Positions 1 through 64,000 of a stretch of DNA of 64,000 nt are shown piece after piece. The stretch comes from Caballeronia insecticola (GTDB taxonomy: Bacteria > Pseudomonadota > Gammaproteobacteria > Burkholderiales > Burkholderiaceae). A model generated the notes under the pieces. That model was not told the origin of the DNA, searched no databases, and saw only the letters and a list, made by a program, of their open reading frames with translations. The stretch covers positions 310,001 to 374,000 of the forward strand of contig NC_021289.1 in the NCBI RefSeq assembly GCF_000402035.1, read 5' to 3'. The position numbers and the translations under genes were made by a program. Position 1 is the first letter of the stretch. Every line of letters begins with the position of its first letter.

Positions 1-1446
1 AACGATGTCGATGCGCGCTGGCTCGCGACCACCGTCGCGCTCTTCACGTTCGCGATTCTGATCATCACGCTGGTGCTCTCGCGTTTCGATGCGCGCACCG
101 CGTTGCTGGCCGGTTCCGTGTCGCGCCTGAACGGCCAGATCGTGCGCATGGCGACATTCGATACGCTCACGGACCTGCCGAATCGCCGCACGATGAACGA
201 GCGCGTCGAGCGCGCGATCCGCCATGCGCGGCACGGCGGCAGCCGCTTCGCGATCCTCTTCATGGACCTCGACGGCTTCAAGACCATCAACGATTCGCTC
301 GGCCACACGGTCGGCGACGAAGTGCTGAAGGCGTTCGCGCGGCGTCTGCAAGAATGCGTGCGCGGCGGCGACACCGTGGCGCGTCTGGGCGGCGACGAAT
401 TCATCGTGATGCTGGAGAACCTGAACGTACCCAGCGACGCCGAGAAAATGGCCGAGCGCATTCTCGACGCCATGCGCCGGGGCTTGCTCGCCGCCGGCCA
501 TCCGTTGCAGGTGATGCCGAGCATCGGCATCGCGCTGTATCCGCAGGACGGCGACAGCGTCGAGTCGATGCTCAAGCACGCGGACGTCGCCATGTACGAG
601 GCGAAGCGCAGCGGGCGCAGCACGTATCGCTTCTTCGAGGCGAGCATGAACGAAGCAGCCGTGCGCACGTTGCAGATTCAGCAGGCGCTGCACGAGGCGT
701 TAAACAGCGGCCATTTCTATTTGCTGTTCCAGCCGAAATTCCGCGGCGCGAGCGGCGAACTGGCCGGCGCGGAGGCGCTCATCCGTCTCGATCATCCGCA
801 GATCGGCACGCTCACGCCGCTCGAATTCATACCGATCGCCGAGCGTTCGGGGCAGATCGTGCAGATCGGCTACTGGGTCGTGCACGAGACCTGCCGCCAT
901 CTCACGCAGTGGCGCGCGCAAGGGCGTCCGCCGGTGAAGGTCGCGATCAATCTGTCGCCGCGGCAGATGTACGAGGCGGATCTCGTCGAGAACATCATAA
1001 AGATCGTGCGCGATCAGGGCGTGCCGAGCGAACAGATCATGTTCGAGATCACCGAGACGGTCGCGATGCAGGATGCGCCGCGCACCATCGAGATGATTCG
1101 CGCGTTTCAGGACAACGGCTTCGAAATTGCCATCGACGATTTCGGCACCGGATATTCGAGTCTCGCTTATTTGCAGCGGTTTCGCGCGAAGCAACTGAAG
1201 ATCGACCGTTTCTTCACGAACGGGCTCGACGAAAACGGCCAGGAAGGGCGCGCGATCGTCTCGGCGATCATCGCGCTGGCGCATTCGCTCGATATGGATG
1301 TCGTCGCGGAAGGCGTGGAGACGGGCTCGCAGCTCGATCGGCTGCAGGACATGAAGTGCGATGAAATGCAGGGCTTCCTGCTGGCGATGCCGCTTTCGGC
1401 GGACGTCTTCGGCGGCATGCTGGAGAAGGGCGCCGTCAGCGTCTGA
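1..1446 (+). CDS. GGDEF-EAL cyclic-di-GMP enzyme, 5' end cut by the window
   Basis: The reading frame is open from base 1, so the true start lies upstream. The visible 481 residues begin with one hydrophobic segment (about residues 10-27), then a GGDEF domain and an EAL domain. GGDEF is intact at 388-402 and is preceded by an RxxD inhibitory-site motif (RGGD) exactly five residues earlier, which suggests product-inhibited cyclase activity. The EAL motif is at 772-780. The other phosphodiesterase residues (ITE, DDFGTGYSS, LKID, AEGVET, QGF) are all present, so both activities are possible. A membrane segment directly before GGDEF fits an MHYT- or other membrane-sensor protein, but the sensor is outside the window. 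The biofilm and pilus genes downstream fit a c-di-GMP role. Confidence 0.93.
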   Translation, partial: NDVDARWLATTVALFTFAILIITLVLSRFDARTALLAGSVSRLNGQIVRMATFDTLTDLPNRRTMNERVERAIRHARHGGSRFAILFMDLDGFKTINDSLGHTVGDEVLKAFARRLQECVRGGDTVARLGGDEFIVMLENLNVPSDAEKMAERILDAMRRGLLAAGHPLQVMPSIGIALYPQDGDSVESMLKHADVAMYEAKRSGRSTYRFFEASMNEAAVRTLQIQQALHEALNSGHFYLLFQPKFRGASGELAGAEALIRLDHPQIGTLTPLEFIPIAERSGQIVQIGYWVVHETCRHLTQWRAQGRPPVKVAINLSPRQMYEADLVENIIKIVRDQGVPSEQIMFEITETVAMQDAPRTIEMIRAFQDNGFEIAIDDFGTGYSSLAYLQRFRAKQLKIDRFFTNGLDENGQEGRAIVSAIIALAHSLDMDVVAEGVETGSQLDRLQDMKCDEMQGFLLAMPLSADVFGGMLEKGAVSV

Positions 1447-1520
1447 AGCGAAAACACATTTCGACAAGTCGCCGATAGTAGACCTTGATAATCGGCGTCC
1501 TTCGAACTCGTGTTTTCTCT

Positions 1521-3461
1521 ATGTCACTCTTTGAACGTACGCTCGACGCGTATCTCGCGGGCCGAACGCAGGAAGCCGAATCCGGCTGCCGCGACGTGCT
1601 CGCCGCAAACGCGCGCCATATCGACGCGTTGCATCTGCTTGGATTGATTCGCCGCGATAGTGGCGCTTTCGATGAAGCCGAAAGCCTGATCCGCCAGGCT
1701 ATCGCCGAGGACGAGCAGGCGCGTTTCGCCGGAAGTCTCGGCAGCGTCCTGCTGGACCAGGGCCGCAAGACGGAGGCCGAAGCGAGCTTCAGGCGCGCGA
1801 TCGAACTCGACGCACGCGACCCCGCCGCGCACTACAACCTCGCCATTCTGCTGCTCGATGTCGCGCGCGCGGACGAAGCCGAAGCGGCGCTGCGTCGTGT
1901 CGTCGCACTCGACACGCATTTTCCCGGCGCGCATCGCAACCTCGGACGCGCGATGTTCATGCTTGCGCGTCACGACGACGCGCAAGCGTTCTTCCGGCAC
2001 GCCATCGAAGTCGATCCCGCCGATGCTCGCGCGTACACGGGCCGCGCGGCGGCGTTGACGCTCGCGGACCGGCTCGACGATGCAAAAGCCGCCTGCGACG
2101 AAGCGATCCGCATCGATCCGGCATCCTGCGATGCATACGTGAATCTCGGCGCCGTGCTGCTCAGGCTCGAACGTCTGGAAGAAGCCGAAGCGGCGTCGCG
2201 CGCGGCGCTGCGACTCGACGCTCAGCGGGTGCACGCGCACTACAACCTCGGCACGACGTTGCTCGAAGCGGACCGGCTCGCGGAAGCGGAAGCATCGTTG
2301 CGGCAGGCGCTGGAACACGATTCATCCTGCGTCGAAGCGTGGCTCAACCTCGGCCGTGTGCTGGAGCGGTTGCGGCGTCTGGACGAGGCTGAATCGGCGT
2401 ATCGAAGCGGGTTGAAACTGCGGCCGTCCGATCCCGACCTCGAAGGAAATCTGGCGCTCGTGCTGCTCGCCCAAGGACAGTTCGCCGAAGGCTGGCCCCT
2501 TTACGAGTCGCGCGTTCCCGCGCTGCGTGCAGAAGCGCATCTGTGGGATGCGGGTCTCGCCTGTCCGCAATGGAAGGGTGAATCGCTGCGGGGCAAATCG
2601 ATCGTCGTTGTGTCGGAGCAGGGTCTGGGCGACACGCTGCAGTTCTGCCGCTATCTGCCGCTCCTGAAAGCGAAGGGCGTCAAGCGTCTGACCGTGGTCT
2701 GCGACGCGGCGCTTGCGCGGCTGGTCGAAGGAATCGAGGAAGTCGATGCCTGCATTCGCAGCAGCGCGCTGCTTGACGCGCCGAAGCACGATTTCTGGTG
2801 CCTGATGATGAGCCTGCCGTTACGGTTCAACACGACGCTCGAATCGATTCCTGCGCCGATGCCTTATCTGCGCGCACTCAACGGACTGGCCGAAAACTGG
2901 AAGACGCGTCTGCCTGCAACGACGCCGAAAATCGGCCTCGTCTGGGCGGGAGAGCCGCGTCCCGACATGAAGGCCGCCGCGCCCATCGACAAGCGCCGCT
3001 CCATTCACGCGCGCCAGTTCATGCCGCTGCTGCAGATTCCAGGCGCGACCTTCGTCAGCCTGCAACTGGGCGCGACGACGCGGCCGCAAATCGGCGAGTT
3101 GCCGGACGCGCTGCGTCCCTTCGATCCGATGAACGACGTGACCGATTTCGCCGATACCGCCGCGATCATCGAGAATCTCGATCTCGTGATCGCCGTGGAT
3201 ACATCGACCGCGCATCTGGCGGGCGCGCTGAACAAGCCCGTGTGGATGTTGTCGCGCTTCGACCAATGCTGGCGATGGCTCATCGAACGCGACGACACGC
3301 CGTGGTATCCGTCGATGCGTCTCTTCCGTCAGACGCAGCCCGGCGACTGGGACAGCGTGATTGCGCGCGTCGCGGACGAACTGAAAGCGTTCGTCGCGCC
3401 CGCCGCGAAATCGAAGACCGCAGAAGCCGCGAAGCGTCCGGCGCGCAAGAAGCGCAAATAG
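1521..3461 (+). CDS. TPR protein with C-terminal glycosyltransferase-9-like domain
   Basis: A 646-residue protein. The first ~340 residues are about nine or ten tandem TPR units with repeated Ala-Glu-Ala and LxLxP patterns. The C-terminal ~270 residues resemble the heptosyltransferase-like domain found in many bacterial TPR proteins: an EQGLGDTLQF segment and a VDTSTAHLAGAL segment typical of GT9 nucleotide-sugar binding. The tail is Lys/Arg-rich. No signal peptide or membrane segment is seen, so it is probably cytoplasmic and may take part in surface glycosylation (inference). The ATG at 1521 was chosen because it begins the TPR fold. A TTG at 1485 would add 12 residues unlike the rest. Neither has a good ribosome site. 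Confidence 0.85.
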   Translation: MSLFERTLDAYLAGRTQEAESGCRDVLAANARHIDALHLLGLIRRDSGAFDEAESLIRQAIAEDEQARFAGSLGSVLLDQGRKTEAEASFRRAIELDARDPAAHYNLAILLLDVARADEAEAALRRVVALDTHFPGAHRNLGRAMFMLARHDDAQAFFRHAIEVDPADARAYTGRAAALTLADRLDDAKAACDEAIRIDPASCDAYVNLGAVLLRLERLEEAEAASRAALRLDAQRVHAHYNLGTTLLEADRLAEAEASLRQALEHDSSCVEAWLNLGRVLERLRRLDEAESAYRSGLKLRPSDPDLEGNLALVLLAQGQFAEGWPLYESRVPALRAEAHLWDAGLACPQWKGESLRGKSIVVVSEQGLGDTLQFCRYLPLLKAKGVKRLTVVCDAALARLVEGIEEVDACIRSSALLDAPKHDFWCLMMSLPLRFNTTLESIPAPMPYLRALNGLAENWKTRLPATTPKIGLVWAGEPRPDMKAAAPIDKRRSIHARQFMPLLQIPGATFVSLQLGATTRPQIGELPDALRPFDPMNDVTDFADTAAIIENLDLVIAVDTSTAHLAGALNKPVWMLSRFDQCWRWLIERDDTPWYPSMRLFRQTQPGDWDSVIARVADELKAFVAPAAKSKTAEAAKRPARKKRK

Positions 3462-3518
3462 GCGGCTTGCCCGCCCGCGCGGCTGTCGTGCTTGATTGCG
3501 TCGAGCGCGATAGCCGCG

Positions 3519-5060
3519 TCAATCCATGGCCGCATGCGCGACCGGCTCATCCGCGGCCGACTGGCGCGCCGGCCGGATCAACAGCAACAGCGGCACCACC
3601 AGCAAGGTCGCGACGAACATCAGCTTGAAGTCGTTGAGATAGGCGATCATCGAAGCTTGCTGCGTGATCGTCTGGTTCAGCATCGCCATGTCCTGCATCG
3701 ATCCGCCCGCCAGCATCGACTGCATCGCCGGATTGAACGGCGTCACCTGCGCGGCGAGATCGGCGTGCGCGACTTGCGTGTTGCGCGTCATCAGCGTCTG
3801 CACGATCGAAATGCCGATACTGCTGCCGATATTGCGCATCAGGCTGTAAGTGGCGGTGCCGTCGGCGCGCAGTTCGGGCGTGAGTGTCGAGAAGGTCAGC
3901 GCCGACAGCGGCACGAACACGAGCCCCAGCCCGAAGCCCTGAATCACGCCCGGCCACACGATATCCGACGCCGACAGCACGATCGTGTAATGCATCATCT
4001 GCCAGAGTGCGAGCGCGGAAATCAGGAAGCCCGAGAGCAGCATCAGGCGGGCGTCGACGTGTTTCAGCAGCCGCCCGGCGAACAGCATGGCGACCATCGT
4101 GCCCGCGCCGCTCGGTGCGGTGACGAGGCCCGTCGTCGCGACGGGATAGTTCATCAGGTTCTGGAGCATCGGCGGCAAGAGCGCGCGCGTTGCGTACATC
4201 ACCGCGCCGATCACGAAGATGAAACACGTGCCGGTTGCGAAGTTGCGATCCTTCAGCAACTGATATTTGAAGAACGAGCGTGCGCCCGCGGTGGCCGTAT
4301 GCGCGATGAAAAAGACGAACGCGAGCGCCGCGAGCAGCGCCTCGATGCGGATTTCCATCGAGCCGAACCAGTCGAGTTGTTCGCCGCGATCGAGCATGGC
4401 CTGGAACGCGCCGATCGCGAGGCCGAGGGTCGCGAAGCCGAACGCGTCGAACTTCACCGCGCGCCGCGCGGCCTGCGCGGGCAGGAACGTCAACACGCCG
4501 AAGAGCGCGAACGCGCCGATCGGCACGTTGATGAAGAACACCCAGCGCCAGTTGTAGCTGTCGGTGAGCCAGCCGCCGAGCGTCGGTCCGAGAATCGGTC
4601 CGACCATCACGCCCATGCCCCAGACGGCCATCGCCTGACCCTGCTTTTCGCGCGGATTGATGTCGAGCAGAATCGACTGCGACAACGGCACGAGCGACGC
4701 CCCGAAAACGCCCTGCAACAGCCGCGACGCGACGATCTGCCCGAGGGTCTCCGACAGCCCGCAAAACGCCGACGCCACCGTGAAACCCGCGATCGAAAAG
4801 CACAGCAGCCGCTTCACGCTCAGCTGATCGGACAGCCAGCCGGTGAGGGGCGTGGCGATCGCGGCCGCGACGATATACGACGTCAGCACCCACGTAATTT
4901 CATCCTGCGAAGCCGACAGCGTGCCCTGCATGTGCGGCAGCGCCACGTTGGCGATGGTGCTGTCGAGCGTCTGGATCAGCGTTGCCAGCATGATCGAAAT
5001 GGTCAGCATGCCGCGGTTCAGAGGCGCGGCGGCGCGTGCCGTTGGGGCTTCGGTGGACAT
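3519..5060 (-). CDS. DHA2-family MFS drug efflux permease (EmrB/QacA type)
   Basis: A 513-residue, highly hydrophobic protein with the hallmarks of the 14-helix DHA2 proton antiporters: the LDSTIANVALP motif in the first helix, a GWLSDQLSVKR loop matching the A motif, and a GPxLGGWL motif in helix 5. It should export toxic organic compounds across the inner membrane. No EmrA-type adaptor or outer-membrane factor is adjacent. It is divergent from a MarR regulator 146 bp away, the usual layout for a locally repressed pump. It converges on the TPR gene, with 57 bp between the two stop codons. Confidence 0.92.
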   Translation of the reverse strand: MSTEAPTARAAAPLNRGMLTISIMLATLIQTLDSTIANVALPHMQGTLSASQDEITWVLTSYIVAAAIATPLTGWLSDQLSVKRLLCFSIAGFTVASAFCGLSETLGQIVASRLLQGVFGASLVPLSQSILLDINPREKQGQAMAVWGMGVMVGPILGPTLGGWLTDSYNWRWVFFINVPIGAFALFGVLTFLPAQAARRAVKFDAFGFATLGLAIGAFQAMLDRGEQLDWFGSMEIRIEALLAALAFVFFIAHTATAGARSFFKYQLLKDRNFATGTCFIFVIGAVMYATRALLPPMLQNLMNYPVATTGLVTAPSGAGTMVAMLFAGRLLKHVDARLMLLSGFLISALALWQMMHYTIVLSASDIVWPGVIQGFGLGLVFVPLSALTFSTLTPELRADGTATYSLMRNIGSSIGISIVQTLMTRNTQVAHADLAAQVTPFNPAMQSMLAGGSMQDMAMLNQTITQQASMIAYLNDFKLMFVATLLVVPLLLLIRPARQSAADEPVAHAAMD

Positions 5061-5104
5061 GGAGGACTGTCGCCCGCAGGCGGTAATTGATAAGTAAGGT
5101 GATG

Positions 5105-5118
5105 ATAAGCAGGCTTAT
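5105..5118. promoter_or_regulatory. Palindromic MarR-type operator
   Basis: ATAAGC-AG-GCTTAT is a perfect 6-2-6 inverted repeat in the 146-bp gap between the divergent efflux and MarR genes. A related TGATAAG half-site lies just to the left (about 5088). The position suits repression of both genes by the MarR protein. The assignment is inferred from location and symmetry. Confidence 0.6.
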
Positions 5119-5206
5119 TATAGGCCGCGAGTGCCGCGCCGCAATGCGGTGAAACACGCGGTGCGTCCTGGCGCACGCGCCGGGAGCTTCTACATATAAT
5201 CGCGCG

Positions 5207-5650
5207 ATGGAAACCCAACTCGACAAACGCTTCGGCTTTCTGGTCGCGGACGTGGACCGCCTGTGCGGCAACCGTTTCGACGAACTGGCGAAGTCGTCGC
5301 TCAATCTCACGCGCGCGCAATGCCGCGTGCTCGCGTATCTCTCGCATTACGGCGAGGTGAATCAGGCGCGGCTGGCCGGGCTGCTGGAAGTCGCGCCGAT
5401 TTCCGCCGGGCGTTTGCTCGATCGCATGGAGGAGGGCGGCTGGATCGAGCGCCGCCTCAATCCCGACGACCGCCGCGAGCGCCAGGTGCGCATGACCGCG
5501 AAAGCCGAAAAGGCGCTCGACCGCGCGCGCCGCGTCGGCGACGAGATCACGTCCGAGGCGCTGGCCGGATTCAGCCGCCAGGAAAGCGAACAACTGATCG
5601 GTTTGCTGCAACGCGTGCGCGGCAATCTGAGCCGGATCGTGGATCGGTAA
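5207..5650 (+). CDS. MarR-family transcriptional regulator
   Basis: A 147-residue winged-helix protein of typical MarR length. The recognition region (QARLAGLLEVAPISAGRLLDRM) is followed by the wing with the conserved NPDDRRER pattern. Helices at both ends should form the dimer interface. It probably represses the divergent DHA2 pump and itself through the 5105-5118 palindrome, with release by a small phenolic or drug ligand. That is family knowledge and has not been shown here. Confidence 0.92.
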   Translation: METQLDKRFGFLVADVDRLCGNRFDELAKSSLNLTRAQCRVLAYLSHYGEVNQARLAGLLEVAPISAGRLLDRMEEGGWIERRLNPDDRRERQVRMTAKAEKALDRARRVGDEITSEALAGFSRQESEQLIGLLQRVRGNLSRIVDR

Positions 5651-5792
5651 GTGTCGAGCATTGAACGACTTCGGACCCGTCTCTGACGGTTTCATCGAGC
5701 CGTGCTAACGTGCCGCGCGTGGATCGCTTATTGCTGATGCGATTCCGCAAGCGCCTTCGTCAACTGTCGCCATCCATCCGGAGAAGATCATC

Positions 5793-6092
5793 ATGAACAA
5801 ACGCACCGCACCGTTGGCGGTCATCGCTTTGTCTGTTGCGGCATGGCTCGCTGTGCCCGTCGCGCAGGCGCAGGACACAGCCGCCGCCGCAGCCGCTTCC
5901 ACGCCGAAGCAGATCAAGAAGGCACAGCGCAAGGAAGCACGCGCGAAGAAGAACGCCGAACTGAAACAGCTCGAACAGAACGGCTACAACCCCGCCGGCG
6001 ATCAGACGAACTATCCGCAGAACCTGCAGAACGCGCAGGCGAAGATCAACGCGCAGAAGGCGGGCAAGCCCGCGCCCGCATCGGCGCCGTAA
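5793..6092 (+). CDS. DUF4148 exported small protein
   Basis: A 99-residue protein with a clear Sec signal peptide (cleavage expected after AQA, about residue 26), a Lys/Ala-rich helix, and the DUF4148 hallmark LxQLExxGYNPxxDxxxYPxNLQ. The family is common and multicopy in Burkholderiaceae and has no assigned function. It should be periplasmic. The start has a good ribosome site (GGAGAAG). It stands alone between the MarR gene and the end of the secretion-transporter gene on the other strand. Confidence 0.85.
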   Translation: MNKRTAPLAVIALSVAAWLAVPVAQAQDTAAAAAASTPKQIKKAQRKEARAKKNAELKQLEQNGYNPAGDQTNYPQNLQNAQAKINAQKAGKPAPASAP

Positions 6093-6129
6093 TCCGGATC
6101 GCAGACGGAAAGCGCGGGCGCGGCTCGCG

Positions 6130-6171
6130 CTTCAGTCGCGCTTCAGTCGTGCTTCAGTCGAACTTCAGTCG
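6130..6171. repeat. Four 11-bp tandem repeats over a stop codon
   Basis: CTTCAGTCG occurs at 6130, 6141, 6152 and 6163, giving a strict 11-bp period with two variable bases per unit. The right-most unit contains the TGA stop (read on the minus strand) of the ShlB-like gene, so the array is its immediate 3' flank. It probably arose by replication slippage. Confidence 0.85.
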
Positions 6172-7871
6172 AGCTGATACGACAGCGTCGCGTTGATCCT
6201 CGGACTGCGCGACGCACTTTCGACCGGCGCATCGCCGATGGCTTTCGCGACCGACAAATCGATGCTGTAGTGCTTCGCATCCGACACGCGAAAGCCGATT
6301 CCCACTGACGACAACCTGCGCGGATTCGCCGTCCCGCCGTGCAGAAACACGCGCGCGGCGTCGATCGTCACATAGGGCGTAAAGCTCTTCAGATACGTCA
6401 TGCCGACATCGAGCGGCCGGTTCACTTCGAACGACGCGCCCCAGCCCGAATCGCCCGACGCTTCGCCCGGCTGATAGCCGAGCGCGAAACGCTGCGCGCC
6501 GAACGAGATCTGCTCGGATGTCGGCAATGTGTCGGGCGAGTATTGTCCGGTCGCGGACACCACGGTGCCGATTTTAAACGGCCATTCGTTGCTCTGCGTG
6601 TGGGTCGCGCCGGTGCGCACGAACGTGAGCGACACCGGATTGACCGGCGCATAGCCCGCGATATTGGTCTCCGCACTTTTCGACGCCCCGAGCACATCGA
6701 ACGCCTTCGCGACATTGAAGCTCGCGCGCCGCACGACGCCCGTGCCGATGCCGGTGTAATCGAGCTGAAGCTGCGCGACGCGAACCTGCGAACGCTGCGA
6801 CAGATACGGATTGCCCGCGACGATGGTGTTCTTCAGCCGGTCCTCGTCGTGCGATGCATACACGCTCGCCGTGCCGACCACACTGCGCGCGTTGCTCAGC
6901 AGGAACGGATACACGGCGGAAAACGCGAGCTTGTCGTTGACCACGGTGCGTTCGATATACGACGGCAGGCCGGGATTGTCGACGGGATGGCCGTGATAGT
7001 GCGACGCATCGACTTTGGTGGTGAAGCCGTCGGTGCCGACCGGCAGCGTGCCGTTCAGCGCGTAATAGGTTTGATCGTCGCGTCCTTTCGGCAGAAGCGC
7101 GGCGGCCGTCAGCGATTCGCCGAGCCCGAGCATGCCGTTTTCCGTCGCGCTCAGAATGCCCTGCACACCCGGATGATTGAAGTCGATGCCCGTGCTGAAG
7201 TTGAACGGCTTGCGCTCGACATCGAGTTCGAGCGCGGTGGCGCCGTCGGTGTTCTGCGGCGGCGCGACGTTCGCCTTCGTCTTCACGCCCGGAATCATCC
7301 CGAGCACGTTGATATAGCGTTCGAAGTTTGCCTGCGTGAGCGGCCGGTCCGCTTGCAGGCGTTCGGCGACCGCGCGGATACGCTTCTCCGCCGCGCCCGC
7401 CTGACCCTTCACGACGACCTGCGCGATATAGCCTTCGACGACCGTCACGCGCACGACGCCGTCTTCAAACGTCTGCGCCGGCACGAACGCGAACGAGAGC
7501 GCATAGCCGCGTTGCTTGTAGAGCGCGGTGACGCCGTTGGCCGCCTCGATCAATTCGCCGATGGTCACGTCGCGGCCGACGAACGGCGTGAAGCGGGCGG
7601 CGACTTCATCGAAGGGCAGCGCCTTCACGCCTTCGATCTCGATCTTGGCCGGCGTGACGTGACGGGCGAGCAGCGCGTCGAGCGTGGGCGCGGGCGGAGC
7701 GACGCTCACCGCGACGGGCGGTTTGGGCGGCGCGTTGACTTGCGGGAGCGCATCGAGCGGATTGCCGCCGACGCTCGCGCGTGGCGTTGTCTGCGCGAAC
7801 GCATGTGGCGATGAAATGGGCGCCGCAAGTGCGGCGAGCATGAACGCCCGTGTCCATTCACGGATCTTCAT
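6165..7871 (-). CDS. ShlB/FhaC-type two-partner secretion transporter (TpsB)
   Basis: A 568-residue outer-membrane transporter. It has a signal peptide (about 1-26), a Pro-rich linker, a POTRA_2 domain (about 75-150, with IEGVKALPFDEVAARF and the closing VVEGYI), and then a ShlB-type beta barrel to the C-terminus. TpsB proteins export one large partner through the barrel using POTRA recognition. The lid-loop motif, normally VRGY or VRGF, reads ALGY here: Leu464 sits where the conserved arginine is expected (codon 6480-6482), while the downstream SGDSGW is kept. The only same-strand neighbour is the Gly-rich repeat lipoprotein, 173 bp upstream. No FhaB- or haemolysin-like gene with a TPS domain is in the window. 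The gap to the lipoprotein holds short GCATCGAAA repeats. Confidence 0.88.
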   Translation of the reverse strand: MKIREWTRAFMLAALAAPISSPHAFAQTTPRASVGGNPLDALPQVNAPPKPPVAVSVAPPAPTLDALLARHVTPAKIEIEGVKALPFDEVAARFTPFVGRDVTIGELIEAANGVTALYKQRGYALSFAFVPAQTFEDGVVRVTVVEGYIAQVVVKGQAGAAEKRIRAVAERLQADRPLTQANFERYINVLGMIPGVKTKANVAPPQNTDGATALELDVERKPFNFSTGIDFNHPGVQGILSATENGMLGLGESLTAAALLPKGRDDQTYYALNGTLPVGTDGFTTKVDASHYHGHPVDNPGLPSYIERTVVNDKLAFSAVYPFLLSNARSVVGTASVYASHDEDRLKNTIVAGNPYLSQRSQVRVAQLQLDYTGIGTGVVRRASFNVAKAFDVLGASKSAETNIAGYAPVNPVSLTFVRTGATHTQSNEWPFKIGTVVSATGQYSPDTLPTSEQISFGAQRFALGYQPGEASGDSGWGASFEVNRPLDVGMTYLKSFTPYVTIDAARVFLHGGTANPRRLSSVGIGFRVSDAKHYSIDLSVAKAIGDAPVESASRSPRINATLSYQLD

Positions 7872-8044
7872 TGTGATGCCCTCGATTGGTTGCGAGAACG
7901 TCGTGCGGGGGTGGGCCGCCGCGTTCTTCGTCGTGTGTCGTTATGTTTGCTTCGATGCTTTCGATGCCTGCGATGCTTTCGATGCTGCTTGCCGCGAGAG
8001 AAGCGAGGCGCTCGACGAACCTCGCTTCCCGATGCGCGCGATGC

Positions 8045-10069
8045 TTATCGCCGCGCGCCTCCCAACACGCCGCCGACGACCGAACCCACCGCGCCCAGCA
8101 GCCCGCCGCCGTTGGTGGCGCTGCCGGTGTTGTTGCCGGTGGTCGTCGCGATGCCCGCACCCGCACCCGCGCCTGCGCTGGCCGAGCCTTGAGTCGTCGA
8201 GACGGTTACGCCGACCGCGCCGGTAATCGACGTCACGGTGCCGAGCACGCCGCCCACGCCGCCGGGCGATCCCGTCGTGCCGCCCGGCGACCCGGGCGAG
8301 CTGCCCGGCGCGCCGGTCAATGCGCCGACGATGCCCGTCACGGGCGCGAGCACGCCTGCATTTCCCGCGCTGCCTGAGCCTGATCCGGCGCCCGAGCCGG
8401 TCGCGCCGGCCAATGCGCCGGTCACGCCGCCGACGAGTCCCGTCACTGGTGCGAGCACGCCGCCCGCGCCTGCGCCCGTACCGCCGGTCGCACCGGTCAA
8501 CGCGCCCGTCAATCCACCGACGACGCCCGTCACCGGCGCAAGCACGCCGCCTGCGCCGGAGCCCGTACCGCCGGTCGCACCGGTCAACGCGCCCGTCAAG
8601 CCGCCGACGACGCTCGTCACCGGCGCAAGCACGCCGCCTGCGCCCGCGCCCGTACCGCCGGTCGCACCGGTCAACGCGCCCGTCAATCCACCGACGACGC
8701 CCGTCACCGGCGCAAGCACGCCGCCTGCGCCCGCGCCGCCGGTCGCACCGGTCAACGCACTCGTCAAGCCACCGACGACGCCCGTCACCGGCGCAAGCAC
8801 GCCGCCCGTGCCCGCGCCGCCGGTCGCACCGGTCAGCCCGCCGAGCACGCTCGTCACCGGCGCGAGCGGATTCGCGCCCGGCGTGCCGTGGACGAGGCCG
8901 CCAGCCGATGCCACCGTCTGTCCCGTCGTCGTAACGAGATTGCCGACGCCCGCCGTGAGCGGATTGGCGCCGCTTCCCGTGATGCTCTTGCCCGCGCCGG
9001 CAAGCGTGCCGCCGAGTGTGGTCAGCAGGGAGTTGACCGGTGTGCCGAGGCCGGTCGCGGCGCCGACGGTCTGCGTCGTCGAACCGGCGAGCGCCGTGAT
9101 CGGCGTGATCGCGTGGCTGACCGTCTGCGTGAGTTGCGTAACGGGCGTGCTGGTGAGCGTCTGGCCGACCACGCCGCCGGTCTGCGTGACCGCGTCGCCC
9201 ACAATGCCGACGATGCTGCCGACCGGCGTCGTCACCGGCGCGAGCGGCGAGAGCGCGCCGCTGCCGAGACTCGATACGAGCGTTCCCGCGCTCGATACCG
9301 TCGCACCCGTTTTCTCGACGACGCCGCCGAGGCTCGCCGTCGTCGTGCCGACGGGATTCGCGCTCGTGCCGATGGTGCCGAGCCCGGCCGACACGCCGTC
9401 GCCGAGCGTGGAGACGGCGGCGCCCGCGTTCGACAGAACGTCGCCTGCGGCTTTCGTGGTGCCCGCCCCGACGCCCGGTACGGTCGTCGAACCGACGGCC
9501 GTGCCGACGCCCGATACCGTGCCGCCGAGCGCGGACACCACGTTGCCGGTCTTGTCCGCGACTGCCGCGACCGGCTGGGTCACCGTACTGCCCGACCCGC
9601 CGCCGCCCGTGCCGCCGCTTCCGCTCCCCCCGCCGCTTCCACCCCCACCGTTGCTGCCGGTGTTGGTCCCCGAACCCCCGCCAGAACCGCCGCCCGTGCC
9701 CGTGCCCGACCCGCCGCCCGTGCCTGTCCCCGAACCTCCGCCTCCGGTCCCGGCGTTCGTTCCGCCGCCGCCGGTGCCCCCTGTGCCTGTCCCCGAACCT
9801 CCGCCTCCCGTTCCTGCGTTCGAACCGCCGCCTGCTCCTGTGCCCGAGCCGCCGCCCGAACCTCCGCCTGCTCCAGTGCCCGAGCCGCCGCCGGAACCGC
9901 TGCCGCTGCCGTCGCCGGTCGAGATCGTGCCTGTGCCGCTGCCGCTTGCGCCGGCCGACTTGCTCATCGTGCCCGAGCCTCCGCATGCGGCGAGCGTCAG
10001 CAAGCTCGCGACCGCAGCCGCCACGATGGTCTTGCGCAACACGTCGCGTCCGATGTTCCTCGTATCCAT
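8045..10069 (-). CDS. Gly/Ser/Thr-rich repeat lipoprotein (collagen-like annotation class)
   Basis: A 674-residue protein with a lipoprotein signal ending in LTLAAC (lipidated Cys29). Residues ~30-165 are almost entirely G, S, T and A. Residues ~165-400 repeat a TTxxLGGxVxxxG-like unit, and residues ~410-600 are seven copies of a ~29-residue block around GGVLAPVTGVVGGLTGAL. There are no further cysteines or enzyme motifs. The composition suggests a surface-exposed or biofilm structural protein. It lies just upstream of the ShlB-like gene on the same strand and could be its cargo or anchor, but it lacks a recognisable TPS domain, so this is inference. The long open frame on the opposite strand is a compositional shadow. 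Confidence 0.8.
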   Translation of the reverse strand: MDTRNIGRDVLRKTIVAAAVASLLTLAACGGSGTMSKSAGASGSGTGTISTGDGSGSGSGGGSGTGAGGGSGGGSGTGAGGGSNAGTGGGGSGTGTGGTGGGGTNAGTGGGGSGTGTGGGSGTGTGGGSGGGSGTNTGSNGGGGSGGGSGSGGTGGGGSGSTVTQPVAAVADKTGNVVSALGGTVSGVGTAVGSTTVPGVGAGTTKAAGDVLSNAGAAVSTLGDGVSAGLGTIGTSANPVGTTTASLGGVVEKTGATVSSAGTLVSSLGSGALSPLAPVTTPVGSIVGIVGDAVTQTGGVVGQTLTSTPVTQLTQTVSHAITPITALAGSTTQTVGAATGLGTPVNSLLTTLGGTLAGAGKSITGSGANPLTAGVGNLVTTTGQTVASAGGLVHGTPGANPLAPVTSVLGGLTGATGGAGTGGVLAPVTGVVGGLTSALTGATGGAGAGGVLAPVTGVVGGLTGALTGATGGTGAGAGGVLAPVTSVVGGLTGALTGATGGTGSGAGGVLAPVTGVVGGLTGALTGATGGTGAGAGGVLAPVTGLVGGVTGALAGATGSGAGSGSGSAGNAGVLAPVTGIVGALTGAPGSSPGSPGGTTGSPGGVGGVLGTVTSITGAVGVTVSTTQGSASAGAGAGAGIATTTGNNTGSATNGGGLLGAVGSVVGGVLGGARR
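8309..8871. repeat. 87-bp tandem repeats inside the lipoprotein gene
   Basis: Successive copies are exactly 87 bp apart where measured (equivalent points at 8478, 8565 and 8652), with shorter or diverged units at both ends, about seven in all. Each codes for a 29-residue block. Near-identity at DNA level suggests recent expansion and likely length variation between strains. Confidence 0.85.
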
Positions 10070-10315
10070 GTCAGCCCTCGGTATCTTGTTTTGAACGAAC
10101 CGCGGACGCTTAACTGCATTAGGTGTGCCATCGCACAGACAGCCGATCGCCTTGGCGGACTAGACGCAGCGCATTTCCCTGATGGATCAAGACTGGCGGA
10201 TGAAAATCGGCGCGTCGAATTCGGTTCGACGGCAAGGCGGAAACAACGCGAAACTCAGTCGCGTCACGTTACGCACGCAATGCGACGTTACGAGGACTCG
10301 GGTTACACACGGAAT

Positions 10316-10346
10316 CCCGCAAAAGGGGACATATTCGTTTTGCGGG
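10316..10346. promoter_or_regulatory. Perfect 9-bp inverted repeat
   Basis: CCCGCAAAA (10316-10324) and TTTTGCGGG (10338-10346) are exact reverse complements separated by 13 bases. The repeat lies mid-way between the divergent lipoprotein and flp genes. It could be an operator for a dimeric regulator or a transcript hairpin. It has no T-run suitable for a terminator. Confidence 0.5.
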
Positions 10347-10472
10347 TGACAAGCAGGAAAATAATACTGCTGTGATCACGAGTCGCAGACGCATCAGGCT
10401 GATATTGGAATATCGCTGCCTCCAAGCAACTGGTTGAATGTTGGGGTAAAAAAACAATCGTTCAGACAATAA

Positions 10473-10501
10473 TTGATTTTGAGATAGGCTTGCGTTATAA
10501 A
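10473..10501 (+). promoter_or_regulatory. Sigma-70-like promoter for the tad operon
   Basis: TTGATT (10473-10478) and TATAAA (10496-10501) are separated by exactly 17 bp in an A/T-rich stretch facing flp. The expected start is near 10508, giving a leader of about 190 nt. No well-matched sigma-54 -24/-12 element was found close to flp, although the operon ends with a sigma-54 activator. Confidence 0.55.
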
Positions 10502-10698
10502 TCGACTAACGATTAATTCTCGCGCCGCAAACGTTAGAGAGGCGTTAGCGAGACGTGATATCGACCTAATAAAACAGAGTTGGAATGCTCAACCGCCATG
10601 CTGCTTCGGAAAGACGGCCTTGCGTCTTCCGACCGGGGCGCGGCGTGCGGACGGGCATATGCGGCCAGAGTAGTAAATCCTTCCGAGGGCAATTAAAA

Positions 10699-10875
10699 AT
10701 GAGAGCAACCTTCAAGCAGTTCATTCGCGACCGCCGCGGGATTACCGCCATCGAATATGGTTTGATCGCCGGCGTTCTCGCGCTGGGCATCATGACCGCG
10801 GTCGGCGACGTCGCCACCCAACTAAAAAGCACATTCCAGGCGATCACGGCGGAACTTGCGAAAGTCGGCAACTGA
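10699..10875 (+). CDS. flp: Flp/Fap-type major pilin
   Basis: A 58-residue prepilin with a short basic leader and the class IVb pilin signature: cleavage after RDRRG, then ITAIEYGLIAGVLALG. After processing by CpaA, the N-terminal hydrophobic helix should polymerise into the Flp fibre used for adhesion and biofilm formation. The ATG at 10699 is chosen because it gives the normal leader length and follows a GAGGG ribosome site; the frame is open further upstream. It is the first gene of the tad operon and is separated from cpaA by a run of hairpins. Confidence 0.93.
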   Translation: MRATFKQFIRDRRGITAIEYGLIAGVLALGIMTAVGDVATQLKSTFQAITAELAKVGN

Positions 10876-10956
10876 ACGAATTCAGTTCGCCGCCGATATT
10901 CGGCAAGACCGCCGGATTCTTTAATCCGGATCAGCGCGCCGGTTCAATCCGGCGCG
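10870..10956 (+). terminator. Four consecutive perfect hairpins after flp
   Basis: Four stem-loops follow directly: AACTGAA/TTCAGTT (10870-10887, containing the flp stop), GCCGA/TCGGC (10892-10904), CCGGATT/AATCCGG (10912-10929) and CGCGCCGG/CCGGCGCG (10935-10956). Stems are 5-8 bp with 3-6-base loops. No long T-run follows. They probably protect the flp message from 3' decay or partly attenuate readthrough, so that pilin is made in excess over the machinery (inference). Confidence 0.6.
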
Positions 10957-11041
10957 AGGAATCTTATTGTCTGCCGGTAAATATTTAACGCCCGTATTAA
11001 TACGGATAGCGTGATGTGTTTGCCTGCCGGTTCGCTTTGTC

Positions 11042-11545
11042 ATGATTCCAATTGAATCCGCGATATTTATCGGCTGGGCGCTCGCCGTCGGATTATCCGA
11101 CTGGCGGCGCCGGCTGATTCCCAACGCGCTCGTGCTGGCGGGCGGCGTTGGCGCGCTCACCCTCGCGGCGGCGCGGCTTTCTCCGTTCGATATCTCGACG
11201 GGCACGGCGCTCGTCGGTCTGGCGGCGGGCTTCGTCGCGCTGCTGCCGTTCTATTTGTTCGGCATGATGGGCGCCGCCGACGTCAAGGTCTTCGCCGTGC
11301 TCGGCGCGTGGTGCGGACCGCGCGCGTTGCTCGGCATCTGGGTGGCGGCGAGCCTCGCGGCGGGCGTTCACGCGCTCGTGCTGCTCGCGCGCCGCCGCGC
11401 CGTCTTCGCGCTGCGCGATTTTCCCCAAGAGGCGTCGCTGGCCGAACGCCGGCGCAACAGCACGCCGTATGGCCTGCTGCTCGCGGCGGCGGGCATCGGC
11501 CATCTTGCGTTGCATGCGCTGCATGCGCTCGGAGCGCGCGCATGA
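11042..11545 (+). CDS. cpaA: Prepilin peptidase, TadV/CpaA family
   Basis: A 167-residue inner-membrane protein with several hydrophobic helices and the two aspartates of A24 prepilin peptidases: one in GLSDWRRRLIPN near the N-terminus, one in GAADVKVF (the GxGD-like site). It should cleave leaders from Flp and from the TadE/TadG pseudopilins. It is short because the family lacks the N-methyltransferase domain of PilD. Its stop overlaps the next start as ATGA, indicating translational coupling. Confidence 0.9.
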   Translation: MIPIESAIFIGWALAVGLSDWRRRLIPNALVLAGGVGALTLAAARLSPFDISTGTALVGLAAGFVALLPFYLFGMMGAADVKVFAVLGAWCGPRALLGIWVAASLAAGVHALVLLARRRAVFALRDFPQEASLAERRRNSTPYGLLLAAAGIGHLALHALHALGARA

Positions 11546-12015
11546 AGCACGCACATCGAACCGGCCAATCCGGCCGCCGCACTCAGCGCGGCAACATGGC
11601 GATCGAGTTCGCCATCGTGTTTCCGCTGTTTTTCGTCGTGTTTTACGCGATCGTCACGTACAGCCTGATCTTCGTCGCGCAGCAGTCGCTGACGCTGGCG
11701 GCCGAGGAGGGCGCGCGCGCCGCGCTGCGCTTTCAGGCGAACGCAACGAGCATCGACGACGCCCTCGCACGCCGCGCCGACGCCGCCTGCGCGGCCGCGA
11801 ACGGCCTGACCAACTGGCTCGCCGGACTGGCGCATTGCAGCGCCGCGCCCGCGCCGTGCGACTACGACGGCACGCTGCGCTGCATCGCCGTCACGCTCGA
11901 TTACGGCTACGCGGCGCGCCCGCTCGTGCCGACGCTGCCGCTGTTCGGCCTCGCGCTGCCCGATTCGCTGGTCGCGCGCGCGATGGTCCAGCTCGATCCG
12001 GACAACGTGCTATGA
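11542..12015 (+). CDS. tadE: TadE-like pseudopilin
   Basis: A 157-residue protein: basic leader, then QRGNMAIEFAIVFPLFFVVFYAIV, the TadE pseudopilin signature with the processing site before the hydrophobic helix and Glu near position 5 of the mature form. The periplasmic part contains four cysteines that may pair. It is expected to be a minor pilus component cleaved by CpaA. The ATG at 11542 overlaps the cpaA stop by 4 bp and leaves a leader of the usual size; longer starts would read through cpaA in another frame. Confidence 0.88.
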   Translation: MKHAHRTGQSGRRTQRGNMAIEFAIVFPLFFVVFYAIVTYSLIFVAQQSLTLAAEEGARAALRFQANATSIDDALARRADAACAAANGLTNWLAGLAHCSAAPAPCDYDGTLRCIAVTLDYGYAARPLVPTLPLFGLALPDSLVARAMVQLDPDNVL

Positions 12016-12048
12016 GCGCACGCGTTCGCCTTCACTCGTCCTGACGCC

Positions 12049-12987
12049 ATGGCCAATCTCACTCGCACGCTCGCCATTCTGCTGTTCTCGGTCGCGGCCG
12101 TCCTCGGCATCTTCGCCGTGATGCTCGCGCGCCAGCCCGTGCCGTCGCCCGAACGCGACCATGCGCCGCCGCAGTCCGCCGTGCTTGCGCCGTCGCATCG
12201 GGTGCCGGTGGTCGTCGCCGCGCGCGATCTTCCGGCCGGAAAGACGCTCGACGCCGACGCGCTCACCGTGCGCATGCAGGCCGAGCCCGCGCCCGGCACC
12301 TTCGGCGAGCCTGCCGCGATTGTCGGCCGCGTGCCGCTCGCCGCCGTGCCGAAGGGCGCGCCGCTCACTGCCGATGCGCTCTCCAGCGGACTCGCCGATG
12401 TCGTCGAGCCGGGCGAACGCGCGGTGGCCGTGCGCATCGACGAGACCAACGCGGTGGGCAATTTCGTGCGTCCGGGCGATTTCGTCGATGTCTTCTTCAC
12501 GCTCAAGCGGGAAGGCGGCGCGGCAAACGGCGATGCCGAAATATCGGCGACGCAGGCGCGTCTGCTGTTGTCGAAGGTGCGCGTGCTGGGCGTGGGCGAT
12601 GCGTCGGTCGCGCAGGGCGTCAACAAAGAGGCGAAGGACGCCGCGTTGCGTCAGGGCAGCGCGCGCACGGCGGTGCTCGCGATCCGCACCGGCGACATCG
12701 ACGCACTCACGCTCGCGGAAAGCGCGGGCCGCCTCGTGCTCGCGCTGCGCAATTCCGCCGATGCCGAAGTGCCGCCGCCGCATGCTTTTGCGCCGCTCGT
12801 TGCGTCGGCGCGGCCGGACAGCGACGCGGCGCGCGCGGCGGCGGGACTCTCGCTCGGCACGCTGGCGGGCGCGCGCACGGCGGCGCGTCAGGCGGACACG
12901 CCGCGCGCGCCGCGCACGCCACGCATGGTGACCGGCGACGAAATCGAAGTGATTCGCGGCGGGCGCGCAGAGCGCATCGCCTATTGA
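12049..12987 (+). CDS. cpaB: Flp pilus assembly protein CpaB/RcpC
   Basis: A 312-residue protein with an N-terminal membrane anchor (about 6-25) and a SAF domain (about 45-108, VPVVVAARDLPAGKTLDADAL), followed by the RcpC-type region with AVRIDETNAVGNFVRPGDFVDVF. It acts in the periplasm, probably stabilising or gating the CpaC secretin. The tail is Ala/Arg-rich. It sits in the usual position just before the secretin gene. Confidence 0.9.
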   Translation: MANLTRTLAILLFSVAAVLGIFAVMLARQPVPSPERDHAPPQSAVLAPSHRVPVVVAARDLPAGKTLDADALTVRMQAEPAPGTFGEPAAIVGRVPLAAVPKGAPLTADALSSGLADVVEPGERAVAVRIDETNAVGNFVRPGDFVDVFFTLKREGGAANGDAEISATQARLLLSKVRVLGVGDASVAQGVNKEAKDAALRQGSARTAVLAIRTGDIDALTLAESAGRLVLALRNSADAEVPPPHAFAPLVASARPDSDAARAAAGLSLGTLAGARTAARQADTPRAPRTPRMVTGDEIEVIRGGRAERIAY

Positions 12988-13038
12988 ACGATTGAACTGA
13001 CTGGCAAGAACGGAGCGCGGCGTCGCGACCCCATAACG

Positions 13039-14427
13039 ATGACAAGAATACGGCAACCCGGCGACGAGTCGAACTCGAAGCGATGGAAGGCAGCGGCACT
13101 CGTCGCATGCATGACGATGGCGCTTGCGATAAATACCTATGCGGCAACGCGAGTCGAAACACCCATGGCAACCGATGCGAACGTCATCGCGCTGGCGACC
13201 GGCGGGCAACGCTCGCTCGCGCCCGGCCGGACGATCACACGCGTGGCGCTCGGCGATCCGTCCGTCGCCGATGTCAACGTGCTCAAGGGCGGCGGCGTGC
13301 TGCTCGTCGGCAAGTCGGCGGGCACGACCAATCTGATGCTGTGGGAACGCGGCCGCAACGCGCCGCTCTCGTACACGATCGAAGTCGCGTCGGGCGCAAG
13401 CATGGCGCTCGCCGACGTCGACGCGCCAAAAGTGCGCGTGCTCGGCAAGACGGCCGTGCTCTCCGGCACCGCGCCGACGATGGACAAGCACCAGCGCGCG
13501 GTCGCGGCGGCGCGTGCATCGGTGGGCAAGGACGGCGCGCTCGTCGATACATCGACGGTGGCTACGAAGAGCGTCGTGCAGGTCGACGTCAAGGTGGTCG
13601 AGTTCAGCAAGACCGTGCTCAAGGAAGCGGGCTTCAATCTCTTTTCGCAGAACCACGCGGGCTTCGCGTTCGGCACGTTCGCGCCGAGTTCGCTGTCGAG
13701 CGTGACGGGCGGCGCGACCAATCCGCTCTCCGTCACGGCCACTTCGCCGATCGGCTCCGCGTTCAATCTGCTGCTCAACTCGACATCGCGCGGGCTGTTC
13801 GCGAACCTGAGTCTTCTCGAAGGCAACAACCTCGCGCGCGTGCTCGCGCAGCCGACGCTCGTCGCGCTGTCGGGACAGAGCGCGAGCTTTCTCGCGGGCG
13901 GCGAGATTCCGGTGCCGGTGCCGCAATCGCTCGGCACCACGACGATCGTCTACAAGCCGTATGGCATCGGCCTTTCGCTGACGCCCACGGTGCTCGGCCC
14001 TGAACGCATCGCGCTCAAGGTTGCGCCCGAGGCGAGCCAGCTCGACTTCGCGCACGCGATCACCATCGACGGCGTGTCGGTGCCCGCGCTCACCACGCGC
14101 CGCGCGGAAACCGCCGTCGAACTGGGCGACGGCGAGAGCTTCGTGATCGGCGGGCTGGTGGATCGCGAGACGGCGTCGAACGTCAACAAGGTGCCGCTGC
14201 TGGGCGACCTGCCGATCATCGGCGCGTTCTTCAAGACGCTGCAGTACTCGCAGTCGGACCGCGAACTGGTGATTATCGTGACGCCGCATCTCGTCGCGCC
14301 GATCGCGAAGAACGCGGCGCTGCCCGCGACGCCCGGCCAGCAGTCCGAACAGCGCGACGGCCCGGTGTGGCGCAGCTTCGTCGGCGGGGCGCTCTCGTCC
14401 GACGCCGCGCCAGGATTTTCGCGATGA
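13039..14427 (+). CDS. cpaC: Flp pilus secretin CpaC/RcpA
   Basis: A 462-residue outer-membrane secretin. It has a signal peptide (about 1-35), the pilus-assembly N-terminal domain (SLAPGRTITRVALGDPSVADV), a BON-like linker, and the secretin core with VLAQPTLVALSGQSASFLAGGEIP and the closing ELVIIVTPHLV. It should form the multimeric pore through which the Flp fibre leaves. No CpaD/RcpB lipoprotein gene is found in this locus. The stop overlaps the cpaE start as ATGA. Confidence 0.93.
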   Translation: MTRIRQPGDESNSKRWKAAALVACMTMALAINTYAATRVETPMATDANVIALATGGQRSLAPGRTITRVALGDPSVADVNVLKGGGVLLVGKSAGTTNLMLWERGRNAPLSYTIEVASGASMALADVDAPKVRVLGKTAVLSGTAPTMDKHQRAVAAARASVGKDGALVDTSTVATKSVVQVDVKVVEFSKTVLKEAGFNLFSQNHAGFAFGTFAPSSLSSVTGGATNPLSVTATSPIGSAFNLLLNSTSRGLFANLSLLEGNNLARVLAQPTLVALSGQSASFLAGGEIPVPVPQSLGTTTIVYKPYGIGLSLTPTVLGPERIALKVAPEASQLDFAHAITIDGVSVPALTTRRAETAVELGDGESFVIGGLVDRETASNVNKVPLLGDLPIIGAFFKTLQYSQSDRELVIIVTPHLVAPIAKNAALPATPGQQSEQRDGPVWRSFVGGALSSDAAPGFSR

Positions 14428-15683
14428 CGATGAACACCGCCGCCATGCCGCCTCCGCGTTTTCTCTGCGCAAGCCCCGACGCCGCGCGCCGCGACTGGCT
14501 GCAACGCGCGCTCGCGAACGCGGGCGCCATGGAGACGGCGCCGTGCGATCCGGCCGGGCTGGTCGCGCGCATCGGCGAGGTTGCGCCTGCCATCGTCTTC
14601 GTCGATTTCGGCGCGGGCGATGCATCCGCCGCCCACGCCAGTGCGCTCGCGCAAACGGCCCGCGACGCGTTTCCGTCGTTGCCGATTGTCGCGCTCGGCA
14701 CGCTCGCGACGCCCGCTCCGGCGCTCGCCGCGTTGCGCGCCGGCGTGCGCGATTTCGCCGATATGAGCGGCCCGCCCGCCGATGTCTTCGCGATCGCGCA
14801 ACGTCTGCTCGACGAGCGCCCGCCCGCGCGCAGCGAAGCGGCGAGCCGTCAGGGCAAGGTGACGGTGCTGCTCGGCGCGCGCGTCGGCATGGGCGTGAGC
14901 ACGCTCGCGGCGAATCTCGCGGTCAGTCTGCACAAGCGCGGCGCGGCGGCCGGGCGCGCGACGGCGCTGCTCGATCTCGGCCTGCCCGCCGCCGACAGCG
15001 CGCTCTTGCTCGACACGCGCAGCGAACTGCATTTCGTCGAAGCGGTGCGCAACCTGCGCCGTTTCGACGACACCTTCGTCAACACCGCGTTCGCGCGCCA
15101 TGCGAGCGGCCTCGCGCTCACGACGCTGCCCGCCGATCTCGCCGAGATGCGCTCGATTTCCTTCGCGTCCGCGATGAGCATGCTGAATCGACTGCGCGCG
15201 TATTTCGATCAGCAGATCGTCGATCTGGGCGGCTTCTCGAATCTCGATTTCGTCGCGCAGGCGGTGCAGGCCGCCGACGAAACGTGGCTCGTGTGCGATC
15301 CGAACGTGGCCTCGGCGGTGTCGGCCATCGCGCTGCTCGACGCGTTGCGCACGGATGACGGCACCGAAGCGCCGAAGCCCGGCCTCGTCGTGAACAAGTT
15401 CGACGCCGCGCTCAACTTCGGCGCGGATCAACTTGCCGGGCGGCTGAATCTGCCGCTTATCGCCGTGTTGCCGGAACGCGCGCAGGCGCTCGGCCGCGCG
15501 GTGAATCAGGGGCGTCTGCTCGCCGAGTGCGCCGAGCGCGATCCGTACGTGCGCGCGCTTGCGCCGCTCGTCGCCCGGTTGCAAGGCGAACTACGCGAGG
15601 CCGACGCCGCGCGCGACACCAAAGCATCGCGCACGGCACTGAACGTCGGCCATCTCCTTCCCAACTTTCTCAAACGGTCATAG
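14424..15683 (+). CDS. cpaE: Pilus localisation ATPase CpaE/TadZ
   Basis: A 419-residue protein with an atypical receiver-like N-terminal domain (about 10-130) and a MinD/ParA-like ATPase domain. The deviant Walker A at 151-160 reads GARVGMGVST and lacks the usual lysines, so ATP hydrolysis may be weak or absent; TadZ proteins are known to vary here. It is expected to mark the cell site at which the Tad apparatus assembles. The ATG at 14424 is chosen because it overlaps the cpaC stop (ATGA); the longer frame start lies inside cpaC. Confidence 0.9.
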   Translation: MTMNTAAMPPPRFLCASPDAARRDWLQRALANAGAMETAPCDPAGLVARIGEVAPAIVFVDFGAGDASAAHASALAQTARDAFPSLPIVALGTLATPAPALAALRAGVRDFADMSGPPADVFAIAQRLLDERPPARSEAASRQGKVTVLLGARVGMGVSTLAANLAVSLHKRGAAAGRATALLDLGLPAADSALLLDTRSELHFVEAVRNLRRFDDTFVNTAFARHASGLALTTLPADLAEMRSISFASAMSMLNRLRAYFDQQIVDLGGFSNLDFVAQAVQAADETWLVCDPNVASAVSAIALLDALRTDDGTEAPKPGLVVNKFDAALNFGADQLAGRLNLPLIAVLPERAQALGRAVNQGRLLAECAERDPYVRALAPLVARLQGELREADAARDTKASRTALNVGHLLPNFLKRS

Positions 15684-15686
15684 ACG

Positions 15687-17069
15687 ATGGCTCAGGACTT
15701 CAGCAAGGACATCGCGTTCGCGAACGATCTGGCCGAAGACGCCGTCGCGTTCGCGCAATCGCAGCAATTTCAGGACGTCGCGACGGCGGCGCACGAACAT
15801 CTGCTTTCGCGCATCGAGGAGCTGGGCGCGGAGTTCGGGCGATGGTCGCGGCAGGCGATCCACCAGTTCGTCGATCTGGAGATGGACAGCTTCGTGCGCC
15901 TGCGCCGCATTCCGCTCAACGAGAGCGAAGTGCGGCTCGTCGCCGCCGCGCTGACGAAGGAGCTGGCGGGCTTCGGTCCGATCGAGGATCTGCTCGCCGA
16001 TGCCGCCGTCGAAGACATTCTGATCAACGGCTACAGCGACGTGTATGTATCGCGTCACGGCATGCTCGAAAAAATTCCGGTGCGCTTCGCCGACAACGCG
16101 CATCTGCTGCGCATCGTGCGACGCATTCTCGCGCCGATCGGACGACGTCTCGACGAATCCAATCCGATGGTCGATGCCCGCCTGCCCGACGGCGGCCGCG
16201 TCAACGTGGTGATCGAGCCGCTTTCTATCGATGGTCCCGTGGTCTCGATCCGCAAGTTCCGGCGCGACCCTTTGCGCCCCGACGATCTGCTCGCCAACGG
16301 CACCTTCAATCAGGACATCGCCTCGCTGCTCGAAGCGGCGGTCGAGGCGCGCTGCAACGTGCTCGTCTCGGGCGGCACGAGTTCCGGCAAGACGTCGCTC
16401 CTGAACGCGCTCGCGTTCTTCATTCCGAAGCACGAACGTGTCGTGACGATCGAGGATACGGCGGAACTGTCGCTGAATCATCCGCATGTCGTGCGGCTCG
16501 AAAGCCGGCCCGGCGGCTTCGATGGCGCGGGCGTCGTGTCGATCCGCGATCTCTTGCGCAATACGCTGCGGATGCGGCCGGACCGGATCATCGTCGGCGA
16601 AGTGCGCGGCGGCGAAGTGCTCGAAATGCTTCAGGCGATGAACACCGGCCACGACGGCTCCATGGGCACGGTGCACGCGAGTTCGCCGCGCGAATGTCTG
16701 TACCGGCTGGAAATGCTCGCGGGTTTCGCGGGTTTTCAGGGCACGGAAGCGAGTCTCAGAAGGCAGATCGCCAACGCGATCGATTTCATCGTGCAGATCG
16801 GGCGGCTGTCGAACGGCCGCCGCCGCATTCTCTCGGTGACGGAAGTGACGGGTCTGTCCGACAACATCATCGCGATGCAGGAGTTGTATCGCTACGATCC
16901 GGCCGTCGATGCGAACGGCGAGGAAACGGACCGCTGGAACTGGCTCGGCATTCATCCGAGTTCGCCGAAGCTCGCGAAGTACCGGCAGGCGCTCGGCGTT
17001 GCGCACGCGGAGAGCTTCGGGCAGGCGGGACGCTTCGGCGGCGGTTTCGGCGGGGGCTTCAATGTATAG
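15687..17069 (+). CDS. cpaF: Tad secretion ATPase CpaF/TadA
   Basis: A 460-residue VirB11/GspE-superfamily ATPase. The Walker A (GGTSSGKTS, residues 229-237), Walker B region ([14 protein letters not shown]) and the His-box segment [13 protein letters not shown] are intact. It powers pilin extrusion at the inner membrane through TadB and TadC. The C-terminus is unusually Gly/Phe-rich. It starts 3 bp after the cpaE stop and overlaps tadB by 8 bp. Confidence 0.95.
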
Positions 17070-18015
17070 AGCCGGCGCGCTCATCGCGATGCTCGCGCTG
17101 CTGTGCGCGGCGGCGGCGCTCATGCTGTGGCGGCGCGGCACGACCGGGCGCGAACGGGCGCTGGCCGAGCGTTTCGTCGAGCGGCAGGTGCGGGGGACGC
17201 AGGCTGCGCCCTCAACGCATACGCCCCGACCGCAACAAAGCGTGCGTCCCGCAACGACTCAGACGCACCTTGCGCGCGCCCGTGCCGCGTTCGCGAACCT
17301 GATGAACCGCGCGGGCATCGCGCGTCCGCGTGCGCTTGCTTGCACGACGCTGGCCGCAGCCGTGATCGGTGCGCTGTGCGCCGGCATGCGCGCCGGACCG
17401 GCGCTCGGCGCGGGCGTCGCCGCGCTCGTGCTCGCCGCCGTGCATGCGTGGCTCACGTGGCGCGCGCAGAAACGCTATCAGCGCATCGTGCGGCAATTGC
17501 CGCCGTTTCTCGATGGCATCGTGCGCATGATCGTCATCGGTCATAGCGTGCCGGCCGCGTTTCAGGCCGCGCTCACGAACGCCGAAGCGCCGCTGTCGGA
17601 ATGCCTCGACCGCGCGCTGCCGATGCTGCGCACCGGCATGGAGATCGACCACGCGCTCGGCACGGTCGCGCGGATTTATCGCGTGCGCGAGCTGGAACTG
17701 GTCGGCTCGGTGCTGCGCGTGTCGGTGAAATACGGCGGACGCTCGGACGTCATGCTCGACCGCATGGCCGCGCTGATGCGCGATCTGGAACAGGCGGACC
17801 GCGAACTCATCGCGCTGTCGACGGAAACGCGGCTGTCGTCGTGGGTGCTCGGACTGCTGCCGATCCTGCTCGGCGCGATGGTGATCGTGACCAATCCCGC
17901 CTATTTCGATGCGATGTGGAGCGACGCGCTCGGCAAGCGTCTCGTGTATGTCGCGCTCGCGCTGCAACTGCTCGGCGCATGGCTGTTGTACCGGCTCGCG
18001 AGGATCAGAACATGA
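17062..18015 (+). CDS. tadB: Tad inner-membrane platform protein TadB
   Basis: A 317-residue protein with an N-terminal membrane helix, a Gln/Thr/Arg linker, two hydrophobic segments near 95-135, a T2SSF (GspF-like) cytoplasmic domain (about 145-270) and a C-terminal helix pair. With TadC it forms the platform driven by CpaF. The ATG at 17062 lies in the last codons of cpaF (8-bp overlap), which fits translational coupling. Confidence 0.9.
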   Translation: MYRAGALIAMLALLCAAAALMLWRRGTTGRERALAERFVERQVRGTQAAPSTHTPRPQQSVRPATTQTHLARARAAFANLMNRAGIARPRALACTTLAAAVIGALCAGMRAGPALGAGVAALVLAAVHAWLTWRAQKRYQRIVRQLPPFLDGIVRMIVIGHSVPAAFQAALTNAEAPLSECLDRALPMLRTGMEIDHALGTVARIYRVRELELVGSVLRVSVKYGGRSDVMLDRMAALMRDLEQADRELIALSTETRLSSWVLGLLPILLGAMVIVTNPAYFDAMWSDALGKRLVYVALALQLLGAWLLYRLARIRT

Positions 18016-18971
18016 CGATGACGCCCGCCTTGCTCGGCGCGCTCGCGCTCGCCGCCGCGGCGCTCGCGGCCGGTCTCTTCGGCATGCTCGCGTTCGGCCG
18101 CTATGCGCGCATGCAGCGTTCGGCGCGCACGCTCGATCACGCGTTGAAGGAGCGCACGTCCGCACCCGCGCCCGCGTCACTCGATCCGGCGCCATCGCCG
18201 AGGGGGTTGCTCGCCGCCATCGGCCGTGCCGGCGCGGCATGGCTCGACACGCCGTTCGGGCGCGTGGCCGTCGCAAACGAGGACCGGCGTCTGCTCGAAC
18301 GCTGCGGCTATGTCGATGCCCAGGCGCGCGGCCGCTTCTTCGCGGCTCGCGTCGCGGGCGCGGTGATCGCGCCGCTCATCGTGATGACGACGGGGCACGG
18401 AACGGCGCACGGCGCGCGCTTCATGATGCTGCTGTTCATGGCGCTGTCGATCGGCTTCATGGCGCCGAAGTGGTTCGTGAAGCGCCGCGCTCAGGCCCGG
18501 CAGCGCGCGGTGAGCAACGAACTGCCGCTGTTCGTCGATCTGCTGCGGCTGTTGCAGGGCGTCGGTTTGTCGCTGGATCAGAGTCTGCAAGTGATGGTCC
18601 ACGACTTCCGCAACGTGCTGCCCGTGCTCGCGAAGGAACTCGCGCTGGCGCAGGCGCAGTTCGCCACCGGACGCACCCGCGAGCAGTCGATGAAACGCCT
18701 TGCCACAAGCTACGACAACGAGGATCTCGCCGCCATCGTGCGCCTCGTCATTCAGGTGGAGCAGCACGGCGGCGCGGTGCAGGAACCGCTCAAGCAGTTC
18801 GGCGACCGTCTGCGCGAGACGCGCCGCGCGCTGCTGCGCGAGCGCATCGGCAAGCTCACGGTCAAGATGACGGGCGTCATGGTCATCACGCTGCTGCCCG
18901 CGCTGTTGATCATCACCGCCGGGCCGGGTTTCATCGCGGTGGTGCATGCGTTGTCGGGACTTCATCGATAA
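18012..18971 (+). CDS. tadC: Tad inner-membrane platform protein TadC
   Basis: A 319-residue GspF-like platform protein: an N-terminal helix (about 4-26), two central helices (about 110-155), a T2SSF domain with the typical PLFVDLLRLLQGVGLSLDQSL segment, and a C-terminal helix. It partners TadB. The start is set by a 4-bp ATGA overlap with tadB; the longer frame upstream is antisense-like sequence within tadB. Confidence 0.9.
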   Translation: MTMTPALLGALALAAAALAAGLFGMLAFGRYARMQRSARTLDHALKERTSAPAPASLDPAPSPRGLLAAIGRAGAAWLDTPFGRVAVANEDRRLLERCGYVDAQARGRFFAARVAGAVIAPLIVMTTGHGTAHGARFMMLLFMALSIGFMAPKWFVKRRAQARQRAVSNELPLFVDLLRLLQGVGLSLDQSLQVMVHDFRNVLPVLAKELALAQAQFATGRTREQSMKRLATSYDNEDLAAIVRLVIQVEQHGGAVQEPLKQFGDRLRETRRALLRERIGKLTVKMTGVMVITLLPALLIITAGPGFIAVVHALSGLHR

Positions 18972-18981
18972 AGGGATGCAC

Positions 18982-19716
18982 ATGATTCGATCCACAAGTT
19001 TGCGCGCGCTCTTTGCGACGCTGATTTGCGCGGCGCTCGCCGCCTGCGCGACGAAGCAGGAAAACGGCTACGGCGTGGGCATTCAGGCCGAGCGTCAGGC
19101 GGCGCTCGATCAGGCGCTGCAAAAAGAGTCGCCGCCCGATACGCCCGGCATGTATCTCGCGCTGATCGACCGGATGCAGGCGCAAGGCCTGTGGTACGCG
19201 TCGCTCGCGCATATCGACGCATACGAGCAGCAATACGGCCAGTCGCCCGACACGATTCTTCTGCGCGCCGATGCGCTGCGTCAGACCGGCCAGTCCGACG
19301 CCAGCGCGGTCGCATACGGGCGTCTCGCGAACACGCCGCTTGCCGCGCGCGGCCTGCGCGGTCTCGGCCTGCTCGCGGGCGAGGCCGCCGATTTTTCGCG
19401 CGCGGCGGATCTGTTCGCGTCGGCGTCCAGACGCGCCCCGACCGATGCGCTCATGCTCTCCGATCTGGGCTACGCGCGTCTGCGGCTGGGCGATGTCGCG
19501 GGCGCGCGCGTGCCGCTCATGAAGGCCGCCGAACTCGCGCCGAACAATCCGAAGATATTGAGCAACGTCGCGCTGTATTTGCTCGCGAGCGGCGAGGCCG
19601 CGAATGCGCAGGGACTCATGACGCAGCAGAAGTTTTCGGCGGATGTGCAGCAGGCCATTCGCGTCGATGCAAAACGCGTCGCCGATGCGGCGCGCGCAAG
19701 CGTTGCGTCGCGGTGA
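18982..19716 (+). CDS. tadD: TPR lipoprotein TadD
   Basis: A 244-residue lipoprotein (lipobox LAAC, Cys22) with about four TPR-like helical hairpins, including the conserved LSDLGYARLRLGD and APNNPKILSNVALYLL. TadD acts like a pilotin or assembly factor for the secretin. The ATG at 18982 is preferred because AAAGGG lies six bases upstream; an ATG at 18976 would be too close to it. Confidence 0.88.
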   Translation: MIRSTSLRALFATLICAALAACATKQENGYGVGIQAERQAALDQALQKESPPDTPGMYLALIDRMQAQGLWYASLAHIDAYEQQYGQSPDTILLRADALRQTGQSDASAVAYGRLANTPLAARGLRGLGLLAGEAADFSRAADLFASASRRAPTDALMLSDLGYARLRLGDVAGARVPLMKAAELAPNNPKILSNVALYLLASGEAANAQGLMTQQKFSADVQQAIRVDAKRVADAARASVASR

Positions 19717-19736
19717 GATCGATGAAGGAGAACGGG

Positions 19737-20021
19737 ATGAAGCGAATCGTCGTATCGATGCTGTGTGCCGCGCTCGGCGCGGGGCAGGCGGCGTATGGAC
19801 AGGGCGCGAACGACATCGGCCAGGCGACGCAGACCTGGCTCACGCTTCAGTCGAGCAACGCGGCGGCGGCGCCCGCGCAGCCGATGCTCGGCGCACAGGC
19901 GGGCGCGGCGTATGAGCGCTATCTCAAGTCGTTCGACACGGCGATTCCGGCGCACTTCGGCTCGTCGGTCGAAGACGCGGGGCGTCCGTCGCTGGACGTG
20001 AACTATCGCGACATGAACTGA
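19737..20021 (+). CDS. DUF3613 exported protein of the tad locus
   Basis: A 94-residue protein with a signal peptide (cleavage near AYG, residue 21) and a short mature region with ATQTWLTLQ and AYERYLKSF. It fits DUF3613, a family found mainly in tad loci and without assigned function. It is likely a small periplasmic pilus accessory. AAGGAG at 19725-19730 sets the start. The stop overlaps the next start by one base (TGATG). Confidence 0.75.
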   Translation: MKRIVVSMLCAALGAGQAAYGQGANDIGQATQTWLTLQSSNAAAAPAQPMLGAQAGAAYERYLKSFDTAIPAHFGSSVEDAGRPSLDVNYRDMN

Positions 20022-21760
20022 TGCCGCGCAAAGTCCACCCGCCTGAACGACGCAACCGCGGCAAAGCACGCACCCAGCGCGGCGCGGCGTCGACGCTCGC
20101 GGCGATCTGGCTCGTCGTGGCGGTTGCGGCGCTCGGCGCAATCGATATCGGCAATCTGTTTTTCGCGCGGCGCAGCCTGCAAAGCGTCGCGGATCTCGCG
20201 GCGAGCGCGGGCGCGCAACGCGTCGATTCGACCTGCGCGCGCTCGCTCGCCGCCGCGAACGGCAGCGCCGGGAGCAACGGCTTCGATCCGTCCGCGACGG
20301 GCAATTCGCTCGCCGTCACGTGCGGACGATGGGACACGCAGGCCAACGCCGCGCCCGATTTCTTTTCGACGAACGGCACGCCCGCGAACGCCGTCAAGGT
20401 GACGGCCGCCCGCACGGTGCCGTACTTTTTCCTCGGGCCCGCACGGCAAGTGACGGCGAGCGCGATTGCCAAATCGACGGACGTCGGCTCGTTTTCCATC
20501 GGCACGACGCTCGTGAGCATCAGCGGCGGCACGGTCAACGACCTGCTCAACGCGCTGCTCGGCACGAATCTCAATCTGACGCTGGCGTCGTATCAGGGAC
20601 TCGCCGATGCCCGCGTGCGCGTGGGCGACCTCGTGACCGCCGCGGGTGTCGGCACGGTTGATCAGTTGCTGGCCGCGCAGCTCACGGCCGCGCAAATCGC
20701 CCGGCTCATGCTGACCGCGCTGCAAACGACGACCGTCGCGAACGCGAGTCTCGCGACGGCGATCGGCGCGATGGGCGCTATCGTCAACGCGAACATTCCC
20801 GGCAATCAGACGATTGCGCTCGGCAGCAAGAACGGCGCGCCGGGGCTGTTGTCGGTCGGGTTCGCCAACACGCAGAGCGCGCTCGATGCGACCATCAGCC
20901 CGCTCGAAGCGCTGCTCGTCACGGCCGAGATCGCGCAGGCGGGCAAGTCGGCGGTGAACGTCGGCGCGTCGCTGGCGTTGCCGGGCTTGATATCGGCGGC
21001 GCTGAAGGTGCAGATCATTCAGCCGCCCGTGCTCGCCATCGGCGAAGCGGGCCGCGACCCGAACGGCAACTGGCGCACGCTCGCGCATGCGGCGCAAGTG
21101 CGCGCGTTCGTCGATGTCAGCGTGCTGCCGTTGCCGTTGCCTGCGGGATTCGGCGGCGCCAAGCCGATGATCCACGTGCCGCTTTATCTCGAAGTCGCGC
21201 CCGGCACCGCGTGGCTCGTATCGACGCAATGCGCGGGCGCGGCATCGGCGCGGCGTTCGGTCATCGGCGTGCAGACGGGGCTTGCGAACGTATGCGTCGG
21301 CGATACGCCCGCCAACATGGGCGCGTTCAGTTGCTCGAAGCCCGCGACGCTCGTGAACATTCTCGGCACGCTCACGGTGAGCATGGCCGCGAGCCTGCCC
21401 GCGACGATGCCCGCATCCGCCCAGACGACACTCACCTTCGACGGCGTGAGCGGCAACGGCGACGACTACAAGACCGTGCCCGCCGCGCCCGGCGCGTCGC
21501 TTTCGAATGCGCTGGCGGGCTTGAGCGCGAGTCTTTCGGCACCGGGCGGGCTGACGGTTTCGTCGCCGCTATTGCCTTCGTGGCTCCTGAGCCCCGTCGC
21601 GCCGCTTCTCGTCGCGACGCTCGTTCCCGTGCTCGGCACGGTGCTCGCGGGGCTCGATCAGGTGTTGCTGCCCGTGCTGCAATTGCTCGGCGCGCAAGTG
21701 GGAACGAGCACGATTCACGACTTGTCGCTCACATGCGGCGAGTCGCAACTGGCCTACTGA
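20021..21760 (+). CDS. tadG: TadG-like pilus assembly protein
   Basis: A 579-residue protein with a basic leader, [32 protein letters not shown] as the TadE/G-type N-terminal helix, and a long periplasmic domain rich in Ala, Gly, Thr and Val (DUF2134-like). Four or more cysteines are present in the mature part. It is likely anchored in the inner membrane and contributes to pilus assembly or stability. It overlaps the DUF3613 gene by one base and precedes the sigma-54 regulator by only 4 bp. Confidence 0.82.
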
Positions 21761-21764
21761 AGAC

Positions 21765-23153
21765 ATGAAACAGAACACCAGAATCGACGGCCTCGATATT
21801 CACGTGTGGGAGGGCAAGGCCGATATCGTCGAACGCGTGGTCCGCGCGATGTCCGGGCAGGACGTGGACGTGCTGCGCGCCGACGGCACGTCGATCAGCG
21901 CGCCGCGCGAATCCGAGCGTCCGGCGGTCGCGATCATCAGCGTGAGCGTGATCGACGGCGGCGCGTTCGTGTTGCGCGACTGGGAAGCGCGTCATTCGAT
22001 GCCGGTCGTGTGGGTTGGCGCGGCGCCGCGCGAACGCGATCCGTCGATGTTTCCCGCCGACTACGCGCATATCCTGCCGCTCGATTTCACCGGCGCCGAA
22101 TTGCGCGCGATGGTCGCGAAGCTCGCGCAGCAACTGCGCGCGCACGGCGAGGACGCGCACGAGTCGCATGCATTGATCGCGCATGCCGAATGCATGCAGG
22201 CGCTGCTGCGCGAAGTCGATACGTTCGCCGATTGCGACACGAGCGTGCTGCTGCACGGCGAAACGGGCGTCGGCAAGGAGCGCATCGCGCAATTGCTGCA
22301 TGAGAAGCACACGCGCTTCGGCGCGGGGCCGTTCGTGCCGGTCAACTGCGGCGCGATTCCCGACGGTCTGTTCGAGTCGCTGTTCTTCGGTCATGCGAAA
22401 GGATCGTTCACGGGCGCGGTGCTGGCGCACAAGGGTTACTTCGAGCAGGCGAACGGCGGCACGCTCTTCCTCGATGAAATCGGCGACTTGCCGCTCTATC
22501 AGCAAGTGAAGCTGCTGCGCGTGCTGGAGGATCAGGCCGTGACGCGCATCGGTTCGGCAACGCCGGTGCGGCTCGAATTCCGGCTCATCGCGGCGAGCAA
22601 CAAATGTCTGCCGCAACTCGTGAAGGACGGCGCGTTTCGCGCGGACCTGTATTACCGGCTCGCGGTGATCGAACTGTCGATTCCGTCGCTGGAGGAACGC
22701 GGCGCGCCGGACAAGATCGCGCTCTTCAAGACCTTCGTCAGCGAAGTGATCGGCAGGGAGAAGCTCGATGTGCTGCCCGAGTTGCCGTACTGGCTCGCGG
22801 ACGCGGTCGCCGATATCTATTTTCCCGGCAACGTGCGCGAGCTGCGCAATCTCGCGGAGCGCGTCGGCGTGACGGTGCGGCAGCTCGGCGCGTGGGACGA
22901 ATCGCGCGTGAAGCGCCTGCTCGTGCTCGCGCGCAACGCGCAGACGGCGCCTGTGGATGGCGTGTCGGATATGCTCGTCGATCGCAGCAAGTGGGACATG
23001 GGCGAGCGCAATCGCGTGCTCGCGGCGCTCGATGCGAACGGCTGGCGCAGGCAGGACACCGCGCAGTATCTCGGCATCAGCCGCAAGGTGCTGTGGGAGA
23101 AGATGCGCAAGTTCCAGATGTTCGACGAAGAGCCGGAGACGCGCGCGATGTAG
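21765..23153 (+). CDS. Sigma-54-dependent activator closing the tad operon
   Basis: A 462-residue enhancer-binding protein. The N-terminal ~130 residues resemble a receiver fold without a clear phospho-acceptor aspartate. The AAA+ domain has Walker A GETGVGKE (165-172), Walker [12 protein letters not shown] and a GAFTGA-loop variant, GSFTGA (213-218). A Fis-type helix-turn-helix ends the protein. With the loop motif largely kept it should still contact sigma-54. It is probably co-transcribed with the pilus genes and may act on them or on another surface locus. Confidence 0.9.
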
Positions 23154-23179
23154 CCGATGTAGCCGATGTAGCCGATGTA
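23147..23179 (+). repeat. 9-bp tandem repeat carrying three in-frame stops
   Basis: GATGTAGCC is repeated 3.7 times from 23147. Because the unit is a multiple of three, the TAG stop of the sigma-54 activator is repeated in frame at 23151, 23160 and 23169. Slippage in this array cannot remove termination. Confidence 0.85.
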
Positions 23180-23195
23180 CCACAGACGAGAGCCC

Positions 23196-23228
23196 AAAAA
23201 AAACGCCGGCGCACGCCATGCGCCGGCG
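23196..23228 (-). terminator. Rho-independent terminator of the EAL gene
   Basis: Read on the minus strand, a perfect 10-bp stem (TGCGCCGGCG paired with CGCCGGCGCA, 5-base loop) is followed by eight T residues. It ends transcription coming from the EAL gene. A second perfect hairpin (8-bp stem, 23267-23297) lies between it and the gene but has no T-run. On the plus strand only weak T content follows, so it is a poorer terminator for the tad operon. Confidence 0.88.
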
Positions 23229-23328
23229 AAGTCCTGGCTTTTCGAGGGCTGCCAGAAGCTCTTGACGGCCGGACTTGTCGGATGAATCCGTCCGGCCCTT
23301 CGATGTTCAGCGTTGCGTCGCGATATCT

Positions 23329-24213
23329 TCAGGCCGCGTCGGCGAGACGCATGCCGCGATGCCCTTCGCGCCGCGCCGACCCCGGCCGCGCAAGCGCATG
23401 CTTAAGACGCGCGCCCGGCACGTTGTCCATGCCGAACGCAGGCCGCGCGAGAAAGAACCCTTGCGCGAGCACATACGGCCATTGCGCGAGCCACTGCGCC
23501 TGCGCCGCCGTCTCGACACCTTCGACGACGATCGACACGTGAAGCCGCGTCAGCAACGCCACCACCGACGAAAACACCATGCGCGCATTCGGCGAGCGCG
23601 GCGCGTCCGTCAACAGTTCCTTCGCAATCTTGACCGTTTTGAACTCGATCGGCGCGAGCGCGGCAAGACACGAATAGCCGGTACCGAAATCGTCCATCGC
23701 AATGCTCACGCCTTTGTCGCCGAAGCGGCGCACCACTTTCTGCATGCCCGGAAAGCACGCGAGATCCTCGCTCTCCGACAACTCCAGTTCGAGGCACGCA
23801 GGCTCGATGCCGTGCGTGGTGCAGATGCTCTCCATCTGCTCGGCGAAGCCCGGCATGGCCGCGATCGAGGGCGGCACGTTCACCGCGACCGGATAATGCG
23901 CGCCGCCGCGTGCACGCCATGCGCCGATATCGGATGCGACCGTGTCCATCACGAACCAGGTCAGCTCGTGCATGATTTCAGCGTCCTTGAACGCATCGCT
24001 GAATGCGCCGGGCAGCAATACGCCATAGTCCGGATGACGCCAGCGAATCAGCGCTTCCATTTGCGCAAGCTCGCCGGTGTCGACTCGGTAGATTCCCTGA
24101 TAGGCGATGCAGAACTCGCCGGACCTGAGGCCCTCGAGCACGCGATGCCGGAATGCATGATCTGACCTCGGCGCGGCGTTCGCTGCGGGCGAGCCGTGTG
24201 TTGTCCTTTTCAT
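23329..24213 (-). CDS. EAL-domain cyclic-di-GMP phosphodiesterase
   Basis: A 294-residue protein made almost only of an EAL domain, so probably cytoplasmic. The catalytic set is present: EAL in QMEALIRW, Asn in VAVNVPPS, Glu in LELSESE, MDDFGTGYS, Lys in VKIA, Glu in VVEGVET and Gln in LAQGF. The usual KID reads KIA, so the aspartate after the catalytic lysine is lost, but metal-binding residues remain and activity is plausible. It is monocistronic with its own terminator and could lower c-di-GMP for the neighbouring pilus, fimbria and lipoprotein genes. Confidence 0.9.
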   Translation of the reverse strand: MKRTTHGSPAANAAPRSDHAFRHRVLEGLRSGEFCIAYQGIYRVDTGELAQMEALIRWRHPDYGVLLPGAFSDAFKDAEIMHELTWFVMDTVASDIGAWRARGGAHYPVAVNVPPSIAAMPGFAEQMESICTTHGIEPACLELELSESEDLACFPGMQKVVRRFGDKGVSIAMDDFGTGYSCLAALAPIEFKTVKIAKELLTDAPRSPNARMVFSSVVALLTRLHVSIVVEGVETAAQAQWLAQWPYVLAQGFFLARPAFGMDNVPGARLKHALARPGSARREGHRGMRLADAA

Positions 24214-24528
24214 GCTGGAGCCATCCTCTCAGTTGGTCGTGCCAGCGCTTGCAGGACTCGTGCCCGATCTCGCCCTGCCGCCGCCGTGCCGCGCAAAGCC
24301 GCGTACCGCACGCCCGATAACGTTTGCGGGCCGTGACTGTCTGTCACGATAACGGCGCACCGTAGCGAAAGCCATCAGGGTTACGTAACGAATCCGTGGC
24401 GCGTTACGGGCTGTGTGAGGTTGCGCACACAGCGCGTTTTGGCGTCGCGTGTCGTCTTTGCAGTTTTGAACATGCGCCTGCCTAAGCGTGTGTAATCCTG
24501 ACCAGTCCGGCGCTTCAGTGGATGCGCG
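24214..24528. other. 315-bp gap: EAL upstream region and 3' flank of the fimbria operon
   Basis: No gene was found. Notable pieces are a hairpin CGTGAC/GTCACG (24332-24348), two GATAACG copies, a 10-bp palindrome GTTACGTAAC (24380-24389) and a further GTTAC (24403-24407). These are candidate regulatory sites for the EAL gene. No clear terminator of the fimbria operon is visible. Confidence 0.5.
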
Positions 24529-25497
24529 TCAATACGTGATCGTCGCGATGATCGTATCGCTGTAATTGCCCGCGCTCGGCGTCGTCTGCGGCAGCACGCG
24601 CGCATATACCGTGATGGCCTGACTGGAGCCGCTGCCGGTACCCGTCACCGCCGACGTGCCGCCGATGCCGTCGCCCCAGGGCGTCGTGTAGGCGGCGTTC
24701 TGGTACAGCTGATAGCGCACTTGCTCGCTGCCGCCGCTCTTCGTCATGCGGCGGTCCGCGACGCTCGCGCCGCTGCCGCTTCCCGCCGACAGCGCGATCG
24801 AATAAGGGTCGTTGCTGGTGCACGCGACGCTCAGCGTGCCGGTCGCGTTGAGCGTGCCGTTCAGCACGCCCGCCGTGCCGAAGTTGATGTTGGTCGCGGC
24901 GAGCGTGCAATCGTTGATGACGGTCGCCGACACCGTGAACGACAGCGCATTCGAGTTCGCGGTGAGCGTCGAGCAGGAAGGCGCCGTCAGCAAATATTGC
25001 TGATACGTCATTTCCGCCTGCGTCGCGCCCGAAAACGCCGACGTATAAACGCCCGCGACGAGCGTCGTCTGTCCCGCGGGCACGCGCGCGTAGAACGGCA
25101 GCGTGCGGCTGCCCGACGCGGTGCCGAGCGCGATCGTGAGCGGTATATCGACGGCCACCGCGCCGTAGCTCGCCGAGCGCCGCGAGCCCCAGACGGTGCT
25201 GCCGGCCGAATCGGCGTAAAGGTTGTATTGCAGCGTGTCCGTGCCGTTGCTGGCGAAGCGCGGCGAGAACGACGCGCCGCCGCTGCCCGTGCCGATGTTG
25301 ATGCACGCGCGCACCGGCAGGTTCAGCACGAAGCCGCTGCACGTCACGGTGACCGAGCCCGATACGGTTGCGCTCGACGTGGTCGCGGGCGCGATCGAGC
25401 CGAAGTTGATGCTCGATATCGACGCCGTGCACACTTGCGCGCGAACCGGCGCGATGGTCAGGAGAAACAACGCGATGAATAACGCGACTCGCCTCAT
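24529..25497 (-). CDS. Two-domain spore-coat-U (SCPU) fimbrial tip protein
   Basis: A 322-residue secreted protein with a signal peptide (about 1-20) and two SCPU domains in tandem. Each has the Cys-start pattern (CTASISSINFGSI; CTLAATNINFGTA), a central VTC/VACxxxxxY region and a C-terminal beta strand of the TITY type. In Csu-type chaperone-usher systems the two-domain subunit is the adhesive tip (CsuE-like). It is the last gene of the operon and overlaps the usher by 4 bp. Confidence 0.85.
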   Translation of the reverse strand: MRRVALFIALFLLTIAPVRAQVCTASISSINFGSIAPATTSSATVSGSVTVTCSGFVLNLPVRACINIGTGSGGASFSPRFASNGTDTLQYNLYADSAGSTVWGSRRSASYGAVAVDIPLTIALGTASGSRTLPFYARVPAGQTTLVAGVYTSAFSGATQAEMTYQQYLLTAPSCSTLTANSNALSFTVSATVINDCTLAATNINFGTAGVLNGTLNATGTLSVACTSNDPYSIALSAGSGSGASVADRRMTKSGGSEQVRYQLYQNAAYTTPWGDGIGGTSAVTGTGSGSSQAITVYARVLPQTTPSAGNYSDTIIATITY

Positions 25498-28013
25498 CGC
25501 GATACATTCCCGCAGACGAACGGCCCGAGCGTCGGCAAGCCGTGCCCTTGCGCGGCATACGGCACGCTCGCTTCGCAGTGCTTGCCGGCGGGCGCGGCAT
25601 CGAGCGTGTTGGCGCGGGCGAGATCGTCGATGAAGGCGAGGCCGTCGTAGCCCACCACATAGTGCTTGCCCGTTTCACGATGCGTCAGCGCCGTGCCCGG
25701 CGGCAACGGCGCGCCGCCCGCATCGACGAGCTGCAACTGCGCGCCCGTGAAGCCGTGCAGCGGAAAGCGCGCCAGCACGCCCGCGCGCGATTGCGGCGCG
25801 AGATTCAGTTGCGTCGTGCTGACGGCGGTATCGGCGGGCAGGTCGAGCGGATCGATCGCCAGATGATTCGCCTGATACGCGACGAGATCCGGCACGAGCA
25901 AATGCCCCGCCGCGTTGGTCTTGCCGATCTCGCGGTTCTCGTGCAGCACGGGCACGTCCGGCACGCCGTCGGTGGAGACGAGCGCGAAGGCATCGTCGAT
26001 ACGGCGGCCCGCGAGCACGTCGCCCGCCATCAACACGAGCGAGCCCGATGCGTCGAGTTCGCCATACACGCGCGAATCGACGCTTGCCACGGTCGCAAGC
26101 AGATCGCCGTAGCGTCCGCGATACGCGCCTTGTCCGAGCGACTGCTGGATGCCGTTCTGACGGGCCGTCTGCACCTGCCAGCCGAAGCCGCCGCCGTAAT
26201 CGGCGGTTTTCGTGACGGCCGCGCCGAACAGCGGCTTGCCGTGATCCGTGCCCGCATCGACGCTCGCATTGAGCGCGCCGCCCAGCGCGAAACTCAACGC
26301 GACGAAGACGCCCGTGTTATGCGTGTCGCCGAAGTCGTGATAGATGCTCGCCGCGAGCGACGTGCCGCGCGGCAGCGTCACCGAATAGGCGAGCGAGCCG
26401 ATGCGCGAGTCGCCGTAGTACGGATCGTCCAGTCCGACGTAACTCGCGCTCGCCGTGCTCGACGAGCCGAACACGCGCAGCGGCGCGGCGAGCGTCGCGC
26501 GATAGGTCGAACGCGGCACGGGCGTGCCTTCGGCGGAGGCGAGGTCGCTGTAGTGCGGCGTCGCTTTCTGCGCTTGCAAGTCGATGGACAGCGCGGGCGT
26601 GCGCCATTGCCATCCCGCCGAGATTTGCAGACCGCTGCCGCCGTTCGCGGAGGGCGCGGGGACGGGCGTCGCCGCCGGTGCAACCGACGCAAAACCGCCG
26701 TAATAACCGGGTGGATACACGTAGAGCGGCGCCGGATTCGAGCCGCCGTTGCCCGCGCTGCCCGCAATCGACACGTTGAACACGCCCGCCTGCCCGACGC
26801 CGAACAACATGCCGATGCCCGCGTTATACACGCCGCGCGTCGCTTCGGCGTGGGCTTCGAACGTGAAGGTATCGGTGAGCCCGCGCCGCAGCGACGCGGA
26901 GATCGACGGATCGCCCGCATAGTCGAACGAGCGCAGCGCGTAGGCGCGCCGCACGAAACCCGCTTCCACCGAGAAATCCGTGAGGCCGCGCGCGAGCAGG
27001 CGGGCGTCGATGTAGAGCGGCACTGTCGTCATGACGCTGCGCCCGAGCACGTCGCGACTCACGATGACGGCTTCGCCCGCACCGTTGATCGCGGGCACCG
27101 CATTGATGACGAACGGTCCCGAAGGCGCGTTGCCGCTGTACTGGCGCACGTTGTTTACATACAGATCGACGGCGCTCGGCACCGCAGCCGATCCCGCGAG
27201 CGCGGGCACCGGATAGGTGACGAGATCGGGCCGCAGCGCGAAATCGCGCGAGATTTGCGCGCCGCCCATGCGCACCGGCCGCGTCCACGTGAGCGATGAG
27301 GAGATCGTGTCGCCGAGGCGCGTCGTGACGAGCGATGCCGTGTCCGAATGGCTCCACGACGTATCGAGCCGCACGTAGCTGCGACGGTCCGCGTACCAGT
27401 ACGCGGTGCCGGTGTTGTCGAGCACGCCGCCCGGATAGAAGAAGCGTTGCTCGCTGTAGAGGCCGTATTGCGTCGGCGAGTTGGTCTGCACCGTGGCTTC
27501 GTAATTGATGACGAGGCCGGTGCCCGTGGCCGCCGTCGGCGCGCGCGCGGGCGTGTTGGCGAGCGCGGCGGGCATGCGGCGTGCATCGGTGGCTTCGAAG
27601 TCGATGCGCTGCCGCTCCGGCCGGTACGTGTAGCGCAAACCGGGCACGAAGCCGAGCGCGATGCGGCCTTGCGCGTCGGGCCGCAGGTCGTCGGTGCGCA
27701 GGCCGAGGTCGCGCAGTTCGTCGGCGGTCGTGTAGATCATCGTGTTCGTCACGAAGAATTCCGCGATCTTTTGCGTCGACGTGCCGTTGATCGCCACTTC
27801 CAGATAAAGCTCGCCCTGCGCGTTCGCTATTGCATTGCCCGCGTTACCCGCATTGCCCGCATTGCCGGCGACCGGCAGCGCGGTATTCGATACGGCGGCA
27901 AGCGTCGTGGCCATGTCATCGGCCCGCGCCGGCACGCACGCCGACGCGAGCACGCCCGCGGCCAAAACCCGACGCGCGCGGGCCAGAGGCGAATGCCTTC
28001 GCGACGATCGCAT
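25494..28013 (-). CDS. Outer-membrane fimbrial usher (CsuD-like)
   Basis: An 839-residue usher: signal peptide (about 1-31), an N-terminal domain (LYLEVAINGTSTQKIAEF...), a beta barrel with the plug region, and C-terminal domains ending near CGNVSR. It assembles subunits delivered by the chaperone into a fibre. A 9-bp DNA repeat near the mature N-terminus (27832-27867) gives an Asn-Ala-Gly tandem, which is unusual for the family. Gene order SCPU, chaperone, usher, two-domain SCPU matches the csu arrangement. Confidence 0.9.
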   Translation of the reverse strand: MRSSRRHSPLARARRVLAAGVLASACVPARADDMATTLAAVSNTALPVAGNAGNAGNAGNAIANAQGELYLEVAINGTSTQKIAEFFVTNTMIYTTADELRDLGLRTDDLRPDAQGRIALGFVPGLRYTYRPERQRIDFEATDARRMPAALANTPARAPTAATGTGLVINYEATVQTNSPTQYGLYSEQRFFYPGGVLDNTGTAYWYADRRSYVRLDTSWSHSDTASLVTTRLGDTISSSLTWTRPVRMGGAQISRDFALRPDLVTYPVPALAGSAAVPSAVDLYVNNVRQYSGNAPSGPFVINAVPAINGAGEAVIVSRDVLGRSVMTTVPLYIDARLLARGLTDFSVEAGFVRRAYALRSFDYAGDPSISASLRRGLTDTFTFEAHAEATRGVYNAGIGMLFGVGQAGVFNVSIAGSAGNGGSNPAPLYVYPPGYYGGFASVAPAATPVPAPSANGGSGLQISAGWQWRTPALSIDLQAQKATPHYSDLASAEGTPVPRSTYRATLAAPLRVFGSSSTASASYVGLDDPYYGDSRIGSLAYSVTLPRGTSLAASIYHDFGDTHNTGVFVALSFALGGALNASVDAGTDHGKPLFGAAVTKTADYGGGFGWQVQTARQNGIQQSLGQGAYRGRYGDLLATVASVDSRVYGELDASGSLVLMAGDVLAGRRIDDAFALVSTDGVPDVPVLHENREIGKTNAAGHLLVPDLVAYQANHLAIDPLDLPADTAVSTTQLNLAPQSRAGVLARFPLHGFTGAQLQLVDAGGAPLPPGTALTHRETGKHYVVGYDGLAFIDDLARANTLDAAPAGKHCEASVPYAAQGHGLPTLGPFVCGNVSR

Positions 28014-28020
28014 CCACGGC

Positions 28021-28827
28021 TCAGCGACCGGGCGGCGGCGCGGATGCAGACCCGCTCGCCGGCTCGGCGATATTCACGCGCGTCGTCACCGGCTCGCCGT
28101 TGACGAGCGCATGCACGGTCGCCGACGTCACGTTCGCGGGCGCGCCCGCCACCGGCCAGCGGCGCACCGCGCGCGGCAACGCGTAGCCGAGCAGGCCTGC
28201 GGAGAGTTGCGTCGACTGGCCGTCGGGCCATTCCAGACGCACGCGGCTCAGTTGTGCGTGGAGATCGGTGTTGTTCGCCGCGCGCAGCATCAGCGGCGCG
28301 CCGGCCTGCGCGTCCTTGCGTTCGAGCGTCAGCGCGAGCGGCGGCGCGCGTTCGTCGGAAACGCCCGCGAACACCGGCACCGAATAGCGCAACTGCATGC
28401 GCACGCCGGTGGCCGTCGCGCTTTGCCCGTTGGGAATTTCGTCGATCAGCAGCCGGTAGGTTTCCTCGCGCGCGAGCGGCGCATGGCTTACGCGCAGGAT
28501 GCGGATGGTCTGATCGCCGTTCGGCGCGATACGCACGATCGGCGGGCTCGCGACGATCTCCGACGTGCGCTCCAGATGGTCTTCGTCGAGCGACTGCGTC
28601 CACGCGAACACGCGCACTTGTGCATTGAGCGGCACAGAGCCGTCGTTGTGCAGCGTGAGCGCGGCGGCGGGCTTGTCGACGGAGAGATCGAGCCGGATCG
28701 GCGACACCTGCAACGCCGCCGCCCACGCGGAGCCGTCGATCGTCCCCAACGTCAGCACGGCGAAAATGCAGGCGAGCGCGCGCCTTCCGAGCCGCCGCGC
28801 GGCCCGGCCAAACTGCGGATCGCGCAT
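28021..28827 (-). CDS. Periplasmic fimbrial chaperone (CsuC-like)
   Basis: A 268-residue pili-assembly chaperone. A signal peptide ends near AWA (about residue 36), followed by two immunoglobulin-like domains. The G1-strand region QTIRILRVSH and the conserved EETYRLLIDEIP identify the family. It should cap SCPU subunits by donor-strand complementation. It lies 2 bp after the major subunit and 7 bp before the usher, so they are one transcript. Confidence 0.9.
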   Translation of the reverse strand: MRDPQFGRAARRLGRRALACIFAVLTLGTIDGSAWAAALQVSPIRLDLSVDKPAAALTLHNDGSVPLNAQVRVFAWTQSLDEDHLERTSEIVASPPIVRIAPNGDQTIRILRVSHAPLAREETYRLLIDEIPNGQSATATGVRMQLRYSVPVFAGVSDERAPPLALTLERKDAQAGAPLMLRAANNTDLHAQLSRVRLEWPDGQSTQLSAGLLGYALPRAVRRWPVAGAPANVTSATVHALVNGEPVTTRVNIAEPASGSASAPPPGR

Positions 28828-28829
28828 GC

Positions 28830-29339
28830 CTAGAAGGTGATGGTCGCGGTAACGGTCGACGTGTAGGTGCCGGCGGCGGGCGTCGTCTGCGGCGCGACGC
28901 GGCCATAGACCGTCAGCGTCTGCGCGGCGCCGTTGCCGGTGCCCGACAGCGTGTCCGTGCCGACCGTCTGGCCCCAGACGAGCGTGCGCGCGGAATCGCG
29001 ATACAGCTGATAGCCGACGGTCGGCGTGGGCGTGCCGGTGCCCGCGAGCAGACGGCTGGTGATGGTCGAGCCGGTGACCGAACCCGCGTCGAGCCCGACG
29101 TTATAGGCCGCGCCGTTCGAGCAGGTGACGGAGAGCGTCGTCGTCTGGTCGATGTTGGCGGCAATGACGCCCGAGTTGCCGAAATTCAGCGGATTGGCCG
29201 CGATCTGGCAATCGTTCTGCAGCGTGAGGGACACCGTGAAGGTGGTGGTTCGCGTGGCGGCGCCGGCTCCGAGCGGAACGAGCGGTCCCATGGCCAACGC
29301 AAGCGAAATGAACGAAACCGCAATCGATCGACGACGCAT
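28830..29339 (-). CDS. Spore-coat-U fimbrial major subunit (CsuA/B-like)
   Basis: A 169-residue secreted single-domain SCPU protein: signal peptide (about 1-27), then NDCQIAANPLNFGNSG, SVTCSNGAAYNVGLDAG and the closing TYTSTVTATITF. It is likely the repeating shaft subunit. The start has a GAGGT ribosome site. The upstream gap holds three GTAAC motifs, a likely control point for the operon. Confidence 0.87.
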   Translation of the reverse strand: MRRRSIAVSFISLALAMGPLVPLGAGAATRTTTFTVSLTLQNDCQIAANPLNFGNSGVIAANIDQTTTLSVTCSNGAAYNVGLDAGSVTGSTITSRLLAGTGTPTPTVGYQLYRDSARTLVWGQTVGTDTLSGTGNGAAQTLTVYGRVAPQTTPAAGTYTSTVTATITF

Positions 29340-29452
29340 TTTTCACCTCTTTTTTATTGGAAGTGTCCGTCGCCAACGTTTGCGCAGGCTCATTCAGCAG
29401 GTTGGCGCCTCGGTGGACATTTTCATTCTTGTTCATTCCTCAGACAAGAGAC

Positions 29453-29480
29453 GTAACCGATTGTAACAATGTGATGTAAC
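29453..29480 (-). promoter_or_regulatory. Three GTTAC direct repeats upstream of the fimbria operon
   Basis: GTAAC (GTTAC on the minus strand) occurs at 29453, 29463 and 29476, about 115 bp upstream of the major subunit. Two copies are exactly 10 bp apart, one helical turn, as in direct-repeat sites of OmpR-family response regulators. The assignment is inferred; no binding protein is identified. Confidence 0.4.
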
Positions 29481-29504
29481 GGATCGTCCGCCGCAACGGT
29501 GCGG

Positions 29505-29795
29505 TCAGAACGCGATTTCGACGACCGACGCATTGCCGCCGCGGCCCGGCTTGAGTTCGGCCACGCGAAAGTTCGCGAAGTATTCGCCGGTGAGAATGCG
29601 GTATTGCCCGCCCGCCGAGCAGGCGACGGCCGGCTGATGCGCGGTGGTGTCGAGCGTGCAGATGTCGTAGATCGTCAGCGTGACGGGCAACTCGGCGCTG
29701 CCGGTCGCGGCGAGCGACGAAGGCGCGGGGCCGGTCACGAGCGCGGGCATGAGCACGGCGGCTCCGGCCGCGAGCGGGCGAATGCGAAAAGCCAT
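29505..29795 (-). CDS. Small secreted SCPU-like protein
   Basis: A 96-residue protein with a signal peptide (about 1-30). The mature part contains a Cys pair and the string VACSAGGQYRIL, which resembles the VTC-x-G-x-Y core of SCPU domains, and it closes with an alternating beta strand (ASVVEIAF). It looks like a shortened SCPU fold without the long middle region. It is first on the same strand as the csu-like operon but separated from it by 165 bp. The ATG at 29795 is preferred over one at 29852 because it begins the signal peptide. Confidence 0.65.
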   Translation of the reverse strand: MAFRIRPLAAGAAVLMPALVTGPAPSSLAATGSAELPVTLTIYDICTLDTTAHQPAVACSAGGQYRILTGEYFANFRVAELKPGRGGNASVVEIAF

Positions 29796-29902
29796 GGGAT
29801 TCACGGGAAGCGGACGAAGGAGGCGGCGCGTGTCAGCCGCGAGCGCCAACACGGCGCTTGCCTTCGTTTACGGCATTTTCCGTATGAACTTGATGGCGAA
29901 CT

Positions 29903-31024
29903 TCAGGCAGCCGCAGTCTCGGTAACCGGACGCATGCGTTCGAGCGCGCTGCCGTCGTCGCGAAACAGATGGACGTGGCGAATGCTGAAGCCTGCATTCA
30001 GCCGCTGCCCTTCCATGGCGGTGGATTCGCCCGAGCCCTTCACCTGAATCACGAGATCGTTCGGCAAGCGCAGATGCAGCAAGGTCTCGCCGCCGAGATG
30101 TTCGATCACGATGACTTCGCCGGTGAGACCGCTGTCGATGTCGCCGCCGCATGCTTCGACGAAATGCTCGGGCCGGATGCCGAGCGTAAGTGTTTCCCCC
30201 GCCTTCACCGACGCGCCCGCGAACGGCAGCGTGAGCGTCTCGCCGCCGGGCAGTTCGATGGTGACGCCCGCCGCGTCCACACGCGCCACGCGCACGTCCA
30301 TGAAGTTCATCTTCGGCGACCCGATGAAGCCCGCAACGAAGCGATTACGCGGCGTCCGATACAGTTCGAGCGGCGAGCCGATCTGCTCCACGCGCCCGTG
30401 ATTCAGCACGACGATGCGATCGGCCATGGTCATCGCTTCGGTCTGATCGTGCGTGACGTAGATCATCGTCGCGTTGAGCTGCTTGTGCAGCTTGATGAGT
30501 TCGAGGCGCATCTGCACGCGCAGAGCGGCATCGAGATTGGAGAGCGGCTCGTCGAAGAGAAAGACTTGCGGTTCGCGCACGATCGAACGGCCGATCGCAA
30601 CACGCTGACGTTGCCCGCCCGACAACGCGCGCGGACGCCGTTCGAGCAACTGACCGATCTGAAGAATCTCCGCCGCGCGATGCACGCGCTCCTTGATCTG
30701 CGCTTCGGGCAGCTTCAGCATGCGCAGCCCGAAGGCGATGTTTTCGTACACCGTCATATGCGGATAGAGCGCATACGACTGAAACACCATGGCGACGCCA
30801 CGCTGCGACGGTTCGAGGTCGGTCACGTCTTCGCCGCCGATCAGTACTTGCCCGGAGTCGCTGCGTTCGAGTCCGGCGATGGTGCGCAGCAAGGTGGACT
30901 TGCCGCACCCCGAAGGACCGACGAAGACCATGAACTCGCGATCGGTCACTTCGATGTCCACGTCCTTCAGCACTTCGATACCGGCAAAGGTCTTGCGGAT
31001 CTGCTGCAGATGAACTGCGCTCAT
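29903..31024 (-). CDS. Sugar/polyol ABC transporter ATP-binding protein (MalK/UgpC type)
   Basis: A 373-residue ATPase with Walker [12 protein letters not shown]-loop, signature [14 protein letters not shown], Walker [13 protein letters not shown] and the C-terminal OB-fold regulatory domain containing GIRPEHF. It energises import with the two permeases and binding protein encoded divergently 200 bp away. The ATG at 31024 has an AGGAGA ribosome site and starts the canonical MSAVHLQQI; longer starts run into the divergent promoter. Confidence 0.92.
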
Positions 31025-31083
31025 ACGCGTCTCCTGTGTGCTGCTGCGGCAGCGCAGCATCGGATGCATCGTCGATTTTGTTC

Positions 31084-31133
31084 TTGACAACCTGTTCGGG
31101 CCAAAATATACAATTGTAAAACCGAAATTACAA
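31084..31133 (+). promoter_or_regulatory. Sigma-70 promoter with overlapping operator for the polyol genes
   Basis: TTGACA (31084-31089) and TATACA (31107-31112) are 17 bp apart and face the binding-protein gene. The -10 overlaps a perfect palindrome TACAATTGTA (31109-31118), and TTGTAA-N8-TTACAA (31114-31133) forms a second inverted repeat covering the expected start site. This is a good position for repression by the SorC-type regulator encoded in the same cluster (inference). Confidence 0.7.
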
Positions 31134-31223
31134 GTGAAACGCGAAGCACGGAAAGCACACGAAAAGCACGAGACAGACGAATCCGCAAGCCAGACCCGCT
31201 CGATAAAAACCAAGGAGACAGGC

Positions 31224-32594
31224 ATGAAGAAGCGCTTCATCCCGGCCAGGCAACTCGGCCCGATCAAACACGTCGCGGCAGTCGCGCTGCTGGCGGCGAG
31301 CGCGGCGTTCGCCGCATCGAATGCGCAAGCCTGGACTCTGAAGGAAGCCGCGCAGCCGTACTCCGGCACCACCATCAAGGCCATCTTTCTCGATCGTCCC
31401 GGCTACAAGGCCGCGCAGCAACTGATACCGCAGTTCGAGAAGGAAACGGGCATCAAGGTGCGCTGGGAAGTGATTCCCTACGAGAACACGCGCGAGAAGG
31501 AAGTGCTCAATTTCGTGGGCGGCGGCGATCAGGACATCGTGCTTGTGGACGTCGTGTGGATCGGTGAATTCGCGAGCAACAAGTGGCTCGTGCCGATCAA
31601 GAAATTCACCGACGACCCCAAGCTCGCGGACCCGAATCTTAATCTGCCGGGCTTCTTCCCGATCCTGCTGGATTCGTTCGGCACATGGGACAAGGTCGCA
31701 TACGGTTTGCCGTTCGATAACTATTCGGGCCTGATGTTCTACAACAAGTGCATGTTGAAGGACGCGGGCTTCGACGCGCCGCCGAAGACCTGGGACGAGC
31801 TTCTCAACACCTATGCGCCGAAGCTCACGAAGGGCGACAAGTTCGCCTTCGCGCTGCAATCGCGCCGCGGCGAGACGCAATCGGCGGACAGTTTCATGCG
31901 CGTGTTGTGGCCGAACGGCGGCTCGCTGCTCGATGCGAAGTTCAAGTCGAACCTGATGTCGCCGGAATCGCAGGCGGGCCTCGAATACCGGCAGAAGCTG
32001 ATGAAGTACATGCCGCCGGGCATCGTCGATTTCGATCACGCCGAAGCGGTGAATGCGCTTGCGCAAGGCCAGGTTGCGATGATCACCGAATGGTCCGCGT
32101 TCTATCCCACGCTCACCGATCCGAGCAAGTCGAAGATCGGCAACTGCCTCGCGATCACCACCGAGCCGAAAGGTCCGGCGGGCCTGAAGCCCGCACTCGG
32201 CGGCTTCTCGCTTGCGGTCAACGCGAAGTCAAACGCGAAGAAGCAGGCGGCGTCGTGGCTCTTCATTCAGTGGATCACGTCCGAAGCCATGGCGAAGCCT
32301 TATCTCGAAGCGGGCGGCGTGCCGGCGCGCATGGCCATCTATCAGGACAAGGCCGTGCAGGACAAGTATCCGTTCGTGAAGCCGATGGTCGAATCGTGGC
32401 AGGGCGGCGTGCCTGATTATCGTCCGCGCTTCCCTGAATGGCCGGCGGTGTCGGAAGTCATCGGCGAATGGGGCAGCAAGATGATGCTCGGACAGGTGAC
32501 GGTGAAGGAGGGCGCGCAGACCATCGGTCAGAAGACCGAGGACATCCTGAAGAAAGCGGGCTATTACGACGGCAAGAAGCCTTTGCTGAAGTAA
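31224..32594 (+). CDS. ABC transporter periplasmic sugar/polyol-binding protein
   Basis: A 456-residue type 1 binding protein: signal peptide (about 1-36, ending near AQA), then [19 protein letters not shown] and the typical two-lobe pattern with [12 protein letters not shown] and [11 protein letters not shown]. It captures the substrate for the MalFG-type permeases immediately downstream. AAGGAG at 31212 fixes the ATG at 31224. The neighbouring dehydrogenases point to a pentitol or hexitol, not a hexose (inference). Confidence 0.9.
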
Positions 32595-32621
32595 CTACAC
32601 TCAAGGAACCGGAGGCGACGA

Positions 32622-33551
32622 ATGGCATCGACAGCAACGCACGCGCGAAGACGCGCCAAGTCCGCGCGCTACTTCGGCATCGTGCCGCGTTCGCCCGCTT
32701 TCTGGTTCCTGATTCCCGCAATCGCCGCGCTCGCGATCATCGGCGTGTATCCGCTGCTGCTCGCGCTCTATAACTCGTTCCATCAGTACAAGCTCGCGGA
32801 TCTCGCCTCGGGCACGCCGTGGGTCGGCGTCGACAACTACATTGCGACGCTCACCGATCCGAGTTTCTGGGGCGCGCTCGGGCGCACGGCGCTGTTTCTG
32901 TGCGTCACGCTGCCGATAGAAATCGCGCTCGGGCTGTTCGCGGCGCTGCTGCTGCATCGCACCGACTTGCCGTGGATGCGGGCGGCCGCGCGCGTGAGCC
33001 TCGTCATTCCGATGGCGACCACGTATGCGGTCGTCGGCCTGATCGGGCGGCTGATCTTCAACCGGCAGTTCGGCGTGGCGAATTATCTGACGGGCCTCAT
33101 CGGCATTCCGCCGCAGGACTGGCTCGCGGACCCGACGCTCGCCTTCGTCTCCGTGATGATCATGGATATCTGGCAGTGGACGCCGTTCTGCGCGCTGATT
33201 TTGCTTGCCGGACTTTCGATGGTGCCGAAAGAAGCGGAAGAAGCCGCGCGCCTCGAAACGCCGAAGTGGAGCATGATCCTGTGGCATCTGCAGCGTCCTT
33301 ACTTGCTGCCGGGCCTCACGGCCATTCTCATTCTTCGTTCCGCCGACATGCTCAAGATGTTCGATGCCGTCTTCACGATGACGCGCGGCGGCCCCGGCGC
33401 GGCAACGGAATTCATCAGCGTCTATATCCAGCGTGTGGGCTTTCGTTTGTTCGATCAGGGCATGGCGTCGGCGCAGGCGATCATCCTGCTCATTCTGACG
33501 ATCGTGCTGTCGCGTCTTTATATCCGCTTCGTCTATCGGGAGGCTGCGTGA
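32622..33551 (+). CDS. ABC sugar/polyol permease (MalF type)
   Basis: A 309-residue inner-membrane permease with six predicted helices and the coupling EAA-like loop [25 protein letters not shown]. It pairs with the next gene to form the transport channel. The ribosome site is GGAGG. Its TGA overlaps the GTG start of the partner permease (GTGA). Confidence 0.92.
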
Positions 33552-34414
33552 GTTCGATCAACGTGTCAGTCACGCAACGCGCGAAGCGCGCACGCGCCGC
33601 AAGAAAACGCGCCACTGTATGGCATTTTCTGGGCCTCGTCGTCGTGTTCATGTCCTCGGTGTTTCCGTTTTACTGGATGGTCACGACGAGCCTGAAGAGC
33701 CAGTCCGACGCGCTCGCCTATCCGCCGAAATGGCTTTTTTCGCCGACGCTTCATCACTATTCCGCGGCGCTCTTCGAACATGATGTGGCGGGCAGCTTGC
33801 TCAATTCGCTGATCATCGCGAGCAGTACGACCGTGCTCGCCATTCTGCTCGGCACGCCCGCGGCCTACGCGCTCGCGCGCTACGAGTTTCGCGGCAAGGA
33901 AGACCTGTGGTTCTGGTTCATCTCCAATCGCATGGTGAGCCCGGTAGTGCTCGCGGTGCCGTTCTTCCTGATCGCGACGAAGCTCGGACTCGTCGATACG
34001 CATATCGTGCTGATCCTGCTCTATCTGACGTTCTCGCTGCCGATCGTCGTGTGGATCTGCACCGATCAGTTCCGCAACATTCCGGTCGAACTCGATGAAG
34101 CCGCGCGGCTCGACGGCGCGTCGCCGTGGCGTGTGTTCTGGCGCATCAATCTGCCACTTGCGATGCCGGGCATCGTCGTCTCGGCGATCTTCGCGTTCAT
34201 CTTCTCGTGGAACGATCTGCTCTATGCGCTCGTGCTGACGCGCAGCGACGCGATCACTTCGCCCGTTGCGGCAACGAGCTACATGAGCGGCTATGAATTG
34301 CCGTGGGGCGAAATCATGGCGACGGGCACGCTGATCGTGCTGCCGATGGTGATCTTCGCATTGCTCGTATCGGGCCGACTGGTGCAAGGCCTGACGATGG
34401 GCGCGGTGAAATAA
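33548..34414 (+). CDS. ABC sugar/polyol permease (MalG type)
   Basis: A 288-residue inner-membrane permease with six helices and the EAA motif [25 protein letters not shown]. Translation begins at a GTG overlapping the previous stop, so the two permeases should be made in equal amounts. The C-terminus [11 protein letters not shown] is typical of the family. Confidence 0.92.
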
Positions 34415-34448
34415 AATCGCGGCGCCTTTCATTCAACATTGGAACACC

Positions 34449-35429
34449 ATGAGCAAGAGCGCACCGCCCATCGCCCTCGCAGAAGCGGACGATGCCATCG
34501 ACTCGGAAGAGGAACTGCAGGCGCGCGTCGCGTGGCACTACTACGTCGGCAATCTGACGCAGCAGGAGATCGCGCAACGTATCGGCAGCAATCGCGTGCG
34601 CGTGAACCGGCTGCTCGCCGCGAGCCGCGAATCGGGTCTCGTGCAGATCACCATCAACAGCAAGATTGCGCCGTGCGTGGCGCTGGAAGAAGCCCTCGCG
34701 AAGCGCTTCGGGCTGGAATGCGCGGTCGTCGTGCCGACCGGCGCGAACAACGAAGCGAACAACGCGGCGCTGGGCATCGGCGCGGCGGCCTTCTTCGCGA
34801 AGCAGATCGTGGCGGGCCAGACCATCGGCCTCGGCTGGGGCCGCACGATTCGCTCCGTGCTGCGCGCGATGCCGCAACGCACGTATGGCGCGGTGTCGGC
34901 GGTGTCGTTGCAGGGCGGGCTGTCGCATTGCCCGAGCATCAATACGTTCGATATCGTGTCGGACTTCGCCAACATCTGCCGCGCGGACGGCTATCTTTTC
35001 GCGGCGCCGATCTATGTGAGCAGCCAGAAGGCGCGCGATGTGATCCTGCAGGAAGAGACCGTGCGCGAGACTTACGAACTCGCACGCAATGCCGACCTCG
35101 CGCTGCTCACGTGCGGCGATCTGACGGAATCGCTCGTGGTGACATACGGCATCGAGAATCCTGAGCAATTGCGCGCGCTGGAAAAGGCCGGTGCGGTCGG
35201 CGACATGCTCGGTCATTTCATGGATGCGCACGGCGAACTGATCGATCATGCGCTGAACCGGCGCACCGTTGCCATTACGCTCGACGACCTGCGCAAGATC
35301 AAGCGCGTGGTTCTCGTGAGCGGCGGCAAGAAGAAGTTTCATGTGACGCGCGCGGCATTGCGCGGACGTTATCCGTCGGTGCTCGTGACCGATGAGGACA
35401 CCGCGCGCCGTCTCTGCGAAGAGCCCTGA
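34449..35429 (+). CDS. SorC/DeoR-type sugar-responsive regulator
   Basis: A 326-residue regulator with an N-terminal helix-turn-helix (LTQQEIAQRIGSNRVRVNRLL, about 37-57) and a C-terminal sugar-binding domain related to phosphosugar isomerases (GLGWGRT, VSLQGGL, ADLALLTCGDL). SorC proteins are tetrameric and respond to phosphorylated sugars or polyols. It lies within the transport-dehydrogenase cluster, so it probably controls the promoter at 31084-31133. Confidence 0.9.
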   Translation: MSKSAPPIALAEADDAIDSEEELQARVAWHYYVGNLTQQEIAQRIGSNRVRVNRLLAASRESGLVQITINSKIAPCVALEEALAKRFGLECAVVVPTGANNEANNAALGIGAAAFFAKQIVAGQTIGLGWGRTIRSVLRAMPQRTYGAVSAVSLQGGLSHCPSINTFDIVSDFANICRADGYLFAAPIYVSSQKARDVILQEETVRETYELARNADLALLTCGDLTESLVVTYGIENPEQLRALEKAGAVGDMLGHFMDAHGELIDHALNRRTVAITLDDLRKIKRVVLVSGGKKKFHVTRAALRGRYPSVLVTDEDTARRLCEEP

Positions 35430-35439
35430 AGACGACACC

Positions 35440-36186
35440 ATGACGACCATCGACAGAAACCGCGAATTCGCGGGCAAGACCGTGCTCGTCACGGGCGCGG
35501 GCAAGGGCATCGGCCATGCGACCGTGCATCTGCTGATCGAACGCGGCGCGCGCGTCATTGCGTTGAGCCGCAGCGCCGCCGATCTCGACGCATTGAAGCA
35601 GGAGACGGGTTGCGAAACCGTTGCCGTCGATCTCGCCGATGCGCACGCCGCGCGCGAAGCGGCCCGTTCGGTGCAGCCTGTCGATCTGCTCGTGAACAAT
35701 GCGGGTCTCGCCGAGTTGCAGCCGTTTCTGGAGACGACCGTCGAGTCCTTCGATGTGACCATGAACGTGAACCTGCGCGCCGCGATGATCGTTGCGCAAG
35801 AGTGCGCGAAGAGCATGATCGCGCGTGGCGTGGGCGGGTCGATCGTCAACGTGTCGAGCTTGTCGGCGAACGTGGGCTTTGCGCTGCACGCGGCGTATTG
35901 CGCATCCAAAGGCGGACTCGATGCGATGACGCGCGTCATGGCAACCGAACTCGGGCCGCACGGCATCCGCACGAACGCGGTGCTTCCCACCGTCACGATG
36001 ACGCCGATGGGCGAGCGCGCTTGGAGCGATCCCGCGAAGTCCGGGCCGATGCTCGCGCGCATTCCGCTTGATCGTTTCGTGCAGCCGGTGGAAGTGGCGC
36101 GCACGATTGCCTATCTCCTCAGCGACGATTCGAGCATGGTGAACGGTGTGAGCCTGCTGGTCGACGGCGGTTTTCAGGCCTGTTGA
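35440..36186 (+). CDS. SDR dehydrogenase resembling L-xylulose/carbonyl reductase
   Basis: A 248-residue classical short-chain dehydrogenase with cofactor motif TGAGKGIG (18-25), NNAG, active-site Ser in NVSSLS, Tyr153 and Lys157 (YCASK). Long stretches match the pattern of dicarbonyl/L-xylulose reductase ([45 protein letters not shown]). Arg/Ser after the second strand suggests NADP(H). In context it would interconvert a ketopentose and a pentitol. The ATG at 35440 begins the canonical N-terminus. Confidence 0.88.
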
Positions 36187-36250
36187 AACAAACTCATCGA
36201 AACAAGTTGCAAGCGCAACTATTACGCCTCTACCCGTAAAAGGAACGACG

Positions 36251-37288
36251 ATGGAAGCCCTGGTTCTCGAGGAAGCAAAGCGCATCAGCTTGCGCCCGTT
36301 CAGCCTGCCGCAGGTTGTGGGCCCGCGTGACGTGCGCATCCGCATTCATACGGTCGGCATTTGCGGCAGCGACATTCACTACTATCAGCACGGCCGTATC
36401 GGGCCGTTCGTCGTCAACGAGCCGATGGTGCTGGGGCATGAAGCATCGGGCACGGTCGTCGAAGTGGGCGATGAGGTGAAGCATCTGAAAGCGGGCGACC
36501 GCGTATGCATGGAGCCGGGCGTGCCGGACATGGAATCGCGTGCGTCGCGCGAAGGGCTGTATAACCTCGATCCGAAAGTGCGCTTCTGGGCGACGCCGCC
36601 CGTGCATGGCTGCCTCGCGCCGTTCGTCGTGCACCCGGCGGCGTTCACGTACAAGCTGCCGGACAACGTGAGCTTCGCGGAAGGCGCGATTGTCGAGCCG
36701 TTGTCGATCGGCTTGCAGGCCGCGAAGAAAGCCGCGATCAAGCCGGGCGACGTTGCCGTCGTGCTCGGCGCGGGCACCATCGGCATGATGTGTGCGCTCG
36801 CCGCGCTCGCGGGCGGTTGCAGCCGCGCGATCGTGTGCGATCTCGTGCAGGAGAAGCTCGATCTCATCGGCGGCGTGCAGGGCGTGACCGCCGTGAACAT
36901 CCGCGACAAGCGCGCGCTGGATGTGGTCAACGAACTGACGGACGGCTGGGGCGCGGACATCGTGATCGAGGCGAGCGGCAACGAAAAAGCGTTCGACGGT
37001 ATCGTCGATCTGCTGTGTCCCGGCGGCTGCATCGTGCTCGTCGGCATGCCGCAGCATGCGATTCCGCTGGATATCGTCGCGGTGCAGATCAAGGAAGCGC
37101 GCATCGAGTCGGTGTTCCGCTACGCCAATATCTTTCCGCGCGCGATTCAACTGATTGCATCGGGCAAGCTCGATGTCAAACCGTTTATATCGCGCACGTT
37201 CCCGTTCGCCGAAGGCATCAAGGCCTTCGAGGAAGCGGCGAGCGGCGTGCCCACCGACGTGAAGGTGCAGATCGTGCTTGAAGAATGA
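36251..37288 (+). CDS. Sorbitol/xylitol-type zinc dehydrogenase
   Basis: A 345-residue medium-chain dehydrogenase with catalytic zinc ligands Cys38, His63 and Glu64 (GICGSD, GHEASG), Rossmann motif GAGTIG, and Asp in IVCDL suggesting NAD+. The four structural-zinc cysteines are absent, as in mammalian sorbitol dehydrogenase, and the [19 protein letters not shown] segment is typical of polyol dehydrogenases. It should oxidise the imported polyol to a ketose. AAGGA precedes the start. No sugar kinase follows, so the next step must be encoded elsewhere. Confidence 0.9.
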
Positions 37289-37315
37289 CGCTGACCTATC
37301 GAGCGTGCCGGCGAA

Positions 37316-38563
37316 TCATCGTGTGAAGCCCATTTGCTCACGCCCGAGCGGCGTGAGCGTGTCTTCCGTTGCGCGTCCGGCGAAATCGACTTCGAAATTG
37401 TCGGCGGGGAAGTCCGGCGGGCTCGCGCCTTCTACAAAGCTCTTCAATTGCCGCTGCAAGTACGCGCTATTCTTCGCGCACGCCGGCGCCGATGCGATAT
37501 ACATCACGTTGCTGTAGCCCTTGCCGCGATGCGCGTCTTCCACGGCATGGATGACGTCGCTATGCCAGAACACGGCGTCGCCCGCCTGCATGTGGGGAAT
37601 CGACGAAAGTGCATCGAACAGCACGCCGTGAAATTCGCGTTTGATCGAGAGCGCACGGCCGGGCATGGCGCCGCAGAGATCGTCGTCGGCGACGTCGTCC
37701 TGCAACGCGCGCAGCAGAACATAGACCATCGCATTGGCGATCGGCACGAGTTGCAGCGTGCCGTCGCCGGGACCTTGCGGCGTGAGTGCGGTCCATCCTT
37801 GAAACGTGCGGAACATCGAGCACACGGCGGGCGATGGAACCTCGCGCACTTCGGGACGGTACGCCGCATCGAACGGATCGTAGTCGCGCCACGCGCCGCT
37901 AAAGACATGGCGATAAACGCGCCTGAAGTTATCGTCGAGCCAGCGTTCGACGGAGCCGCCATCGCAATGCGCCGAGAGGCCGAGTGATTCCGAACCCGGC
38001 GGACGACGGCGCAAGCGGTCCGCATAAACGGGCACGTGTTCCGGATCGAAATGCACGCGGCCTTCGCTGTCGTTCTTCCAGAGCCGGTTGAGGAAGACGC
38101 GCGTGTTCGTCAACTCTTCGGACTGACGCGCCTCGACTTGCGGCTTCGACCAATAAATGCCGTAGATTTGCGGTTTGCTGGACGCGAGCGTGCCGAAGTA
38201 TTTGTCCTCCGCGCGATTCGCGAGCTTCGCATCGAGCCGGTTCGTTTCGACATAGTCCGCGATCTCGCGGTCCCACGCGGCGGCGCGTTCCGGCGCGAAC
38301 ACGCCGCGCACGACGCATGCGCCGCGCTCGCGAATGGCATCGACCGTGTGTTGCGCCACGCGTGCATCGGCGATATCGGCGTAGCGCAATTCGGGGATCA
38401 CGGCGTCGCCGCGCGCGCGTTCGTCGGCAATGCGTGCGGCCTGTCGCGCGATGTCTCGTTCGACTTCTTTGAACACTTCGCGATAGTTCGGCAACGCTGC
38501 GCGCAGTGCGCGTTTGGCTTCGCGAATGGCGGCGGGAAGGTCGTCGATGCGTAGCGGTTCCAT
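37316..38563 (-). CDS. DUF1479 (YbiU-like) putative Fe(II)/2-oxoglutarate oxygenase
   Basis: A 415-residue protein matching DUF1479. A likely facial triad is visible: HCDGG and, about 130 residues later, [11 protein letters not shown], with a downstream Arg. The fold is expected to be a double-stranded beta helix with an iron site. The substrate is unknown. It is divergent from an AraC regulator 110 bp away, so it is probably the regulator's target. GGAGA precedes the ATG. Confidence 0.8.
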
Positions 38564-38673
38564 GCTGTCTCCAGTCTCTCTGCTTGTTTAAACGATGGTG
38601 CAAGCATAGTCCCGCGCGTAGAATCGGAGTGATGTTATCCGGTCAAGCTTTTTGCGTATCTGGACGTCCGCAT

Positions 38674-39708
38674 ATGAAGGCATCGTACGAACACGTAGCA
38701 ATGGGCGAAGGCTGCTCGGTGCGCATCTTCAACCGCCGCATCGCGCGCATTCCGTTCGAATGGCATCACCATCCCGAGTACGAACTCACGCTGACGATGA
38801 ACAGCCGCGGCAAGCGCTATATCGGCGATTCGGTCGCGAGCTACGGCGCCGACGATCTCGTGCTCGTGCCGCCCGATCTGCCGCACACGTGGGCGTCGAA
38901 TCGTTCGATCGATGCGGGCGAACCGCAAGTGGCGATCGTCGTGTGGTTCAGCGGCGAATGGGCGCGGCGCATGGCGAGTTGTTGTCCCGAGTACGAGGCG
39001 CTGAACCGGCTGTTACGGCGTGCCGCATGCGGGCTTGCGTTCGGCGCGAAGGCGAGTGCGGCAATGCGCAGCCGGCTCGACGGCTTGCTGTCCGTGTCGC
39101 CGCGCGAGCGGCTTGCGGTGGCGCTGGATGTGCTCTGCGCTCTCGCCGACGAAGACGCGCAGGCGCTTGCATCGCCGAGTGCGTTTAGCGGGAACGCATC
39201 GGTGACGGGGCATGAACCCGAGCGCATCAATCGCGTGCTGGCGCTCGTCGATGCGCGCTTCGCACAGCGGCTCTCGCTACGTGAACTCGCGCAGGCGGCG
39301 AATTTGTCGGAGCGAACGCTCAATCGATATTTCGTGCAGCACGTCGGCGAAAGCGTGGGGCGTTATGTGAATCGTGTGAGGATTGGTCATGCAACGCGCA
39401 TGCTTGCCGATACCGCGTGGCCCATCGCGGTGATCGCGGCGCGCTCCGGCTTTCCGAGCGTAGCGAATTTCAACCGGGCTTATAAGACCGCGAAGGGCAT
39501 GACGCCGGGCGCGTACCGGCAGGAAATGGCGAACGATCGTGACAAGCGTAAAGAGGATGCGAGCGCGCTGAATGAACGCTCGCCGTCTTTGGATCGTGCG
39601 AAAGTCAGAAAGGCGCCTCGGATACGTGCCAAAGCACGCCCGACGGATCGAACAGGAAGCCGACCTTCATCCCCCAACTCTGGATCGCGGGCGCGCGCGC
39701 CGCGTTGA
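38674..39708 (+). CDS. AraC-family regulator with cupin domain
   Basis: A 344-residue protein: N-terminal cupin (FEWHHHPEYELTL, GDSVASYGADDLVLVPPDLPHTW) and C-terminal double helix-turn-helix (LSLRELAQAANLSERTLNRYF; AVIAARSGFPSVANFNRAYK). The normal family end is near PGAYRQ. About 50 further residues, very basic, run on antisense to the VOC gene and overlap it by 104 bp, which looks like a tail extension. An alternative ATG at 38632 has a poor ribosome-site spacing. It likely controls the divergent DUF1479 gene. Confidence 0.85.
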   Translation: MKASYEHVAMGEGCSVRIFNRRIARIPFEWHHHPEYELTLTMNSRGKRYIGDSVASYGADDLVLVPPDLPHTWASNRSIDAGEPQVAIVVWFSGEWARRMASCCPEYEALNRLLRRAACGLAFGAKASAAMRSRLDGLLSVSPRERLAVALDVLCALADEDAQALASPSAFSGNASVTGHEPERINRVLALVDARFAQRLSLRELAQAANLSERTLNRYFVQHVGESVGRYVNRVRIGHATRMLADTAWPIAVIAARSGFPSVANFNRAYKTAKGMTPGAYRQEMANDRDKRKEDASALNERSPSLDRAKVRKAPRIRAKARPTDRTGSRPSSPNSGSRARAPR

Positions 39709-39970
39709 CGCCAAAGCGTTCGCCAAGCGTTTCGGGATTCTTGTCGCGCCACCATGCATCGACATCGCGCACGAGCATTTGCAGCATGAAGTTCTCGGCG
39801 AGTTCCTTCACATAAAAGTTCTGCAGAATGAAGCTAAAGCCATCGGCTTTCAGCATGGCGATATCTTTGTCTTCATGCGTGATGCGAAAGCCGAGTGCTT
39901 CATAAAAGCGCTTGGACACATCGAAGTCTTTAGCAGGAACGAAGGGGCGCAGCGCGAGAAGTTGGCTCAT
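39605..39970 (-). CDS. VOC-superfamily (glyoxalase/bleomycin-resistance fold) protein
   Basis: A 121-residue protein with the VOC start RPFVPAKDFDVSKRFYEALGF and a closing GFLFDPSGVLWHVSE. Such proteins are small metal-binding or antibiotic-binding dimers. The usual His/Glu ligands are not all obvious here, so the catalytic role is open. Its 3' 104 bp overlap the end of the convergent AraC gene. Confidence 0.82.
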   Translation of the reverse strand: MSQLLALRPFVPAKDFDVSKRFYEALGFRITHEDKDIAMLKADGFSFILQNFYVKELAENFMLQMLVRDVDAWWRDKNPETLGERFGVNAARAPAIQSWGMKVGFLFDPSGVLWHVSEAPF

Positions 39971-40080
39971 CGTGAAAGCTCGCTTAAAGAAAGCGAACAG
40001 TGTACCGGTCTCCGGATTGCGAGCGCGTCTTATTTCTGCCGCTAACGAATCAAACCGACTTTATGCGTACTATCGTGTGA

Positions 40081-40320
40081 CGGTCTACGTGGATAACCGC
40101 CGAGGCCGAATGCGTTCACGACGATCCGCTCTTCATCTTGGATGACACGCTCGTGCATCAATCGGTGAACGAGTCGGACCGTCTGCGCTATTGCATCTTC
40201 CTCGATGTATTGCGGCCCACGCATTTCGCCCGCGCACTGCATGTGCTCGTCACGGGCGTGCGTTTGAGCGTGATCTCGGTGAGGCGCGTGTTCTATGCGA
40301 ACTGGGAGATGATTCGCTGA
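40081..40320 (+). pseudogene. C-terminal remnant of an aspartyl/asparaginyl beta-hydroxylase-like gene
   Basis: A frame open from 40081 encodes FILDDTLVHQSVNESDRLRY then LFDVLRP-like (IFLDVLRP) and a closing VFYANW. This matches the C-terminal third of the Asp/Asn beta-hydroxylase (LpxO-like) family, including the DDTxxHxxxN element that holds the second iron-binding His. The N-terminal two-thirds, with the first His, is missing and a TGA lies just upstream. The sequence before it is the promoter of the VOC gene. I read it as a decayed gene; a 60-residue product from a TTG at 40138 is possible but unlikely to fold. Confidence 0.6.
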
Positions 40321-40321
40321 A

Positions 40322-41401
40322 TCACGATCCCGACGCATGCAGGAAGATCTGATTGAACGCCTTGTTCCATTGACCGCGCTCGTTCATCGTCATGGCCGGA
40401 TCAACGAGTGCGACGTTCACGCCCTGCATCGGCGACGCGACATTGCGATTCGTCGGCACATAATCGCGCGACACGAGAATGCGTTGCGCATCGACGGATA
40501 GCAGATAGTCGTAAAGCAGCAGCGCCGCAGCCGGATGCGGCGCATGCGTGAGCAAGGCGACGCCGTTGGCGCGTGCGGCTGCCGGCTGCAACACGAACCA
40601 GTCGATAGGCGCGCCGCGTCGCTTGGCCTGCGCCGGCATGTAGTTATAGACCTCGAGCGCAAGCGGCACTTCACCTGCGATCACGAGATTGTTGAGAAGC
40701 GAATTGCCCGTGCGCGCGGCAACGCCATTCGTATCGACGAGCGTGCGAAAGAACTCGATGCCCTTGTCGCGGCCCATTTGCGTCGCGACGGTGGCGAACC
40801 AGTCGGAACTCTTGGCCTCGATGCCGAGCTTGCCTTTCCAGTGCGCGGCAAGCAGGTCGTCATAGCGTCTGGGCAGATCGGCGGGTTTGATGAGGCGCGT
40901 GTTATATGCCTGCACCCACACGGACAGCATGGTCGATGCCCATTGCCGATGTTCCGGCACAACGTTCGGCGCAAGCTCGGCCAGCACCGGCGAGCTTACC
41001 GGCGTGAGCAGCTTCTCGCGCCGCAGCGCATCGAGATACGACGAGCCCGTATGCACGGCATCCACGATATAGCGATGCCCCTGCGATTCCGCGACGATAC
41101 GCTGTACCACCTGTTCATCGCCCGCGCGCCAGATGTTGACCTTGATGCCATAGCGCGCCTCGAACGGATCGATGAGCGGCGCCACGTCCGGTTGCGCAAT
41201 CGACGTATAGAAGTTCAGTTCGCCTTCTTCCTTCGCAGCGGCAAGAATCTTTTCGGCGCGGTCCGGGCCTTCGTATGAGGCGAGCGCGAGATTCGGCTGT
41301 GCCTGCGATTGCTTCGCGCACGCGGCAAGCGGCACACCGGCAGCGCCAAGTGCGAACGTCGCGCCGGCCAAACGCATCACGTCTCTTCTTGTCGTCGTCA
41401 T
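40322..41401 (-). CDS. Orphan ABC-type substrate-binding lipoprotein with Tat-like leader
   Basis: A 359-residue type 2 binding protein of the Fe(III)/polyamine kind (ILAAAKEEGELNFYTS, DPFEARYGIKVNIW, YNTRLIKPADLPRRYDDLL). The leader TTTRRDVMRLAG has a twin-arginine pattern and ends in a lipobox PLAAC (Cys28), so it may be a Tat-exported lipoprotein. No permease or ATPase genes adjoin it, so it may serve a distant transporter or act as a sensor. It follows the aldo/keto reductase gene on the same strand by 55 bp. The ATG at 41401 follows GGAGGT. Confidence 0.82.
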   Translation of the reverse strand: MTTTRRDVMRLAGATFALGAAGVPLAACAKQSQAQPNLALASYEGPDRAEKILAAAKEEGELNFYTSIAQPDVAPLIDPFEARYGIKVNIWRAGDEQVVQRIVAESQGHRYIVDAVHTGSSYLDALRREKLLTPVSSPVLAELAPNVVPEHRQWASTMLSVWVQAYNTRLIKPADLPRRYDDLLAAHWKGKLGIEAKSSDWFATVATQMGRDKGIEFFRTLVDTNGVAARTGNSLLNNLVIAGEVPLALEVYNYMPAQAKRRGAPIDWFVLQPAAARANGVALLTHAPHPAAALLLYDYLLSVDAQRILVSRDYVPTNRNVASPMQGVNVALVDPAMTMNERGQWNKAFNQIFLHASGS

Positions 41402-41456
41402 CGGGACGTGAACCTCCGTCGTTGCGGAATGATTGCGCTTGCAACTATCGTCGCCA

Positions 41457-42479
41457 TCATGACTCCGTTTCAGCGAAATTGCTTTGCCACACGCGTTCGA
41501 GCCGCGCATTCAAATCGTGCGGAAACGGCCCCATGCCGGACACCGCGCATAGTTCCTTCAATTGCTCCATCGAAGAAAAGCCGCCGAGTGCGGTCGTCAC
41601 GCCGGGATGCGCGAGCACGAAGCGAAACGCGGCCTGTGCGAGCGTAATTCCACTTTCGCGTGCAAGGAAACTCACGCGCGCGGCACGCTCGCGCATCGTC
41701 GTGGCGTCGGCGGCGTTGGCGGATGTCTCGCGCGCAAGTGGATGATGCGCCTCGCCCGCCACGCTCTGATCGGACAGAAAGCCGCGCGCGAGCACGCTAT
41801 AGATGGCGGTGCCGGCGTCGGCCTTGCGCGCATCGTCGAGTATGGCGCCGCCGTCTTTATCGACTGCGAGGTTCGCCGGAAGCACCATGCCCGCGCTCGG
41901 ATTCAGCAGCGTGTAAGGCACATTGAGCACGCTGAACATGCCCGTGGCGAGCAACTCGCGCACGTAAGGCGCATCGTTGCCGCGACAGACGAAGCCGATG
42001 TAGCGCACCTTGCCTGCATCGAGCAATCGACGCAGTCCTTCGAGCGCGCCGCGTGGTCCCAGAAAATGCCGCACGCCGAGCGTGTGATAGTCGCGGCCCA
42101 CAGGCGACCGCGATCCGCATACCGGTGCGTTGTGAATTTGAAGCACGTCGAGACAATCGACGCCCAGCGTCTTCAGGCTCGCTTCAGCGGAGCGCACGAC
42201 ATGCGCCGCGATGTCGTCGAGATTCTCCTCGCGAATCTCGACCTTCGAATTGAGCAGCGGACGCGCACGCAGCTCATGCAGCACGCGGCCGAGATTCGCC
42301 TCGGCGCTTATGTAATCCGGTGCGACGTCGAAGTAATTGATGCCCGCTTCGAGCGCCGCCTCGACGACGCGCAACTGCTCGTCGAAGCTGCCGCGCACCA
42401 TCAGGCCCGCGTTGCCGCCACAGCCGAAACCGATCTCGGACACCTTCAAGTCCGTGCGCCCGATGCTTCTGTATTTCAT
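41457..42479 (-). CDS. Aldo/keto reductase
   Basis: A 340-residue TIM-barrel oxidoreductase. The catalytic tetrad is visible: Asp and Tyr in FDVAPDYISAEANLG, Lys in LLNSKVE and His in VLQIHN. It should use NADPH on an aldehyde or ketone. It sits 21 bp after the Rieske oxygenase gene on the same strand, suggesting it reduces or oxidises a product of that oxygenase. GGAGG precedes the ATG. Confidence 0.88.
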   Translation of the reverse strand: MKYRSIGRTDLKVSEIGFGCGGNAGLMVRGSFDEQLRVVEAALEAGINYFDVAPDYISAEANLGRVLHELRARPLLNSKVEIREENLDDIAAHVVRSAEASLKTLGVDCLDVLQIHNAPVCGSRSPVGRDYHTLGVRHFLGPRGALEGLRRLLDAGKVRYIGFVCRGNDAPYVRELLATGMFSVLNVPYTLLNPSAGMVLPANLAVDKDGGAILDDARKADAGTAIYSVLARGFLSDQSVAGEAHHPLARETSANAADATTMRERAARVSFLARESGITLAQAAFRFVLAHPGVTTALGGFSSMEQLKELCAVSGMGPFPHDLNARLERVWQSNFAETES

Positions 42480-42500
42480 CGCGAGCCTCCGGGCGTGTGA

Positions 42501-43844
42501 TCAGGTCGCGTCCGCGCTGGCTTCGCGCGCGGCAATTTCCGCTTCCTCGATCCGTCGATGCAGATTCTTCACGTCTTCGATGATCGGACCATAGCGGTCG
42601 GCGTCGTCGTTGAAGAAGCCGCGATGATAGAGCTTGCGGAAATTATGCTTGAGCAGCGGCTTGCTATAGTCCGGCGCTTCTCCCGAGCCGTAGATGATCT
42701 CCGGCGATTCGTCGCGCCAGAAGTTGATCGGTTCGAGCCCTTCCTCGACGCGGCGAATCTGCTCATCGAGTTGTCTGCGCAGCAGCACGATGGGAATGTC
42801 GGTGCGGCCGAGCAACTCTTGCGAACGATCGGTGATCGCGCCTTGCGCATCCCACACGAGCGCGTCCTGCGCCAGCACGTAGTCGAGGATCGGGCGGCCG
42901 GTCTCGTCGAAACGCGGCGGCTCGTACCACGGCACGCTGTCCTGCTTGGGCGCGTCAACGCCCGGCGGCGCGGCATAGACCTGATAACAGATGTGGTACG
43001 TGTGCTCGTCATCGATCGGCACGCGAATCTGATACTCGCTGCGCGGCGCGCCGGTCTTGCCCGTCTGCGTGAAGAACGGGAAGATCACGGTCGAATGTTC
43101 GCGCGTGTAGTCCTCGTCCGCGCCAAGATCCTTCGAATAGCGCACGCCCTTCGAAATGCCATGCGTGCTCGGATTCGCATACAGCTCCTTGATGCCGATG
43201 CCGGTCTTCAAACGCGTATGCAGCGTGTGCTCGGCGCGTGCGGCCGCTTCTTCATAACGGCCCTGTTTTTCCAGCACGTACTGGAACATGTGGCCATGCG
43301 CCCATGCGCTGTGGGTCGGGTCGCCGGTGTTCTCGTGACACTGCAGCCAGTTGCAGTCGATCTTCATGATAGCGATCTGACGAATCGCATTCGGCCACAC
43401 GAACAGATCCCAGCGCGGCAGCGCGGGCGCGGGCAGCGGTCCGAGATAAGCGAACACAAGTCCGCCCAGTTCCTGCACCGGATACGCCTTGAGCTTCTGC
43501 TTGATCTCGCCGCGCGGCGTGGCTTCCATGGGACGCTCGACGCATTTGCCGTCTTCGTTGAAGAGCCATCCGTGATACGGGCAACGCAAGCCGCACTGAT
43601 CCGGGATACCGAACTTCAAATCGACATTGCGATGCAGGCAGCGATCGCCGATAAGCCCCAGCGTGCCGCTCTTGTCTTTGTAGAGCACGAGGTCTTCACC
43701 GAGCACGCGCACCTTGTGCACGGGATTTTCATCGTCGAACTGGGAATAGGGCGCGATGGGAATCCAGTAGCGCCGCATCAGTTCGCCGCCCGGCGTGCCC
43801 GGGCCGACGCGCGTGAGTCTTTCGTTCATCGCTGCACTCAGCAT
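42501..43844 (-). CDS. Rieske non-haem iron oxygenase, phthalate-dioxygenase type (module A)
   Basis: A 447-residue oxygenase. The N-terminal Rieske site is CLH...CPYHGW (Cys-x-His and Cys-x2-His, 17 residues apart). The mononuclear iron site is GDPTHSAWAHGH, the Asp-x2-His-x4-His pattern. The opening LTRVGPGTPGGELMRRYWIP is typical of the phthalate 4,5-dioxygenase/O-demethylase branch, which uses two-component systems with a PDR-type reductase. Such a reductase is encoded 1 kb away at 44826. It is divergent from an IclR gene with tandem operators between. A GGAGA site supports the 43844 start. Confidence 0.92.
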   Translation of the reverse strand: MLSAAMNERLTRVGPGTPGGELMRRYWIPIAPYSQFDDENPVHKVRVLGEDLVLYKDKSGTLGLIGDRCLHRNVDLKFGIPDQCGLRCPYHGWLFNEDGKCVERPMEATPRGEIKQKLKAYPVQELGGLVFAYLGPLPAPALPRWDLFVWPNAIRQIAIMKIDCNWLQCHENTGDPTHSAWAHGHMFQYVLEKQGRYEEAAARAEHTLHTRLKTGIGIKELYANPSTHGISKGVRYSKDLGADEDYTREHSTVIFPFFTQTGKTGAPRSEYQIRVPIDDEHTYHICYQVYAAPPGVDAPKQDSVPWYEPPRFDETGRPILDYVLAQDALVWDAQGAITDRSQELLGRTDIPIVLLRRQLDEQIRRVEEGLEPINFWRDESPEIIYGSGEAPDYSKPLLKHNFRKLYHRGFFNDDADRYGPIIEDVKNLHRRIEEAEIAAREASADAT

Positions 43845-43890
43845 GTTCCGTCTCCGTGTTCAGGTGAATGCAGATTAGGGTTCGTCCACC

Positions 43891-43926
43891 GTTCTGACAA
43901 GCGGCACAAATTCTGTTGGACAGAAC
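43891..43926. promoter_or_regulatory. Tandem IclR-type operators of module A
   Basis: Two 17-bp sites with 5-7-5 layout lie between the divergent oxygenase and IclR genes: GTTCT-N7-GGCAC (43891-43907) and ATTCT-N7-AGAAC (43910-43926). The second contains a perfect TTCTGT-TGG-ACAGAA palindrome. The layout matches the module B operators, shifted by 19 rather than 20 bp. Confidence 0.6.
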
Positions 43927-43979
43927 CTAAGTGCAAGGCTATAAATTGCTTCGTGAACGAACCTGACGAGACGCCGGCG

Positions 43980-44783
43980 ATGAACCTCGAATACCCGATA
44001 AGAGCAGCACAGGCCCACGCGGACGCATCGCTCGACGAAGCGAACGAGCTGGAAGACAAGCGTCCGCGCGTCGAAGCCGTCGAACGTTCGCTCGCGATTC
44101 TGCAATGCTTCCGCCTGCCCGGCGAAGCGTTGTCGCTTGCGGTGCTCGCGCAGCGTTCGGGCTTCTACAAGAGCACGATTCTCAGGCTGTGCGCGTCGCT
44201 CGTTCATATGCGTTTTCTTGAACGCGACGCGAGCGGACACTTCACGCTCGGGCCTGAATTGCGTCGACTCGGCGCGTTGAGCCAGGCCGAGGTAAGTCTC
44301 GAAGATCTCGTGCGCCCCGCGCTGCAAAAGCTTTCGACGTTCACGCGCGAGACGGCTTCGTTCTACGTGCGCGACGGCGATGAGCGCGTCTGTCTCTATC
44401 GCGTGAACTCGCCGCGTTCGGCGCGGCATCACCTCGACGAAGGCTCGCGGCATCCGCTCAAAGGGGGCGCGGCCGGACGCGTGTTGTGGGCGTTCGATCC
44501 GCAATCGCGCGGCGAGGAATCGAGCATGTCGACGCGTGCGCGCGGCTGGGTCGTCTCGAAGGGCGACCGCGATCCCGATCTCGCCGCCGTCGCCGTGCCG
44601 TTGCTCAACGAGCGCGGCGAGTTGCTCGGCGCGTTGACGGTATCGGGGCTGCTCACGCGCTTCACAACGGATCAGATCAAGGTTTTTCGCAAGATGCTGC
44701 TCGATACGGCGCTCGCGCTCAAGCCGCGCTTGCCGATGAAGAGCGTGCTGCGTAACGCGGCCAACGACATCAGACGAGATTGA
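43980..44783 (+). CDS. IclR-family regulator of module A
   Basis: A 267-residue regulator: winged helix (LSLAVLAQRSGFYKSTILRLC, about 59-79) and an IclR effector domain (HHLDEGSRHPLKGGAAGRVLWAF and VAVPLLNERGELLGALTVSG). It probably senses an aromatic acid and controls the divergent oxygenase, its own gene and the reductase downstream. The ATG at 43980 gives the normal length; the frame is open far upstream but that reads antisense to the oxygenase gene. Confidence 0.9.
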   Translation: MNLEYPIRAAQAHADASLDEANELEDKRPRVEAVERSLAILQCFRLPGEALSLAVLAQRSGFYKSTILRLCASLVHMRFLERDASGHFTLGPELRRLGALSQAEVSLEDLVRPALQKLSTFTRETASFYVRDGDERVCLYRVNSPRSARHHLDEGSRHPLKGGAAGRVLWAFDPQSRGEESSMSTRARGWVVSKGDRDPDLAAVAVPLLNERGELLGALTVSGLLTRFTTDQIKVFRKMLLDTALALKPRLPMKSVLRNAANDIRRD

Positions 44784-44825
44784 ACTCGCGGCGCGTCGCC
44801 GCCGCCCGTAAGGAGGAGTGGTTTC

Positions 44826-45791
44826 ATGTCTTTGCAGATGAACGCATCCGATGCGCCGATCAACATGCGCGTCACGGCGATCCGCTACGCCGCCGACGAC
44901 ATCAACGTGTACGAAATCCGCCGTCCCGACAACGCGGCATTGCCGCGCGCCGAGCCGGGCGCACATATCGACGTGCACATGCCGAGCGGTCTCATGCGGC
45001 AATACTCGCTCGTGACCGCCGATGGCGACGAGCGCGCGTATCTCATCGGCATCAAGCGGGATCGTGCGAGCCGGGGCGGTTCGCGCTTCATGCACGAACA
45101 ATTGCGCGTCGGCCAGTTGCTCGACATAGGCGGGCCGCGCAACAACTTTCCGCTGTGCGAGACGGCGCCGCATACGGTGTTGATCGCGGGCGGTATCGGC
45201 ATCACGCCGATCTGGTGCATGGCGCAGCGGCTCATGCGTCTTAACAGATCGTTCGAGTTGCACTATGCGTGTCGTGAGCGCAGGGAAGCGGCTTTTCTCG
45301 ATACGCTCACAGCGTTGCCGCAAGCGAGGCTGCACTTCGATGCGGAACATGAGGGGCGTGTCATCGATATCGCGGGCATCGTCGCTGATGCGCCTTCCGG
45401 CTCGCATTTCTATTGCTGCGGACCGCAACCGATGCTGGCGGGTTACGAAGCGGCGACCGCTTCGGTCGATCCCGAATGCGTGCATATCGAATACTTCGCA
45501 CCGCGTGCGGCGGCGGCGTGTGAAGGCGGGTTCGTCGTGCAGTTGCATCGTACGGGGCAGCAGTTCGAAGTGCCTCCCGGTAAAACGATTCTTCAGGTCT
45601 TGCGCGAGGGCGGCGTCTCGGCGCCGTACTCCTGCGAAGAAGGCATTTGCGGCGCATGTCAGGTCGATGTGATCGAAGGCACGCCGGATCATCGCGACAG
45701 CGTATTGAGCGAACGCGAACAGGCCGCCGGGGACACGATGTTGATTTGCTGCTCAGGCTCGAAAAGCGGACGCCTGGTGATCGACTTCTGA
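44826..45791 (+). CDS. PDR/VanB-type oxygenase reductase (module A)
   Basis: A 321-residue iron-sulfur flavoprotein of phthalate dioxygenase reductase layout: flavin domain (RQYSLVT), NAD domain (GGIGITPIWCM, YCCGPQPML) and a C-terminal plant-type 2Fe-2S domain with Cys in CEEGICGACQ and a later ICCSG. It passes electrons from NADH to the module A oxygenase. A strong AAGGAGG site precedes the ATG, 42 bp after the IclR stop. Confidence 0.92.
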   Translation: MSLQMNASDAPINMRVTAIRYAADDINVYEIRRPDNAALPRAEPGAHIDVHMPSGLMRQYSLVTADGDERAYLIGIKRDRASRGGSRFMHEQLRVGQLLDIGGPRNNFPLCETAPHTVLIAGGIGITPIWCMAQRLMRLNRSFELHYACRERREAAFLDTLTALPQARLHFDAEHEGRVIDIAGIVADAPSGSHFYCCGPQPMLAGYEAATASVDPECVHIEYFAPRAAAACEGGFVVQLHRTGQQFEVPPGKTILQVLREGGVSAPYSCEEGICGACQVDVIEGTPDHRDSVLSEREQAAGDTMLICCSGSKSGRLVIDF

Positions 45792-45802
45792 CTTCATCGA
45801 AA

Positions 45803-45846
45803 CGCTTGCGTTCGTTTGTTGTTGTTGTTGCAGACGAGCGCAAGCG
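45803..45846. terminator. Convergent hairpin between module A and module B
   Basis: A 12-bp stem with one mismatch (CGCTTGCGTTCG with CGAGCGCAAGCG) encloses a 20-base loop that carries a GTT microrepeat. It lies between the convergent reductase and MFS genes and could stop both transcripts. There is no strong T-run on either side. Confidence 0.5.
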
Positions 45847-45860
45847 CCGGCATCAATGCA

Positions 45861-47132
45861 TCAATTCGCTTCGGCGGATTTGTCGAGTGCGATACCTTGC
45901 GCGACGTTCTTGCGCGGATCGCCTTGTTCGGGATAAGCATAAGGCCCGAGCCGAATGATCGAGATCACCGAGACGGCGACGAGTCCCGAGAAGACCCACA
46001 GCGCCAGATGGTACGAATGCGTGAGGTCGTAGCACAGACCGGACAGGAAGATCATGATGCCCGCGCCCCAGCCCCAGCATGCCCACATGCCGCCGCATAC
46101 ACGACCGAACAAACGCAGGTCGAAATAGCGGCTGACGATGAACGTGATGATGTCGGCCTCGGCGCCGATGCTAACGCCGATCATCGCTGACGCGGCCATC
46201 GCGGTGTCGCCCGTTGCGCCCGCCGCGAGAATCAGCACGCCGCACAGCGTCAGACCGAACGACATCGCCGCGACATAGGGCGCATGAACGCGGTCCATCA
46301 AATAGCCTGCAAACAAGCGCCCGACCGCAGAGGCAAGGCCCGCGATGGACAACATCGTGCCGGCCGCGCGCACGGTTTCGCCGCGATCGGTCATCATCGG
46401 AACGAGTTGCGAAAGCAACGCGAGCAAGACGCCGGACATGCAGAAGATCGCGATGCCCAGCAGACGGAACGTGCGGTCGTGACGGAAGATGGTCCATAAC
46501 GAAGGCAGATCGGCGCGCGCTTCACGCGCACGACGCGAGATCGATTCATCGACGCCGGGCGGCATCTTCACGAGGAAGTAAAGCGCGGGAATCGAGAGCA
46601 CGACCATCAGCGCGGCAACGCCGAGATAGCCGGTGCGCCAGCCGAAATGACGCAACAGATAGCCTGCGTATTGCGGCATCAGCATCGCGCCGATGGCCGT
46701 GCCGCCCACCGTGAGACCGAGCGCCAGTCCGCGCCGATGATCGAAGCGCGCGCACACGACCTTCGCATACGGCAATGCGTTGCTGCCCGGCGCGAAGAAG
46801 CCGACCATGACGAACACGAGGCAGAACAGTGCGAGCGACACGGGAATCACGCCGACGAGCGCAATGGAACCCGCAAACAACAGCAGAAAAACAAGCGTGG
46901 GACGACGCACGCCGAAGCGGTCGATGAGCGAGCCGAGCACGATCGTGCCCGGTCCCATCGCGAACTCGAAGATGGTGAGGCCGAGCGATACCTGCGCGCG
47001 GCTCCAGCCGTTCTCTGCGGCAATCGCCTTGATGAAGGTGCCGAACATGAACGCCGATATCACGCCCGCGCCGACGGAAAGGCAGATCGCGCCACCGAGG
47101 ACGGTCCACCATCGATTGATGTCTTGCTTCAA
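45861..47132 (-). CDS. MFS transporter (monocarboxylate/oxalate-antiporter-like)
   Basis: A ~423-residue, twelve-helix carrier with MFS motifs GSLIDRFGVRRP and GYLMDRVHAPYV. It probably imports the acid substrate or exports a product. A TTG at 47132 is favoured because AGGAGA lies seven bases upstream and the protein then starts right before the first helix. A GTG at 47189 (442 residues) overlaps the previous stop but has no ribosome site. It is the last gene of the operon led by the module B oxygenase. Confidence 0.85.
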   Translation of the reverse strand: MKQDINRWWTVLGGAICLSVGAGVISAFMFGTFIKAIAAENGWSRAQVSLGLTIFEFAMGPGTIVLGSLIDRFGVRRPTLVFLLLFAGSIALVGVIPVSLALFCLVFVMVGFFAPGSNALPYAKVVCARFDHRRGLALGLTVGGTAIGAMLMPQYAGYLLRHFGWRTGYLGVAALMVVLSIPALYFLVKMPPGVDESISRRAREARADLPSLWTIFRHDRTFRLLGIAIFCMSGVLLALLSQLVPMMTDRGETVRAAGTMLSIAGLASAVGRLFAGYLMDRVHAPYVAAMSFGLTLCGVLILAAGATGDTAMAASAMIGVSIGAEADIITFIVSRYFDLRLFGRVCGGMWACWGWGAGIMIFLSGLCYDLTHSYHLALWVFSGLVAVSVISIIRLGPYAYPEQGDPRKNVAQGIALDKSAEAN

Positions 47133-47185
47133 AGCCGTGTCTCCTGCATGTCCGCGTTTGAGTTCGGGGACGATTCGTTGGTGCG

Positions 47186-47695
47186 TCACGCGCCGAGCGC
47201 GGCGAGCAGATCTTCCAGATAGCCCGCGCTGACGGGAAGAATCAGCATCGTGCAGTGGGGACGCAACAGGTCTGCGGTGCGGGCCGATTCACGTCGATGG
47301 CCGCAAGGTCCGATCACACCCGATACGGTCACGCCCCGGCTGCGATACGCCTGCGCCGCAACCGCGCCCGCTTGCGCATCGTCGCCTTCGCGGCCGGCGA
47401 TCACCACGAGGTCCGGCGTGCCGAGCCACGCGTTCAATGCGGACGCGTTGGCATCGACGCTGCGCAGAATGCTCGCGGCATCGGCGCCTTCGGTTTGCAA
47501 CAGCGCGGCGAGTTCGCTTGCATGCACGAACTGCACGTCGGCGTGTGTGCGCTCGGTGCGCTCGGCGCATCTTCGCACTTCCGCATCGTCATTGGTAAGA
47601 GCAATGACCCTGATGCGGCGCGGCGCGGAATTCGCAGCGCGCACTCTGAACCGCACTTCCGAAGGCGCGCGATGGTCGGGCGTGGTCACTGCCAT
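47186..47695 (-). CDS. Uncharacterised protein of the module B operon
   Basis: A 169-residue protein I do not recognise. It is Ala/Arg-rich with no signal peptide or membrane helix. The pattern alternates strand and helix: an early RIRVIALTNDD strand, PDLVVIAGREGDD, GVTVSGVIGP and a final MLILPVSAGYLEDLL. This suggests a small Rossmann- or flavodoxin-like alpha/beta fold. It contains three cysteines. It overlaps the dehydrogenase gene by 10 bp, so it is certainly co-translated with catabolic genes. Confidence 0.75.
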   Translation of the reverse strand: MAVTTPDHRAPSEVRFRVRAANSAPRRIRVIALTNDDAEVRRCAERTERTHADVQFVHASELAALLQTEGADAASILRSVDANASALNAWLGTPDLVVIAGREGDDAQAGAVAAQAYRSRGVTVSGVIGPCGHRRESARTADLLRPHCTMLILPVSAGYLEDLLAALGA

Positions 47696-48822
47696 GGATC
47701 GATCGTCATGTGAATGGCGCCTTCCACGCCTTCGCCTTGCAAGGTGCGCAAGGCGAGATCGGTGTCGTCGAGGCCGAAGGTATGCGTGCTCATCTGCGTG
47801 ACATCGTGGCGATTCGCGGCGATGAGTTGCAGCGCCAGTTCGACCGATTGATAACTATGCCCGCGCATGCCCTTCACCGTGAGGAAGCGCGCGATGATCA
47901 TGTCGCTGTTGAACTCGGGAATCGGCACGCGCTTCTGGCCGCCGAGCACGACGGTGCCGCGCTTGCGTGCAAGCTGGATCGCGGACGTGACCGTGGCGGG
48001 TCCGCCCGATGCGCAATCGATGACGAGATCCGCCATCGCGCCGCCCGTCAGATCGGCGACACGTTCGAGCACGTCTTCCTGATCGACTTCTATAACATGG
48101 TCCGCGCCCAGCCGCTTCGCGAGTGCGAGCCTTTGCTTGTCGGTCTTCGTCGACAGCCCCGTCACGATGATCTTGGCCGCGCCCGCTTCACGCGCCGCGA
48201 CCACACACGACAGACCCTGCTGTCCAGGCCCCTGAATAACGACTGCCTGACCCGGCCCCGCGCCGCCTTGCAAATAAGCCCACTCGATACCGTTGCCGAG
48301 CGGAAGTGCAAGCGCGGCATGTTTCGGCGCGACCGTCGACGGCACGCGATGAAACACCGTATTCAGTTGCAGGTACTGGTACTGACTGAAGCCGCCCCAA
48401 AAACTCGGTGCAGTGCGCAAGCCGGTTGCGCCATAGCGCAGTCCGTTGAGACGCCAGTCGGTGGCATCGCAAAGACGGAACTCGTTGGAGAGACAGTATT
48501 CGCAATGGCCGCACGGCACGTACTCTTCGAGCGCGACGTAATCGCCTTCTTTCAGGCCCCAGCGTGTGCGCGCGAGTTCGCCCGCTTCCTCGATATGCCC
48601 GACCGTTTCGTGCCCGAGAATCAACGGGCCACGGCTTTGCGGCAATTGACGATAGTAGGGCGCATCGCTGCCGCATACGCCGGTGATCGCAACGCGCAAG
48701 AGTCCCGTCGATGACGTGATGTCCGGCCGCTCGAAGGTCTGAATCTCGGTGCGCGACGGCTCGACCGCAACCGCGGCCTTGAAGGTACGCGAGGATTCGC
48801 TATGTCGATGTGCTTCGTTCAT
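47686..48822 (-). CDS. Zinc-binding alcohol dehydrogenase (module B)
   Basis: A 378-residue medium-chain dehydrogenase: catalytic zinc motif GVCGSD and GHETVG, four structural-zinc cysteines (PCGHCEYCLSNEFRLC), and nucleotide motif GPGQQG. It should oxidise an alcohol or diol with NAD(P)+. Its place 47 bp after the oxygenase gene suggests it acts on the hydroxylated product, a job done by unrelated dehydrogenase families in classic phthalate pathways. Confidence 0.9.
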   Translation of the reverse strand: MNEAHRHSESSRTFKAAVAVEPSRTEIQTFERPDITSSTGLLRVAITGVCGSDAPYYRQLPQSRGPLILGHETVGHIEEAGELARTRWGLKEGDYVALEEYVPCGHCEYCLSNEFRLCDATDWRLNGLRYGATGLRTAPSFWGGFSQYQYLQLNTVFHRVPSTVAPKHAALALPLGNGIEWAYLQGGAGPGQAVVIQGPGQQGLSCVVAAREAGAAKIIVTGLSTKTDKQRLALAKRLGADHVIEVDQEDVLERVADLTGGAMADLVIDCASGGPATVTSAIQLARKRGTVVLGGQKRVPIPEFNSDMIIARFLTVKGMRGHSYQSVELALQLIAANRHDVTQMSTHTFGLDDTDLALRTLQGEGVEGAIHMTIDPWQ

Positions 48823-48869
48823 GCATCAAGGCGTGCGAGATTCGAAGGAATCGCGCACGCGTGCCCTCG

Positions 48870-50156
48870 TCAGATGGTGGTGTGTGCCTTGCCCGCTTCC
48901 GCGTGAAGCGCGTCGTGCGCGCCTTCCTTGAACGGCTTCTCGCGATGCAGAACGATTGCGACCGAGCGCACCTTCTGCGATTCGGGATCGCGTCCCGGCG
49001 GCTCGATGCCCTTCTCGGCGAGCGCACGCGCCGCTTTCATCAGACGATGCCGCACCATGATGATGCCGTTGTCCGTCGAGACGAGGTTCTCGCGCGTGCG
49101 GTCCTGAATCGGCCCCATGCTCTCTTGCAGCGACGCATCCTGCATCGCGATGCCTTCTACGCCGCTGTACGTGATGCCCGCTTTCTGCGCGGCACGGTCC
49201 ATCAGATAGTTGTTGGTCTTGTTCTGCAGCGGAATATACGTGCCGGGGATATAGCGCACGTGGATGCCCTTGCCGTCTTTCATCGCCTGCACTTCGGCTT
49301 CGGTGAGATCGCGTGTCGGATGGTAGTCGAAGCTCCATGCCCAGCAGTTCTCGTCGTCGATCGGTACCCAGAAGTGGCCGTGTACCGGATGATCGCCGCG
49401 CGGCGGGACCATCGTGAAGCAGGGCATGACCCACGGCGTGATGCGCCAGTAGTACTGGTCGTCTTCCGCATTGCGCCGTGCGCCGATGAAAAGACCGCCT
49501 TCGGATTCCACTACTTCGAACACCGGGCTCAGGTCAGACAAGTTGTATTGATTGCCGCGCGAGCCCTTGAACAGCGGGTCCGTGTTGAGGCTGCCGCTAT
49601 GCAGAAACGAAACGTGGCTCGAATCGACGCCGCCTTCCAGCGCCTGAAGCCAGTTGCATTCCTGAAGACGCTTGCTCATGAACGACTGACTCAACGGCAC
49701 GGTCGAGAACTCGAACGCAGGTAGCGGCGGCTGCTCGTCCTTCGGGCCCATATAGACCCAGATCACGCCGCCTTGCTCGACGAGCGGATACGACTTCAGC
49801 TTGATCTTGTTGCAGTAGCCGCTCGCAGCCGGTTCCGACGGCACATCGACGCATTGTCCGTTCACATCGTATTTCCAGCCGTGATACGGGCAGCGGATGC
49901 CGCCTTCCTCGTTGCGCCCGAACCAGAGCGAGACGCCGCGATGCGCGCAGAACTCGTCGATGAGGCCGAGCTTTCCTTCCGAATCGCGAAACGCCAGCAT
50001 GCGCTCCGACAGCAGTTGCAGACGCACCGGTTCGCCGCCCGGCTCGGCGAGTTCCTCGGAAAGCAGCGCGGGCAGCCAGAAGCGCCGGAACAGTTCGCCC
50101 ATCGGCGTGCCGGGGCTGGTTTGCGTGACCAGGTCGTTTTGCTCTTTTCTCAACAT
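48870..50156 (-). CDS. Rieske non-haem iron oxygenase (module B)
   Basis: A 428-residue oxygenase alpha subunit. The Rieske ligands are CAHRG and CPYHGW. The catalytic iron site GGVDSSHVSFLHSG gives Asp-x2-His-x4-His. The start MLRKEQNDLVTQTSPGTPMGELFRRFW places it with phthalate-dioxygenase-like enzymes. No beta subunit is encoded nearby, as usual for that branch. Unlike classic members it has a separate ferredoxin gene, divergent and 190 bp away, and an FNR-type reductase at 57767. It heads an operon with the dehydrogenase, the 169-residue protein and the MFS carrier. Confidence 0.93.
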   Translation of the reverse strand: MLRKEQNDLVTQTSPGTPMGELFRRFWLPALLSEELAEPGGEPVRLQLLSERMLAFRDSEGKLGLIDEFCAHRGVSLWFGRNEEGGIRCPYHGWKYDVNGQCVDVPSEPAASGYCNKIKLKSYPLVEQGGVIWVYMGPKDEQPPLPAFEFSTVPLSQSFMSKRLQECNWLQALEGGVDSSHVSFLHSGSLNTDPLFKGSRGNQYNLSDLSPVFEVVESEGGLFIGARRNAEDDQYYWRITPWVMPCFTMVPPRGDHPVHGHFWVPIDDENCWAWSFDYHPTRDLTEAEVQAMKDGKGIHVRYIPGTYIPLQNKTNNYLMDRAAQKAGITYSGVEGIAMQDASLQESMGPIQDRTRENLVSTDNGIIMVRHRLMKAARALAEKGIEPPGRDPESQKVRSVAIVLHREKPFKEGAHDALHAEAGKAHTTI

Positions 50157-50259
50157 AGTGCTTGCCTCAGGTTTGCTGTCGTCTCTCGACGTGTGTTCGT
50201 GTGATTGTGTGGAGCGGGCGGGCCGTTTCTTACGGTTCTTTTTGTGTTGCTTTTGATTT

Positions 50260-50296
50260 GTTCCGTATAAAGGAACGCTGTTCTTTAAACAGGAAC
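50260..50296. promoter_or_regulatory. Tandem IclR operators at the oxygenase/ferredoxin promoter
   Basis: GTTCCGTATAAAGGAAC (50260-50276) is followed at exactly 20 bp by GTTCTTTAAACAGGAAC (50280-50296). The first is an exact reverse complement of the sites at 55233 and 56883. The inner TATAAA can serve as a -10, so bound regulator would touch the promoter directly. Confidence 0.8.
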
Positions 50297-50345
50297 AAAG
50301 TTATCATTGGACCCATTCCATGTCAAACGGAGAAGGAGATAACCG

Positions 50346-50672
50346 ATGCATCAAGCTTGCGAATTTGCCCGCCTCTGCAAAGCCGGCGACGTTGCCGAAG
50401 GTCAGGCCATCAAGATCGAAAAGAACGGCCTCACGCTGGCTGTGTTCAACATTCAGGGCGAGTACTTCGTCACCAACGACACGTGCACGCACGGCCCCGG
50501 ATCGTTGTCCGAGGGTTATATCGACGGCGATGTGGTCGAGTGCGATTTCCATAACGGTTCGTTCAACATCAAGACGGGCGAAGTTGTTGCGCCGCCGTGC
50601 ATGATTCCGCTCAAGACGTACAAGACGCATGTCGAGGACGGCGAGGTGGCAATCGAGATCGACAGCGAATGA
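50346..50672 (+). CDS. Rieske-type ferredoxin (module B)
   Basis: A 108-residue Rieske ferredoxin with ligands CTHGPG and CDFHNG. It should carry electrons from the reductase to the module B oxygenase. The start has an excellent ribosome site (GGAGAAGGAG). It is the only gene on this transcript and converges with the CobW gene, leaving 25 bp between stops. Confidence 0.94.
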   Translation: MHQACEFARLCKAGDVAEGQAIKIEKNGLTLAVFNIQGEYFVTNDTCTHGPGSLSEGYIDGDVVECDFHNGSFNIKTGEVVAPPCMIPLKTYKTHVEDGEVAIEIDSE

Positions 50673-50697
50673 CACATCCGCAAGGACGCGTGCGTGA

Positions 50698-51633
50698 TTA
50701 GCGCATCGCGTTCGCTTTCACGATCAACGTAAGGCCGCTCTTTACTTCGTCGGCCTTCATGGATGCGTATGTGATTTGCGCGCGTGCGTCGCCGCGTGCG
50801 AACTGCACGATTGCGATCGAGTCACGGTCTTTCATGCGCACCAGACCTTTCAATCTCAGCAGCGATTCACCGTATTGCTTCTGGATGTCGAGAACGTGTG
50901 TGTGCAGCGTGTCGATATCGGAGGCTTCATCGATGGCGAGGAAATGCGTCACGGCATCGTGCGCACGGAGTCGCGAGAAGGGCAGCGCGAAGGTGCTTTC
51001 AGCGCGTGGCGCGGGTTGAGCGAGAAGCGCGAGCGCATCGTGTAGCCCGAAGCTCGCGTGGGCCGAATGCGCGATGCGCGCGCCAGGATATGCATCCCTC
51101 AGTTTTGCTTCGGCAAGAACGAGTTCTTCTGCATCGACGAGATCGGTCTTCGTGACGATCACCGCATCCGCGCCTTGCAACTGTGCGCGCGCGACGCTTT
51201 CACGCGCGAGCGTATCGATCGCGTTGTTTGCGGCGATGGTCGTGAACGTGCCCGCAATGCGATAGCGCTCCTTCACGAACGCATTGAGACTCAACGCCGC
51301 GACGAGCGGCCCCGGATCCGCAAGCCCGGTCGTTTCGATGACCACCATCTCGAAGCGCGCAACGCTCCGATGCAGCCGCGCCCAGAACAATTGTTCGAGC
51401 GCTTCGTTCAGCGCGGGCAGGCCGCTGCAACAGACGCATGCATCGGCGAGCAGCATCGATGCATCGCCCGAGAATCCGAGCGTTGCGTGATCAATACCGA
51501 CTTCGCCGATTTCATTGACGATGAGTGCGGCGTTGCAGAAGGGCGCTTCCTTCAGCCAGCGCGACAGCAGCGTAGATTTGCCACTGCCGAGAAAGCCAGT
51601 CACGACATAAACGGGGATACGTTCGCGAACCAT
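50698..51633 (-). CDS. CobW/P47K-family G3E GTPase metallochaperone
   Basis: A 311-residue GTPase: Walker A GFLGSGKST (13-21), metal-binding CxCC at 66-69 (CVCC), ETTG switch region and VTKTDLVD for guanine specificity, followed by a CobW C-terminal domain. G3E proteins insert metals (Zn, Co, Ni, Fe) into client enzymes. Its position as last gene of the binding-protein/ABC/aldolase operon suggests a client in this pathway, for example the aldolase-like enzyme or the zinc dehydrogenase (inference). Confidence 0.9.
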   Translation of the reverse strand: MVRERIPVYVVTGFLGSGKSTLLSRWLKEAPFCNAALIVNEIGEVGIDHATLGFSGDASMLLADACVCCSGLPALNEALEQLFWARLHRSVARFEMVVIETTGLADPGPLVAALSLNAFVKERYRIAGTFTTIAANNAIDTLARESVARAQLQGADAVIVTKTDLVDAEELVLAEAKLRDAYPGARIAHSAHASFGLHDALALLAQPAPRAESTFALPFSRLRAHDAVTHFLAIDEASDIDTLHTHVLDIQKQYGESLLRLKGLVRMKDRDSIAIVQFARGDARAQITYASMKADEVKSGLTLIVKANAMR

Positions 51634-51645
51634 GTGCGACGACGA

Positions 51646-52359
51646 TCAGTCGCCGCGCGCGCCGAGCTTGCCCGCGTGATAGTCCCAGACCTTCTGCAGC
51701 AGATTGGGCTTCCACAGATTGCGCCGGATCGCTTCGATCTGTTCGGCATCGAGCACAGCGGGCTCGCCGAGCTGGCTCGCGAGATACTGCCGATGCGCGT
51801 TCTCTTCGAGATAGAACGCGAGCACGAACGCTTCGAGAATGCTCGATGCCGCGATCACGGAGCCATGCGACTTCATCATGGCGACGCGATGCGGCCCGAG
51901 TGCCTCGGCCAGTTCCTCGCCGAGTTCCTTGCGATTGATCGAAGCGGTCTTGGGGAAACGCTGAATCTCGCCGAGCACGGCTGCTTGCATGATGACGGGC
52001 AGCACGGCTTTGCCTGTCATGCTGAAGAGCGTGGACCAGAGCGGATGCGCATGAATCACCGAGCCGACATCCGGCCGTCTGCGATAGATCTCCGAGTGAA
52101 TGTGAAACTCCATCGGCGGAACGGCATCGCCTTCGATCAGATTGCCGTCGAAATCGATGATGACGATATCGGCCGCAGTCAGCGCGCTGCGCACCGATGC
52201 CCCCGAGTTGATCAGCATGCGCTCCTGACCGGGCACGCGCCAGCTTGCGTGCCCGTTGAAGTCGATCACTTCGGCGCGTTCCAGCATGAGGATCGCGTCG
52301 GCCAGCATGCGCTTCTGGCCCGTGTGGCTTTCGGTTTGAATCGTTGCGGTCGAATTCAT
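51646..52359 (-). CDS. Class II aldolase/adducin-family protein
   Basis: A 237-residue protein with the metal-binding histidines in VIHAHPLW and SHGSV and a Glu in PPMEFHIHSEIY. The family includes fuculose-phosphate aldolase and also the 3,4-dihydroxyphthalate decarboxylases. In this context decarboxylation or retro-aldol cleavage of an oxygenated ring acid is plausible. It follows the permease gene by 25 bp and precedes the CobW gene by 12 bp. Confidence 0.87.
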   Translation of the reverse strand: MNSTATIQTESHTGQKRMLADAILMLERAEVIDFNGHASWRVPGQERMLINSGASVRSALTAADIVIIDFDGNLIEGDAVPPMEFHIHSEIYRRRPDVGSVIHAHPLWSTLFSMTGKAVLPVIMQAAVLGEIQRFPKTASINRKELGEELAEALGPHRVAMMKSHGSVIAASSILEAFVLAFYLEENAHRQYLASQLGEPAVLDAEQIEAIRRNLWKPNLLQKVWDYHAGKLGARGD

Positions 52360-52384
52360 GACGTAACGTAATGATAATGAGCGT

Positions 52385-53218
52385 TCAACGCGACGACTTC
52401 CACGGAATCAGCTTGCGTTCGAGTTCGGTGAGCAAGACCGATATGCCGTAGCCCAACGCGGCGATCACGAGCAGGCCGACATACATCGTCTCTACGGAGA
52501 GCAGCTCCCACGCGTTCCAGATCATGTAACCGAGGCCGCTCTTCGAACCGATCATCTCGGCGATGGCGATCAGCATGAGACCCAGACCGATGCCAAGCTT
52601 GATGCCGCTCATGATGTGCGGCACCGCGCCGGGCAGCGCAATCGTGCGGAAGACCTGCCAGCGGCTCGCGCGAAAGTTGCGGCCCACGTCGAGATAAATC
52701 TTGTTGATTTCGAGCACGCCCGTCGCGGTATTGATGAGCACCGGAAAGAACACGCCGATCGCGACCATCACGATCTTCGACGCTTCGCCCAGACCGCAGA
52801 TCAGAAGCAGGAGCGGAAAGATCGCGCTCTTCGGCACGGGATAGGTCGCGGCGATCAACGGATCGAACACGGCGCGCAACGGACGTGAAAGACCGATGGC
52901 GACACCGAGAATCAGCGCCGGAATGCCGCCCGCGAGCGTGCCCCAGAAGAGACGTTGCAGCGTGGCCCAGGTGTTGTCCCAGAGCGAGCCGTCGTTGACG
53001 AGGCCGATGAATGTGCCAAACACCTTCGACGGCGCGGGGAAAAAGCGTTCATCGATAATGCCTGTTTCCGCGAGAATCTGCCACACGATGAGCAACACGA
53101 TCGGCGATGCGATGCTGATCATGCGGTCGCGGTTATTGCCCGAGAACCAGCGCTTGAGCCGTGAAGGCGGGGACGTGTATTGCATTGCGGGTGCGGTAAG
53201 TTTTTGCGCGGTTTTCAT
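52385..53218 (-). CDS. ABC permease, nitrate/sulfonate/taurine type
   Basis: A 277-residue, six-helix permease of the SsuC/TauC class with the coupling loop GRNFRASRWQVFRTIALPGAVPH. It forms the channel with the adjoining ATPase; the two genes overlap by 4 bp. Related transporters carry phthalate-type acids in Burkholderia, so an aromatic acid is a reasonable substrate. Confidence 0.92.
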   Translation of the reverse strand: MKTAQKLTAPAMQYTSPPSRLKRWFSGNNRDRMISIASPIVLLIVWQILAETGIIDERFFPAPSKVFGTFIGLVNDGSLWDNTWATLQRLFWGTLAGGIPALILGVAIGLSRPLRAVFDPLIAATYPVPKSAIFPLLLLICGLGEASKIVMVAIGVFFPVLINTATGVLEINKIYLDVGRNFRASRWQVFRTIALPGAVPHIMSGIKLGIGLGLMLIAIAEMIGSKSGLGYMIWNAWELLSVETMYVGLLVIAALGYGISVLLTELERKLIPWKSSR

Positions 53219-54060
53219 GCGTGAATCTCGCCAAGGTCGCGTGAACGGGCGCGCTGAACTTCGTCGCGCAGTTGTCCCCAGATGGAATAGACGAACTCGC
53301 CGTATTCGGGCCGTGAGCGAAGTTCGAGCACGGAGCGCGGACGTTCGAAAGGCACATCGACGATCTGTTTGGCCGTGCCCGGCTGCGCGGTCATGATCAT
53401 CACGCGGTCGCCGAGCGTCACAGCTTCATCGACGCTATGCGTGATAAAGAGCACCGTCTTGCGCGTCTCTTCCCAGATGCGCAGCAACTCTTCCTGCAGC
53501 AGGACCTTGTTCTGCTCGTCGAGTGCGGAGAAGGGCTCGTCCATCAGAAGGATGTCGGGATCGTTCGCGAATGCGCGCGCGATCGATACACGTTGGCGCA
53601 TGCCGCCCGACAGTTGATGCGGATAAGCCTTGGCAAAACGCGTGAGACCGGTGCGGCTCAAATAATGGCCGACCACTTCGCGGATCTGCGCCTTCGGCAC
53701 GCCGCGCAAAGCGAGACCGTAGGCCGCGTTGTCCCACACCGTCATCCAGGGAAAGAGCGAATCGCCCTGAAATACCATCGAATTGCTCGGGCGCTTTTCC
53801 GCGGGCGCGCTGATCTCGACGCTACCGCTCGTCGGCTCGTCGAGGTTCGCGAGGATGCGCAGCAGCGTGGACTTGCCGCAGCCGCTCGGACCCACGATCA
53901 TGAAGAAGCAGCCCGTTGGAATATCGAGCGACATGTTGTCGAGCGCGGTAACCACACCGCCGCCCGATTGAAACGACTTCGTCAAATTGCGCAGGCGAAT
54001 CTTCGCAGGCGGCTCGCTGGCGGCGGGCGGTGCGTCGTCGAGAATGGAGGGAATCGACAT
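53215..54060 (-). CDS. ABC ATPase, nitrate/sulfonate/taurine type
   Basis: A 281-residue ATPase with Walker [11 protein letters not shown], signature LSGGMRQRVSIARA and Walker B ILLMDEPFSALDE. It energises the SsuC-like permease. AAGGAG precedes the start, and the gene lies 9 bp after the binding-protein gene. Confidence 0.93.
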   Translation of the reverse strand: MSIPSILDDAPPAASEPPAKIRLRNLTKSFQSGGGVVTALDNMSLDIPTGCFFMIVGPSGCGKSTLLRILANLDEPTSGSVEISAPAEKRPSNSMVFQGDSLFPWMTVWDNAAYGLALRGVPKAQIREVVGHYLSRTGLTRFAKAYPHQLSGGMRQRVSIARAFANDPDILLMDEPFSALDEQNKVLLQEELLRIWEETRKTVLFITHSVDEAVTLGDRVMIMTAQPGTAKQIVDVPFERPRSVLELRSRPEYGEFVYSIWGQLRDEVQRARSRDLGEIHA

Positions 54061-54069
54061 GCCGGCTCC

Positions 54070-55128
54070 TTACTTAAGCGGTTTGTACGGGCCGAGTTCC
54101 TTCACGGCGTTTTCGGCGAACGATGTGTCGAGCACTTGCGCGACCGTCACGTTGCCCTTCACGACGCCCTCGCTCTTGAAGAACGCGAGATCGTTCTCGA
54201 GGCTCGGCACGTTGAGCTTGCCATCCGGATTCGTGCCCTGCGGCACGATCGTGCGATAGATGTTGGGGTCTTTGATCGGCGTGTATTCGGTGAGGATCGA
54301 AATCACTTCCGGTGCGTTCGGCCCGGCGATCTTGCCGTTCGAGAGCGCGTTGTTGTAGTCGCGCACGGCGCGGATATAGGCGCGCATGAAGGCCTTCGCC
54401 GCTTGCGGATGTTCCTTGATGAAGCCCGTCGAATAGAGCACGACCGCGAGCTGATGATTCGGATAGATTTGATCGTCGCCGACCACGCGCACGGCAGCGC
54501 CGCGTTTGACGGCTTCCGTTGCCGACGGTTCGGTGGTGAGCGCGGCATCGACCGCCTTGTTCTGCAGTGCCATCACGTGCTGCGGAAACGAGAGATAGAT
54601 GCGCTCGACGTCGCTCGTCTTGAGGCCGGCTTTCTTGAGTGCCTCGTTCATGGTCGACGTGGATGCACTGCCCGTTGCGCTCCCCGCCACCTTCATGCCC
54701 TTCAGGTCGGCGAGCGATTTATAGCGGCCGTTCGCCACGAGATCGCTGCGCACGAGTAGCGGCTGATAACCGTAGCCCGGCGGCGTCGAGCCCTTGTCTG
54801 CCACGATCTTGATGCCGATGCCGCGCACCACCGCGTTATACAGCCCCGCCGATGGCGAGCCGCCCGCGACATCGAGCTGACCTGCACCGAGCGGCGCGAC
54901 CATCTTGGCGCCGGAGTCGAACGGGATGAATTTCGCGTCGAGCCCTTCCTGACGGAAGTAGCCCTTTTTCTCCGCGATGAAGAACGCGACGTCGCTGCTC
55001 GCGTTGGCGATGCCGATTCGCACGGTCGTCAAATCGGCAGCACTGGCCGCCACCGATCCGAGCGCGACCCACGCGACGAGCGTCGCGCCCAATACGCTGA
55101 CTCCGCAGACTCCCCTGACTCCTTTCAC
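54070..55128 (-). CDS. ABC substrate-binding protein, SsuA/TauA/NMT1 type
   Basis: A 352-residue periplasmic binding protein: signal peptide ending near ASA (about residue 30), then LTTVRIGIANASSDVAFFIAEKKGYF and a two-lobe fold. The start is a GTG at 55128, set by AAGGAG seven bases upstream. A longer ATG start at 55251 would place the operator at 55233-55249 inside the coding region and add a very basic, unsuited leader, so it is rejected. It is first in a five-gene operon. Confidence 0.88.
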   Translation of the reverse strand: MKGVRGVCGVSVLGATLVAWVALGSVAASAADLTTVRIGIANASSDVAFFIAEKKGYFRQEGLDAKFIPFDSGAKMVAPLGAGQLDVAGGSPSAGLYNAVVRGIGIKIVADKGSTPPGYGYQPLLVRSDLVANGRYKSLADLKGMKVAGSATGSASTSTMNEALKKAGLKTSDVERIYLSFPQHVMALQNKAVDAALTTEPSATEAVKRGAAVRVVGDDQIYPNHQLAVVLYSTGFIKEHPQAAKAFMRAYIRAVRDYNNALSNGKIAGPNAPEVISILTEYTPIKDPNIYRTIVPQGTNPDGKLNVPSLENDLAFFKSEGVVKGNVTVAQVLDTSFAENAVKELGPYKPLK

Positions 55129-55232
55129 TGCATGTCTCCTTGATCGAACTTCTGCAAGCAATCTTCGATGAAGCGCGGCGCCCGCGCGCCGTGCCTGTCG
55201 ATATGACCAGGGAAACAGCGTGGGGCGCTTGC

Positions 55233-55269
55233 GTTCCTTTATACGGAACATCGTATCTTGTAATGGAAC
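55233..55269. promoter_or_regulatory. Tandem IclR operators upstream of the ABC/aldolase/CobW operon
   Basis: GTTCCTTTATACGGAAC (55233-55249) is identical to the site before the IclR gene and reverse-complementary to the one at 50260. A degenerate copy with an intact GGAAC half (GTATC-N7-GGAAC, 55253-55269) follows at the same 20-bp step. It lies about 105 bp before the GTG start. Confidence 0.8.
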
Positions 55270-55312
55270 AACCTTAGCATTGGCTAAATCGCGGTGTCAA
55301 TGCGAAACGCAA

Positions 55313-56449
55313 TCAGAAGCGATGACGCAGCGAGAGCTTGACCGCCACCTGGTTGGGCGTGCTCGACTGTCCGAGCGAGCCGATGGCTGCAACGGCGGGC
55401 TTGCCGGTCGAATCGATTCCCGATGCGTGCTGCCACACGCCGACGAGATTCAGGTCGGTGCGCTTGGAGAAAAAGTAGTCGGGCCCGAAATCCACCTGTT
55501 CGTATTTCGCGGATTCGGCCTTCGTATAGTCGAAGGATGCGGCGACCTGCAACGTCGGAATCACGAACCAGCGCGCATTGATTTCGTAGCTGTTGAAAGT
55601 TGCCTTGCCGGTGTTCGGCGTGGTCGGCGTGCGCAAAATGTCGTTGAAACGCGTGTTGGTATAGACGAAGCCGACCTTGCCCGCGCCGAAGCTGTACGAG
55701 ATGCCCGCGCCAAAAATCTCGACCGAGTTCGCCGACGCATAGCCGCTATAGACAGGGCTTTTGCCCGGCGACGTATAGCCCGCCGCGCCCGGATTCACGG
55801 TGCCGTCGTAAGCGGAGATCGACGGGTTGTTCACGTTGTCGTAGGCGATGGCCGCCGTGATCGGGCCGTTCACATAGTTCGCCGCGAGCGTGTAGACGCG
55901 GCCCGATGCGAAGTCGCCCGCCACGCCGCCCGGCGCGAAGATGCCGGACAGACGCAGGCCATACAGATTCGGCGACACGTACTTCACCGCGTTGTTGACG
56001 CGGAAGTTCGAGTTGAGATTATCGAAGTCGCCCGGATGCGTGCCGACCCAGGCCCAGATCGACGTCGCGGCGATTTCGCCGATCCATTCGGTCATCGGAT
56101 CATACTGACGGCCCAACGTGACCGTGCCATAGGGACTCGACAAGCCGACGAACGCTTGCCGGCCGAACTCGCGTCCACCTTGAAGCAGCTTGCCGTTCGA
56201 CGTATCGAAGCCGTTCTCGATCGTGAAGATCGCCTTCATGCCGCCGCCGAGATCTTCGGAGCCGCGCAAACCCCAGCGGCTTCCGTTCGTCTGCCCCGTC
56301 ACAGTCTCGATGTTCGAGTGTCCCGACTGATTGTTGATGTAGACCAGACCGGCGTCGAGCAGACCGTAAAGCGTGACCGAGCTTTGAGCGTGGGCGACGC
56401 CCGCTCCGGCAAGTACGGGAAGTGCGAGAAACAGCGCTGTCTTTTTCAT
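55313..56449 (-). CDS. Gram-negative porin (Burkholderia trimeric type)
   Basis: A 378-residue porin with signal peptide MKKTALFLALPVLAGAGVAHA, first strand SSVTLYGLLDAGLVY, the NGSRWGLRGSEDLGGG motif, the constriction-loop region and a terminal Phe (LSLRHRF). It should let small anions cross the outer membrane. The operator upstream and the adjoining ABC genes suggest a substrate-specific role, similar to the phthalate porin described in Burkholderia. A GGAG ribosome site precedes the ATG. Confidence 0.93.
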   Translation of the reverse strand: MKKTALFLALPVLAGAGVAHAQSSVTLYGLLDAGLVYINNQSGHSNIETVTGQTNGSRWGLRGSEDLGGGMKAIFTIENGFDTSNGKLLQGGREFGRQAFVGLSSPYGTVTLGRQYDPMTEWIGEIAATSIWAWVGTHPGDFDNLNSNFRVNNAVKYVSPNLYGLRLSGIFAPGGVAGDFASGRVYTLAANYVNGPITAAIAYDNVNNPSISAYDGTVNPGAAGYTSPGKSPVYSGYASANSVEIFGAGISYSFGAGKVGFVYTNTRFNDILRTPTTPNTGKATFNSYEINARWFVIPTLQVAASFDYTKAESAKYEQVDFGPDYFFSKRTDLNLVGVWQHASGIDSTGKPAVAAIGSLGQSSTPNQVAVKLSLRHRF

Positions 56450-56683
56450 GGGGTCTCCGTCCCTTGTTTCATAGTGATGCCGGCTCGTCGAACCGGGATG
56501 CTTTGCTGCGGAATCTTTTGATCGTCTTATTTTTGGACAGGCTAATTAATTCGGATAACTAAGCGAATATTTACCTCCTGCGCTGTTGGGCGAACCGTCT
56601 TCGAACGAATGTTCGTGCACTCTCGTTGCTAGTGGCGCGGCGACCCGGGCTAAAAAAGCGATGAAATCGGGGGCTGCCAAATC

Positions 56684-56700
56684 GTTCCGCTATACAGAAC
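56684..56700. promoter_or_regulatory. IclR-type operator on the porin side
   Basis: GTTCCGCTATACAGAAC keeps the 5-7-5 layout with one half-site mismatch (AGAAC for GGAAC). It lies 235 bp upstream of the porin start and 183 bp from the next site. A weak second half-site (GGGAC) follows about 33 bp on. Confidence 0.6.
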
Positions 56701-56882
56701 GATGGTCTGTTAAAATGGGACGAATCGAGTTTCTCTTTGTTTAGGTCCCTAAGTCAAGCGGAACGAAAGCTCTTCAGGGTTATTCCGCATCCGTGCAGCG
56801 CGGCAACGTCCGGAATTCGAACGATTCGTTGTTTTTGAGTCGCGAACGGTAATGCAGCGGCGTGCGGGCTATCGTTCTGAAC

Positions 56883-56919
56883 GTTCCTTTATACGGAACG
56901 CTATTCCATTTATGTGTTC
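56883..56919. promoter_or_regulatory. IclR autoregulatory operator
   Basis: GTTCCTTTATACGGAAC (56883-56899) lies 35 bp before the IclR start codon. A degenerate copy starts at 56903 with one good half (ATTCC), again at a 20-bp step. The position fits autorepression. Confidence 0.75.
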
Positions 56920-56933
56920 GTGAGGTATATTCG

Positions 56934-57740
56934 ATGAAATCAGAGGCAACGCCGAACGAAGCGCAGAAGGAGGAAGGGCCGCAGCGTCTGTCGTCGGTGA
57001 CGGCGGCGCTCCAGTTGCTCAAGGTCTTCTCGGAACATGAGCCGGAGCTTGGCATCAGCGTGCTCGCGAAGCGCATGGGCATTGCGAAAAGCACGGCACA
57101 CCGGCTCGCAAGCGCGCTGCTCGCGGAAGGCATGCTGGAGCAGAACGAGGAGAACGGGCGTTACCGGCTCGGTATTCAGTTGTTCACGCTTGGCGCGCTC
57201 GTGCGGCGCAGGTTCGACGTAGCGAAGCAGGCCGTGCCGTTCCTGCACGTGCTGCGCGAACACACCGACGAAACCGTGCATCTCGCGGTGCTGGACGATA
57301 CGAGCATCGTGTACCTGTTCAATCTCGAGAGCGATCAGGCTATCCGCATGCGTTCGTATATCGGCGTGCGCAAACCTGCGTTCTGCACCGCCGAAGGTCA
57401 TGTTTTGCTGGCTTCGCGCACGCCCGACGTCGTGTCGCGTGTGCTGAAGGAAGGACTTACGGCGCGCACGCCGAAGACCAACACGGACACGCAAGTGTTC
57501 CTGAAGACGCTGGAAGCGGCGCGGCGCGACGGTTACTCGATCGACGACGAAGAGTCGGAGGTCGGCATGCGCGGCATCGCGGCGCCCGTGCGGGATATCT
57601 CGGGCAACGTGGTGGCCGCAGTGGGTGTCGGCGGTCCGGCGCAGCGGCTTACGAAGAAGGCGCTGCGCGCAGCGGTTCCGCATTTGCTTACCGCGGCCGA
57701 AGGTATTTCCGCCACGCTCGGATACCACAGGCTGCTATGA
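56934..57740 (+). CDS. IclR-family regulator of module B
   Basis: A 268-residue regulator: winged helix (LGISVLAKRMGIAKSTAHRLA, about 39-59) and an effector domain with GVRKPAFCTAEGHVLLA and GMRGIAAPVRDISGNVVAAVGVGGP. The ATG at 56934 follows GAGGT and gives standard length; the longer frame start at 56862 would put the operator inside the gene. It is the obvious candidate to bind the repeated 17-bp palindromes and is co-transcribed with the reductase and decarboxylase-like genes. Confidence 0.92.
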   Translation: MKSEATPNEAQKEEGPQRLSSVTAALQLLKVFSEHEPELGISVLAKRMGIAKSTAHRLASALLAEGMLEQNEENGRYRLGIQLFTLGALVRRRFDVAKQAVPFLHVLREHTDETVHLAVLDDTSIVYLFNLESDQAIRMRSYIGVRKPAFCTAEGHVLLASRTPDVVSRVLKEGLTARTPKTNTDTQVFLKTLEAARRDGYSIDDEESEVGMRGIAAPVRDISGNVVAAVGVGGPAQRLTKKALRAAVPHLLTAAEGISATLGYHRLL

Positions 57741-57766
57741 AATAACTCTTGAAACAAGGTGGATTC

Positions 57767-58807
57767 ATGCATTCGGACGGCCACGCAAATCGCATCACGC
57801 TCGCAGCATCTGATCAATCTTTCGAATGCGAGGCCGGCGATGTGATGCTGCGCTCGGCCTTGCGCGCGGGCGTCGCGTTTCCGTACGAGTGCAACGTGGG
57901 TGCATGCGGCAACTGCAAGTTCGAACTGATCGAAGGCGAGGTCGATGTCGTATGGCCCGAGGCGCCCGGCTGGACCGCAAAGGACCGCGAGCGGCGCCGC
58001 TATCTCGGTTGTCAGAGCGCGCCGCGTGGCGACTGTACGATCAAGATGCGTCCGTCCGCGCACTATGCGCCGAAGCACACGCCGCGCCGTGTGACGGCTA
58101 CGCTGGTCGCGCGTCGAGAGATTACGCACGACATCGAGGAATTCCGTTTCGAGCTTTCCGCCGACATGCCTTTCGAGCCGGGCCAGTATGCGCTGCTGAC
58201 GCTTCCGGGTGTCAAGGGCCCGCGCGCGTACTCGATGAGCAATATCGTCAACGCCGGCAGTCAGCCGCGCGAGCTGCACTTCCAGATTCGCCGCGTGGCG
58301 AACGGGCAGGGCACCGGCGTGCTTTTCGATGCGCTCGATATAGGCGCGCACATCGACATCGACGGGCCTTATGGCATGGCGTATCTGCGCCGCGATGTGA
58401 AGCGCGACATTCTCTGCATCGCGGGCGGCTCGGGCCTTGCACCGATGATCTCGATTGCACGCGGCGTCGCGGCCGAACCCGCGCTCGGCGACGTCAAGCT
58501 GCATTTCCTCTATGGCGGGCGCACGCCGCGCGACGTGTGCGGCCGCGACATGCTCGAAGCATTGCCGGGCTGGGCCGAACGCCTGCATTTCCAGGCCGCT
58601 GTATCCGATGTCACGCCCGATAGCGAAACCGTCTGGGACGGTCACGTCGGCTTCGTGCATACGGTTGCCGAAACGCTCTTCGGCGAAGCACTGCGCGACA
58701 TGGAGATCTATTTCGCCGGGCCGCCTGCGATGGGCGCAGCCGTGCAGCGCGCACTCGTTGCGTTGAAGGTGCCGTTCGAGCAGGTGCACTTCGATCAGTT
58801 CTATTGA
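57767..58807 (+). CDS. FNR-type oxygenase reductase with N-terminal 2Fe-2S (module B)
   Basis: A 346-residue reductase: N-terminal plant-type 2Fe-2S (CNVGACGNC and a later LGCQS), FAD domain (PRAYSMSN) and NAD domain (IAGGSGLAPM, FAGPPAMG). This layout is that of class I-III dioxygenase reductases and differs from the C-terminal-cluster PDR proteins in modules A and C. It should reduce the ferredoxin at 50346. The ATG at 57767 is preceded by AAGGTGG and lies 26 bp after the IclR stop. Confidence 0.92.
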   Translation: MHSDGHANRITLAASDQSFECEAGDVMLRSALRAGVAFPYECNVGACGNCKFELIEGEVDVVWPEAPGWTAKDRERRRYLGCQSAPRGDCTIKMRPSAHYAPKHTPRRVTATLVARREITHDIEEFRFELSADMPFEPGQYALLTLPGVKGPRAYSMSNIVNAGSQPRELHFQIRRVANGQGTGVLFDALDIGAHIDIDGPYGMAYLRRDVKRDILCIAGGSGLAPMISIARGVAAEPALGDVKLHFLYGGRTPRDVCGRDMLEALPGWAERLHFQAAVSDVTPDSETVWDGHVGFVHTVAETLFGEALRDMEIYFAGPPAMGAAVQRALVALKVPFEQVHFDQFY

Positions 58808-58880
58808 CTCGCACAAGACGAAGCGAGCGCCGCCTGAATCTTCAGGCCTGAATCCTTAAACACGCTGCCAGGAGCAGACC

Positions 58881-59873
58881 TTGTCCAAGCTGAGACTCAC
58901 TTTCGGATGCTGGAATTACGACCGCACGCGCGCCCTGATGGACGGCAGCGTGCAGCCCGACGGCATCGACCTCAATTATCTGAACATGCCGGTGGAAGAG
59001 ACGTTCTTTCGCATGCTGCGGCATCATGAGTTCGATGCATCGGAGATGTCGCTGTCGTCCTACACGATGTCGTGCTTTCGCGAGCCGCGTCCGTTCATCG
59101 CGATTCCGGTGTTCCCGTCGCGCTTCTTTCGTCATTCGTGCATCTACGTGAATGCGGATTCGGGCATTGAGAAGCCGCAGGATTTGATCGGCAAGCGCAT
59201 CGGCAATCCGGAATATCAGATGACCGCGCCCGTCTGGATTCGCGGCATTCTGTCGGATCATTACGGCGTGCCGGTCGACAGCGTGACGTATTACACCGGC
59301 GGCGAAGAAGAGCCGAACCGGCCGGAAAAGCTCAAGCTCGATTTGCCTTCGAACATTCGCGTCGAACAAATTGGCCCGGACAAGACGCTTTCGCAGATGC
59401 TGCTCGACGGCGAGATCGATGCGCTCTATACCGCGCGCATGCCTTCTTCGTTTGTGAATGGTCAGAGGCGCGTGAAGCGTCTTTTCGAAAACTATATCGA
59501 TGTCGAGCGTCAGTACTTCCGCGACACGAAAATGTTCCCGATCATGCATACGGTCGTGCTCAGGCGCGAAGTCTATGAGGCCAATCGCTGGGCCGCGCAA
59601 TCGCTTTATAAGGCATTGATCGAGTCGCAACGCCGCACGTATGCCGATCTCAACGAAACCGCCGCGCTCAAGTCGATGTTGCCCTGGCTGAATGCGCACG
59701 TCGAAGAGACGCGCAAGGAAATGGGCGACGATTTCTGGCCTTATGGTCTCGACAAGAATCGCGAAAACCTGCGGACGTTCCTGCGATATTCGTATGAGCA
59801 GGGCTTATCGAAGCGCCTGCTCGAACCGGCAGAAATCTTTGCGCCGGAGACGTTCGAGTCGTTCAAGATCTGA
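58881..59873 (+). CDS. 4,5-dihydroxyphthalate decarboxylase-like protein
   Basis: A 330-residue protein matching the Pht5/OphC family: SKLRLTFGCWNYDRTRALMDG at the start, GIDLNYLNMPVEETFFRM and PSRFFRHSCIYVN. The fold is related to periplasmic binding proteins, but there is no signal peptide, as expected for the enzyme. It would remove a carboxyl group from an oxygenated ring acid. Translation starts at a TTG with AGGAG six bases upstream. It is the third gene of the IclR-led transcript. Confidence 0.85.
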   Translation: MSKLRLTFGCWNYDRTRALMDGSVQPDGIDLNYLNMPVEETFFRMLRHHEFDASEMSLSSYTMSCFREPRPFIAIPVFPSRFFRHSCIYVNADSGIEKPQDLIGKRIGNPEYQMTAPVWIRGILSDHYGVPVDSVTYYTGGEEEPNRPEKLKLDLPSNIRVEQIGPDKTLSQMLLDGEIDALYTARMPSSFVNGQRRVKRLFENYIDVERQYFRDTKMFPIMHTVVLRREVYEANRWAAQSLYKALIESQRRTYADLNETAALKSMLPWLNAHVEETRKEMGDDFWPYGLDKNRENLRTFLRYSYEQGLSKRLLEPAEIFAPETFESFKI

Positions 59874-59904
59874 TTGCTTAACGGTCTAAGCGGTGCAATG
59901 GTCG

Positions 59905-61026
59905 TCAAAGAGAAACGCCCAAGACCTTGCCAAGCCCGAACGTGCAACCCGCGGCGACCATACCGATCAGCACCTGCCGCAGCGCCGAGAATATCGCGCT
60001 GCGGCCGTTGAAGAGCGATGTGAACACGCCGATCGCCGCTAGCCCCAGACCGCTCAACACGATGCATTGCGCGATAGCATCCGCGCCGCTCGACCACAGA
60101 AACGCGATGGCCGGAAAGATCGCGCCCACAGCGAAGAGCGCAAACGACGCGAACGCGGCAGTCCACGGATTGCCGCCGAGTTCTTGCGGATCGAGACCGA
60201 GTTCTTCGCGCGTGAGCGTATCGAGCGCCTTATCTTTGTCGCGCATGATCTGGGCGGCCACGCGCCGCGCTTCTGCAGGTTCGATCCCTTTCGCCTGATA
60301 GATGAGCGCGAGCTCGTGGCGCTCCGCATCCGGCATGTGCTCGAGTTCGTCCTTCTCCTTCGCGATCTGCGTGCGCGCCAGTTCGCGCGAATTCGTCACG
60401 GAGAGCCATTCACCGAGCGCCATTGAAGCGGCGCCTGCAATCAGTCCCGCGAAGGCGGTCACGAGCACGGTTCTGCTGTCGCTGCCCGCGCCCGCAACGC
60501 CCATGATGAGACAGAAGTTCGACACGAGGCCATCGTTCGCACCGAGCACCGCAGCACGCAGATCGTTACCCGATGCGACGCCGCGATGCCACGATTCAGC
60601 CGCCGCAATTGCACTGCCTTTGTCGAGGCCTTTGTTTCGATTGACCACTTCCTGAACGATATCGGCGTGATGTCGTTCTTCCGCTGACATCTGCGCGGCG
60701 TCGGGCTGGCCCGCGTATTTATCGCGATCGGCCATTTCGTTGGCGGCAACCGAACGCAGCACGAAGTCGGGTCCGAATACGCGGGCTAACGTGCGCGTGA
60801 TCCGCGTCTTCAAACTGATGCGATGCGCGCGAACCGGCACGCCGTTCGCCTTGAGCTTCGCGGCCCAGATATCGGCGTGACGACGTTCGGCTTCGGCAAG
60901 GTCCGCATAGACGCGCCGCTTGTCTTCCTGCTTTTCGGCTTGCGCGAGCGTTTCGTAAAGCGCGGCGCTGTCGAGTTCGTCGGCAAGATTGGATGAAAAG
61001 CGTTTAAGCTCGGTTCGGGACGCCAT
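59905..61026 (-). CDS. mbfA: Membrane-bound ferritin MbfA (ferritin-like plus VIT1 domain)
   Basis: A 373-residue fusion. Residues ~1-140 form a ferritin/rubrerythrin-like four-helix domain with iron ligands in DELDSAALYE, EAERRHADIW and EERHHADIV. Residues ~150-373 form a VIT1/CCC1 membrane domain (GANDGLVSNFCLIMGVAGA, AGLIAGAASMALGEWLSV). MbfA exports iron and protects against iron and peroxide stress. It converges with the decarboxylase gene, with 31 bp between stops. A large palindrome lies just upstream. Confidence 0.9.
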   Translation of the reverse strand: MASRTELKRFSSNLADELDSAALYETLAQAEKQEDKRRVYADLAEAERRHADIWAAKLKANGVPVRAHRISLKTRITRTLARVFGPDFVLRSVAANEMADRDKYAGQPDAAQMSAEERHHADIVQEVVNRNKGLDKGSAIAAAESWHRGVASGNDLRAAVLGANDGLVSNFCLIMGVAGAGSDSRTVLVTAFAGLIAGAASMALGEWLSVTNSRELARTQIAKEKDELEHMPDAERHELALIYQAKGIEPAEARRVAAQIMRDKDKALDTLTREELGLDPQELGGNPWTAAFASFALFAVGAIFPAIAFLWSSGADAIAQCIVLSGLGLAAIGVFTSLFNGRSAIFSALRQVLIGMVAAGCTFGLGKVLGVSL

Positions 61027-61041
61027 GACTTTGCCTTTATC

Positions 61042-61074
61042 GTTCGTCTCTTTGAGTCAAGCATAGAGACGAAC
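61042..61074. promoter_or_regulatory. Nested palindrome upstream of mbfA
   Basis: GTTCGTCTCT (61042-61051) and AGAGACGAAC (61065-61074) form a perfect 10-bp inverted repeat. Inside lies a second palindrome, TTGAGTCAA (61052-61060). The element begins 16 bp before the mbfA start codon. It could be an iron- or peroxide-responsive operator, or a leader hairpin hiding the ribosome site. Confidence 0.6.
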
Positions 61075-61154
61075 CTTGGGCGATGGCACTAATAGCCCTA
61101 CGAACTGCGGTGAGTGCGAATGGTATCGCGTCTCATGGTTGTCATCGTTCCCGC

Positions 61155-62144
61155 TTAGATGTCGAGAACCAGTTCGTTCGAGCACGCGCGCGATACGCAG
61201 ATCATGATCTCCGATTCTTGCTCGTCTTCATCGAGAACGAAATCGCGATGATCGGCTTCGCCCGCCAGCAAACGCGTTCTGCACGATCCGCATGTGCCGG
61301 CCTCGCATGAGCTCGGCGTGTCGATGCCGTTGGCGCGCAGCGCATCGAGGATCGATTCGCCGGGCGCGACGTTCACGCATCCGCCGCTGCGCGCAAGGCG
61401 CACCGTGAACGCTTTTTCGCCCGCTGCGTTTTCGTGCGAACTCGTGCCGAAGTCCTCGAAATGCACGGCGGACGAGGGCCAATGAGCGGTCGCGTCGCGC
61501 ACCGCCTGCATCAGCGGACGCGGGCCGCAGCAATAGATATGCGTATTGCCATGTCTTTCCGCGACCAGCGGTTCGATTGCGATGGATTGCGCCCGATCGC
61601 CAAAGTCGTGATGCACGCGTACCTTGTGCGCAAGTTCGGCTGCACTGAATTCGTCGAGAAACGCAGTCGATTCGGGCGCACGCGTGCAATAGATCACATC
61701 GAATGGTGCATTGCGTGCGGCGAGTTCGGCCATCATCGCGCGCATGGGCGTGATGCCGATTCCGCCTGCGATCAGCAAATAGCGCGATGCGTCGTTTGCA
61801 AGCGGAAAGTAGTTCAGTGGTGACGATACATTCAGCGTCGTTCCCGCGTTCACATCGCGAGCCATGCTGAGGGAGCCGCCGCCGCCTGCCGCATCGCGCT
61901 TGACGGCGATCACATAGCGGTCGCGTTCGGCGGGCGCATTGCACAGCGAATAACGTCGTGCGATGCCCGCGGGTGTATGAACCAGCAGATGCGCGCCGGC
62001 GGTAAAGGGCGGCAGCGTCTCGCCGTTTCGGTCGCGCAACTCGAAGAGAAAGATGTCATCGGCGATTTCGCGCTTGTCGGTGACCGTGAGCGTAAGCATT
62101 TCTTCAGTCGTGTCTGTTTGATTAGCTATGCTAAGGGTAGTCAT
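61155..62144 (-). CDS. PDR/VanB-type oxygenase reductase (module C)
   Basis: A 329-residue reductase with the PDR order: flavin domain (RRYSLCNAP), NAD domain (GGIGITPMRAM, YCCGPRPLM) and C-terminal 2Fe-2S (CEAGTCGSCRTR and a later ICVSRAC). No oxygenase is encoded in module C within the window, so its partner may be elsewhere or be one of the two oxygenases upstream. The ATG at 62144 is a choice among TTG 62183, ATG 62144 and ATG 62099; none has a strong ribosome site. Confidence 0.88.
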   Translation of the reverse strand: MTTLSIANQTDTTEEMLTLTVTDKREIADDIFLFELRDRNGETLPPFTAGAHLLVHTPAGIARRYSLCNAPAERDRYVIAVKRDAAGGGGSLSMARDVNAGTTLNVSSPLNYFPLANDASRYLLIAGGIGITPMRAMMAELAARNAPFDVIYCTRAPESTAFLDEFSAAELAHKVRVHHDFGDRAQSIAIEPLVAERHGNTHIYCCGPRPLMQAVRDATAHWPSSAVHFEDFGTSSHENAAGEKAFTVRLARSGGCVNVAPGESILDALRANGIDTPSSCEAGTCGSCRTRLLAGEADHRDFVLDEDEQESEIMICVSRACSNELVLDI

Positions 62145-62191
62145 GATTCTCTTGCGGCTTTTATTCACCACCTCACGGTTCAATCAAACGG

Positions 62192-63379
62192 TCACGCGAG
62201 CGCGACCTGATGCATCAGAAAGACTTCCTCGCCACGTTCCGACGAAGCGATCGCCGCCGCGCATACTTCCAGATTGGCGAGGCCCCATCGGCCATCGTGT
62301 ATGGCGCGCTTGCGACCGCTGATTGCGTCGTGAAACTCGCGCATCACAAGTTCGCGCGGCGAGATATCGGTCGGCAATTCGATCTCGCGCCGGCCTTCGT
62401 GCGTATAGACGAAAAGGCCTTTAGGCGACTGACGAATCTCGCCTCGCTCGCAACTCACGAGCGTCAAGCCGAAGAACGGTTGATCCGGCGCGCTCGCGGG
62501 AATCGCGTGACGCGCGCGTGCGGCCTTGGCACGCAATTCATCTTCGATACTCGATGGCTTCGCAATGGCACGCGGCTGCGCGGGAAAGCCCCATTCGCCG
62601 ATATCGAAGCTCAACTCCGCACTCGCGAATCGGCCATAGCCGTTATAGACGGCCGTGGCGGCGGCGCCATCGGCGAATTCGATGAAGACTGTATGCGCGC
62701 CGATTGCGCGCCGTTCAGGGTCCCAGTCGAACGTTTTAGCGCGTACGCTGCGTGCCGCGCCGCCCGCGAGCAGACGAATGATGTCGAACTGATGTGAGCC
62801 CTGACGCAAGGTCACGCCGCCGCCCTGAGCGGTGTCGAGTTCGTCGGGACGGCGAGGGCGATAGATCCAGTCGGTGAAGCACCACGTATGCACCATGCGC
62901 ACGCGGCCGAGTTCGCCCGACTGGATCAACTCGCGCATCGCTTGAATGGGCTGATCGTAACTGTGCGAATGACCCGCGAGAAGGACGATGCCCGCGGCAT
63001 CGGCGGCGGCGACCATGGCGCGGGCATCGTCGAGATTCGCGGCCATCGGCTTCTCGACGAGCACATGCTTGCCCGCGCGTGCAGCCAGCTCGACGTGCGC
63101 GCGATGCAGCGTGGTCGGCGACGCGATATAGACGGCATCGAGCGCACCATGCGCGATGAGTTCCTCGATGCTTTCGTAGGCGCTCACGCCGTATTCCTGT
63201 GCGCCTGCTACACGCACCGTCGCCGATGGATCGGCGAAGCCCGCGAGCACGAAGCCCGCATGTTTGCGAATGGCGGGCACGAATGCGCGTCCCGCCGTGC
63301 CGAAGCCGACGATGCCGATGCGCACGCACTCTTGTGCGGCGCGGTCGTGAGTGCTGTCGGACTTCGGTGCATGCGTCAC
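62192..63379 (-). CDS. Gfo/Idh/MocA-family dehydrogenase (module C)
   Basis: A 395-residue dehydrogenase with Rossmann motif GIVGFGTAGRAF, the conserved EKP (VLVEKPMA) and a C-terminal beta-sheet substrate domain. The family includes sugar dehydrogenases and also the cis-dihydrodiol dehydrogenase of the 4,5-phthalate pathway. Next to a PDR-type reductase and close to a decarboxylase-like gene, the latter role is attractive but unproven. It overlaps the MarR gene by 4 bp. Confidence 0.9.
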   Translation of the reverse strand: MTHAPKSDSTHDRAAQECVRIGIVGFGTAGRAFVPAIRKHAGFVLAGFADPSATVRVAGAQEYGVSAYESIEELIAHGALDAVYIASPTTLHRAHVELAARAGKHVLVEKPMAANLDDARAMVAAADAAGIVLLAGHSHSYDQPIQAMRELIQSGELGRVRMVHTWCFTDWIYRPRRPDELDTAQGGGVTLRQGSHQFDIIRLLAGGAARSVRAKTFDWDPERRAIGAHTVFIEFADGAAATAVYNGYGRFASAELSFDIGEWGFPAQPRAIAKPSSIEDELRAKAARARHAIPASAPDQPFFGLTLVSCERGEIRQSPKGLFVYTHEGRREIELPTDISPRELVMREFHDAISGRKRAIHDGRWGLANLEVCAAAIASSERGEEVFLMHQVALA

Positions 63380-63930
63380 AGTGATTCCTCGCTGAAGGTG
63401 CCATTAGCCGAATCGCGGCCGTTCTTTGCGGCCACGAGGTCGTCGGCGGCCAGGTTCTCGATCATCGCGAGCAACGTGCGGCGCGTGGCGGCGATGTCTT
63501 CCTGCGTGATACCTGCAAGCGCGATGCGATTCACGTCGATCGCGCCGGGCACGAGCGCGGTGCGCAACGCGACACCCTTGGGCGTCAGGAACACGCGCAC
63601 TTGCTTGCGGTTGTCGGGCAACTTCTGGCGCGTGAGATAGCCGAGCGTTTCCATCGTCTTCAACGCGGAAAACGTGGTCGGTTCGGCCACGCCCGCCTGT
63701 TCGCTCAACTGCCGCTGCGTAAGGCCGTCGGTCTGCCAGAGGATGCGCAGAAACGTCCAGTGTCCGTAAAGCACGTCGTGCTCTTTAAGGCGCGCCTGCA
63801 ACGAGCGCGAAAAGCCGCGCGCCGCGTCCTTGACGAGATGCGCCATGCGTTCTTCCGGCAAGGCCTCGCGCCAGTGCTTGAGCGTGCCCGGTTGCGGGTC
63901 GCGTGGAATCTTTTGCTCGCTCTTGTTCAT
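63376..63930 (-). CDS. MarR-family regulator (module C)
   Basis: A 184-residue winged-helix regulator (LTQRQLSEQAGVAEPTTFSALKTM, wing LPDNRKQVRVFLTPKG) with an N-terminal extension of about 35 residues. The ATG at 63930 follows GGTGAGAGG. It leads the operon with the Gfo/Idh dehydrogenase and PDR reductase and probably represses it through the palindrome upstream until an aromatic or related acid binds. Confidence 0.9.
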   Translation of the reverse strand: MNKSEQKIPRDPQPGTLKHWREALPEERMAHLVKDAARGFSRSLQARLKEHDVLYGHWTFLRILWQTDGLTQRQLSEQAGVAEPTTFSALKTMETLGYLTRQKLPDNRKQVRVFLTPKGVALRTALVPGAIDVNRIALAGITQEDIAATRRTLLAMIENLAADDLVAAKNGRDSANGTFSEESL

Positions 63931-63972
63931 CCTCTCACCTTGTCCGGCATGCACGCATGCCTCTTTTTCGTA

Positions 63973-63990
63973 AACTTAGATAACTAAGTT
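63973..63990. promoter_or_regulatory. Palindromic MarR-type operator of module C
   Basis: AACTTAG-ATAA-CTAAGTT is a perfect 7-4-7 inverted repeat 43 bp before the MarR start, in an A/T-rich promoter stretch. It is the likely autoregulatory site. The right half (GATAACTAAG) recurs in the porin promoter. Confidence 0.65.
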
Positions 63991-64000
63991 AAAATTGTCA

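Follow-up and report, generated by a model that had tools for sequence, protein, structure and literature searches.

Tandem palindromic sites as predicted operators of a local IclR regulon in Caballeronia

Four palindromic sites in the 64,000-nt stretch of DNA analysed here (the window) are most probably the operators of a single local regulon. Their predicted ligand is the cluster's own IclR-family protein (56934..57740, +), which would repress its targets until an inducer releases it. Gene spacing suggests a regulon of 14 genes on five transcripts, in which one switch would tie together an uncharacterised oxygenase, a decarboxylase homologue, a transporter and a porin. Because the exact operator sequence and its register are defined and candidate promoters are at hand, reporter fusions could reveal the inducer, and through it what the pathway probably degrades; the regulators that control phthalate catabolic clusters have been suggested as biosensor parts, according to the available text of PMC13040137.

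The palindrome GTTCCGTATAAAGGAAC occurs exactly at 50260-50276 (+), 55233-55249 (-) and 56883-56899 (-), where the preliminary description had placed it. The fourth copy, GTTCTGTATAGCGGAAC at 56684-56700 (-), had been reported with one mismatch and in the scan differs at three of the 17 bases, one in an arm and two in the core. The sites lie before the oxygenase operon and ferredoxin gene, the ABC operon, the IclR gene and the porin gene. At up to three mismatches to GTTCCGTATAAAGGAAC the window contains four matches, whereas 100 dinucleotide shuffles average 0.01. In the strain's own genome (6,964,487 bp) the same tolerance returns six places, including all four sites, against 12 for a backwards control, so that with three mismatches allowed nothing stands out except the exact copies and the clustering. 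A relaxed motif, GTTCYNNTATNNRGAAC, picked after the orthologous sites had been seen, matches the 6.96-Mb genome four times, at the four sites, and its control gives no match. A genome-wide scan had been proposed earlier, with abundance outside the cluster named as evidence against a regulon; the motif is thus not frequent elsewhere in the genome.

Each operator would comprise a palindrome, whose two half-sites accommodate one dimer, and, some two helical turns from it, a third and sometimes a fourth half-site, which would let two dimers bind next to each other on the same face of the DNA. The additional half-sites were absent from the preliminary description. They lie in an exact 20-bp register with the palindrome in 85 of 95 unique sites, and each of 18 other registers is occupied in 0-12 of the 95; the pooled counts, here and for TTGAC below, cover sites with intact GTTC and GAAC arms and at most three mismatches, located away from contig ends, with identical copies removed.

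Operator A, between the oxygenase operon (-) and the ferredoxin gene (+), consists of the primary palindrome GTTCCGTATAAAGGAAC (50260..50276) and, in the 20-bp register, a second palindrome-like copy, GTTCTTTAAACAGGAAC (50280..50296), which provides boxes 3 and 4. In its alignment with 17 sites of related beta-proteobacterial loci, box 4 reads GAAC in 18/18 and box 3 GTTC in 17/18. Operator B (55233..55249), upstream of the ABC/aldolase/CobW operon, is likewise an exact palindrome, followed in the same register by a second unit (55253..55269) with a degenerate box 3 and an intact box 4, GGAAC, which is present in all seven class-B sites. It is the least conserved operator: at up to three mismatches it is found in seven of the 13 loci with the same layout, the window included, and not in the other six (L007, L012, L013, L014, L015 and L020). 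The sequence TGTCAA is retained at this position in L012. Operator C (56684..56700), upstream of the porin gene, was aligned with 17 sites of other loci, five of which (L016-L019 and L061) have no adjacent porin; a degenerate second unit, in a register of about 20-21 bp, was read by eye at 56704..56721. The exact palindrome of operator D (56883..56899) ends 34 bp before the start codon of iclR, a position that suggests autoregulation. Its box 3 (ATTCC, 56903..56907) lies in the 20-bp register, and TTCC is found at this box in all 13 aligned class-D sites, window included.

The sites also have a near-constant relationship to a promoter-like element. TTGAC pointing at the palindrome lies 50-57 bp away in 61 of 95 occurrences, as against 1 of 24 for TTGAC pointing away. 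The distance is 50-55 bp in 37 of the 38 hand-assigned sites that make up the class-A promoter table, 51 bp in 7/7 class-B sites and 54-57 bp in 16 of 18 class-C sites, although the class-C -35/-10 pairs do not outscore shuffled sequence. L033 was omitted from the class-A table because its oxygenase is in the opposite orientation, and loci without a class-A assignment, among them L034, L040, L043, L045, L051-L058 and L060, also stand outside it. In the window, the candidate promoter of the oxygenase operon (50300..50326, -) has TTGACA at 50321-50326, a 15-nt spacer and GATAAC at 50300-50305, and reads leftwards into operator A. The putative promoter of the ABC operon (55273..55300, -) combines TTGACA (55295-55300), a 16-nt spacer and GCTAAG (55273-55278), and a possible -35 box of the porin gene, TTGACT, lies at 56752..56757 (-). 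The -10 boxes are of poor quality; shuffles score at least as well as many of the alphaproteobacterial class-A -35/-10 pairs. A strict sigma-70 scan returned no promoter in any of the three regions scanned, which include those of the oxygenase and ABC operons.

With a TTGAC box 50-57 bp away, the operator would span roughly +1 to +35 at the oxygenase and ABC promoters, where a repressor would be expected to sit, and perhaps similarly at the porin gene. Since the operator would lie downstream of the promoter, the bound protein should block transcription, and an aromatic-acid substrate or intermediate would release the regulator and allow transcription to proceed. To the left of operator D, no TTGAC was found within 100 bp in the window. 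No ferredoxin promoter can be recognised in Caballeronia, nor does the left flank of class A yield a consistent one in Caballeronia, Paraburkholderia or Pigmentiphaga; a left-flank TTGAC is present in 13 of the 38 class-A sites, namely in 11 alphaproteobacterial loci between L036 and L050 and in L030 and L061. In 11 of 12 alphaproteobacterial class-A loci the operator lies between two promoter-like elements that face each other, an arrangement in which a single tetramer, once bound, could shut off transcription both ways.

The same protein might instead bind these sites as an activator of the PcaU/PobR kind, serving promoters other than those proposed above; we consider this improbable. PcaU and PobR of Acinetobacter also have three-box operators (available text of PMC8222616), in which, as here, the palindrome has an external direct half-site repeat, although the half-site sequence is different; both proteins are called activators in reference titles of PMC8222616. 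By eye, a class-A TATCAT 5 bp beyond box 4 (+) could belong to a ferredoxin promoter, relative to which the tandem would lie near -46 and -26. This TATCAT overlaps the reverse complement of the putative -10 region, however, and TTGAC boxes facing the operators at a near-fixed distance argue that the operators are downstream of promoters. In addition, the 56934 protein scores 168.7 bits with the PcaR/PcaU/PobR model TIGR02431, below its cutoff of 284.75. The KdgR and BhcR models (NF011671 and NF045644) give 182.8 against 275 and 173.6 against 350 bits, and membership of any of these curated groups was rejected. Assignment to the IclR family itself is clear, with HTH_IclR (PF09339, 50.9 bits, cutoff 22) and IclR_C (PF01614, 154.6 bits, cutoff 24) both above cutoff; the recognition-helix core KST..RL is present in 56/56 aligned sequences.

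The proposal of a single local regulon under this IclR protein is strongly supported by comparison between genomes. Within the genus, clustered sites are present in 13/13 genomes with an IclR orthologue and in 0/45 without one. Among 55 related IclR loci of beta- and alphaproteobacteria, 49 have a site, with 105 sites in total compared to one for the reversed pattern, and the neighbouring gene content of the site-bearing loci differs. No site at up to three mismatches was found at the remaining six, two of which (L032 and L049) lack any GTTC-N9-GAAC-like palindrome. A site is present at all nine oxygenase places linked to IclR and at none of the 21 unlinked ones, whose oxygenases are only 49-53% identical and so belong to a different group as well. 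As related genomes are not independent, these counts overstate the number of events.

That another regulator binds the sites, for instance a further IclR paralogue of the genome, is very improbable. A first look gave 43 candidate IclR-like stretches in the genome, and the motif subgroup is common to 54 orthologous groups according to the available text of PMC8222616; against this, the genome encodes a single protein that matches at E 1e-60 or better, and the sites follow orthologues of the 56934 protein across taxa and gene orders; L034, for example, has a site immediately before its IclR gene and no oxygenase relative in the 20.8 kb covered. The notion that the copies are non-regulatory and were left by a dispersed repeat or by recent duplication, suggested by the identity of three of them over 17 bases in this strain, was rejected as having next to no likelihood: outside the register boxes the flanks, compared by eye, seem to be unrelated, the genome has the motif nowhere else, and relatives keep the arms and vary at the centre. 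In view of this variation, the identity of the centre, stressed in the preliminary description, was dropped as a key feature of the operator.

The control circuit proposed here is of a well-known kind. Suvorova and Gelfand (2021, PMC8222616) describe, in the portion of the paper available, a GTT-11-AAC subgroup of IclR operators with a 17-bp consensus, GTTYCRYW3RYGRAAC, and small local regulons; among 181 orthologous groups, tandem units 18-22 bp apart occur in 94 and are not obligatory. Compared by hand, GTTCCGTATAAAGGAAC fits 16 of the 17 consensus positions, and the 20-bp register and the local extent of the regulon agree with that description. The available text gives site positions relative to gene starts, and the promoter-box positions come from the present analysis; new here are the tandem 20-bp register and the TTGAC boxes at 50-57 bp. 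IphR of Comamonas sp. E6, an IclR-family repressor of an isophthalate operon, also uses a palindrome with an additional downstream half-site, but its operator sequence is different (GTCTCATCAGAC; available text of PMC8222616 and PMC13040137), and the present cluster differs in having a ferredoxin, a BenC-like reductase, a 4,5-dihydroxyphthalate decarboxylase homologue, an ABC transporter, CobW and five predicted transcripts. For PheR, an IclR repressor of Sphingobium sp. SHPJ-2, the available text of PMC13273656 reports a 44-bp footprint from +23 to -21 of the target start, close in length to the tandem operator, but with the core motif GCAACG and phenanthrene as substrate. Among the matches listed for IclR with phthalate, Caballeronia or NK8, no title or abstract describes this regulon, and a search on the motif string gave no match. 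The NK8 plasmid record has no gene annotation at the locus.

The gene content suggests that the cluster probably degrades an aromatic acid. Leftwards of operator A lie the Rieske ring-hydroxylating oxygenase (48870..50156, -), a Zn-alcohol-dehydrogenase-like protein (47686..48822, -; all NCBIfam matches below cutoff) that presumably belongs to the same operon, a 169-aa protein that overlaps its neighbours and has no Pfam match (47186..47695, -), and an MFS transporter (45861..47189, -), the likely last gene of the operon. The Rieske ferredoxin is encoded at 50346..50672 (+). The ABC operon comprises an NMT1/SsuA-like solute-binding protein (54070..55128, -), an ATPase (53215..54060, -), a permease (52385..53218, -), a class II aldolase-fold protein (51646..52359, -; PF00596) that is a possible decarboxylase, with the 3,4-dihydroxyphthalate decarboxylase model below cutoff, and a CobW-family GTPase (50698..51633, -). 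A GTG at 55128 is the probable start of the solute-binding protein; with the alternative ATG at 55251, operator B would fall within the coding sequence. The Gram-negative porin (Porin_4) is encoded at 55313..56449 (-). Downstream of iclR, and probably on its transcript, is a ferredoxin reductase (57749..58807, +) whose best NCBIfam match, BenC, is below cutoff, followed by the 4,5-dihydroxyphthalate decarboxylase homologue (58881..59873, +; PDB 9jp7, E 3.8e-80, residues 1-330).

An isophthalate-like acid is the likely substrate. The oxygenase is 53% identical to isophthalate dioxygenase (IPDO; PDB 9INA, PMC12445078). It is possible, though rather doubtful, that the regulator belongs to an orthologous group of IclR repressors not described before, whose architecture is conserved in beta- and alphaproteobacteria: an operator of about 37 bp with three to four boxes would lie past the -35 box at a near-fixed distance of 50-57 bp, a tetramer would block both directions in the alphaproteobacterial loci with facing elements, and the regulon would serve to degrade some acid that is not one of the three simple phthalates. 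The last element is proposed because the oxygenase pocket has an extra arginine at the position of IPDO F249; of 360 aligned pairs 191 are identical, R234 and H257 are kept, and F333 is replaced by isoleucine.

The 17-mer GTTCCGTATAAAGGAAC was found by motif search of the window in the three exact copies that the preliminary description had reported, at 50260-50276 on the plus strand and at 55233-55249 and 56883-56899 on the minus strand (operators A, B and D); the fourth copy (operator C, 56684-56700), described there as having a single mismatch, has three. In shuffled versions of the window, matches with three or fewer mismatches average 0.01. At this tolerance six places match in the whole genome (6,964,487 bp), four of them being operators A–D, while the backwards control gives 12, leaving just the exact copies, and the clustering, as distinctive. 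A relaxed form, GTTCYNNTATNNRGAAC, picked after the orthologous sites had been seen, has exactly four matches in the genome, operators A–D, and none in its control; the motif is thus not common elsewhere in the genome.

The cluster lies within 45861-59873 and encodes an MFS transporter, a 169-aa protein, a Zn-alcohol-dehydrogenase-like protein and a Rieske oxygenase; a Rieske ferredoxin; a CobW GTPase, a class II aldolase-fold protein, the permease, ATPase and solute-binding protein of an ABC transporter; a porin; and the IclR protein (56934-57740), a BenC-like reductase and a 4,5-dihydroxyphthalate decarboxylase homologue. Gene spacing would place these fourteen genes on five transcripts (4+1+5+1+3), the same tally as in the preliminary description. 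For the solute-binding protein, the GTG at 55128 is the probable start codon, since the upstream ATG at 55251 would render operator B coding. The CobW-family GTPase (50698-51633) is 74–84% identical in nine close Caballeronia loci, below the conservation of most of its neighbours. To the left of the cluster, a stretch in which the motif search found none of operators A–D (38506-43844) holds a second Rieske oxygenase (42501-43844) and, further left, an aldo/keto reductase (41457-42479), a solute-binding protein (40322-41509) and an AraC-type regulator (38506-39708).

Judged by sequence conservation and linkage, which bear out the candidate put forward earlier, the local regulon, probably controlled by the IclR protein, is real and well conserved, although related loci and genomes are not independent of one another. 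An IclR orthologue (E 1e-60 or better) is present in 13 of the 58 genomes of the genus, and exactly these 13 have a contig on which two or more sites (up to two mismatches) lie inside a span of about 7 kb. Clustered sites occur in 0 of the 45 genomes without the orthologue: 11 have matches, never two per contig, and 34 have none (p = 3e-13, with genomes treated as independent, which they are not). Among 55 named related loci, with IclR identities of 49–99%, at least one site is present in 49 and at least two in 29, while six have no site; the 908 kb of these loci contain 105 sites in total, whereas the reversed pattern occurs once. The gene content beside the sites varies between Caballeronia, Paraburkholderia, Pigmentiphaga and alphaproteobacterial loci. 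Across 299 family genomes, oxygenase relatives (E 1e-120 or better, best five candidates per genome scored) occur in 28, at 30 places, and the IclR protein in nine (best eight candidates per genome). At nine places the oxygenase is 70–100% identical and shares its contig with the IclR gene, and all nine have a site within 1.5 kb; the remaining 21 (49–53% identity) have none. Nineteen of these are in IclR-less genomes; the other two, L110 and L111, are additional oxygenase copies in genomes whose IclR gene lies elsewhere.

All 13 loci sharing the window's layout (the window, L007–L015 and L020–L022) carry operators A, C and D. Operator B is present in seven; in the other six it was not found at up to three mismatches, which counts against the regulon reading. 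On the 1.68-Mb plasmid pNK81 of Caballeronia sp. NK8 (L116) all four are present with one to three mismatches, at 12004, 16828, 18250 and 18429. Extra motif copies in Paraburkholderia (L016, 17177; L018, 12359, 15198 and 17823; L019, 11671 and 17757) suggest a larger regulon there.

The tandem register and promoter geometry are new relative to the preliminary description, and the system would be an IclR regulon of known type. A second palindrome, GTTCTTTAAACAGGAAC, lies exactly 20 bp beyond the first of operator A. Of its further half-sites (boxes 3 and 4), operator B retains box 4 and operator D box 3, and operator C retains a degenerate partner. Of 95 unique sites, drawn from the window and 45 loci (46 sources), 85 have box 3 or 4, with up to one mismatch, at exactly the 20-bp register on one side or both; 18 other spacers give 0–12. 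This agrees with the IclR tandems (18–22 bp) and three-box operators described in PMC8222616, whose GTT-11-AAC operator subgroup the palindrome matches at 16 of 17 positions. In correlations given in that source, Lys28 favours G/C at positions 7/25, and a weak preference of His32 is for C at position 10; the IclR protein has Lys and His at places matched to these by eye. The recognition-helix core KST..RL is common to all 56 aligned IclR sequences. A literature search for the motif string returned nothing, and none of the titles and abstracts listed in further searches describes this regulon.

In betaproteobacterial loci other than L016, L027, L028 and L061, TTGACA-N15/16-GATAAC or GCTAAK lies on the minus strand to the right of operators A and B. 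Of 38 hand-assigned sites aligned to operator A (class A), 37 have TTGAC 50–55 bp away from the palindrome, and the remaining one, L016, has its sole TTGAC at 9 bp. The distance is 51 bp in all seven class-B sites and 54–57 bp in 16 of the 18 class-C sites. An adjacent porin is lacking in five class-C loci (L016–L019, L061). Over 97 unique sites, both sides pooled, 61 of 95 occurrences directed at the palindrome fall at 50–57 bp, against 1 of 24 directed away. Were these −35 boxes, transcription would start near box 4 and the tandem would lie at about +1 to +35, where a repressor would be expected. These positions can only be estimates, because a strict scan found no promoter, the −10 boxes are weak, and neither the class-C pairs nor several of the alphaproteobacterial class-A ones outscore shuffles. 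Operator D and the ferredoxin side have no clear promoter, which also counts against the regulon reading. All but one (L035) of the 12 alphaproteobacterial class-A loci have, near the oxygenase/ferredoxin site, a second, TTGACC-N17 promoter-like pair on the opposite side of the operator and directed towards the first; these 11 loci fall between L036 and L050. A separate palindrome-like element, TTAGGTCCCTAA (56741-56752), overlaps the putative porin −35 box; its counterparts in Caballeronia class-C loci are TTAGGTTCCTAA in L009 and L010 and TTAGGAACCTAA in L015 and L020.

The oxygenase (48870-50156) is 53% identical to isophthalate dioxygenase 9INA (191 of 360 aligned pairs). It retains R234 and H257, which PMC12445078 describes as the two carboxylate contacts, while F333 is replaced by Ile and F249 by Arg (Arg253 of the oxygenase); in that study, His at F249 combined with V178A widened the substrate range. 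Together with the dihydroxyphthalate decarboxylase homologue, this similarity suggests, as a lead only, that the substrate is a phthalate-like acid, which may carry another acidic group.
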